Source: Tubulanus polymorphus
Taxonomy: Eukaryota > Nemertea > Palaeonemertea > Tubulaniformes > Tubulanidae
Length of the DNA: 64,000 bases
Assembly: GCF_964204645.1 (NCBI RefSeq)
Contig: NC_134031.1
Location: 6,183,001-6,247,000, forward strand
Direction: 5' to 3'
Every line of letters starts with the position of its first letter. Position 1 is the stretch's first letter. The notes beneath the pieces were generated by a model, which saw nothing but the letters and a program-made list of their open reading frames with translations, made no database searches and had not been told where the DNA came from. Below, in pieces: positions 1 through 64,000 of the stretch. A program made the translations under genes and the position numbers.

Positions 1-286
1 TCAGCGCGTTGTTGCGTAATTCGGCTGCGATACTTTCGCGCGCCTGCTCGGCCGTCGTGTATCCGGATTTCACGATTATTTTCGTGACATCTTTGATTTT
101 GTCGGTGATTTCCCACCATTCTTCTAGCGACCAAATTTTCGCATAATCCTGATATCGAGGCGCCGGGTTTCCTAACGACTGATCGATCACCGCGTTCACG
201 AACGCCGTCTGTTTTTCCTCAGGACATTTTTCTATCATAGTCACGAGCGAATTTTCCCGCGATGACGCCGAATCTTCGGAAGCCAT
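1..286 (-). CDS. COMMD8: COMM domain-containing protein 8, N-terminal coding exon (partial)
   Basis: The minus strand is open from an ATG at 286 to the window edge, 95 codons plus one base. The protein begins MASEDSASSRENSLV. The stretch RYQDYAKIWSLEEWW followed by a helical segment aligns with the N-terminal region of COMMD8, which has YQDYHTVW then an EEW motif. COMMD proteins form the Commander/CCC complex that helps recycle endosomal cargo and also bind cullin ligases; COMMD8 is a cytoplasmic subunit. The C-terminal COMM domain lies beyond the window. The gene is transcribed away from the zinc-finger gene to its right. Assignment rests on remembered family sequence; another COMMD paralogue is possible but less likely. 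Confidence 0.72.
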   Translation of the reverse strand, partial: MASEDSASSRENSLVTMIEKCPEEKQTAFVNAVIDQSLGNPAPRYQDYAKIWSLEEWWEITDKIKDVTKIIVKSGYTTAEQARESIAAELRNNAL

Positions 287-1958
287 TTTCTGTTCAGTAG
301 TTGTTATAATTCTGCAACTGCAAGAATTAAAGAACAAAATTACCATTCTAGTTTTGTCGCTTCACATAAGAGTACCAGGTAAGTACCAGGTTTATCAGTT
401 TGATTACAGTTTAATAATGTTCCCACCTAGAGTAGTTAATTACCAGTAGGCCCTACCTAATTATTGGTGGTAAGCTTTTATAGTTTTATAATCAGATTGG
501 CTTACACAAACTTGTGAAAATATCCGATCATGACACTAAACCACAGACAGGTTACTGACTGGGTCCTTGTACAAAGGAACCACGGCACAAAGCCTAAGGC
601 CAGGCTCAAAATTTTTATATTTTTTGGCCCCAGTCGTTAAGAACTTAAGAACAGTGTGGATAGAGGATATCGTAGTCTGAATGCTGGTCGTTGTTCAGGT
701 GCAGATCCAGACTATCGCACATGCAGCACCTGCGGTAGCCGCAGTTTTTAAATGCCCTTGAAAAATTTATGTTTCGGGAAAAAAGTAAATAAAAGGGCAC
801 GCAATTCGTGAGCCATGAAAATAATTGCCTTTCTGTAGTAGGCCTAAAGCAAAATGTGAATGAAAATACATATTCCTCGAAATCAAAAAAGGCAATCTAA
901 GGCACTCTCCTTTGCTCAATAGGGCACTATTAAAAGATAAATTATTGTTGCTCTATAAGATTAATCGAAAAAGGGCAAATTTTGACGAAAATCTAAAAAA
1001 GGCACAAGCAAATTGAATGGCAGGCAAATTTAGTGGCATGATACCAATAAATGGCACTCAAAGACAAAGTCAAACTCGCTCACTGGGCATTAATACTGGG
1101 TTTTTTCAAAGTTGGTGCCTTTTTTCGCTGTTGTGCTGTAGTCATTGAATGGCCCTAGATCCGCACCTGAGCCCGTTGTTACAGGCTCTCTAACAACTGG
1201 CCAGGTACTAGACTAACGATACAGGGATCCAAAACATTTTATGCCAGGCTCCTATAAGCAGGTAAGTTTGGGAGCCACCCAAGGCCAAATTCTTGAAAAA
1301 GGATTGTGTTTACTGTTTTGGTGTACAAATTTTTGGGGGGTTTGTTGGTTTGTTAGAAGCAGGGGTTTTCTGGTAATGGTAAATCATTATTGCAAGCAGG
1401 AGGAATGTGACTATATTTCAGTAAATTAAGATATTCGTACTTAATCCGGGATCAATCTTGAGTCCGCCACAAAACACGAAAAATATTGAAATTGTCAAAA
1501 AAACTTAAACCCGGAAGTATTTTACTTCCTGGTTTGCTAGCTTACACCGCTTGGTGGCAGCACATTACGGATTAAAATTTACACAAAAATTATGCTTTTT
1601 TCCATGAAATTGGAGTATATGAATCGCTGATTACCGCTTTATATAAATAACAACATGTATTAGCATTAGTTCACGGGGTATATGGAATATCCAGTGAATA
1701 TTAGGTAGCTTAATAGTGAAAGACGGATTAAAGCACTGTTTGATTTTCTGCTGTCAAAAATCAATTCAATTCAAATTGACAAATGTTAACCAGTTTGTCC
1801 AAAAAACAAAAATATCGAGTTTACTTTATTCTTGGGCCTTTTGTATGCGATTTTGGTGCCAACCTTTAATATGAAAACTGTTGAACCCAATTAGAAAAAG
1901 ATTTTGTTGTGCAAATTGAATGGAAAAATATGTATCGAATCTGTCATTTTGTTTTCAG
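287..1958. other. Intergenic region between divergent COMMD8 and zinc-finger genes
   Basis: No convincing coding sequence. It must hold the COMMD8 promoter and probably an upstream non-coding exon of the zinc-finger gene, because an acceptor-like TTTTGTTTTCAG ends at 1958. The part from about 700 to 1170 is a degraded repeat rich in GGGCAC and GGCACT motifs; related sequence recurs near 32930-33245. Confidence 0.5.
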
Positions 1959-1987
1959 TGACACAAAAACATATTCGGCGTTTGATC

Positions 1988-4900
1988 ATGGAGCACAAGG
2001 CTGAAGAAAACTGCGGAGATTCCGACGGCAAATGCAATAGATCCTCCGACGATGAATTGGTTCATTTTTATGTTCAGACACGTTTAAGCGTCAAAACGTG
2101 GTTTACCGATTTACTCGCCGAATCATGTCTTGACGTGACATCATTCTTGAAACAATTACTACAAGCTTATATAGAGATTAAGCGACGCAGGTATGCTATG
2201 ACCCAGGTTATGGTGTCGAATTGGCGCTCTTCTGAGGATCTTTCAATTTGAAGTATAATAGCCAGGGGGCAGTAGTTGCTCAGAAGTTGGTTAGAGTTAA
2301 CCCGTGGATAGTTGTAAGTGACAATTAAAAGTTCATTGTTACTATGTTATCTTTAACGAACCTTTGAGCAACTGGCTCCAGAAATCCTGATTTATTCGAT
2401 TTAACCAAACCCTAAGGATAAGCAGCGCATGGCGAAATATTTTCTGGACTTACTAAGCTTCTCAAACACAAGCGGCTGTCGCAAGTTATTAAACTGCTCT
2501 GAATATTTGGTTTTCGCCTCACATGCTGCGTGTATCACTCTTAGATCAATATTTTGGCCAATATTTCAATATGAAAAACTTATTCATTTTACAGGAATAT
2601 GACAAAAGAAGTGCTAAGCTTTTTCAGACCCTATTGACTATTGAGCCTAAAGGTCCCAGTTTCACAAAGATGGAATTAACTCCTAAATTGATTTGACATT
2701 AACTGAATTAATGAAGAAATTGACTCTTTTTAAGTTTTTGTGAAACTGAACCGAGGTGCTCAACATGCAGATTATAATTTTAGTTAAAGGAAATTGAACA
2801 GTGACAGCCATACTTCATTCAGTATTATCATTCTGGTGTACTAATCACTACTTCCTTGTGTACAATAACATATGAGCATGAGTAGACCTATTTCGCGCCC
2901 TGGAGTCATCTATAAATTCCTGGTTGGAGAAAATGCAACAAGAATAGTTGTCTTGCCCAGGGACAGTACAATACCACGCAGCCCAAAACCTAGTCAGTAA
3001 CCTGAGGTGGACCTAGAGGGCTAATTTTGAAGAATTTGTCAAAGCCGCCCAAATGGTACTTTGATGTCCAAAAAAGCAATATGAAGCATACCCTGCACTG
3101 GAATGCACCAATTATCTTTGTTGACAAAATGAAATGGGCACTAAAAAATATCTGATGGACTTGTACAATCTTGCAAGTCCCCCAGGGTCTGCCCCTGGTA
3201 ACCAGGCTGTGGTTTAGTTACACGATCGGATATATTACAGCCTATCTGATATGAAAGCTTGCCACCAACGATTAGGTAGGCTAACTAACAACTCAAAACC
3301 TGGCATCTCAGAGTATGAATCATTTGACCACATGGAACATCATCTATTAGCTGTATGTATTTTTCAGAAATCGACTAAAGAATGATGTTGCGGTGAACAC
3401 TGAAAGAAGTGGTAACGTCATGTTGCCTCTGAGTCAAGATGAGTGTTCGAAGAATAACCATCGCATCTCGTCATCGACAGAAGTTGGTCGCGAAATCTAT
3501 AAATTGAAACGATTAACGAGACCGACCGTAGGTGTGCGAGGTAGATCTGTGAAACCAGTAGTCGAGGATCACGAACTGTCGGTTGAAACTATGAAGCGTG
3601 CAAACAATGAAATGCATAAAAAATCAACTCGGTTGAAAGAAAAAAAGTTAAATCGATTTCATGAAATACATGCAATGAAGAATGTCAATGACGTTTGCAA
3701 TGGTGATGCCGATGATTTTAGATTAAAGGAAAAGGTATTTTCTGGTGATGGTGGTGATCATAACCAAGATGGCGATATTGTTAATGCTGTAAATGGTAGC
3801 TATGATGAGTCTACTAGTAATACCAGCAACGTTGAGGTTCAGAAACAAACTCAAACTCCGGTTAGATTCGAGGGTAGGAAGTTGAGAAGTCGTAATCGCG
3901 AAACTACTGCCGGAAACTGTAAAAAGCCTTCTGAAAATGGCGAAAATTTAGAGTCAGATAAATGTATAGATTGCGGAGTCGAGGTCGTGCAATCAAATGC
4001 AGAACACGAAAATGTACAAAATCTCGATGAATCGACGGAATATCGATGTTCATCATGCGCGAAATCTGCGTTATCGACGCGCGATACCGACCACGGTCAG
4101 TGTTCGTATTGCGATTTCAAAGCGAAGTGGAAAAAAGATGTTCGAAAACACGTGAACGTCGTTCACCCGGAACGAGCCGCTGCTGCTGCGAAAAAACCGC
4201 GCGCGAAACTCGTTCACAAATGCGGAATTTGCGATGAAGAATATCCGACGAAGGCCGTGTTGAACAAGCATCGAATACTACGAAATCACCACGAACAGCG
4301 GCACGTTTGCGATCAGTGCGGCAAACTGTACGCGACGATGCGATATCTGCGCGATCACATATTCGCCGTTCACAACGAGAAGCGGTTGCGATGTCCGTAC
4401 GACGGGTGCGACGTGCGTTTCGCCAAAAAGCCGGCGATGCGGCAACACGTACGTCGCGTGCATTTACGCGTCAAGAAAATCGTCTGCCCGTACGACGGTT
4501 GCGCTTCGCGTTTCAATCAGAACAAAGACCTGAAGCAGCACGTCATCGTGCACCACACGAAAGAGCGTAATTACGCGTGCGAGCACCCGAACTGCGGGAA
4601 GTCGTTCAAAAATCAATACCACCTGACCGTTCATCGTCGCATTCACAGCGACGAGAAGCCGTTGAAGTGTCCGTACTGCGAGTACCGCGGCCGGCAGCGG
4701 AACTCGCTGAACGTACATTTGCGCAAGCACCAGAAAGAAGGCATGGACGTCGCGATACCTCGTTTCGAGGGCACCGGCCGTCGGAAAAAAGGATCGGAAA
4801 TAGAAACGCGTGCGCGTTCGAACGCGGGAGAAAAATCGTCGGACGCAATTTCCGATGGAGCGATAATTCCGCTGAAACCTGTGATTTCATTAGCAGACGG

Positions 4901-5354
4901 CAGTTCGGCTAAACACGATCAGTTGTATCAGCCGACTGAACCGGCTGATAATCGAAACAATCTATTCTTAGAGAATATTCGCAGTAATTTACCCACGTCG
5001 TCTCTATCTGGTACAGTTTTCAACAACGAAATAGAAACTTCGTTGTACAACGTGGGTAAGATGGTCCTCGGCAGCAGCGACAACGGTCTGGCGCCATTAA
5101 TCGTCGGCGCGGATAAGTCGGACGATAATAGGATATTGATGAATTCAGAATCCTATCTACCGGTGGTGCCATCCCAATGCGCCGTCGAGGTAACAACCTG
5201 CGGTATGAATCACAGCAACACGTACGATCCATTACGACATCTAGATGCCGAGCCTGTTTGCATGCCGCAGGTTATCATACAGAATCTCAGCAGTGTTCCT
5301 GTCGGTTACGCCGATATTAGTGAATCTTATACAACTGAATACCACCAAATGTAA
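1988..5354 (+). CDS. C2H2 zinc-finger protein, two coding exons
   Basis: Exons 1988-2190 and 3368-5354 join in frame (donor CGCAG/GTATGC, acceptor TTTTTCAG/AAATCG), giving about 729 residues. The N-terminal exon encodes a short helical acidic segment. Residues about 313-523 (4100-4730) hold seven C2H2 fingers in a row. Fingers four and five start CPYDGC, and an HSDEKP linker precedes the last finger, which carries RQRNSLNVHLRKH. Two isolated CxxC pairs lie just before the array (near 3963 and 4056). The C-terminal 200 residues are low-complexity and Ser/Asn-rich. Such proteins usually bind DNA in the nucleus. The last finger recalls the ZNF653/ZNF692/ZNF276 group, but I cannot settle orthology. 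An in-frame ATG at 3420 could be an alternative start. Confidence 0.85.
2656..2750. mobile_element. Short MITE with CAGTTTCACAAA ends
   Basis: About 95 bp in the zinc-finger intron is bounded by CAGTTTCACAAA and its complement TTTTTGTGAAACTG. A GTTTCAC-start motif also appears near 41274. Class unknown. Confidence 0.45.
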
Positions 5355-5412
5355 ATGAATCCTCAAGCGTAACGGTATCAATTTACTGTCTGCACTCAGA
5401 TATTTGATGCTG

Positions 5413-5418
5413 AATAAA
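5413..5418 (+). terminator. Polyadenylation signal of the zinc-finger gene
   Basis: AATAAA lies 58 bases after the stop codon at 5354, which implies a very short 3' UTR. Confidence 0.55.
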
Positions 5419-5439
5419 TCAGCATTCTTTCAATTTTCA

Positions 5440-6860
5440 GCGTTCCGGATCGAGTTCCACGATTGCGAGTTAAGATTTGATTCAGAGTTAAAACATTGAA
5501 ATTGAACTAATTTTAACTCGGAAGTTAACTTAAACTCACAACTGTGGAAGATATTCTTTAATTTCAAAAGAACTAACAGTAATAACTTGACTGCCACGCT
5601 TTTACGAAGTCTTTGTTTCATAAAGGGTTTGCCAGGCAGGGGGCGAATCCTGAATTGCAAGGGGTGGGCACTTTCTAGCCAAAATTTTTTTAAAACGTTT
5701 ATAAAAACATTTATAGTCTTCAAGTTGCTGTAATGTAGATAATGAGATCAGATGCCCTAAAAAGTCACTAAAATAAGTTCAGACTATTGAAATATTTTGG
5801 ATATTTTCTGGACTCCCCCTATAGACTTTGCGCCATCAGTACTCATTCAGCGGCAGCTATGAAGTATCTAGTTGCCCTTATTTTCTGCACCCCATTGAAG
5901 GAATCCTAGATCTGCCCCTGCCTGCCTGTAGATTTATACCTGTAGTAGCGGTATATATACCGGTACTGGCCATGTTAGAAAAAGCAGGGAACGTATCCAG
6001 TTTAGAATTGTGACTAGACTACTGTATTTCAAAACAAGCGGATTGATAAGCGGAATCTCGCAATGATCAGAAGTTTTATTCCCACAACTATTGTTGATGC
6101 ACTTGAAACTGTAGATCTTTGTAGACTGGCGAATGCCCTGGGGCCAGTCAGTTCCATAGTTAGACTTAACACTAGTCCAAGACCAATTAGGCCTACTTAG
6201 CTCTATAGCCAATCAAACAATTTTTAAGACCACAGTCTTACGATTTAAGACTACTTTTGGATTAAGAGGACGACTCTGGAACCTGTCCCTGCACATGAGA
6301 AAAGGTAATTTTGCTGCTTAAATTGCTCGTGTCAGTGATTTAATCATTGTTGTGCTTTCTTTTAGATTGTGTGTATGGATTTAAAATTATGAACTACGAA
6401 TTTTTATCTAGATTTAATCAGTGTTATATTTATTATTCCTATCTGATCGTATTTATTCAGGTAGGTATTTTCATGACAAAAGATGAATAATGTTTTTTTT
6501 TGGAATAACCCCTTTTTGGGTCAACTACTCCTAGTGCAGTCATTCTGAAGTTTAGATAAGGGATACCCTACTGAAGTTAAAACATTTGGTCAAGAAAGTT
6601 CAAAACTTAGATAGCATTACAATATTTATATGGTTCAATTTGACATAATTATTTTGATGTTTGCTAGTGTCAGAGGTGCTTATTTTATATATTGTAGAGT
6701 TTATGTTGAATATCAAATAAAATTCCATTTTGCTTTTTTGTTTTTAGGTTACTATTAACCATTGTATTCAAATGGATAATAAAAGATTTAATATAAATTG
6801 ACAAAAATGTTTTTATCGCGTCTTTTGAGATCCATATAGAGATAGCATGGGAAATTGAGG
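5440..6860. other. Intergenic spacer, no gene seen
   Basis: AT-rich sequence with fragments of dispersed repeats. The ACTCGGAGTTAAC-type repeat at 5455-5550 recurs near 21430 and 53760. No open reading frame looks coding on either strand. Confidence 0.5.
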
Positions 6861-6869
6861 ACTCGAACC

Positions 6870-7187
6870 ACACGCTATAATTCAGGCGAATTGAGGAGGG
6901 CGCGGTTTGAGTAAGGCCAATCAGCGATGAGTTCAGTGAACACACCCGCGGATGAATGAAACGTGATCTATTATTGGCGGGAAAGTTCATTCACAAACAC
7001 TATTTCACACGTGGCCCGCCGTTATTTACATCACGTGATTTACTATATCCGGTTCCGGGTTTCGCGTGTTCCCGTTCGGTTGAATATATTTTGACTGAAC
7101 CTCTCGGCTATAAACAAACATACTTAACAGACATACGGATTAATTCAACTAAATTACGACTTGTAATTAGTCGAATAAACAGTTCAG
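6870..7187 (+). promoter_or_regulatory. Candidate promoter and non-coding first exon of the SLC7A gene
   Basis: This stretch is richer in GC and CpG than its surroundings. It holds a GGCCAATC box (CCAAT), two CACGTG/TCACGTGA E-box-like sites and GGCGGGAAA, and ends at a strong donor, AGTTCAG/GTATGT (intron from 7188). The next plus-strand coding exon is the transporter ATG exon at 11058. A non-coding first exon here is inferred from the donor and composition; transcript data would be needed to prove it. Confidence 0.4.
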
Positions 7188-9121
7188 GTATGTGAAGACA
7201 TCATTTAGGGGTTTATTTCGTGTTTGTTAACGCGTTAAAATGATGAGATATGGTCGGTTGTTGTTAGCCGTTTGTTAATGTTCTTGGTTGGTGTTTTTTT
7301 TTTCGTGTCGGTGTCTGCCCGATCACTATCAGACTTTCGGAGCCGCGGTTGCTTGCATCATCCGTGTGTCTGTTGTTGTAAAAAAGTTTTGTAGTGTGCT
7401 GGTTACTTTGCTTCCTACTGACAAATTCATTGTCATTGATTTTTTTAAACGAATTAGAGAGGGCTACACACTACTTCGTCTTTTCAATTTCATCGTGTTG
7501 TGTTGTGTATAAATAAATGATATGTACGGGCTCAAGTCTCTTGAATTTTACTTACCAATGTCAGGTACAGAAACGTGCTGCAGAGCAGATCTTTTTTTGC
7601 ATTTACTTTCATCAGATGGCTGTACATAGTTGAAGATGTAGCCTATTGCCGTTTTTGTATTTTTATGACAAGTTTCAGTTTAGTAATCCGATAACTAACT
7701 ATGCCATCTAATGGGCTAATCGCAAGACATTGGAATTCCGGTTCTTCATATTCTGAGTGGGGTTCGTTATTGGTCTAGTGTTTTAGGATCTAGGCCTACA
7801 ATTAGGGAGTAAGAGGGTAGGATTTAGCGTATAGAGGTAAAGATTTGGTACATCTAGTAAAAGATTTACTGTAGGGGATGGGGAAATTTGTTGGTGGTTC
7901 TGTACGTGTAGGCTATAGTATAAGTTGAGTAGGCTTACATGTTCTTTAGGAGTCAGTAGGCCCTAAACCCTTGAATGAAAGCTCAAATCAAAGGAGCTGT
8001 CCCTGACCTGATAACCTAGTTTCGATACGGGTACCGGTCCTATAAAAGAAATCAGTGAATGGGGCTCTTATGAACGCTGTAGCAGCATCCCAACTTGACA
8101 GCACGTGAATGGCCCCTGTTGTCACATCCGATTCATATGTTTTAACTAAAATCAAAAATTCATAAAGGCTGTCTTTTCTATTTTTGCTAAAATTCATGAA
8201 GTTTTGGCAGTAAGCTAGTCAATTTAGATATTCCATGCCAGAAAGTCCACTGATTAAAGCATTGTCTTGTATAAGGTTTTATTATGCAGGATGATCAGTG
8301 GTAATTTGGGGGGAGAGGGACAGTGTTAGGCTATGTCATGCAGGGACGGATCCAGGATGTTCAAGGGAAGAACGCTGCTGGTCATCCCTCAGAAACTGTT
8401 GAAAAATTAGTCTATTCGTGATTGCTGAGTATTTTAAAGCAAGGCTTGGTCATCTCACGTAGCTTAGATTTACCCGGTGCTTTGAAATGTAAAATTGAAA
8501 AACCGATAGGCCTAATAAGGAAAAAGGGTCCAAGGGGGGGGGTCTAGCACCCAAAGCACCCCTTGGCTTTGCTCTCATGCAGGCCAATCTAGGCTAATTT
8601 TGGAGGGGGACGGACTCATGTAAGTTTTGAGGAATTTTATCATTGATTCTTCAAAAGAACATTGATCCTGGAATAATCATGGGTAGGCCTGTAGCAAGGA
8701 GATGCATGCATCTGTAATAGTATAGCGTGATGGACCTCCTTCATGGCCTCCTAAATAGGTTGCGTCGGGATATTATTTTTTCGTGGGCGTAATAGAATTT
8801 CGATGGATGATTTGTTCGTCTAGCCTAATACACGAATCAATATGATATGATATGATATTATTTTAGGCGTGCTGGTATATAACGTTCAGCGCGCAGCTGG
8901 CTTCCTACTATCTTATTAAACCATACTGTCTACAGCTGGTAGGCGGTAGAACAGTGCCGACAGTGAAAATACAGCACAACGCATCTACTGTTTTCCCTTG
9001 GTTCTTGCGATTCTTGATGCATGTCAGAATCATCAAAATTCACTTCTAGTTTCTTCCGCTCGTCGGGCAGCATGACCCTTGTGATGTGTCCTGGGCTAAT
9101 TCTTTCTTAGACAATGGCATC

Positions 9122-9361
9122 CAGGGCCAACTTCGGTTTTCGTAGCTAGTCGATTACTGATCGGAACTAATAACCGAACACACTCTAGTTCAGTCGTAAC
9201 GTATTTCACAGTGTCGGCCATCTTGAACCTAGGTCCAAACCGTAGCGACCGTGCTCAATTGCGTGGTCGACCATTTCCACACTATAGTTCCGACTAACGG
9301 ACATTCGGTTTCATGTAGTTCGACTATAGTCGACCAACTCAGATAACCGAAGGTGGCCCTG
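9122..9361. mobile_element. MITE with CAGGGCCAAC ends (hAT-like)
   Basis: A 240-bp element bounded by CAGGGCCAACTTCGGTT on the left and AACCGAAGGTGGCCCTG on the right, an imperfect terminal inverted repeat. The interior contains further TAGTCGA/TCGACTA palindromes. CAGGG termini are common in hAT elements, but I see no clear 8-bp target duplication. Confidence 0.5.
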
Positions 9362-10070
9362 ACCAATATAACCGTCTGTGTTGTGGAGTACCTAGATTCC
9401 TGAACTGGAACTCTTCTGGCTAGCCATTTCGGCGCATCGAAAGATCATGCGAGAAATTGTCTCCTCTTGTTAATTCGCTTTGTTTCGATATTACACGTTG
9501 GTAACAAACGTTTGAAATTTTAGTAACAATTTTCTTCGGCGCGCTAGGTTGACATTGCTCGAACATTTCTAATATAATTTTCACAAAACACCGATGGAGA
9601 GGATGAGAGGCTTTGCGTATTTTTTAACGGGTTGTATTGATAGCTGTAGGCACGATATCGTTTTTAATACAGTACGTGGTAGGATTCTTGGCCTATGTGT
9701 GATTATGTAATTGATCACAGCGTAAACGATGGTAGAGGCTTAAGGTAATGAGGACGATAGTCGGTAAATTGAATTTCGTAATTTCCTACTGAAAAACTTT
9801 CGGGAACGAAGCAACGTTGAAGCGCCGAAGTAGATTTCACTTCTTAGTAAATCCTCGATGGTTAATTCGCTATATATTAATTAAAGACGCACCTGACGAG
9901 TTTTGAAAAGCTTTCCCGTATTTAAAACCATCGATCCAAATCAACGCGCAAGACAAACCGGCGAGGAGGGCAAGAAGTTAAGCGTCGTAGTTAACCACTC
10001 GTCGAGTGGAGTGGGTGCGTGCGAACAATTCTTTTTAGCATTATATAACCGTGAAAAGTACTTGCAATAA

Positions 10071-10488
10071 CAGGGTTTCCAGTGGTCCTTCCAAGTCCTT
10101 CTTTTGGAAAAAGTTTGGACACACATCATCATTGTCCTGCTTTTTTTTTTTAATTCTAAGTCCTTCCTTTCGGTGAAAAAGTCCTTCCAAATTTGATTTT
10201 TATTATTCTGTGGCGTGCAATTTTGTCGCGAATACGACTGTTAGTGTTTTTCATTACCTAGGCCTGTTAATTCAATTGTCAGTAAGATTGGACATTGAGG
10301 TAAATTTGCGAAAATTTTTCCTTGAATGCGTCCTCAATTTAGTGGAAAGTACTTCTTCCTCCAGTCAAAAAGTCCTTTCTTCTGTGTCTAGAATTGCCGA
10401 AAAAGAAGTACTGAAAAAGGACTTCCGAAAAAGAAGTACTGAAAAAGGACTTACACATTTCTTTTTATCCTGGCCCCTGGAAACCCTG
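10071..10488. mobile_element. MITE with CAGGGTTTCCAG ends (hAT-like)
   Basis: About 418 bp runs from CAGGGTTTCCAG to CTGGAAACCCTG, a perfect 12-bp terminal inverted repeat. The inside is built of AAGTCCTT and AAGGACTT repeats, including two adjacent copies of a 26-bp unit near 10396-10452. Confidence 0.5.
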
Positions 10489-11057
10489 AATAATGACAAC
10501 CTTTTTCGTGAATCTAGAAATTTTTGCTGGAGAGTATATTTGGCCATGTTATGACCCGATCTGCATATAAGCCTATGTATTGTGTATATAATTATGCTTG
10601 CGTGGGTCACAGTCAGTATGAATAATCCGTGGTTATTGATATAATAAGGTTATACATGTGACAGTGCATTATACCGATATAGATTAGACTGTCTGACTGA
10701 TAGGTTAGCCTATATTATATATATAATTTTATATCTATATTTTTGAACTCCATCGATCATTTTAGGTTTAGATGCTCGGTTATATCTCTTATCCAGGCGT
10801 TGATATATTTCCCCTTTTGTTTGTCTTTGGACTTCATATTTCTGTTATCCGCGCTGAAAACCGTTTTCGAGTTAGGGGCCCGCAGATAATAATTCAAGTG
10901 GTAAACGATTAGGTTATTTTAGTACTTCAAGCGCGCATGATTCGTGTGACTTATTGTCACGAAACGCACGGTGTCATTTCTCATGATAGCCGATTTTACA
11001 TGATTCATCATTCTCAATTTTTTTTGTCGTCAGAAAAGCCACCCTCCACTACGCAAG

Positions 11058-14000
11058 ATGTCGAAAAATGTTTCGAGCTTCGTCAGTCGTCTTGTACGTC
11101 GTAAATACATCGATTTCTCACGAGTGACCGAGACGAAACTCGCCAGATGTTTGAGCACTTTCGATTTGACGGCTTTAGGTAAGTTGGATTATTTTTGCGA
11201 GGTTTCGTAAGATTATTGATTAGCCTAACCCTTTCAGTGCGTCTACAGTGCAGTGCGGTGTATAAATCAGTGATGGATTTTGCTAGTACACCGCACTGCG
11301 GTGTACTGATGTAATTAGTAATTATCTCTCTTGAAAAATGGCAGCACCTGTCAAACATAGTGAAATATCAGTAACCAACGATACACCGCGCTGTGGTGTA
11401 GACGTACTATAGTGGTATTCCCATTGTTCCACATAATAGGGTGGAATTATTCAAAATTTTCAAATTATCTCCAGCACTATAGGGTATTAATAAATCAGCA
11501 CTGAAAGGGTTTATACGTAGCTCGCATTCAATTTTAACTCTTTTTCATTACAGGTATTGGTAGTACTCTAGGCGCTGGAATATATGTAGTAGCTGGACAG
11601 GTAGCCCGCGAGATCGCCGGTCCGGCGGTTGTTTTGTCTTTCTTGGTCGCGGCGTTAGCTTCGGTATTTGCAGGTCAGTACAGGACGAGATGTTACTACT
11701 CTAGTCCCTGCAAATCCTTGATTCCTTGTAAAATTCCTTCGATTTGGACAATGTTCCTTTAATTTGATAAAAATGTCAGAAACTCGTTTGAAACTCCTTC
11801 AAATAGGCAAGTATCAATTTTAGAAGTTGTACAGTAAATAGACTACACCAAAATCGGTACATTTGAGACACAGGACTTGTTGCCCAATTAGACCATTGCC
11901 AAATTAGAAAGGATAGAAATTAGATGACCCTTTCAGTGCTGACTAATTAATACCCTATAAAGCTGGAGATAATCTAAAAGTTTTGGAAGATTCCACCCTA
12001 GTGTGTTGAATAACAGGAATACCACTATAGTGTGTCTTCACAACAGTGCAGTGTAACGTTAGTTACTGATATTTCACTATGTTTGACAGGCGCTGCTATC
12101 TTTCAATAGAGATAAAAACTAATTTTACATCAATACACCACAGTAAATTGTACTAGCAAAATCTATCACCGATTCAACACCGCATTGCGGTGTAGACGCA
12201 CTGAAAGGGTTGAGAACTACTGAATTAATGGTGTTACTGAGATGATCAGTACCGATTTAGGATTAGTCCACTGTAATGGGGATATGAAATTGATATCATA
12301 TCATAGCATTATTTACCATCAAAGAAGGCCATATAGGCCTGTGTGCAGACAGTGGTTTGGTGCAGACGCTTCCTCGAAATTTGAAATTTTCTCCTTATAT
12401 CCAGGAATGACTGATCTGTAGGCACCCTGAACTATGTATATAGGCGTTTTGTGGTAATAATTTCATGCGGGTCTATCTGATAATATTTCAGGGTTGTGTT
12501 ATGCCGAGTTCGGGGCGCGTGTGCCGAAAACAGGCTCAGCGTACGTGTACAGCTACGTAGCAGTTGGTGAACTGTGGGCTTTTGTGATAGGATGGAATCT
12601 CATATTGGAATACGTTATAGGTAATGCTATTAATTCGTAAAACCTGTGATTAATAATGAAAACTTGAGCACAACCTGTGCTGATTACATTGGTTTTCATT
12701 CAAAAATGATAATTGGGTTTAGAACCATCAATTGATGAAGTAAAATCCCACTATACAGTCAAACCTGCTTAATCCGGATCGGCTTAATCCAGATTTTGGT
12801 CTTATCTTGACGATATTTTCAGTCAATTTGTTCACTATACAAGAAAATGACTTCTGATCCGGATTTTCCGTAAACAGGATGAATTTTGTTGGTCCCAAAT
12901 GATCTGAATTAAGCAGATTCTACTGTATAATGAAAAACTAGATGAGAAATTGATGTTTTGGTCCAATTCTATGGTCCCAAATATTCTGAATTAAGGGGAT
13001 TCTACTGTTTAATGACAATCTAGATGAGGAATTCACGTTTCGGTCCAATACTATGGGCCATTTTATCATGCAGTTACCGTAGGCCTATAACAATACAGCG
13101 GGTAGCGATATTTACTATGTGATACCTGGTAGCTGTGATGATGTAGCGAGCGACGAGTTGATTTTGGGGGGGTCGAGAAACCTCAATTGGAATTTACAAT
13201 GAAATCACAGTTTTTAAGAATGCTAGCCGTCTTATGGATTATATAAATCGGAACAAGGGTAGATTTTTCCCACTTGAGGCACCTTCCCCTTGTTTCCCAA
13301 ACATCAAACGCCCCGTACAGTTTGTCATCGTTAATGATTTTGTGGTGTAGTATATTTTCAATTTACATGATCCATACTATACAATGTAATGTCAGTAATA
13401 CAGTGTAAATGAGGATTAATACAAATAAGTTCATCGTATGGTTATGAAGTATCCAGTGCTAGCCAGCTGGCTGTAGGCCTACTTTGAATTAAGGCACTCG
13501 ACCCTGTGTATGGTGCATGTAACGGGTGCGCAAGGTGTGAGAACAGGGTTATACAGCCATTCCCGCTTCATATCGGATCGGCATAATCCATATTTTGGTC
13601 TAATCCAGACGTTAATTTCAGTCCATTTATTCACGAATATACAAGAAAATAACTTTTTATCTGGATTTCCCGTAAACCAGATGAATTTTGTTGGCCCCCA
13701 AATGATCCGAATTAAGCGGAGTCTACTGTAGTAGCAATAATGATGACGAGAGGAATCCCACAATGATTCAGTCCAAGATGAAAAATTCTTTAATAGAAGA
13801 GACTTTATAAGAGCAACGTTTCGGCTAAACACTTTTAGCCATCATCAGGCGTACTCATCCATCTTACACGTATAGTGTGTACCTTCTCGACTCAGTAATG
13901 ATATTGATAATTGTAATGATAATGATAGTAATTTGCTGTATTTTTATTTGCAGGAACGGCGAGTGTCGCTCGCGCGTGGAGCGGCTATTTCGATTCGCTA

Positions 14001-17000
14001 ATCGACAACCGCATCGGAACTTTCTTCGCGACGAACATGCCGATGAAAATGACGGGTCTCGCTCCGTATCCGGATTTTTTCGCGTTCAGCATCACAATGT
14101 TTTTAACGGGTGAGTACCGATCGTGCGGCCGTGCTTCATATTGCACGTAAGCCTGGCTTTCTCTGTCGTCCGAATGTGCTCGATACGTACATGTGTATTA
14201 TCTCTACAAACCCCGGCATATCTTTTTCTCTTTGTTTATATTTATTCTAATTCGCATTTCCTTCCTTTTCCTGTTCTCGCATTGCTGAAACTAGAGGGTG
14301 GCATTCATTCATTAGTGCAACATTTTTCCTAAGCGATGCGATGCTCATCGACCTATAATATTCTTCTTTCCACTGAAAATGTTTCTTAACCCTTTCAGTG
14401 CTGGCTAGTTAATACCCTATAGTGCTAGAGATAATTTGAAAATTTAAAAAAATTCCACCCAAGTGTGTTTGATAACGGGAATAACACTATAGTGCGTCTA
14501 CACCGCGGCACGGTATATCGTTAGTTACTAGTATTTCACTATGTTAGACAGGTGCTGCCATTTTTCAAGAGAGATAATTACTAATTACATCAATACACCG
14601 CAGTGCGGTGTACTAGCAAAATCTATCACTGATTTATATACCGCAATGCAGTGTAGACGCACTGAAAGGGTTAATATGTGTGGAGTATCTCGTGATAAAT
14701 TCTGGGTATTATTCCGTTTACGAAGCCAGTTGATCATGCTAGGCTTCTTGGCGTTCTATTCAATTGGGGCGAGACAGATGCTAAAACTCCAACTAAGTGC
14801 TTCATTTTGGACAGAATTCGCAAGGCCTGGATATGTGCTTACTTTTGATGAAGATATGTTAAAGTGCTTGAAAGTGCTACTTTTTGACCTGGACGCAATC
14901 TGAAAAATTTCTGAGCATTTCATAATAATTGTGACGTATATCCTAGTACATGAATGACATGAGTGATTTGTGCAGGTTATTGATATTTTTTGACAAATCA
15001 CGTGGGTGCGATTCATTCAAAAGTGGTGAATTATAAAAGTGCATAAACCATGATTCATCTTCTGCTCCCTTGCTATTCACTAGCACTGTAGCATATTTTG
15101 TTCATAAGCTATGTCTACACTAGCTCGCCAAACCCCCGTTTTGGAAAACGTTTTTGATGGTTGATTGTAAAGCTCGATAACTTTCGATAACTTATTGAAT
15201 TTGAGTGTCGGTTTACCATCTACTACACTGGACATATCGGCCCCACTCCGCGCGGTTGCGCCACTGCGCGGGATTTACGCGAAGCAGCAGAACACAGACA
15301 TGGCCACTCTCTCAATTTTCAACGATAGAAATCGTGTGTGCATTTCAATTATTTCGGCTGTTAGGGTTTTAAGGCACAATATAAGTTGATGATGTGATAT
15401 GGCGATGTTAATTAATTATAATTCCACGGTGAAGCTAGTCACGAACGGTGTCGATTGAGTGTACAGCTGCCAAAAACACTGAAATGCGCGTAGTTGCGTA
15501 ACTATTTTCAGTGAATTACAGACGAAACATGAAGCCTTAACAGCCGTTTAAAAAAAAATTATACCAATCGCAATTGTAAAATAAAAATGAGATAGAACCT
15601 AAGTTAAAATTCTGGCCATTTCTAAAATGTTATTACTAATTTTTAGTCAGTGCGGAACGTTTAGTTTTCCAACAATAATGAGGGGTGGTAGTGTGAACGC
15701 CCTACTCCTCCACCGATCGTGAGGGGTAATCAGGGTTCGAACACGTAATTTTAATTATTCGATTCGACAATCCGACGATTCGCTGGTATCTCGTCGCAGC
15801 GGCTTTGTTGGGGTGTACAGCCTTGGCTCCAACCACCAGTAGAAAAGAAATTACTCCGCGGCCTCTCCAACAACCTGCGACAAACAATATTTCATAAATA
15901 GCCAAATATTTATTCATTCATCAACAGTTAGGTAAGTTACCGCCATTCGCGGAATCAATACGATGAATGACCACACTTATACAACATATTCTTTTAACAT
16001 CAATACACATTTAACAATGCATTCATACAAACAAGAACCCGACTCACCTGCGACAAACAATATTTCATAAATAGCCAAATATTTATTCATTCATCAACAG
16101 TTAGGTAAGTTACCGCCATTCGCGGAATCAATACGATGAATGACCACACAAACCCACAACCAGAACATAACCGAGAGGGCGCCACAGGCTGGAGTGTCGT
16201 TCAGAAAACAAAAGATTACTCAACCAATGTCATCTATGAATGTCTGTCACATACTCCCCCAAGCCGTAAAATATCGTCCTCGATATCTCAAAGTGTATCT
16301 GAACAAATCGTACACGAACTGGGACAGCATAAGAAGAAGAATAAAATGTCAAGGCCAACAACAACTGATTTCAGCAGTCAACCACATGATACAATAAACG
16401 ATACAACAACACGTTCCCTCCCCCTTTTTTTTGGATAGTTTTTTTAATTTTCTTCTTATATCATATTGCATATACTAAACGAGTTTACATGTTACACTCT
16501 ACTCTATACCAGTCCGGATCATGTTGGCAAGCGCATCCAACAGTTTAGGATTCTCTAAAACCTCCGGAATTTTCGCATATTCCAGGAACAATTCAATCCT
16601 CCTACGATCCGTCTGCATGTTGAACATTAGAAATTCACCCGAACGCTGCCAAGCCGGGGGTCGTCTCGTCCGCGGTCTTGGCACAGGTCGCTCCTCCGAA
16701 CTAGGACTTGGCTCGTCAACATCCGGTGAAGTTGAAACAGAGGGTGAACTAGCTGGCACGCTATCCACCGACAAAGGGCTCAACGGAGGAGTCTCCACGT
16801 CAACCAGAACTGGATGCTCCACAGAATCGCTTGTTCCCTCAGCTCCCGGTGATTCCGGAACGGAGGCCATTTCCGATCGCACAATCTCCTCAGAAATTGG
16901 AGCTGGAGAAACACTCTCAATGGAACTTCGAGATAACACGGTGTCCGCACCCGCAATCCCAGGCTCAACGACGGGAGGTTCCTCCGCAGTTTCCACTTCG

Positions 17001-20000
17001 CGTGAGACAAGTACCCAGTCTTCCTCGTCGGACCCATCGTCCGCTACTTCAGCAACTATTTCCTCTGGCATATTAGTATTACCAACAGCGACTTTCTCCG
17101 AAGTAACATGCTCCGGGTTTGCTTCCTTTACTCGGAATGATTCCTCACTGTCACGCAAAGGAGTAGCCAAAGGTAATAACTTGTTCCTATGCAGAATCCT
17201 CCTACCCCCATCTTCAATTCTTTTTACCTCGTAAACAGGTACATCTCCAGTTACCTTGCTTTCTACGATATAAGGCACCGATTCCCAGCGGTCAGCTAAT
17301 TTATGTCGTTCCCTAAATCCTTCACGCTTGACCAACACCATATCACCGGGCGTTAATTCTGCACTCTTAGCTCTCCTGTCATATAACTCTTTCCGTCTAT
17401 CCCCTTGCCTAGACAAGTGATCTGCTGCCAAATTCCACGCCACTTCCAATTGATTTTCCATCTGCTTCACATACTCTGTTGTCGACGTCACACTTTCTTC
17501 ATTACCCCAACCAAATTTCTTATCAACTGACAGTCTGGGTCTTCTTCCGAACATAAGGTAGAATGGCTCAAAGCCTGTCGACTCGTGGGGCGTACAATTA
17601 TACGCATACACCAATGCATTAATATGCCTCCGCCAGTTTCTCTTTTCCTCGGGCGGCAAACTACCCAGTAGTCGAATCAACGTACCATTAAACCGTTCCA
17701 CAGCACCATTGCCCGCAGGGTGATACGGTGTAGTTCGGGTTTTCCTCATACCGGTCAACTCGCATAACTCCTTGATCACACGACTTTCGAAGGCAGGCCC
17801 CTGATCCGAATGAAGTTGAACAGGCGCTCCGAATTTCAGCACCACTTCGTTGAATAAACACTTAGCCACCGTTCTAGCCGTCTCATTTTTAGTCGGAATA
17901 GCCATCGCAAACTTAGTGAAATGATCGGTCATAACAAGCACCTTTTCGAAACCTTGACTCGGCTCCAATGTTAAAAAATCAATGCACAGTAACTCCATAG
18001 GGTACGATGTCTCAATGCTGACCAGCGGGGCAACTTGTGTAGGCGTCGAAGCCTTCAGCAGCACACAGCGCTTACAACTCTTCAAATATTCCTCGACATC
18101 GGATTTCATTCCGGGCCAATAACATCTTCGTCTCAATAACGCCAACGTTTTGTCACGGCCGGGATGCCCCAACCGATCGTGCAAACAGTCAAGCATCTCC
18201 GCCCTCTCCGAATAGGGCAACCAAACTTTCAGCTCTGACACTCTATTTTCAACAACTCTGCGGTACAAAACATCATCCAGAAGTTCCAGCGACTTAAAAA
18301 CCCGACAGATCCCGTACTCCCATGGCTTAGCTGGCCGGAATCTTGTCTTGGTCCTTAAACAAGAAACAACGCGTCGAATAGTCGGGTCTCGCTCCTGCAA
18401 TTTCCGCATGTCTACCTCTGCTACCCCTCCGGCTTTCGTCACAGGGACTGACGGACTTACGGTACAAATTGCTGCAAAGACGTCAGCAGTGATCCGATTT
18501 AATGGACTTCGACTCAGCGCGTCTGCATCCCGCATATTAGCGCCACTATGGTATTCGAGTTCCAAATCGTACACTGATAAAGCCTGTAGCCAGCGATGTC
18601 CCGTGGCATCCAGTTTCGCAGATTTCAACACATAAGACATGGGGTTCGAATCAGTATGGACACAATATTTGTTACCATACAAGTAATCGTGGAACTTTTC
18701 CGTCGCCGCCCATTTCAGAGCCAGGAACTCAAGCTTGTGCGCAGGATACTTCTTCTCTGAAGCATTCAATCCTCTACTTGCGTAAGCGATTACCTTCTTT
18801 ACTCCCTTTCCATCTGTTTGGTATAGGATCGCACCTAATCCATCATGAGCTGCATCCGTATGAAGCTCGAAGGGTCTATTAAAGTCTGCGAACCCTAAGA
18901 TGGGGCTTGACGTCAACATCTCCTTCAACCTCGTGAATGCGTTTTCTTCATCCTGTCCCCACTGTACCTCAATCCTCCGTTCCGCTGTCTTACGTTTCCC
19001 CTTAAGATTCGTGACTCCCGTTAACAATTTCGTTAACGGAGCAGCTACTCTGGCATAGTCCTTTATAAAGCGTCTATAATAGCCCGAAAACCCCAGGAAT
19101 TGTCGCACTTCAGTTACGGTTCTAGGGGCCGGCCAATCCTTCACAGCACTTAATTTCGCTGGATCGGGTTCAACTCCCTTTTCAGAGATCCTGTGCCCGA
19201 GGTAAACAACTGCTGACCGTAAAAACTCACATTTTGAGGGTTTCAACTTCAGTCCTGCAGCAGCAAGTCGATCCAACACATGCTCCAACCGCTCAACATG
19301 CTCCTCGAATGTGTCCGAAAAGATAAGTATGTCATCGATGAAAACCAGACATTCACGGAGGTTTAAATCCGCCAGAGTCCTTTCCATTAAGCGCTGGAAC
19401 GTTGACGGTGCATTTGTCAACCCGAAGGGCATCACGTTAAACTCCCAAAATCCATAACCCGGCCCGACATTGAAGGCAGTTTTCGGCTTATCCTCCTCTT
19501 TCACTTCGACTTGCCAATATCCCGCCTTCAGGTCGAGAGTGGTGAAATACTTGGCACCGGCAACACTTTCAACTAATTCATCCGCGCGGGGAAGAGTCTG
19601 CCGATCTTTCACGGTCCTCCGATTGAGGGTCCGATAATCCACGCAAAATCGAAGACCGCCATCCTTTTTCCGGACGAGAACTACCGGTGATGACCATGAA
19701 CTAAAAGATGGACGGATGATTCCTGTGGACGCCATCCTGTTAAGGTGATCCCTCACCTCGTTCACCATGGACGGAGGAACTCGTCGATACCTCTCCTTGA
19801 ACGGTACATTATCAGTCAAATTGATCTCATGTCTAATCGCGGAAGCACGTCCAGTATCTTCATCAGCGACCGAAAAAATTCCTTTATGCTTTCGCAGAAC
19901 GTCTTTCAACCGGAGAAGCTGCCCCGGAGTCGTCTCGCAACCTTCCCAGTTGAAAAAGTCAAAAAACTTATCATCTGCTCCTGACCCTATTGCACCACAC

Positions 20001-23000
20001 TGTCGCTGCAGAGGATTCGCACTATTCATCAGCTTCGGCTCCACTCGACGCACACCCTCAATGCGGAACGTTTAGTTTTCCAACAATAATGAGGGGTGGT
20101 AGGTTGTCATGCAATTCAAGTCATCATTTATTACACGTTACTTCCGTGTTGTTGAAAATCTCGTGAGTCCTGGACCAAACCCCATTGAACAATGTGATCT
20201 GTGTGCTGGCCACAAATGCACACAGATCACACTACACTACTACCCATTACACACTCCAGTACCCAGAGCTTTCATATATCCATCCAAATATTTAGAGTGT
20301 CTTTCTTCCTGGATGTACATGTATGAGTCCCATGAGAGTCCCATGCGTACCCAGGTTCAATGTGGAATAAACTCTTCTTCTTTAAGTAGGGTTTCTAAAA
20401 CGTGGGTTTTGCGGAAAACTCTTGCATTTAACCCATGGGGCCATGTTTCTAGCGTAGTGTAGATGCGTAATGCGGGTATAAGAAGCAAGTGCAGACGAGC
20501 CTGTAGTTGTTCATGCTTATTATTTGATGTATCGGTTAGACTGATATTAATCTCAGTACATGTATTTCAGAGTTGATAAGCAAAACTTACAGTTGTTGAT
20601 ATAACGGCTTATTCCGACATTTTCGAAGTTTTGACTGGAAATAAAAATTGTCGTTTCATATTCGTCTCTCTGGTGACGTAGTTTAGTCAAAACTTCGAAA
20701 CTGTAAGAATAAACTGTTAAATCATCAACTGTCGGTTTGCCCATATATCTTTAACCGTTTATGCACTATTCCCTACTTGTGTCACGCTTATTTCACGCTT
20801 TTCGGTGTCTTTTTTTAGTCGTTCTGTCGCTCGGTGTTAAAGAGTCGTCTCGGTTTAATAACATATTCACCGGCGTGAACCTGCTCGTCGTTCTGTACGT
20901 CATCGTTTGTGGATTATTCAAAGTCGACATCAAAAACTGGACGATACCCCCTGAAGATGTAAGTGAAATACCCTCTTACGCGCGGCCACTTTTATGGGAA
21001 ATCCACCTCGTGAATTATTGATATTATATGAAGCTGTAAAAGCAAACCTTGTAGAAATTTTCATTGTAATTCATTTCGTTGAATTTTTTGCCTTAGTCGT
21101 ATTTGCGATATCTTCGGTGTTTGAAAGGGGGAAAAATGAACCAGTCTTTGTAATATTGTATCAACCATTGTTTCCGTTGTAATTTCAGGTGCCTCCTAGT
21201 TCCGACCCGCGTTATGAAAACGGCGAAGGGGGATTTTTTCCGTTCGGCTTCAGCGGAATGATGTCCGGTGCTGCCACCTGTTTTTATGCATTTGTTGGCT
21301 TTGACGTTATTGCGACCACAGGTAGTGTATCGCCAACAAATTAATAGCCAGGAAAAGAATAATAATAATCATAATAATGATAAACATTTATAAAGCACCT
21401 GAAGAATGATTGAATGAAATTAGTTTATTTTCAACGAGTTAACTCTTGAGTTAGATCTTACAACTGTGGAACCGGGTCCTGTACTACTGCTGGTGGTTTT
21501 TCCATAGAATAGATCATAGTAGCCTATATTATAGAATCCTAACGCTTGCTTTTTGCAGGTGAAGAAGTTCAGAATCCGCAGAAAGCTATCCCTATCGGAA
21601 TAATCTTGTCGTTAACCGCGTGTTTCTTGGCGTATTTTGGATTGTCGGCCATCGTTACGTTGATGACGCCGTATTTTATGTTACACTCAAAAGCGCCGCT
21701 ACCTCTGGTGTTCGAAAGCGTTGGATGGGGTATAGCTAAATATATCATAGCTATTGGCGCTGTTTGCGGACTGTCGACCAGGTTTGTATAACTTAGAAGT
21801 CAATTCTATTTTCCTTAACAATCATTAGTGAATCAAAAATTGTGGTTTATATTGGTTGTTTTTCTCGGTATTAGCAAAGCAATACGCCCTATAATCTTAA
21901 GCGTAGTAGATTTTAGTGTATGTTGCGAAATACTTTTGCGCAATTAATAGGCTGAAGTTGTTTTCTTGAAGCATGGAAATTCCTCACGGTTGATATAAAT
22001 AGTATAAATACTACAAAAATATTTTCTATAGAAATGATTCGTTCATTTACTGGCATTCATTCATATTCGATTATGGCGGGAACTGCTGGTATATTGGAAT
22101 TGTGCCAGCGCATTGTTTTCTATCTATCATAGCGCAAAGGATATTCATTAAGACTGATCGGTTTTATTCAAAACGAAACATTCTTTTATCCTTGGGGACT
22201 GGTTTACTAGAAAAGATCAGTATAAAAATGTTATCGCGGCATTGAAAATGTGTATTTATTTGACATTTTGTTTTCATGTGACACTTGGCCTTGTACTATA
22301 GCTTGGTTTTGTTGACTGTACTGGATATGCACTCTTGTACTATTAAATTGAAATGCTGCCAACTTAAGCGTTATGTTAAAAAAAAATTCACTCATTCGTG
22401 TTTCAATTTGTTATGTCGCTCCGTTGTGGGGGGTTGATATTTTCTTTTTATTCTACCATGCTCTCCTGCCTCTTTTAACACTCAGTACATGTAAGATTGT
22501 TAAAAATCTTGGAGTGATTTCAAGTTTCTCGCTCTTCCAATACGGCTGCCAGAGCAGACATTTTGAATTTCTTGCTTCAGACACTTGAAATGATTTGTAG
22601 TTTTCTTGAAACTTGGTATTTATGATGGTCCATAGATGACATCTTCTAGTATTGAAAATCAAGTGTCTCGTTCTTTCGACTGCATACCTTTTAGCATTAC
22701 CGACGGAGGTGACGTACGTAGTGTTCTGCCACTTTCTATGTCAAATTCAATTTCAACATGATGGTATTGATAATACTAATAGTAAATACATTTCTATAGC
22801 GCCCTATGTACCTATAATCTCTTTTTTCCAAATTTCAGTTTGCTAGGTGCTATGTTTCCGCTACCTAGAGTTATCTATGCGATGGCGAGCGATGGACTGC
22901 TATTCAAGTTTTTAGCCAGAATCAACGAACGATTCAAAACGCCGCTCATCGCCACTTTCCTGTCTGGACTTTTAGCCGGTAAGACTCAGCGCTCAGTTAC

Positions 23001-26000
23001 GTAATGCTCTTCGTTCATTTGTTAATTGGTTGGTGTTTAGCCAAAATGTAAGTGATTGTGGAAGTAGTCACATGATTAACATTTGTCAAGTCTGACCTTC
23101 ACGGGAAAATAATTTTTTCATGGATTCTCGATTAAGGCTCAGAAATCAGAGTAAAGTAATCTGAGTATACAGGTGCGGATCCAGGGGGGTAATTGAGCAT
23201 ATTTCATTCCTAATATTAACCAGGAACATGCTCAGAACGCACCAAAATGCATCTGATTTTTCAAAATTTTCTGCAGGGGTACCCAAATTTTTGATGCTCC
23301 GTGCCTGAGGCGCTCGCAGGTGATGGCTGCGTTGTCATTACGAGCAACAAATGCGTCTAATAATGACCCAATACATAAAAGCCCACTCTATGTATATCAA
23401 TACAATTTAAAGTGAATTTGAAGGAAGAAACAACACTATTACTCTCGATTGAGACCATTGACGGTTTAGAACTTTTACAATATCCGAAATGCGTTGTCGT
23501 AACATTTTCCTCAATGAAAACTTCATTTCGTGTTTGAATCTTGTAAATCCAACCGGTGATAAGATTTCTTGTATGATTCGGTAGAGTATGCCTTGTCGAG
23601 TGTTTCGTGATATTCATTGTGCATTTGTTTACAGGTATAATGACGACAGTGTTTGATTTAAAAGAATTAGTCGATATGATGTCTATCGGTACTCTATTAG
23701 CGTATACGCTAGTCGCTATATGCGTTCTAGTATTGAGGTATGTTTGCGTACTTTTATCACCGATAGCTTATCGGTCGTAGTTGTGTTTTTAAATGATCAA
23801 TCGGTACGATATAATTATATTTTTGCTGCAGATATCGGCCGGATCCAATCAGCTATCCGCAAGGCGATGATCAGAGTCCTGTGAACAGCGACGATCTTAT
23901 CGTCGGCAGCGTCGAGTTGGATACTGCCGAGGGCGCCGGACCGGGCAAGAACACGATTATTAATCCGAAGTAAGTAAGAGCATTCGAAACGATCCACCAG
24001 ATAAAGCCTGAGGTTAGGCTAAAAGATTATCCATTTTGAAAACTGCGATAGAATTTGTCATCACTAATCCGTTCATTTCTACAGCTACTGGGTCTGTAAT
24101 GGTTAGCTTGATTACAAAAAGTAATGTACAGGATAGATACCGGTAGGCAGCCGGCCGGTTGGGTCAACTTTAGAATAGCAAAGAATCTACCCGGTATATC
24201 AAAGAATGCTCAAATGTTATAATTTTGCAGTTGTATATGAGGCTGAATATATGGCAAAAAAATGCAACTGTATACCCTTAATGGGCTTCACACGCCTGAA
24301 AGAAATATGTGAAAATAGAAATTAGTGATGCTCGTTGCTTTCGTACTTGACCTTCATTTTGTTGACGAGTGAGAATTATAAAGTAGATTCAAGCATTTAA
24401 TGCTGAATGACATGTTTCATAGTGATTTATGGTTTGCAGGATAGAAATGGTTGATTTAAACCCAGACAGCAGGCATGTATAATACACACTCGTGGAATTC
24501 ATCATAATGTTTTGATTATGGCTTTAGCATTAATTAATTCTCCTTGCAATACGACGTTTTCCGAAACTTTTGTTCAGATTCTTAACATCCTCTTGACTAC
24601 CACCAACGGCATCAGTGGCGGAATTATGCCACGGCATGGGGGTTGGCGCACTTTTCGGATATTGCATCAACTGCACATTATTAGATCGAACTAAGCCATA
24701 TGTACCGGTATATAGATAGCAATATTCCCCAAAAAAAAAATCAGAAAAATATCTCGCACGTGGTTTTCGCGGCGGTTCGGTAATTAAGAGGTTTAGAAAT
24801 TTCATCGCGCGCTTCACAAATTTATGTAATTGTTTCGATGACACGATACGTTGCACCATGTTTATTCAATTCCGATCAACTTCAATTTTTCATCAGATCG
24901 ACTAATATTGAATTTTGGGGATTAACCCTTAACCTGCCGCAGGTGACTTAAATCGACTTACTGGGGAGTTATGTCTGTAAGTGACTTAGTTGACAAACTG
25001 ACCTCTCATGCGTTAAAAGTTTTTATTCTCTATGTCCATAGAGAGTATAACCATTGGCAAAATGCTATTCTGTGTTGTAATGATATATAGAGAATCCCAC
25101 ACTAATAAACCGAGAAAGATGAAGTCCGAAAAGTTTCCTTCAAGCTAATGATTTATTGAATCAACGTTTCGCATATAACCTAATACGTAGTCATCTTCAG
25201 GAATGGAAGATTCTAGATGACGATAAAGTTATAGTCGAAACTTTGATTCATTCATTCATTAGCTTGAAGGATACTTTTCGTACCTCATCTTTCTCGTTTT
25301 ATTAGTGTAGGATTCTCTATATTAAAAGGATATTTGTGTGTTTTTCGACCCCCAGAAATTACCCTGCCCAGCAGACCTTTTGGAATCAAAGGTTGATTTT
25401 TTTGCCACCATTCCATTATAAACTACACTTGTGAAGTTTCATTTCCCTATGTTATAAAGATTTAATACGTAAATGTTAATGTCATGCCATTCACTTGGTA
25501 TAGACCAAACTCTTTAAAGATTTACGCCAGCTGTCTTCCTGACACTCTAGACCAGACTAAGCAGGTTAAGGGTTACGGTTTCACTGATTTGACTCCATCA
25601 TTCGTTCCAGTCAAGATGTTCGATAAACGATACTTGTTGTGATGCCTCTTTTGCTGATTTGATTTCAGTTTCCGAGAAGACGCGATCGGGCCGGACGAAA
25701 TACGTTCCAGCGATCCGATCTACAACAAACCGGCCCAACTTTCCTATACCTCGCACGAAATTGTCTATCAGTTATTTTTGCCGTCAAATATAATTGCTAC
25801 CGAATTATCGGCGAGTATAGCTGGAGGATGTGTGGCAGTATTAGGTAAGTAGTATCCTGTGAATGACCAATCTTAACCCTTTCAGTGCTGACTAGTTAAT
25901 ACCCTATAGGGCTAGAGATAATTTGAAAATTTTTGAAAATTCCACCCTTGTGTGTTGAATAACGGGAATACCACTATAGTGTGTCTACAACGCGGCGCGG

Positions 26001-27448
26001 TGTATCGTTAGTTACTAATATTTCACTATGTTTGACACGTGCTGCCATTTTTCAAGGAGATAATTACTAATTACTAATTAAATCAATACACTGCAGCGCG
26101 GTGTACTAGCAAAATCCATCACCGATTTATACACCGCACTGAAAGGGTTAAAGTCATGCCTAAATCGTTTTGGATTAACCAGTTTGTACTTATGACGCCA
26201 TTTTCAAATGTCTTTATACAGGGTTCCTCATAATTGCAATAACTGCAATAATGATATTTCTAATGGATAATCTGATGGCTCATGATGGCTGGGTAATAGC
26301 TATCATAGTCTTACTGTCCATTCTGTTCTTACTGGTGTTCATCTCTTTATGGAGGCAGCCGCAAAATGTGCGAAATTTGAGTTTCAAGGTGGGTTTTGAT
26401 TTCCGAATAGCTTCGATATGATTTCGAAATGGTTACCAGCGCTTACCTGCAACTATTTCATTCATTTTTCAGGTTCCATTTGTACCAGTTCTACCTGTAG
26501 TCAGTATGTTCATAAACATTTATCTCATGTTGAAACTATCATCCGGTACATGGATCCGATTTGCCGTCTGGATGCTTATAGGTATGTAGAAGTAATAGTA
26601 GAAGTAATAGTAGTAGTGCTTCGCGCTGTATCGTTATCTTGGCTGGTGATCAATTTCGCGAAGTCAAGCTTTATGTCATTAAAACTACCTTTAAAGCATT
26701 AAAAAACTGGCTTTTTAAAGGCTAGTTTATTGCTTTGATTTTTATGGTAAAACTCTTATAATTAGCTTTCATACTATTTTAAATTGTGTTACCTTCACCC
26801 ATCAAATATCTGTTATTCTTTGCCACTAACGAAGCTGATTTACCAAGCGTCGTATACATTGGATTGTTGGTATAAGTGGACTTCAAAATCTATACGATCA
26901 AGTCTTTGCACTTATTCAAACCAAGACCATTGACGCAGTTCCGCAGAGAATTTGTTTGTAAATTGACAGCATCTGGGGACTCTAGGCCTAGTGGGCATAA
27001 ACAAATGCTTTGTATGACTCGACTTCAGTTGAGCTGCTATGTGGAAGTTTGAAAGAGTCTATCGAAAAATGAATGCAGGGAACTTTTTTTCACGATTACT
27101 TATTTCTAGTATATGAAATATAATGGAAATGAAGTGATCTTGATGTATTTGTTGATGTATTGATGTGATCTTGATGTATTTTTCGATGTATTCTATATAT
27201 GAATCGATGTATTTGTAGGTTTCCTGATTTATTTCGGGTACGGTATGGCGCACAGCGAGGAAAACAAACGCTATCAAGCGGATAAAAAGCGCAGGGCCAG
27301 CATTCCTGAACCGACGATCGTCAGCAACAGTTCGCAGGCGTATCTTGTGAAGAACAACGTCTCGCTGGCTGTAGACGGGATTACCGACAATGAGATCGAC
27401 ATTATCAATCATCACCGCAATTCTGGTTCATACAATGGCGATATTTAA
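11058..27448 (+). CDS. Cationic amino-acid transporter (SLC7A, CAT subfamily), complete, 14 coding exons
   Basis: Coding exons: 11058-11178, 11554-11673, 12492-12620, 13954-14109, 20819-20958, 21189-21321, 21559-21781, 22839-22978, 23635-23737, 23832-23969, 25669-25844, 26222-26388, 26473-26581, 27219-27448. All junctions are GT-AG and keep one frame, giving 2085 nt and 694 residues. Family marks include [18 protein letters not shown] in TM1, [57 protein letters not shown] and [15 protein letters not shown]. The C-terminal cytoplasmic tail follows YGMAHSEE, matching the YGxxHSE motif of CATs. These are multi-pass (typically 14 TM) plasma-membrane carriers for arginine, lysine and ornithine. 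The CAT1/2/3 versus CAT4/SLC7A14 branch is not resolved. A non-coding first exon probably lies near 7187. Intron 4 (14110-20818) contains the gypsy element. Confidence 0.93.
11229..11511 (-). mobile_element. piggyBac-like MITE, copy 1
   Basis: Ends CCCTTTCAGTGC and GCACTGAAAGGG. Orientation is opposite to most copies (it starts GTGCGTCTACA). Lies in the first coding intron of the SLC7A gene. Internal GTACACCGCACTGCGGTG palindromes are present. Confidence 0.7.
11699..12429. mobile_element. hAT-like element with TAGTCCCTGCAAATC / GATCTGTAGGCACCCTG ends, interrupted
   Basis: Its sequence is related along its length to 46771-47223 (shared GTTGTACAGTA, CCCAATTA and ACCAAATTAGAAA-type stretches, and the same right end). 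It is split by the MITE at 11928-12210. Right terminus ACTGATCTGTAGGCACCCTG. No coding capacity. Confidence 0.5.
11928..12210 (+). mobile_element. piggyBac-like MITE, copy 2 (nested)
   Basis: CCCTTTCAGTGCTGACTAAT start and GTAGACGCACTGAAAGGG end. It lies within the hAT-like element 11699-12429, so it inserted later. Confidence 0.7.
12754..12927. mobile_element. MITE with TACAGT ends (pogo/Tigger-like)
   Basis: Starts TACAGTCAAACCTGCTTAAT and ends ATTAAGCAGATTCTACTGTA, terminal inverted repeats of about 20 bp flanked by TA. Much of the interior recurs at 13552-13730, and a partial copy of the right end lies near 12960-13010. TA-flanked CAGT termini suggest the Tc1/mariner-pogo group. Confidence 0.5.
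13552..13730. mobile_element. Second TACAGT-ended MITE copy
   Basis: Similar to 12754-12927, including AATCCATATTTTGGTCTAAT and GATGAATTTTGTTGG segments, ending GCGGAGTCTACTGTA. The left terminus is degraded. Confidence 0.45.
13808..13855 (-). ncRNA. Hammerhead ribozyme motif (type I-like)
   Basis: On the minus strand CUGAUGA (13848-13842) is followed by a stem II hairpin, GGCUAAA with UUUAGCC around a 4-nt loop, then GAAA (13822-13819) and CGUU. All catalytic-core bases are present, with a minimal stem III (A15.1-U16.1) and U at position 17, so predicted cleavage is between 13815 and 13814. The surrounding 13740-13870 resembles 48200-48430, which also has a hammerhead core. Stem I is weak (two GC pairs next to the core), as in short-stem hammerheads linked to Penelope-like elements and retrozymes. 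Confidence 0.6.
14390..14670 (+). mobile_element. piggyBac-like MITE, copy 3
   Basis: TTAA/CCCTTTCAGTGCTGGCTA start and GACGCACTGAAAGGG/TTAA end: clean TTAA flanks on both sides. In coding intron 4 of the SLC7A gene. Confidence 0.75.
15651..16411 (-). repeat. 3' LTR of the Ty3/gypsy element
   Basis: On the minus strand it starts TGTTGTTGTATCG directly after the polypurine tract and ends CGTTCCGCA, so it has TG...CA ends and is 761 bp. Its last 41 bp (15651-15691 on plus) are repeated exactly at 20062-20102 next to the start of pol. A 104-bp direct duplication lies inside (15873-15976 and 16046-16149). Confidence 0.65.
16413..16436 (-). promoter_or_regulatory. Polypurine tract of the gypsy element
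   Basis: The minus strand reads AAAAAAAAGGGGGAGGGAA between the pol stop (16499) and the LTR start (16411), the expected place and composition for the plus-strand primer of an LTR retrotransposon. Confidence 0.6.
16499..20053 (-). CDS. Ty3/gypsy pol polyprotein (RT-RNase H-integrase), gag and protease missing
   Basis: Intact 1184-residue ORF. The RT palm shows FCVDYRTLN (about 137-144), LDLKAGYWQ (173-181), MPFGLTNAP (208-216) and the catalytic FIDD (238-241). RNase H has FELHTDAA (D400) and HTDSNP (D468). Integrase has the HHCC zinc module (from about 625, CKRC near 660) and the triad D692, D750, E786 ([22 protein letters not shown]). A GPY/F-like segment and an acidic Pro/Ser-rich tail follow. 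The ORF starts just before RT: gag and protease are absent, and only 41 bp of 5' LTR remain. The copy is therefore truncated, although its pol frame is undamaged, which suggests a recent insertion. It lies antisense in coding intron 4 of the SLC7A gene. Confidence 0.93.
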   Translation of the reverse strand: MRRVEPKLMNSANPLQRQCGAIGSGADDKFFDFFNWEGCETTPGQLLRLKDVLRKHKGIFSVADEDTGRASAIRHEINLTDNVPFKERYRRVPPSMVNEVRDHLNRMASTGIIRPSFSSWSSPVVLVRKKDGGLRFCVDYRTLNRRTVKDRQTLPRADELVESVAGAKYFTTLDLKAGYWQVEVKEEDKPKTAFNVGPGYGFWEFNVMPFGLTNAPSTFQRLMERTLADLNLRECLVFIDDILIFSDTFEEHVERLEHVLDRLAAAGLKLKPSKCEFLRSAVVYLGHRISEKGVEPDPAKLSAVKDWPAPRTVTEVRQFLGFSGYYRRFIKDYARVAAPLTKLLTGVTNLKGKRKTAERRIEVQWGQDEENAFTRLKEMLTSSPILGFADFNRPFELHTDAAHDGLGAILYQTDGKGVKKVIAYASRGLNASEKKYPAHKLEFLALKWAATEKFHDYLYGNKYCVHTDSNPMSYVLKSAKLDATGHRWLQALSVYDLELEYHSGANMRDADALSRSPLNRITADVFAAICTVSPSVPVTKAGGVAEVDMRKLQERDPTIRRVVSCLRTKTRFRPAKPWEYGICRVFKSLELLDDVLYRRVVENRVSELKVWLPYSERAEMLDCLHDRLGHPGRDKTLALLRRRCYWPGMKSDVEEYLKSCKRCVLLKASTPTQVAPLVSIETSYPMELLCIDFLTLEPSQGFEKVLVMTDHFTKFAMAIPTKNETARTVAKCLFNEVVLKFGAPVQLHSDQGPAFESRVIKELCELTGMRKTRTTPYHPAGNGAVERFNGTLIRLLGSLPPEEKRNWRRHINALVYAYNCTPHESTGFEPFYLMFGRRPRLSVDKKFGWGNEESVTSTTEYVKQMENQLEVAWNLAADHLSRQGDRRKELYDRRAKSAELTPGDMVLVKREGFRERHKLADRWESVPYIVESKVTGDVPVYEVKRIEDGGRRILHRNKLLPLATPLRDSEESFRVKEANPEHVTSEKVAVGNTNMPEEIVAEVADDGSDEEDWVLVSREVETAEEPPVVEPGIAGADTVLSRSSIESVSPAPISEEIVRSEMASVPESPGAEGTSDSVEHPVLVDVETPPLSPLSVDSVPASSPSVSTSPDVDEPSPSSEERPVPRPRTRRPPAWQRSGEFLMFNMQTDRRRIELFLEYAKIPEVLENPKLLDALANMIRTGIE
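20062..20102 (-). repeat. Remnant of the gypsy 5' LTR (41 bp)
   Basis: Perfect match to 15651-15691, the outer end of the 3' LTR. Identity stops abruptly at 20103. It sits 8 bp upstream of the pol ORF start, so gag, protease and most of the 5' LTR have been lost. Confidence 0.6.
25080..25322. repeat. Foldback element with degenerate hammerhead cores
   Basis: The arms AGAGAATCCCACACTAATAAA and its complement near 25299-25319 face each other, with CAAGCTAATGA and TCATTAGCTTG further in. The minus strand of the left half reads CUGAAGA, then GCGAAACGUUG, a hammerhead-like pair of core motifs with poor stem II. The right half has AGUCGAAACUUUG but lacks an intact CUGANGA. Confidence 0.45.
25877..26147 (+). 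mobile_element. piggyBac-like MITE, copy 4
   Basis: TTAA/CCCTTTCAGTGC start and GCACTGAAAGGG/TTAA end, in a late intron of the SLC7A gene. One internal palindrome is shortened near the right end. Confidence 0.75.
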
Positions 27449-28374
27449 GTCGCGTGAATTTAAAAAAAAAAAACGGATTACAAATTTTTCTGCGTCAAAA
27501 AAATTAAAACAAGCTTTACAGGTGTTATAACATACAGAGCTGCCAACTGTTCTCGATTTTCAGTATTTGTTACTATTTCATAACGAGAAATACTGATTTG
27601 ATTTGTTTGATACGTACAGAAATATGAACGATATAACTGAGGGTCTTACTGTTGATTACTGATTGATTTGAACATTTTCTTTCATATTTCGATGAAATGT
27701 TACTGAAAAAAATTCAATTTGTTACTGATAGCTTTTTTAGTGGTTGGCAGCCCTGGACACCATCTTAAAGCCTAAAGCCTACTGCCGGGCTGAAGCTGAT
27801 TACTTTTGAACCATCAAGTATAGTAATAATCATTGCAGGGTTTTCACAGATCAGGAAAAGCAGGGAATTCCCACATTTTACCTCATTGGGACAATCAGGG
27901 AATTTCATCCCTGGGTCGTATCTCTAATCGACCTGTTTTTTTTCGTGTTAACAGCTTTCGATGACGATCCACTTCAAACTGAATTACATCGGCCTGCTTA
28001 TAAACAATAAACTGAGCAGCTGCTGATTGGAAGAAATCCAGGGGACTTATGAGCCAAGTCCGTTAGAATTTGTTTTGAGTGTCCCTTTGCATTTTGACAA
28101 CATAGATAATTGGTTCATTGGGACATCAAAGTTCCCTTTTGGGATGTGACAAGTTCTTCAAATTTGGCCAATAATCTGTATTAATGGATCATGTGGTTGG
28201 TGAATTTGAAACTTCTGAATGTCCTTGATCTGTGGCGACCCTGTGGACAGCCCGTGTATCATGTAATCGTTGCTTTCCAGACACACGTGGAAAACAAATA
28301 GATTTTGATTGTTTTTGTCCCTGATCCATTGAAATAGACCTTATACTACTATTCACATGGTGATATTCAACCTA

Positions 28375-28532
28375 GGGATCATTCATTTATTACGTACGCA
28401 TAAGATTTGAATTTTTCAACCCCCTCTGTATGCAAAATTGGCCATTTTTTCATATACGTTAAGCATTACAGTACGCAATTGCTCTGACCCCTCCCCCCTG
28501 CCCTAATGCGTACGTAATAAATGAATGACCCC
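28375..28532. mobile_element. MITE with GATCATTCATTTATTACG ends, copy A
   Basis: Starts GGGATCATTCATTTATTACG and ends CGTAATAAATGAATGACCCC, a near-perfect inverted repeat of about 25 bp including the palindromic TACGTACGCA side. A second copy lies 40 bp further on. Confidence 0.55.
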
Positions 28533-28571
28533 TACAGCTATCTATGAAGTGCTGAGAAGTACTGAGCACTC

Positions 28572-28694
28572 GGGATCATTCATTTAATGTGTACGCATAA
28601 AATTTGTATTTTAATATACATTAAGCATTACAGTACGCAATTGCACTTACCCCTTCCCCTGCCCTAACGCATGCGTAATAAATGAATGACCCCT
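28572..28694. mobile_element. MITE with GATCATTCATTTAAT ends, copy B
   Basis: Same family as 28375-28532 (shared ATTAAGCATTACAGTACGCA interior), shorter by about 35 bp, same orientation. Confidence 0.55.
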
Positions 28695-30699
28695 GTTATC
28701 TCAGTGATGACACTAACTTGACGACCGTTTCGACAGTCTGGACTCACCCCTGAAGTTGTCGCTGTTGTATTTGGTGGCTTGAATTCAATGCGATATTGAA
28801 TTGCAAACATTCCATCAATATAGAATTCATGGAAGTAGCAATATTTGCATTTATGAGCGGTGACAGGGATTCAAATACAATTTCATCATTTTCCAATGCT
28901 GTGTCACTAATTTTGTGCACACGTTACCGATAAAAAGAGCAAATAAACGGGAGAAATGATCGCTTGCGTAAGAAATCTATTTCATGCTACTAAATGAGTT
29001 TGTACGGTCAAATTCACCTCGGTTTACGGAAATACGTTTGAAATTAAAACATACTGGTATTACACAGTTCTAGTCCACTTAATCCAGTCATTACTGGCGG
29101 GATATATTTCTCGATCTTGCGCTATGACGGCCGAGATTTTTATTCGGGAATATAATAGATAAAGAATCCACAGCTTCCTAGAAATCATGCCATTATTTTG
29201 GTATTTGCACGCCCATTTCATATTATTACGATGTATTTTATAAGTGCCAATCATGATTTTGAAGTCTGGACACATGAAGAGATTCATATTGCTGAATGCC
29301 AAGCTCAAGAGTTCAATGCTCGTGAGATTCTACCTGAAAAGGCCGGCAAAGAACCGTTGCGCGCAAATATTGCAATGGGCTATATGGGTTGGGCGAAACA
29401 CATAAAGAGCCCACAGTGGCAGCACAACTAGCCAGCTACGAGTACTGGACAGCTCTGAACTTGATACAGACAGGAATATGAATTTTGTCGTCTGCATGAG
29501 GCCCTTGCAGCTCAGCTATGTTAGATGACATACTTTATTGGCTTTAAATCATTAACTCAGAAAGATACCAAGGGCGGATCCAGGAGGGCCTGTGAGACTT
29601 GTACAACTCCATCAAATATTTTTGAGCGTGCTTTTCTATTTTGTCAACAATGATTATTGGAAATTAGCTTTTTCGACATCCAAGTGGCCTTTTGAGAGTT
29701 GACAAGTCGAGTCCTTCAAAATTGGCCTGAATCCGCCCCTGATATGCCTGGTCAGGGTAATTAATAGATTGTATGATCAACCATTTATATGATCGGTAAG
29801 CGCCTTATTGTTTCTGCAAGTATGACAATTTAATCCTTTTGCATGTTGACTATACTTGGTATGGTTACTCTAGCGCGAACTTCTAGCGCATGTGTAGATA
29901 ATGTTGCCTTGTAAATAATTGGGATTTTAGCTTTTTCAATTGAATTTTTATCGGTGTGTGAATTTGCTTTGTGTTTGTTTTGTAATTAGTCGTTTTGCTA
30001 TGTGATTGCAAAGTTATTCCATCGGCCTTCTGATTTATGGGTTACAGGGGCTCGGCGGTCTATATTTTTTATCCATAGCCTACTGATTTTCGGGTTACAG
30101 TGGCTTAAAATTTCGCATTGTTGTAAATATTTTGTAAATGAAACGAGAAAAAAATTTGATAATGACCAAAAAAAAGAGAATTTAATTCAGTAATGGACAT
30201 CAGTATTTAAGGTTATTTGAACAGAGGCTATAGTACATATACATATATGCACCGGCCATGACTTCGTGTGAGTCTCTCAAATAAGTATTTATACATGTAC
30301 TGCTAAATGATTTGTACAGAAATAGAAAACGATTTTCTGATTTCACTATTTATTGTAAATGATAGTGTTTTAGGTGCCTTTTCTATGCTACATGCTACCA
30401 AGTTACCAAACAATATCAGGTAATGTAATATAATGTATGACCTTCATTTATGCCGTGGTTCGATTTTGCTTATCTTGCACTTGGCGTAAATCCTTTAACA
30501 ATTTTTACTCCGTTTTAATGATCACGGAGATTTTGCTTTTGATTTAGAATCTTTGATGACCTACCGGTATGTTATAATGTTCTGCCATTGCTTACGACCC
30601 TAGGATAAATCATGAAATCATTTCTGACTTGAGCAATTTATTCCGTGTGAAGCCCCCATACATATCTGTGATGGGGGCGATAGGCCTATATATGGGCAC

Positions 30700-31004
30700 T
30701 AAAGCCTAACTCAGGTCGCATAAGGTCCGACTGGATCATTGGATCGTAGGGAATCAGCGATCAAATCGGAACAGATCCTATGTGACCTGAGTGTACTTAC
30801 GACCGTAGCGAATGAACAGCGATGTACACATCATATGACTTAAAGCATTCGGTTCAAAAATGATCGCGGATCTCAGGTGACCTGTGTGTAGCTAAGATCC
30901 AACAAATGATTCGTAGCGGAATCAGCAACTCGCGATGTGACATTTCTAAAAACTGAATTGCAGATGATCGGATCGGATCTTAGTGCGATCTGAGTTAGGT
31001 TTTA
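30700..31004. mobile_element. MITE with TAAAGCCTAACTCAGGTCGCA ends
   Basis: About 305 bp. The left end TAAAGCCTAACTCAGGTCG is matched by the complement of GATCTGAGTTAGGTTTTA at the right. Interior rich in GATCGGATC motifs. A half copy lies at about 49311-49400, after the helicase gene. Confidence 0.5.
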
Positions 31005-33658
31005 CATGAAAAAGTTTCCTGTTTAAAATCGAAATATCGAATAATTTTGTCTGAAATAGTTAATACAATTAACTACCAGTACATTTTATATTCTCTTCAC
31101 ATGTTTGTTATCTGTAAAATACTGTAAAATTAGCAATTTTGCTTCACTTTCCTCAGAGAACTGTCTTAAATATGATACTACTTCTGCTGAAGTCGGGTTA
31201 GGCTCTCGGAAACCTTGCATATCAAAGTCCTAAGAAAATAACTGTGCCTCATTTTCTTTTGAGAATGAGCCTTGTTATGCATTTTATGAGATACTAGTGG
31301 GGTGAGCAACGATGTTTTTTTCTTTCAGTATATTCGATCCGGAAGTTTTTTCTAATGGATCACAAGTTCAAACTATTTTCGTGTTCATATTTCGTTGTCT
31401 CGAGGAGTATTTTCGTGTTGCACACGTTTCACGAAAAAGCGAATTGTTTATTTTTTCATGAACTATTGCGACGTATATGCAAGACAAGGTGCGTATAGTA
31501 TTACCGGTAGTACGTAGTAGTAGTACATTTATATGATGTATTTAACCTGAAATACTATTGAAAAATGAAAGATTTTAATTTTTGAATGAATAATTTATTT
31601 TATTACATCAGAAATTTATAAACACGATCAGGCAGCTGGTGAAACCAAATGATGATGTGAATGAATTATGAATTGTGAATATTATGCATACTACTATCAA
31701 AAATTCATGGTCTTTATGAATTTTGGTAATAGAAATAAAGCTTATGGCGTTTGAATTCTTGTTTTATTTTATTTCGATCGATCGGCTGGACTCTTTATAA
31801 AGTCTGACTTTCTATAGGTATTATTGTCAACTCTATTTCCCTCCCATGCCATATTGGGTGTTCTGCAATCTGCAATACTTGGTGCTAATTAAATGCTCAA
31901 TTCGAATGGTGGAAATGTAAGCAAATGTAGCAAGTAAGACAAGCCTGAGTTTACAAAAACGAATCAGTCGATAATGAATTAGATGACGGATATTTTGCCA
32001 GTAATAAGTGAATAAATCAATCGATGATATTAATACTAATTTGTTTACCGCTACTAGTAATCATCGCGCTTTACACAAAAATTATTAAAATGCCATTGCA
32101 AAACAAGAACATAAAAACACTGAAACTGTAGACATTATTCAATTAATGGTAAAAAGCTTTCCTAAAAAGATGTTTTGAGGTAAATGATAAACAAACTTCG
32201 TTGTAACCAAGGGTCTGAAAACGACCAGTTAATTTTCAAGGCGGCATCATCGCAGCATTGGAGCAGTGCATGGGATTCAAATTGTTTGCTACAGTCAACC
32301 TCGGAAACCTGGCCGAATTGTCAGATAAAGCAATTCTGTTGTGTTTAGTAGCAATAAAAAGCGATAAAGATCTTAATAGATCCCCGAAAAGTGGATATAC
32401 CGGTAAGGATCGTAGCTATATCGGCATGCCCAGTTTTCAATGAACAAACAGTACATAATTAGGCTGTGAATAATTCACATCTACAAACGGGATTCGAACC
32501 CACTTTCGTGTTGTAAGTTTGACTGATCGACGTAAGGTGGCGAGTTTTTTCTTGTTTCAGTTTCATTTCGGTGCCGGTCGGTCAGTGCTGGTTCGGTTGA
32601 TAAAAGCGCCTGCGAGAATCGTCGACCCGAGTCTATGATACGGTCAACAACGAGGTTAATGTTCGGAGGTGCTGTTGATAGCCTGAAAACATGTTGACAC
32701 CTTCATTCATATCATATCATAAACGATACAAAAGAATAAGTGAACCTTCTTTTATCCACGTCCACCATGTCCATGCATTATTGTCAGTAACCAGTTACCT
32801 GTCTGTTGCTGGTTGTATAGTTTCACGATCGGATATTTTCACTAACCATATAAGTTCATACCCGGATCCGAATAAAAGCTTCACCAATGATTAAATAACA
32901 TGATAACTTGAAAGATGAAATCCTGAAGAATCAGTGCAATGCCCTTTTGTTGAAAATATCTGCCTATCTTGTCTTATATATCTTGTAAAAATATGCTCTT
33001 TCCTACTTTTTGGATTGATAAAAACGACTAAAAGTGCCCTTTCTTGTTTTTTTTTCTGAATTGATTGATTAACGAATGTGCCTTTTTTGAAGTTATCTGC
33101 CTCGTCCTGTAAAAAATGTGCCCTTATCTACATTTCTGATTGATGGGGACGACTACATGTGCCCCTTTAACTATGGGGATGAGAAATTATAGAAAAAATT
33201 ATACAGCAAAAATTTGAAAAAGGGCACTTTCACCAGGGGTTCTTCTGAACCCTTCCCCACGAACCCCCACGGACCTGCATAGGACTAATACACCCAGTTC
33301 GCAGAGACAGAGCTAACAACTGCAGTGTGGTGTGAATGAAAGTAGGGATTATGCCCCCCAGTTCTCCAGCCCCATTTTCAACTTTTTACCCACAGATGCA
33401 CACCTAGCTGGCCTGCTGCAAACCACTCTAAAACACGCTTCTTTTGCCTTGTTAATTCCGACATCCAATGAATAGAGGCGCCAGCAGTGAAATCGAGATG
33501 TAGAAAATACATTGGTGATCAGTTCTTGAAATTGCGAAGTTAGGCTGCTCTCAACACATCCTACAAGATTGATTATGAATGGTCAAATCCTGATGATTTG
33601 TGATGATTTGCTTGTTGCTTGTTTTTAGAAGCATTTTGTTTTTTTTTTTACTAGAAAA

Positions 33659-49073
<15,415 letters not shown>

Positions 49074-49553
49074 TACGACGAACTGGTCGGAAATACCGTA
49101 GCTGGATTTCCAGGGACTGGAAATCTGTTCAGTAAAACTAATAATTTATTGCACCCAGTATGATGAAATCGGTGCATTTCAATGCGGGGGTGCATTATAG
49201 GTATCGCCTTGTCAGTCTGTCCGTCCGGTTTTACGTTTCCGGACGATAGCTTGTATCGTTCATAACGTATGTTGGATCTTCAAATTATAGTTGTTCGGTC
49301 AAACTCGCTTAAAGCCCAACTCGGGTCGACTAAGATCTGATCGGATCGTCGGATCATAAGCAGTGAAGTCTGCGATTTTTTAATCGGGAACCTTTTCGAC
49401 ATGAGTGTACTTACGACCACGGCGGATTGATCGCAGACCGATCGTAAGCCGAATTGTCAACTTTTTCAACTTGGGACAATGTAGGTCATCCAAGATGGCC
49501 GCCACATTCTATCACTTGTTTAGTATGTACTGTATATATTAATGATGATGTTT

Positions 49554-49559
49554 AATAAA
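49554..49559 (+). terminator. Polyadenylation signal of the SKI2 helicase gene
   Basis: AATAAA about 480 bases after the helicase stop codon (49071-49073), in an AT-rich stretch. Confidence 0.55.
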
Positions 49560-49634
49560 AAAAGCTATGGTATAGATTCGATCTCATGAAATTTTTGTTG
49601 GTGTTTTTTCGAGCTTTTTGCCCTAACCACTTAA

Positions 49635-49909
49635 CCCTTTCAGTGCTGACTAATAAATACCCTATAGTGCTGGGGATAATTTGAAAATTTTGAAAAATTC
49701 CACCCTAGTGTGTTGAATAACGGGATACCACTATAATGCGTCTACACCGCGGCGCGGTGTATCGTTAGTTACTAATATTTTACTATGTTTGACAGGCGCA
49801 GCCATTTTTCAAGAGAGATAATTACTAATTACATCAATACACCGCAGTGCTGTGTACTAGCAAAAGCTATCACCGATTTATACACCGCAGTGTAGACGCA
49901 CTGAAAGGG
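49635..49909 (+). mobile_element. piggyBac-like MITE, copy 10
   Basis: TTAA/CCCTTTCAGTGCTGACTA start and GACGCACTGAAAGGG/TTAA end, just downstream of the helicase 3' end. Confidence 0.75.
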
Positions 49910-50549
49910 TTAAGGCCGGTGAGCTATTATGTTTTATTTTTGTCCATCCGATTGTCCATAGACAGAATCCAGTTACTTCGGGAAGAATCCAATATCTCAA
50001 AACATATTTTAGATGCTTATTTTTAAGCTATTTTTGCTGATTAAGTGGTTCGTTTGTTTTAAGAAAATTTCTTTATTTTCTCGAATGCTGTAAAGCGTGG
50101 AGACTATTTTATGGTTCTACGCTACATGAATAGATTATTATTATTATCATTATCAATTCAGCGGAAAGCGAGTTCAGCCTTGATTGGAATTGATTGGCAT
50201 GATTCAATAAAACAGTGATAACATCTACACTTGAAAATTAACCATCAGATGCACCTTTGAACATTGTATCACATTGATGTTAAGGGCAACATTGTTATTA
50301 ATACAAGTTGAATAGACACGACCAACTCAAAAAGTCGACTTATTTACTCGAAAAGTCTAGTTACGAATTCGAAAAGTCAACTTAATATCTCGAAAAGTCA
50401 ACTGAAAAAGTCGGAAGTCGACTTACTAATTCGAAAAGTCGGTTTTTTCAACTCAAAATAAAGTGTGTTGTTAGCTGAATTGCTCTTCCGTACTATGACG
50501 AGATGATTTCTATGGTGGTTGATAAGGGCCACAGGTAATAATGTTTACG

Positions 50550-50733
50550 TGACCTCGATTATAGAAAAACGCAAAACGAAACTACGAAACTAAGCAAAAA
50601 CGATAACTGCATTTTTGCTTCCGCGCAAAAACGAAAAGATTCTTTTTTTGCTCCATGATTTTTCGTTTTTGCTCCATAATATTCGTTTTTGCGCCCTTGT
50701 TTTTTGTTTTGCATTTTTCTACAATCGAGGTCA
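50550..50733. mobile_element. MITE with TGACCTCGATT ends
   Basis: TGACCTCGATTATAGAAAAA start mirrors TTTTTCTACAATCGAGGTCA end, terminal inverted repeats of about 30 bp. Interior made of TCGTTTTTGCTCC and complementary runs. Confidence 0.55.
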
Positions 50734-51574
50734 TATAAAAAATAATTCATTAGAGCAAACACGAAAATATTACTTGAAAACGAAAGCAAACGAAAATATT
50801 ATGGAGCAAAAACAAATATTTTCCTTTTTCCTAGATGAAATTTCGTTTTTGTGCGAAAGTTCGCTCTTGCGTTTATGTAGTTCTTCTGGTGATCACGCGA
50901 AGCACGTTTATTCGCTTACGCTTATTGCTCTATCTCGACTAAATCCATTGTTGATCGGCATGCTTTTCAGAGTAATTTTTTGTGAACGATTTTCGTTTTT
51001 TTCATCTCGTCTGAAAAATTGAAATAAGACGTGCAAGCAGGATGCATATGAATTAAAACATTCATAGGGATGGGCCAGCCTAACTGCAGATTTTATATAT
51101 AGAACGACGACATTTTTATCTAAATAAAGAAAGCTATAAATCACTCGCCTATGCATCAATTTTAGACTATAAACCTAGGAGAGAATAAATTATTTAACTG
51201 TCATCCCTTCCCCCATTGCACCATGCACAGGGTCCAGTGCCTTAATTCTAAGTACAGCCAGTTGGCCAGCACTGGATCCTTCGTAACCGTATATAGTGCA
51301 CACTGACCTACTAACCTAATGTTCCACTAGATGGCGAACTAGTCAAACCTGACAGCCCAAACTGATTAAGCAGTAGAGCTGCCTTACAGTCGTTTAGATG
51401 CATAAAACACTGATAGGTGGCGCTAGCATTTGGAATTTGCGCTTTTGAAAAATGCGATTCAATGTTTTTCTTTTTAGTAATCCCACACGAAAGAGTTTTT
51501 TGGCAATCTACGAGGTATTGTTTTCGTTGAGAACGTGATAAATTTCATGACTTTCAGAGGTCAAAGATAAGCTT

Positions 51575-51786
51575 ACAGTCTTAAGTCCGTTATAACGCCA
51601 TCTTTTTTTAATGGCACTGCTCGCTTATAGCGCCAACATTTTTCAACGAACAATTTTTCTTAAGGAGTCCATGATCCAACTTCATTTCAATTAAAATTCC
51701 ATTTTTCATAACACCAAATTTATTTCAACGCCACGTTTTTCATTGGCGTCCCAATATTGGTGGCATTATAACGGACTATAACTGTA
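51575..51786. mobile_element. MITE with TACAGT ... ACTGTA ends (pogo/Tigger-like)
   Basis: TACAGTCTTAAGTCCGTTAT start and ATAACGGACTATAACTGTA end, inverted repeats of about 25 bp flanked by TA. Confidence 0.5.
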
Positions 51787-51844
51787 TTGGTAAGTTCCAC
51801 TGGTATATACCGGGGTAATGTAAATTAACGGTAGAAATTCTTAC

Positions 51845-53407
51845 CCACTGGTTTGCTCTTCAAATCATCGATTTCTTTTTCGCAAATGCTTGTAACTATA
51901 TCAATTAAGCAAACAGAACTTTTTACATTTTTTTGCGAATGGCAATCATTAAGATTGAGTAACCATGTCCAAACTTTAGCGTAAGGCATCGGGTATGGAT
52001 AGTATTGGCCCATCTGTTCCATCTGAGGCAAGATGACGGCTTGCTTATATTTGGAAAATATTGGGAATTTGTCTCAGAAATTATGGTGAAACTTACTTTG
52101 CTTTGTAATGATGACGAGGCTTTCATCAGCTGGAAGTGAAAAGTGAAAAGAAACGTAAGTATTCTGTTCAGTCTCCATTTATTGAACTACGTTGGAACCT
52201 CGTTGATACGAATCTTGTGGGCAAAAATGGAATTGTCGTAATAAACGGGTTTCGAATTATCCAAATCTTAATACAAATATCTTAACCAGATAATGCTGGT
52301 AAGAATCGTAATAACGAGGTTCTGTATCGATTCAATATCAAAATGGTACCTCCGATATTTTCTTCGTCGATCTGTTTAATAAGAGCCTCTACAAAAGACA
52401 CATTTCCAGTAAGTAAGTAAACTAATAGAGAATGAAAACGACATAAATAAATCTAGACCGATGTAATCGAGTTGGCAAATCTATCAGCGTATAGTGTTCT
52501 GCTTTTTTTCAAAATTCTTCTTTATCGAAATAGTGTCACAATAGATATAGAAATATTCTGCAAAATCTAAAGATTACAAATATCATATTCATTCTCAAAT
52601 CAAATTCATTTTTTTAGTCTCCAAATTTAGTTTTATTCCAAATTCTATTAATATCTTTATGCAATATGGCAGACACGCCTTTGTTATGGGTTTAGTGTCA
52701 GGATGTTTACATGCCATTCGTCTCTAAAAATCTAAAGATTAACCAAGCCTGACTTTGAAGACAATCAATAATTAAATCCCTCGCTCCCTGTTTGTTTAGT
52801 GTTGTTTACCGAGGTCAGCTGTCAGATTTGTGAGTCTGGTGGCTAATCAGCCAATGATATGTGCCTCCGACCCCGAGCTTGTTTGGGGTGGAGCTTGAGT
52901 CAAGGATGTCCAGCTCAGGCCTGGCTTGGTCATTCCTGCTCATGCTCTCGTTGAATAAAGATATCAACTACATATTCATTGGTTTGTCTTCAATCAAATT
53001 TCAGGTAAGCCATACTCAGATTCTGCTATATTTTTAGACTCTTTAGGCCTTTTCTTAATAATAATTATTCTAGGATTTATATTAGATTTTAAATTCTAAT
53101 CTCAGACTTTCAATTAGCTTTTAGCTAGTTTCCATTAGATTTGAGAAACAATTATTTTCACACAATATCCTTCCCGATCTTCTGTCAAAGCTAGCTATCT
53201 AAATTAGCTTAATCTTTATTAGTGTAATCTATATAAAATAACAAGATTATCTACTATCTAGAATAATGAATATAGATATATAGAAATTTATAGAATTAAT
53301 TGAAAAGGGAAATATAAATGATTAAAGCGCATATCTATAGTACCAATCTAAACACTAGTGTCATGTAAATATTTATAATCGTACTAGAATAATAATAATA
53401 ATAATAA

Positions 53408-53450
<43 letters not shown>

Positions 53451-56400
53451 CATTATTATTATCATTATTATTATTATTGGTTATCTTCATTGCTGAAATA
53501 CGAAACTGTTATTATAATTATTTCATAATCATATTTTCTAATTCTTAATTTTCATATGATAATTAATTATTGCATAATCACATTTCTTACTTAATACTTC
53601 TTGAAAACTTGTCATTCCTGCTCATGCTCTCGTTGAATAAAGATATCAACTACATATTCATTGGTTTGTCTTCAATCAAATTTCAGGATCGCTATAACGT
53701 AGTTTATTGTGGTAATATACACAACACTACAAGCGCATTAATCCATGACCAGTTTCACAGTTGTGAGTAAAGATTTGACTCGGAGTTAACTAATCGAAAA
53801 TTAACTAATTTTAACTCGGAGTTAACTCTAACTGATGACTGTGGAACTGGATCCACCACGTTAAGGCTTAGTATCTAATTGCCGAGAAAGATTTACCGGT
53901 ACAGCGGCACCTCGTTATAACGAACTCGGATACAACGATTCATCGGATATAACAAATATAGAATCTCATCCCAAGTAAGAAAACTTAATCGATTTCATAC
54001 TGGATATAACGACGAACTATCCGTTATAACGAACTATCGGTTATAACGAACAGATTTTCTGATCTCGTGAAGTTCGTTGTAACGAGGAAGCATTTTGTGA
54101 AAGTTTTGTAAGTTCATACACCTCTCTCAGACACATTTAAGTCATAGATCTTAGGAAGAGAGTTCAAATATCCGAATAACCATAGAAGCGATAACATTAA
54201 AAACCTCATTTTCTAATGAGTAAATACAGTTTATTAACACGAACGTTTTCGGGATCATATCCCCTCATCAGGTGAAATACAAGTGAATCAAATGATTAAA
54301 CTACAGGTTTATATACAACATAAGTTACAAAATTACAAGTGCTAAATTCTAAGCTAATTACAAACCAAGTATTTAATTACAAACTAATTATTTGAATACA
54401 TTTAGGATAAAGGATGAGCCGTTTTGAAATAATTGTTGATTTAAAGAGGGTCGTTGCGCTTTAATAAACAGGGCCTCCCTAATTTTACAGTCGAGATCAG
54501 ATGAACCTTTGTCCATAATTTTGAATTTGTTGTTACTGAATTCCTGATCACAAGTGTGACAAATTGCGAGATGTTGTCCAATCGCAGAAGTCTTTGATCT
54601 GTGTTCCTTAATCCTGATGGCCAAATGTCGTTTAGTTTTCCCATATGATCAGGCTACATTCAAAGAATTACTTAAAATCGCAACTTCGGGTTTGTTTATG
54701 TACAATGATCGTATTTTCAAGCAAGTTGATGGGGTCATCATGGGCAGCCCCTTAGGCCCAACCTTAGCGAACTTTTGTCTTGCCCATTTTGAAAACTTGC
54801 TCCTCTCCAAAACTAATTACAAACCGACATTATACCTGAGATACGTGGACGATATTTTCGGCATATTTCGAAATGTATCCAGTTATAGACTATTTTTTGA
54901 AGAATTGAATCGCCTCCATTCTAACCTTAAATTCACTTTTGAACTAGGTCCTAATCTATTACCTTTTCTCGATACCGAAATACAAATTCCGTTAGAAACC
55001 GGTAGTGACTTTATATCTCGAGTGTACAGGAAAGCTTCCAACACAGGCCTACTTTTGAACTTCAACGCCATGTGTCCGTATAAATGGAAAATAGGACTCA
55101 TCAATACCATGCTTTTTCGTGCCTACAATATTTGCAGTGATTGGACCATCTTTTCAGAAGAAATCAATTTCTTGAAAAATCTGTTTAAATCTAATGCGTT
55201 TCCTATTCATGTCATCGATCAATGTATTAATAGATTTTTGAAATCAAAACAGAACTCAGAACCTCAACCGAAACCTGTTGAAGATGGAATTGATCTATTC
55301 ATTTCATTACCGTATATTGGTAACCCGTCAATCCTATTTGCCCGAAAATTAAAATATCTATTTAAAAGGAATTTTGAAATCAACTTGAAATGTGCATTCA
55401 CTACGACCAAAATTAAGAATTTTTTCTCTTTGAAATGTGCTACCCCTAAATCGCTGAAGGCTAAAGTCATATATAAATTTAATTGTTTATGTGATATAAA
55501 CACTTCCTATATTGGGAAAACTAAACGACATTTGGCCATCAGGATTAAGGAACACAGATCAAAGACTTCTGCGATTGGACAACATCTCGCAATTTGTCAC
55601 ACTTGTGATCAGGAATTCAGTAACAACAAATTCAAAATTCTAGACAAAGGTTCATCTGATCTCGACTGTAAAATTAGGGAGGCCCTGTTTATTAAAGCGC
55701 AACGACCCTCTTTAAATCAACAATTATTTCAAAACGGCTCATCCTTTATCCTAAATGTATTCAAATAATTAGTTTGTAATTAAATACTTGGTTTGTAATT
55801 AGCTTAGAATTTAGCACTTGTAATTTTGTAACTTATGTTGTATATAAACCTGTAGTTTAATCATTTGATTCACTTGTATTTCACCTGATGAGGGGATATG
55901 ATCCCGAAAACGTTCGTGTTAATAAACTGTATTTACTCATTAGAAAATGAGGTTTTTAATGTTATCGCTTCTATGGTTATTCGGACATTTAAGTCATATT
56001 CATTACAAATCCCGTCGTTTAAACATGTAGTGAACGAAACCGCAATACGAGGTTTCACGATTAAATACTTTTGTTTAGGACATCTATAATCTTACCAGTG
56101 TGACTTTGAAGCCTCTGTCGGATATATGAACCTGAAAGACGTGAAAAACCACTAAACGTAATTATTTGTATATATTTTTACATAGCATATACCATCGATC
56201 CAAAGGTTTTGATTAGGTAATTCAGAGACCTGACTAAGACTACTATTTGAGAGTGGTTTCTATTCTTTAAATAGCTCAACTACTCCCGAAAATCTCGAAA
56301 TGCTCTCAAAATCTGAATAATTTTGAGTGCATTTTTAATTAAACTATTTTTTTAATCTCAGAATACTCTCGTTTTGTTTGTGAAAACTATTAAGAATAGA

Positions 56401-59400
56401 GCTATATCAGGAAATCTGGTCAGGGTATCATAAGAACTGGTATAAGCATTGAGCAATTGAAATACATTTATCATGTATGAATTATTATTACTACTTTAAA
56501 TATGTCTATCATACGATGAATATCGCTAAGTGCAGCAAAGAGGTAATAACAGGGTTCTCATGTGATCGAACATCCAGCGGTAGGTAATGATATACTCACT
56601 TGCATTCTCAGCAGAAAAAGTAAAGTTTTTATCTGAAACCGAATTCGTAATAAAGATTTATTCGTGTTAGATATACGGTACACATTTTGACACCTGGATT
56701 AAACGAGTCGATGACAAATGCCATTGCCCTTGCCGTCACGAGCAGAAACGGGCGCAAAAATTATCGCGTTACAATCGAAGGTTAATTTTTGGCAATTTTC
56801 ATTTGGATTTACATACCACAGTTCTGATGCACGTAACCGAAAAGCAAAGTCCTCATTCGAGCTGAAAATACATGCAGAAGTACCATATTCACGGGGTTTT
56901 ATTGTTCTGGACGCTTTGTTTCATAAATCTGGCTAATTGTTAGAATGCCACGTCCAGATTGGCTAGAAATGTTGTCTTTTAAAAGTCACTTTAACCTACG
57001 AAAATATCATGTTTTTTAATGTTGTTTTAGATATGGTTTGAAAGAGTGAGAGCCGAGAAACATAGATATTTCTGTATATAGGAATTTCGTTTAAATTGCT
57101 ATAAAAGGTCTTTGGGTCTTTAAGGTCATCATGATATTTCTATAGAAAACAGCTAGAGTTTCATATATATTTTGTACAGATCCTGTATATCTATCTGCTT
57201 TCACGTTCATACCTTTATTAATTTCGATGGCTTCGCCAATGGCATTCCGAGCATGTTCCTCTAAAAAGAGAATAAAAAACAACATTTAAAACGCAATTCC
57301 TAATATGCATTTATGCTGATGACTTGGAAATAGTAGAGCAATCGAACAGTTCGATCTTACTAGCCGACCGACCGGCTGGGGTCCCGGATACATAATACAC
57401 ACCCTGACCGGTCACCAGTCACCACACCTGACTGGTCACCAGTCACCACAGCTTAATGGGTCACCATACTGACCAGACAAACTTAGAAGCTCGGGCGGTC
57501 ACCGGAACTTGGTGGTCTAGTGGTTAGATGACAAAGCTGGCTAGGGTTAGGGTTAAGGATATCCCCTGTTTGAATCAAGGTTTAGGTTCATGTTTTGATG
57601 CTATTTTGAACTGTTTTTCCTGTATAGGACTGATAGACATTTTTCAACCTGTTCATATGTTATACTATTATATATTTCATCATTTACAATGAAGTTTTGT
57701 ACAAGGAATATTCATATTCAAATCAGTTACATTTATATTTCACACAATAGTAAACTTCCACAAATCTGGGTTAATTGTGTTGAATTCGTGAGAATTGATT
57801 TTCTATTCGCTGTTAACAATAAATCTTACAAATAAATTGTAGCTGTCGCAAAGTCTTAATAACATCTTAACATTAAAGTTAAATCAATTTTCCAATACGT
57901 GTGAAAACACGGTCAGTTCCAGATCATTCCTCAACCAGTTAATAGACTCTCAGTCAGTCAGTACCCACTCAGACAGTCGGTACACTCTCTTGAGCCTCAT
58001 GAATTCCACTCAGATTCAAATTGGTGGAACTTATAACAGTTACATCGTTCTCATGTCTGTGGTAAACAGGTCTGGAATCCACCGCACTGTGTCACTGGTC
58101 ATTCTGCCTATCTTGTTCCTGCTTGGAGCGTTTGGAAATTCAGCTACTTTCCTGATAATGATAAGTCGCAGATTCCGCAGTTTATCCTACGCGAACTATC
58201 TTATCGGTCTTTCAGTGTGTGATTCCATATACTGTACAAATTCTACACTGATGCCGGTTTTACAGTTCGTTCTCTTGCATTTAAAAACAGGTCCTATATT
58301 CATGATGAATTCACTGATCAGTTGTCAAATCTATGAAATTGTATTCGCGGTTGCAGTCATCAACAGTTCGTGGTTTATAGTAGCAATATCTCTAGAACGT
58401 GCGGCAGTTGTGCTCTTCCCGTTCACATCTCGTTTGATATGTACACCGAGATTCGCTAGATTTGCTATATTGATAATTACTGCAGTGAATGTACTGGTTC
58501 TATATCTCACACCCGGTTTGTCGATGCTTTTCACCAACCAGTTCATAGGATGTTACTATAAATTATTTGACCAAATAAGATTTTTCCTCATAGTTGTGAT
58601 CCACGTGTACCTTTTACCGTTAATTTTTATCATTATATCAAATTCTGTTATAATAATTCAGTTATTCAGAGGTTCAAAAATGGTTTCGTCTGATCAGAAA
58701 ACTACGAAATCAAAACGTACAACAATAATGCTTGTAACAGTTTCACTCGCATTTGCAATGTTTACAGTTCCAAACACTATTACTGCAATATTACCAGTCT
58801 CGCCGGAGCAAAGAGATTTTCTTTATGACATTTCCACACAATTCTTAATGTGTAACTATGTGGTAAATTTCTACATATATCTCTTATTGGGGCGAGAAAT
58901 TCGTGAATATTTTTGTACGAAAATCCGCTGTAGAAATTTAATCAAATAACCATTGATTTCGAGTATGATGAAACATACAATTTTTTTTATTCAGTAAAAC
59001 GTAGACACAAATAGTACTTTACAAATTAACTGATGCTATTTTATTTCTATACATATATTTAGTAGCTTCATCAGGTAAATGAGTCACTGTATGAGTAAGC
59101 TATAAAGTGAAGTCTTTTACGTTTTACTGAGGTTGCGACACTTATTCTAGTTTTATATTGTATGGTTCCTGACCAGACGTCTTATTTTTAACTTCATAAA
59201 GCACACTAACGACAACTAATCATCATTAGTTGGTTAACTGTATGAGTTTACAACCAGTAGGAGTCAATCTCGTTTTCTGTATAGCTGTATTATGGGGCTT
59301 TCATGACATATATTATTTGGCTTTCGTGAATTATATCAATGGGCTTTCAGGAAATCTTATTGAGCTTCAGTTATCAGCGGTTAAACTAATACAACAAGTA

Positions 59401-62400
59401 ATATACAGAAGCTGGAGTTCATGGCCTGTGTTGCTATTATTACGAGACAACCTGCGTTGATGCTTGCGTCATACATAAACAATAAATATGTAATGTAAAT
59501 AAACATGTCTGGATGTGACGTATGTATCCGCGTAGGGAAACCTTAATATGGCGCGGCTGAGCTCTGGCGAGTGCAAAAGGTATTTTTAGAATATTATGAA
59601 GAGTGTGGAATATAAACACTCCATACATGGGGCGGTAGAATGTTGTGACGCATGAATGCGTCGCAATCCGTGCATGCCAAACCATATGCGGTGTTTCCTC
59701 AAGCGTTACTAAACAGTAAAACGATATAAAAAGGGAGGGTTTTTTAGTTAAGTTAGGTTTTAGAGTGAAAGGAGTCAAAGTTTAGCTTTGGGAAGAGATT
59801 GTAGTCAGACGAGAAGGAAAAGCAAATGCTTTATTTAGAGATAGAATGTATACATCCGGCTAAGAGAAAATAATGATGGATAGATAGACTCAGTTGTTCG
59901 AGTTGTTTTAGAGGATTACAAGTGGGTGAGATCTTTCCCAACATCACAAGTAAGAAGATTTACACTTAAAACCTGATACTGAAGAAAAGACACAACCACA
60001 TCGATGGTGGACATTTAGCAACCATAGCAGCTGTATCAAATTGGTATTCGATTTACGGAGACACTAATAAACGCGACGCTATAGTTCGTGCTTATTTGAT
60101 GGAGCAATGAAGAGCCTTTGTCTCGGGAGTGAATGACCGACAGGTCATTTGGAGTCATGTTGTTGGAGTCATGGAGTCATATAATCTAAACAAGTGTGCC
60201 TCGTCGGAGGAGAGAAATACTCAGAACGCACAATTCCAGATGGCCACCTCGAGTAGGGATGATGACATCTTGCAAGATGGTGAAAAACCCGAAGCACACT
60301 GTAATGGATGTACAAAATGCAGTAAGATTGAAAATCTATTACAGGCCGTATTGCAGAAAGTTAGTGTCCTGCCTGAGGTAAATGATAAAGTTGACAAAAT
60401 GTTGGTCTCCCGAAACGCCGTAGACTATCTATTTAAATCTTGCACGTTAAAGAAAATGATAGGGGTTAACTATTTCATGATTTTGAAAGGGTTAGGGTAG
60501 GGGGCGTGAGGAGGAGCTAGTAGCAATTCTGACTTACCTATATACGATTTGGTGTCTGAAGAATAAAGAAACGAATCTACATTCATGAATCTACATTCGG
60601 TCAATTTATTAACGGAAACATGTTAAATACGATGAATGAAAAAATTCTCACATTTTAAATGATGGATTTTCCGTGCCTTTAACAATTCTGAAATACATAT
60701 ACATATATTTATATATAAAACTTAATTTATTAGAATGATTTACTAGGTAGACACGAATGGGCTAGGGCATGCAAGCAGATAGGACGAAAAACAATGGCCC
60801 AGAAGCTATCTTACCGGTTGCACATCCATTCACAACCCAGATGGCCTCTTTAAGCATATTTTCCATGCGCGAAGTCAATGTTGATTGGCCAGTCACAGAT
60901 TCGCCCGCCTTTTCTGAAAGAAATAACTTCGAATGATTGTGACTGCATTTATCTATATCGATTCGGCCATCCTTCCGAATGCATACGTATCTCTTTAATG
61001 ACGACCTGCAGGGCCATGCCCCTATGTAGGGACTCCCAACACCAAAAAGCATGATTGCCTATTTTTGGAGTTTGGTCGTTACGTTGAAGATGAAACTACC
61101 CGACTGCTTGATGAGGCGATTTACTTAAAGGATAGCAATCTGGATACAAGGGCATGCTTTTTGTGACCTGATCCACCGAGTACGTATTCTGTCTGATGTA
61201 TGGTGGCTGATGAAGGCCATTGAAAAATCAAGGCCTGCGCAAGCCGATTTTTTTTTATGCGCAAAAAACGCGAGGAAACAATTATTCTGTATCGGTTTTC
61301 TTTCGCCAAGAAAAAAAAACTTTTTTGTAAATTTGCTTGTTTGGAACGCAATTTTAGGTTGACAGCTATCTGTTGAATTGTTACCGAAGTAAGAAGTCAC
61401 AGATGACCCCATTTTGACGGACTGATGCGTTTGTCAAAACGTCAGTCTACGCTGTGCGTTGATAATAGATGTACTGTAAATTTTCTAAAATATTTGCCCC
61501 ATGGCTATATCTTAAGTGAGTAAACTCTGACTGAGAAATTTTTTACAGTGTTATACATTTACAAATCTGTGCACTGTGTAAGGTTTCTGAGAATGGATTT
61601 TGCACGCTGTTGTAAATTGTACTTGATTCCGTTTCTTACAACTGCTATCATAAATATGACATTACGAATTTTCTCGGGTAATCATTCTTTAGTGTCGATG
61701 TTAGGGAGTTCTGCGAATCATGAGGAATTTTACTGAAATGCTGGTTGCTAGACCTTACAAGAGTTACATCGTCGTCATGTCTTTGGTGAACAAATCTGGT
61801 AGCTACCGCGCGCTATCAATGGCAATATTAGTCATTCTATTCATGCTTGGTACCTTCGGAAATTTATCTACATTTATGATTATGATAAGTCGCAGATTCC
61901 GAAGTTTATCTTATGCCAACTATCTCATTGTTCTGTCTCTCAGCGATCTTATGTACTCCGTCAATTTTACGCTAGTGCCTTCGTTACAGTTGGTTCTCTT
62001 GCATCTGAACACCGGGCCAGTGTTCATGATCAATTCACTGATCAGTTGTCGAATGTATGAAATCTTGATGGGACTCGCTTCTTCTAATAGTTCCTGGTTG
62101 GTAGTGGCAATATCTCTAGAACGTGCGGCAGTTGTGCTCTTCCCGTTCACGTCTCGTTTGATATGTACGCCGAGATTTACGCGATGCGCAATCGTCCTTA
62201 TATTCCTAATGAACGCGTTGATAATCGGAATCTACCCAACATTAACGATGCATTATTCTAAGCAATACCTTTTTTGTTATTTTGAAATATTTCATCAATT
62301 TATATACTTCATGATCATCGCCGTCCATGTTTATCTGCTACCTTTATCGCTTATCGTCGTATGCAATGTCGTAATAATATTTAAGTTATTCAGAGGTTCA

Positions 62401-62842
62401 AAGATGGTTTCGTCCGATCAGAAAACTACAAAATCAAGACGCACTACAATAATGCTTGTAACAGTTTCGCTCTCATTTACAGCGCTTACACTACCGTCCT
62501 CTATTATTGTATTATTACCATTAGCCACGGAACAAAAAGAATTTGTTTTAGATTTACTCACTCAGTTCATTTTATGCAACTACTCAATCAATTTCTACAT
62601 ATATCTTTTACTGGGACGAGAAATTCGTGAACATTTTTGTGCAAAAATTCGCTGTAGAAATCAGGTCAATTAACGATTGATTTCGTTATTCGTATTACTG
62701 TTCAACCGTACTGGTATTCATGGTGTAGATTCAGTTCGCCTAAAGTGATTGAAAACCCAATTGTCAAAGTCGTAGAAATAGTATTTTCCATAAACTTTCG
62801 AAACGTACTTACTCAGTTCCATCTCGGCCTGCCTTGTCAATT
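51845..62842 (-). CDS. Candidate micro-exon gene: ten symmetric phase-1 exons, partial
   Basis: Exons in transcript order: 62842-62813 (30 nt), 60913-60815 (99), 60555-60538 (18), 57260-57213 (48), 56861-56817 (45), 56632-56600 (33), 56131-56096 (36), 52388-52350 (39), 52129-52097 (33), 51895-51845 (51). Each follows a pyrimidine tract plus CAG/TAG and ends at GTAAGT, GTAAGA, GTATGT, GTGAGT or a weaker GT. All lengths are multiples of three; all start with two bases completing a codon and end with one, and no stop arises on joining (144 codons). The product is hydrophilic and probably helical (e.g. TSRMENMLKEAIWVVNG, EHARNAIGEAIEINK, CEKEIDDLKSKPV). I do not recognise the family. First and last exons are not found. 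Two GPCR genes lie antisense in its introns and a Penelope-like element in another. The 18-, 33- and 39-nt exons are the least certain. Confidence 0.5.
52188..52326. mobile_element. MITE with AACCTCGTTGATACGA ends
   Basis: TACGTTGGAACCTCGTTGAT start and TAATAACGAGGTTCTGTA end. Fits between two micro-exons (52129 and 52350) without touching either. Confidence 0.45.
52929..53005 (+). repeat. 77-bp direct repeat, left copy
   Basis: Identical to 53611-53687. Contains GTTGAATAAAGATATC and ends AATCAAATTTCAGG. An AATAAA followed by a CA end is typical of the 3' part of an LTR; I see no pol nearby. Confidence 0.6.
53391..53480. repeat. (AAT)n/(ATT)n microsatellite, self-complementary
   Basis: A run of AAT units turns into ATT units, so the two halves can pair. 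Confidence 0.85.
53611..53687 (+). repeat. 77-bp direct repeat, right copy
   Basis: Exact copy of 52929-53005. The flanking sequences differ on both sides. Confidence 0.6.
53746..53856. mobile_element. Short MITE with CCAGTTTCACAGTTGTGAGT ends
   Basis: CCAGTTTCACAGTTGTGAG start against GATGACTGTGGAACTGG end; AACTCGGAGTTAAC interior shared with 5455-5550 and 21430-21475. Confidence 0.4.
53900..54088. mobile_element. MITE with ACCTCGTTATAACGAAC ends (pogo/Tigger-like)
   Basis: TACAGCGGCACCTCGTTATA start; right side AAGTTCGTTGTAACGAGG. Related in style to 52188-52326. Right terminus degraded. Confidence 0.45.
54171..54643 (-). repeat. Left inverted arm of the Penelope-like element
   Basis: Reverse complement of 55513-55985 with only scattered substitutions. 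It includes an antisense copy of the last 78 codons of the ORF (54624-54388), with ATG for CTA at one codon (Met for Leu). Confidence 0.85.
54228..54284 (-). ncRNA. Hammerhead ribozyme in the left arm
   Basis: Minus-strand copy of the right-arm motif: CUGAUGA at 54271-54265, stem II of GGGG/UCCC type, GAAA, AACGUUC, then GUG that can pair with CAC before the core. Predicted cleavage between 54241 and 54240. Confidence 0.65.
54644..55768 (+). pseudogene. Penelope-like reverse transcriptase with GIY-YIG-like endonuclease end, 5'-truncated
   Basis: The open frame runs from the inverted-arm junction to a TAA at 55766. It enters inside the RT domain and keeps VIMGSPLGPTLANFCLAHFE and the catalytic YVDD (about 54845), with LPFLDTEI further on. 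The fingers region before this is missing. The C-terminal part has CDINTSYIGKTKRHLAIRIKEH, resembling a GIY-YIG nuclease core, with a CxxC-like pair (CHTC) behind it. The ATG at 54617 lies in the left arm and is accidental. No internal stop. RT of this class uses a chromosomal 3' end to copy RNA; this copy cannot make a complete enzyme. Confidence 0.85.
55513..55985 (+). repeat. Right inverted arm of the Penelope-like element
   Basis: Covers the end of the ORF, the 3' untranslated part and the hammerhead; mirrors 54171-54643. Confidence 0.85.
55872..55928 (+). ncRNA. Hammerhead ribozyme in the right arm
   Basis: CUGAUGA at 55885-55891, stem II GGGG AUAUGA UCCC, GAAA at 55906-55909, minimal stem III AACGUU, C17 at 55915, then GUG pairing with CAC (55882-55884) as stem I. 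Predicted cleavage after 55915. Core bases are all intact. Confidence 0.7.
57508..57588 (+). pseudogene. tRNA-Glu-like pseudogene or SINE head
   Basis: CTTGGTGGTCTAGTGGTTAG matches the A-box half of tRNA-Glu. A weak B-box-like TTTGAATCAAGG follows after a GGGTTA-rich insertion. It cannot fold as a whole tRNA. Confidence 0.4.
57990..58949 (+). CDS. Rhodopsin-like (class A) GPCR, intronless, copy 1
   Basis: 319 residues with seven hydrophobic segments. TM1 carries GN (49-50), TM2 has D78, TM3 ends SLERAAV (ERA in place of DRY, 136-138), and C112 and C188 can form the usual extracellular disulfide. TM5 P210 lies in HVYLLPL and TM6 P261 in FTVP. TM7 has NFYIY (293-297) in place of NPxxY, followed by helix 8 GREIREYF. 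Short N-terminus with a possible N-glycosylation site (NST at 5-7); no signal peptide. The pattern resembles invertebrate peptide receptors (FMRFamide-receptor-like); ligand unknown. It is about 60 percent identical by eye to the ORF at 61720 and lies antisense within an intron of the micro-exon gene. Confidence 0.85.
   Translation: MSLMNSTQIQIGGTYNSYIVLMSVVNRSGIHRTVSLVILPILFLLGAFGNSATFLIMISRRFRSLSYANYLIGLSVCDSIYCTNSTLMPVLQFVLLHLKTGPIFMMNSLISCQIYEIVFAVAVINSSWFIVAISLERAAVVLFPFTSRLICTPRFARFAILIITAVNVLVLYLTPGLSMLFTNQFIGCYYKLFDQIRFFLIVVIHVYLLPLIFIIISNSVIIIQLFRGSKMVSSDQKTTKSKRTTIMLVTVSLAFAMFTVPNTITAILPVSPEQRDFLYDISTQFLMCNYVVNFYIYLLLGREIREYFCTKIRCRNLIK
58950..60128. other. Spacer after GPCR copy 1
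   Basis: No coding sequence I trust. Short plus- and minus-strand ORFs (59230, 59440) lack recognisable features. Confidence 0.4.
60129..60500 (+). CDS. Hypothetical 123-residue ORF
   Basis: Starts MNDRQVIWSHVVGVMES and includes CNGCTKCSKIENLLQ, a Cys cluster followed by a short possible coiled coil. The first half is charged and Asn/Ser-rich. I do not recognise it. It could be the start of a retroelement ORF1 or chance; the stop at 60500 is followed by no polyadenylation signal nearby. Confidence 0.25.
   Translation: MNDRQVIWSHVVGVMESYNLNKCASSEERNTQNAQFQMATSSRDDDILQDGEKPEAHCNGCTKCSKIENLLQAVLQKVSVLPEVNDKVDKMLVSRNAVDYLFKSCTLKKMIGVNYFMILKGLG
61720..62673 (+). CDS. Rhodopsin-like (class A) GPCR, intronless, copy 2
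   Basis: 317 residues, close paralogue of the ORF at 57990 in the same orientation. Shared blocks include MISRRFRSLSYANYLI, ISLERAAVVLFPFTSRLICT and SKMVSSDQKTTKS. TM2 is LSLSD (D76), TM3 ERA (134-136), C110 and C186 are placed for the disulfide, and TM7 has NFYIY. Divergence is concentrated in TM4, the second extracellular loop and TM5, as expected if ligand preference changed. It is also nested antisense in an intron of the micro-exon gene. The ATG at 61720 is preferred because it aligns with the short N-terminus of copy 1. Confidence 0.85.
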   Translation: MRNFTEMLVARPYKSYIVVMSLVNKSGSYRALSMAILVILFMLGTFGNLSTFMIMISRRFRSLSYANYLIVLSLSDLMYSVNFTLVPSLQLVLLHLNTGPVFMINSLISCRMYEILMGLASSNSSWLVVAISLERAAVVLFPFTSRLICTPRFTRCAIVLIFLMNALIIGIYPTLTMHYSKQYLFCYFEIFHQFIYFMIIAVHVYLLPLSLIVVCNVVIIFKLFRGSKMVSSDQKTTKSRRTTIMLVTVSLSFTALTLPSSIIVLLPLATEQKEFVLDLLTQFILCNYSINFYIYLLLGREIREHFCAKIRCRNQVN

Positions 62843-62989
62843 CTGAAACGGAGGAACACCGAATGTAAATAAATATGAACGAAAAGAAGGTTAAGAATGA
62901 GGTGGGTATACATCTACCTAACCAGTGAACATATAAAAAATGAATGAGCGAAACAACTATTTCGTCACAAGTACAGACATATTTCAGAG

Positions 62990-63069
62990 AGTTTAAGTGT
63001 TATTCTAGACTTCAAAGTAAGCAGCAGTGAGTTTAAGTGTTATTGTAGACTTCAAAGTAAGCAGCAGTG
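62990..63069. repeat. Tandem duplication of about 39 bp
   Basis: GAGTTTAAGTGTTATTCTAG...GCAGCAGT occurs twice in a row with one base difference. Confidence 0.7.
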
Positions 63070-63514
63070 ATATGTTGAATTCTATAAAACATTCTAGATA
63101 GAATTTTGAATGGTCTTGGCATGCTGCCATGTCATGCCATGCCAGGTTACTAATCCCTTTCTAAAGTTGGACTAAAAGCAACGTGAAATTTAAACTGCAG
63201 TTCGGTTACCGCAGTATAAGTCTGCAGGTTTGTTTCTTAACTATGGAAGCTTATTTGAGAACAATAAAATATTCGAAGAATAGATATTATAGCTGCACAG
63301 CAGCGATAACAGGTCTTCTGCACAGCCTTGTGCGCAGTGTTGTTCTTGTCTGGATATTGTGTCGACCACTATCGCGTTTATCGACACAGCCGCACCAAGC
63401 TATTGAAAATTAAGGGAATTTTGAACGTGAACACGGTTTTATAAAAGGAAGGTCTACAAACAGTCAATTAGGCCTATTCGAAACGATGGATAACTGGACC
63501 AGATGCTTTAACTA

Positions 63515-63775
63515 TAGTCTCTATGGATTTCGAAAAAAAAAATTGATAAGGTACATCAGAGATAACAAGCAACTAGGAAACGGTCGAGTATCAATGATGT
63601 GATGCTTAAATGGCTCAGCAGTTTTATCCGATCGAAAACAGATGGTCAAAATCAACGGAACTGTCTCATTTCGGAAATAACTAGTGGAGTAACGCAAGGT
63701 AGTGCCCCAAGTCGTCTTCACTGGACTGATAAATGATATGCCAGATGGAATCTCCATAAAATTGGAAGAATAATG
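63515..63775 (+). pseudogene. Non-LTR reverse transcriptase remnant
   Basis: With several frameshifts and stops one can read DF..K, FDKVHQR-like, WLSSFIR, VKINGTVS, ITSGVTQGS and VFTGLINDMPDGI. This order is that of the RT domain of jockey/RTE/CR1-type retrotransposons (SGVPQGS and FINDLP motifs). Strongly decayed; the catalytic YADD region is not seen. Confidence 0.6.
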
Positions 63776-64000
63776 ATGAATTTCTCGGCTTAGGCTGCAG
63801 ATTGATAACCACAGTATGATACGCGTGTTTTGCTAAGGGCTGGCTTACGAATATTTATTTACGAATATTTATTTACACTCCAACCATTTCCATGGTATAT
63901 GGAGGAAAACAGTATTTACAATAATTACATAAACAGTAATAAAAGCTACAAAACTTAATTAACTGGTCTCACACTTATGTACAAAATATACTATTTACTA
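63776..64000. other. Window edge, no gene seen
   Basis: AT-rich. Contains a short tandem duplication of ACGAATATTTATTT near 63847. Nothing coding. Confidence 0.4.

Follow-up and report, generated by a model that had tools for sequence, protein, structure and literature searches.

The minus strand of the window, the whole stretch of 64,000 nucleotides that was analysed, almost certainly carries a protein-coding gene that is predicted as a chain of tiny in-frame exons. In its full form, which we regard as probable, the gene covers about 19 kb with some 23 exons and encodes an anchored protein of about 350 residues, its exons being potentially skippable. The model runs from a plausible start at 70057, beyond the window, to a stop codon at 50967 (contig positions 6253057-6233967; coordinates 70057 to 50967 continue the window numbering) and specifies 353 residues in 23 exons. 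It fits in the gap between a DBH-like gene and a SKI2/MTR4-like helicase gene. The former, upstream on the same strand, ends near 74.26 kb as judged by eye; the latter, downstream on the other strand, ends near 49.07 kb according to a rough parse, and its domains were also seen.

A sequence-only reading of the window had proposed ten micro-exons, six given by coordinates and four by length. The six were confirmed on the minus strand, each preceded by AG and followed by GT, and the four were located with the same flanking dinucleotides at 60538-60555, 56817-56861, 56600-56632 and 56096-56131. As claimed, every length is a multiple of three and the joined segments form an open phase-1 frame of 144 codons. 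The gene itself held up but proved larger than these ten exons, with eleven additional exons upstream and outside the window, a possible exon at 60652-60687, and a terminal exon at 50967-51010. The hydrophobic exon and the exons inside the window, with splice scores in bits, are as follows.

69701-69814, minus strand: upstream hydrophobic exon, outside the window
62813-62842, minus strand: internal exon 12, 30 nt, 13.5 bits, symmetric and open in phase 1; among the first six
60815-60913, minus strand: internal exon 13, 99 nt, 18.0 bits; among the first six
60652-60687, minus strand: possible internal exon 14, 36 nt, 12.7 bits, symmetric and open in phase 1; new in the model
60538-60555, minus strand: internal exon 15, 18 nt, 22.1 bits, one of the top-scoring splice pairs in this region; among the last four
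57213-57260, minus strand: internal exon 16, 48 nt, 17.8 bits; among the first six
56817-56861, minus strand: internal exon 17, 45 nt, 15.0 bits; among the last four
56600-56632, minus strand: internal exon 18, less sure, 33 nt, 13.7 bits; among the last four
56096-56131, minus strand: internal exon 19, 36 nt, 19.5 bits, among the best scores of the stretch; among the last four
52350-52388, minus strand: internal exon 20 with weak sites, 39 nt, acceptor 5.0 and donor 4.1 bits; among the first six
52097-52129, minus strand: internal exon 21, 33 nt, 19.3 bits; among the first six
51845-51895, minus strand: internal exon 22 with a weak acceptor, 51 nt, acceptor 3.7 and donor 8.0 bits; among the first six
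50967-51010, minus strand: terminal exon with the stop codon, 44 nt, acceptor 9.4 bits; chain end at penalties 11 to 14

All 21 internal exons are symmetric (phase 1-1) and measure 18-114 nt with a median of 39 nt, symmetry having been a reason for their choice. Two of them are 99 and 114 nt long and an exon of 15 nt is absent. The three forward frames of the internal exons contain 20, 25 and 0 stop codons; the 0 belongs to the phase-1 frame, and openness in this phase was what the exons were selected for. Individual members differ in how well they are determined. Candidate 60652-60687 scores under the 13-bit cut of the blind selection described below, and in place of 56600-56632 the blind set contains 56600-56693, which uses the same donor and is longer and asymmetric. 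Exon 52350-52388 is omitted by the chain finder and was retained because of the evidence of the sequence-only reading and its phase; 51845-51895 is selected by the chain finder at a penalty of 11 only. In the flank, 65108-65143 has weak splice sites, and for 68157-68192 the chain finder prefers the shorter alternative 68175-68192. Eight low-score segments that a phase-1 chain finder added (69276-69293, 68972-68989, 65236-65274, 64884-64955, 60232-60372, 57503-57565, 55311-55400 and 51316-51348) were left out because, when joined, they lack a protein-like composition (helix p = 0.91, charge p = 0.99), although individual segments among them may be real. Upstream pieces at 75941-75962, 75098-75118 and 73196-73207 and the 9-nt pieces 67439-67447 and 59964-59972, which occurred in parses, were also dropped.

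The phase-1 pattern of the segments exceeds chance. In a blind selection, segments of 12-120 nt were collected on the minus strand from 50900 to 70100 by a summed splice score of at least 13 bits and without a phase rule, using matrices of generic metazoan frequencies that were set by hand and not trained on this species. Controls were both strands of twenty 10-kb stretches. The selection gave 23 non-overlapping segments; 14 were symmetric and all 14 of these were open in phase 1, while only 6 of the 14 were open in phase 0 and 6 in phase 2. Among 370 control segments 135 were symmetric and 57 were both symmetric and open in phase 1, as compared to 14 of 23 at the locus (one-sided Fisher p = 2.6e-6). 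At stricter cuts of at least 14, 15, 16 and 17 bits the p values were 1e-4, 1.3e-5, 7.4e-6 and 2.1e-5. The plus strand of the same stretch yielded 10 segments, two of them symmetric and none symmetric and open in phase 1. In the flank that the sequence-only reading had not seen, 7 of 12 blind segments were symmetric and open in phase 1 (p = 0.001), and inside the window the count was 7 of 11 (p = 0.0005). These seven all fall within the ten exons proposed earlier, four in the first six and three in the last four. The remaining 9 of the 23 blind segments were asymmetric; five have a splice site in common with the chain, the other four none. The proposal of a gene made of symmetric phase-1 micro-exons is supported.

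Chain building gave a similar result for the locus as a whole. With splice scores and stop codons as the only input, a free-phase chain finder at a penalty of 14 returned a chain of 15 exons that opens with an ATG at 70057 and closes with the stop at 50967, and 14 of 14 introns were in phase 1. At a penalty of 13, phase-1-only chain scores of the two 10-kb halves were 47.8 (upstream) and 33.8 (downstream), compared to a maximum of 17.8 over 40 control strands; with each half shuffled 100 times, the best scores were 9.6 and 11.7. Symmetric exons of one phase followed each other in a run of up to 13, and no control or shuffle gave a run longer than 4. Taken alone, the free-phase score does not stand out, as one control strand (L017+) reaches 51.9. 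Phase-1-only chains on the plus strand at 5-20 kb of the window scored 22.2 and 25.4, more than those on the minus strand at 50-60 kb (21.9).

The predicted protein has a short basic N-terminus, a single hydrophobic segment and a charged, helix-prone body with few cysteines and prolines. Amino-acid make-up played no part in the choice of exons. Charged residues make up 31.4% of the body, compared to 19.5 ± 2.4% in joined pseudo-exons, and the helix propensity is 1.057 as compared to 0.987 ± 0.016; in both cases 0 of 2000 joins were as high. Flank exons by themselves also differed (charge p = 0.001, helix p = 0.017), as did the first six exons (helix 0 of 2000 as high, charge p = 0.018). The last four showed no excess (helix p = 0.54, charge p = 0.66), which makes the lesser weight given to them by the sequence-only reading a fair caution. 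Despite this make-up, two of them, 60538-60555 (22.1 bits) and 56096-56131 (19.5 bits), have top-ranking splice scores. By codon usage the phase-1 frame does not stand out (-0.169 bits per codon, versus -0.119 in another frame); the fraction of pseudo-exon sets with values as high was 0.035 or 0.75, depending on the training set. The best peptide score between exons was 22, equal to the shuffle median of 22, and gave no indication of an origin by exon duplication.

A chance assembly of strong-looking splice pairs that happen to share a phase would agree with the unsupportive codon usage and with the lack of relatives in our searches. It is nevertheless very improbable, since blind selection, chain scores, shuffles, the unseen flank and amino-acid make-up all differ from controls. 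More weight should be given to the possibility that the gene does include the downstream part but with a somewhat different exon set, some of the segments in the list being decoys and the phase-1 pattern being incomplete. The downstream half taken alone makes a less firm case: at a penalty of 13 its free-phase score of 34.4 is close to the phase-1-only score of 33.8 and the longest same-phase run is just 2, and free-phase parses at penalties 11-13 use other phases from 60.4 to 52 kb. The earlier statement that the gene has only symmetric phase-1 exons is strong in the upstream half, whereas downstream of 60.4 kb mixed-phase routes score nearly equally. A differing exon set would also accommodate the make-up of the last four. 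The 7 of 11 blind in-window segments that are symmetric and open in phase 1, including three of these four, and the entirely phase-1 parse of the whole locus at a penalty of 14 argue against it, and we consider such a set possible but not the expected outcome.

The sequence-only reading had advised looking beyond position 62842 for an exon that encodes a signal peptide. At 69701-69814 there is indeed a hydrophobic exon, but it resembles a membrane anchor rather than a cleavable signal, which makes secretion of the product doubtful. The hydrophobic stretch is about 23 residues long, with a hydropathy of 2.49 over 19 residues, and is followed by RWRRK. A signal-anchor-like membrane segment at about residues 17-39 is likely. 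Searches of the model against Pfam and NCBIfam gave no match above cut-off, and the PDB gave no match at E ≤ 10. Matches dismissed as chance were CdiI_2 (E = 0.0026; score 18.9 bits, cut-off 26.7), DivIVA with a shortened model (E = 0.095, below cut-off) and two NCBIfam entries (E = 0.054 and 0.11, below cut-off). No paralogue or family relative of the model was found in these searches, the peptide of exon 60815-60913 had no match elsewhere in the genome, and Rfam gave no match in 49000-64000. The haemerythrin profile PF01814 did not match this genome, with positive controls in 7 of 14 genomes, and the annelid linker profile PF16915 matched neither this genome nor any control; these negatives do not assign the phylum.

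Two known families invite comparison. Triadin, junctin and ASPH have a short N-terminus, one membrane segment and a long charged part encoded in many small exons, and the model shares this layout. Its body, however, has a mixed make-up instead of lysine/glutamate repeats, and PF05279 matches neither the model nor the locus, the one genomic match being below cut-off on C11. Prominins have many small exons, helical parts and five membrane segments. They were suggested by the hydrophobic exon and the many small exons, and the model resembles them in its small exons and helical parts, but it has one membrane segment and no PF05478 match; genomic PF05478 matches lie elsewhere, on C4, C2 and, weakly, on C7 at 0.74 Mb. 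A diverged member of either family is improbable in view of the negative Pfam, NCBIfam and PDB searches, although the layout would suit it.

In its exon architecture the gene is similar to the micro-exon genes (MEGs) of schistosomes and tapeworms, which also have tiny exons divisible by three separated by longer introns. In silico, the model falls within the operational exon-architecture definition of a micro-exon gene in PMC7653826. That definition asks for at least seven exons, and there are 23 in the model and 15 in the free parse at a penalty of 14; its second element applies in silico to 19 of the 23 exons (19 of the 21 internal ones, longest run 10), with exons that were chosen to be symmetric. 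According to PMC10526429, schistosome-type MEG exons are 6-81 nt, mostly 15 nt, and central exons are alternatively spliced to give protein variants. The model's introns are, like those of MEGs in that text, mostly shorter near the ends than in the middle, but its exons are longer (median 39 nt) and do not follow this size distribution. An N-terminal signal peptide is described for schistosome-type MEGs in PMC10526429 and PMC5825161; the latter also reports a membrane anchor in three S. japonicum MEGs (11, 14 and 32.1), a MEG-26 group with amphipathic helices, and a last exon of MEG-8/9 called phase 2, whereas all introns of the model are phase 1. The model has a hydrophobic N-terminus and no domain found, as in MEGs, and unlike schistosome MEGs it has no evident cleavable signal peptide and no paralogue that we could find. 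Among titles and abstract openings, where mentions deep in a text could escape, literature searches for micro-exon genes outside flatworms showed flatworm papers and one on rice (PMC6600660), and no animal group other than flatworms.

Skipping without a frameshift is possible because each internal exon starts and stops at the same codon position. The hydrophobic segment would target the protein to the membrane of the secretory pathway, where it would be anchored, and the body may form a helical stalk on one side of the membrane. Exons with weak sites (52350-52388, 51845-51895, 60652-60687 and perhaps 62813-62842) could be optionally included or skipped, and alternative exon sets could yield stalks that differ in length and surface from one gene. 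Regular use of exon skipping is a proposal that we rate as likely as not. The alternative is that the gene is real and all exons are constitutively joined, with the common phase only a relic of the gene's growth and no skipping variants. Most exons have strong splice sites, and an excess of 1-1 exons is established for extracellular proteins and usual in membrane and secreted ones, which agrees with constitutive joining. Cassette exons often carry weak splice sites, and the weak sites at 52350-52388, 51845-51895 and 65108-65143 are cassette-like; these, and the symmetry of 21 of 21 internal exons, although selected as such, speak against constitutive joining, which we rate as a serious possibility that falls somewhat short of even. 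The complete picture of a membrane-anchored surface or luminal protein with combinatorial helical stalks produced by skipping, MEG-like but independent of schistosome MEGs and perhaps in an animal that is not a parasitic flatworm, is speculative and on the whole rather unlikely.

Micro-exon genes are easily missed because their exons are too small for homology searches, and the present gene model was revealed only by splice sites and a shared phase. The blind test, in which segments are selected by splice score and then examined for symmetry and phase against controls, can be applied to any animal genome and would give the frequency of such genes. If transcripts confirm the model and the animal is not a parasitic flatworm, micro-exon architecture would be shown to exist, newly arisen or retained, outside the worms for which it has been counted.

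Ten minus-strand segments between 51845 and 62842 had been proposed, in a sequence-only reading, as symmetric exons (length divisible by three) of a micro-exon gene, all open in phase 1. The six given by position and the four known by length, the latter found with the phase rule in mind, were all bounded by AG and GT on the minus strand and divisible by three, and joined they gave 144 codons without a stop. The observation was right and is extended here to a 23-exon model that has a high probability of being a real gene, judging by its sequence features. Coordinates above 64000 lie in the flank on the same contig; contig position is 6183000 plus the coordinate.

Exons of the micro-exon gene model
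70027-70057, minus, first exon, start
69701-69814, minus, internal exon, membrane segment
69557-69583, minus, internal exon
69332-69388, minus, internal exon
68747-68806, minus, internal exon
68278-68331, minus, internal exon
68157-68192, minus, internal exon
66904-66921, minus, internal exon
66431-66484, minus, internal exon
65860-65922, minus, internal exon
65108-65143, minus, internal exon, acceptor weak
62813-62842, minus, internal exon
60815-60913, minus, internal exon
60652-60687, minus, internal exon
60538-60555, minus, internal exon
57213-57260, minus, internal exon
56817-56861, minus, internal exon
56600-56632, minus, internal exon
56096-56131, minus, internal exon
52350-52388, minus, internal exon, splice sites weak, not chosen by chain finder
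52097-52129, minus, internal exon
51845-51895, minus, internal exon, acceptor weak
50967-51010, minus, terminal exon, stop

The 21 internal exons had a median length of 39 nt; 19 were shorter than 70 nt, with up to 10 such exons in succession. Introns spanned 85-3707 nt and the joined exons encoded 353 residues. An ATG within the second exon could equally be the translation start. Twelve of the 21 internal exon lengths (69814 down to 51845, minus strand) were multiples of nine, which may be chance.

In a blind test, non-overlapping segments of 12-120 nt were picked on splice score only from minus-strand positions 50900-70100, which take in the window from 50900 onward and 6.1 kb of flank, using generic, hand-set matrices and neither a length-divisibility nor a frame rule. 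Twenty 10-kb stretches, placed at round positions on ten contigs and read on both strands, served as controls. At a cut-off of 13 bits 23 segments were selected, of which 14 were symmetric, and all 14 opened in phase 1, compared with 57 of 370 in the controls (one-sided Fisher p = 2.6e-6; 1e-4 to 7.4e-6 at cut-offs of 14 to 17 bits). Such segments made up 7 of 11 inside the window (p = 0.0005) and 7 of 12 in the flank, which the earlier reading had not seen (p = 0.001). Five of the nine asymmetric segments had one splice site in common with the chain.

Asymmetric blind segments
69276-69388, minus, one site in common
68147-68192, minus, one site in common
65108-65205, minus, one site in common
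56600-56693, minus, one site in common
50920-51010, minus, one site in common
67028-67140, minus, none in common
65954-66047, minus, none in common
57428-57516, minus, none in common
53897-53999, minus, none in common

An exon-chain finder was given splice scores, stops and a per-exon penalty only, and phase was unconstrained. Run at penalty 14, it returned 15 exons from the ATG at 70057 to the stop at 50967, and all 14 introns were in phase 1. The free-phase score by itself was ordinary, as the plus strand of one 10-kb control stretch (L017+) reached 51.9. Restricted to phase 1 at penalty 13, the two locus halves scored 47.8 and 33.8, the best of 40 control strands 17.8, and the best of 100 shuffles per half 9.6 and 11.7. 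At the locus up to 13 symmetric exons of the same phase followed one another, compared with no more than 4 in any control or shuffle. In the part downstream of 60.4 kb, penalties of 11-13 led the free-phase parse to other phases, and at penalty 13 a mixed-phase route through the downstream half scored slightly above the phase-1 route (34.4 vs 33.8). Phase-1-only chains of six exons each also scored 22.2 and 25.4 on the plus strand of 5001-20000, which may mark a second gene containing several symmetric phase-1 exons; the minus strand of 50-60 kb scored 21.9. On these results the upstream half of the phase-1 gene is very firm and the downstream half is firm within the whole, less so alone.

Amino-acid make-up was a property unused in exon choice. 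The joined body (309 residues) was helix-prone and 31.4% charged, exceeding all 2000 sets of pseudo-exons that had the same symmetry and open phase 1. When the test was split, this make-up was present in the flank exons and the first six segments, with no excess in the last four or in eight low-score segments omitted from the model. Codon usage did not favor the phase-1 frame. Searches of Pfam, NCBIfam and PDB gave nothing above cut-off, and all 10 tblastn matches in the 268 Mb genome fell within the locus itself, so that no paralogue was found at a sensitivity limited by the short exons. Prominin profiles matched other loci of the genome only, and no pair of model exons looked duplicated.

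Neighboring and nested genes
61720-62673, plus, intronless rhodopsin-like GPCR gene (7tm_1), antisense in a micro-exon gene intron
57990-58949, plus, intronless rhodopsin-like GPCR gene (7tm_1), antisense in a micro-exon gene intron
54166-55990, reverse transcriptase/GIY-YIG element in a micro-exon gene intron, frame 54617-55768 on the other strand
End ~74.26 kb, minus (same strand as the micro-exon gene), DBH-like gene, by eye
37600-49073, plus, SKI2/MTR4-like RNA helicase gene, rough parse, domains found

A 59-residue query from one GPCR gave at least 150 matches across the genome (150 of 737 candidates scored), which points to a large receptor expansion. The element, Penelope-like by eye, has inverted arms of 478 nt (54166-54643 and 55513-55990) that are 99% complementary. 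The helicase gene, with longer exons and an end at ~49.07 kb in the rough parse, served as training set. Given more upstream sequence, the chain finder proposed a distant first exon at 75941-75962; it would lie past the end of the DBH-like gene and was disbelieved. Elsewhere, a retroelement frame (16502-20071, minus) ran uninterrupted for 1190 codons and carried domains of reverse transcriptase, RNase H and integrase, and 3351-5351 (plus) held an open frame of 667 codons with C2H2 zinc fingers.

A search for a signal-peptide exon beyond 62842 or past 64000 had been suggested. A hydrophobic exon does occur there (69701-69814), and strong hydrophobicity marks residues ~17-39 (mean hydropathy 2.49 over 19 residues), which are followed by RWRRK; the stretch is read as a putative signal anchor rather than a cleaved signal peptide because it is long for the latter. 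Both its flanks are basic, so the orientation of the body is not indicated. Cysteine occurs three times in the body, and proline makes up 1.6% of it. Four N-glycosylation motifs are present across the full model, which is not an informative number.

Under the definition in the Hymenolepis genome paper (PMC7653826), the model, with its in silico exons, is a micro-exon gene; that paper counts 109 such genes in S. mansoni, 35 in E. multilocularis and 52 in H. microstoma. S. mansoni micro-exon genes, as described in PMC10526429, have exons of 6-81 nt, mostly 15, a signal peptide and longer introns mid-gene. The intron-length trend of our model is similar, whereas its exons are larger and its start is anchor-like. 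PMC5825161 describes amphipathic helices in the MEG-26 group and three S. japonicum micro-exon genes with a predicted membrane anchor, all also with a signal peptide. Membrane anchors thus occur among such genes already, which makes the anchor of the model a lesser novelty. The model may be a further micro-exon gene of flatworm type or an independent case; the more novel reading depends on the phylum and on exon skipping, and its odds are unaffected by the anchored members. Exons with weak sites may sometimes be skipped, and protein variation through exon skipping is a plausible possibility.
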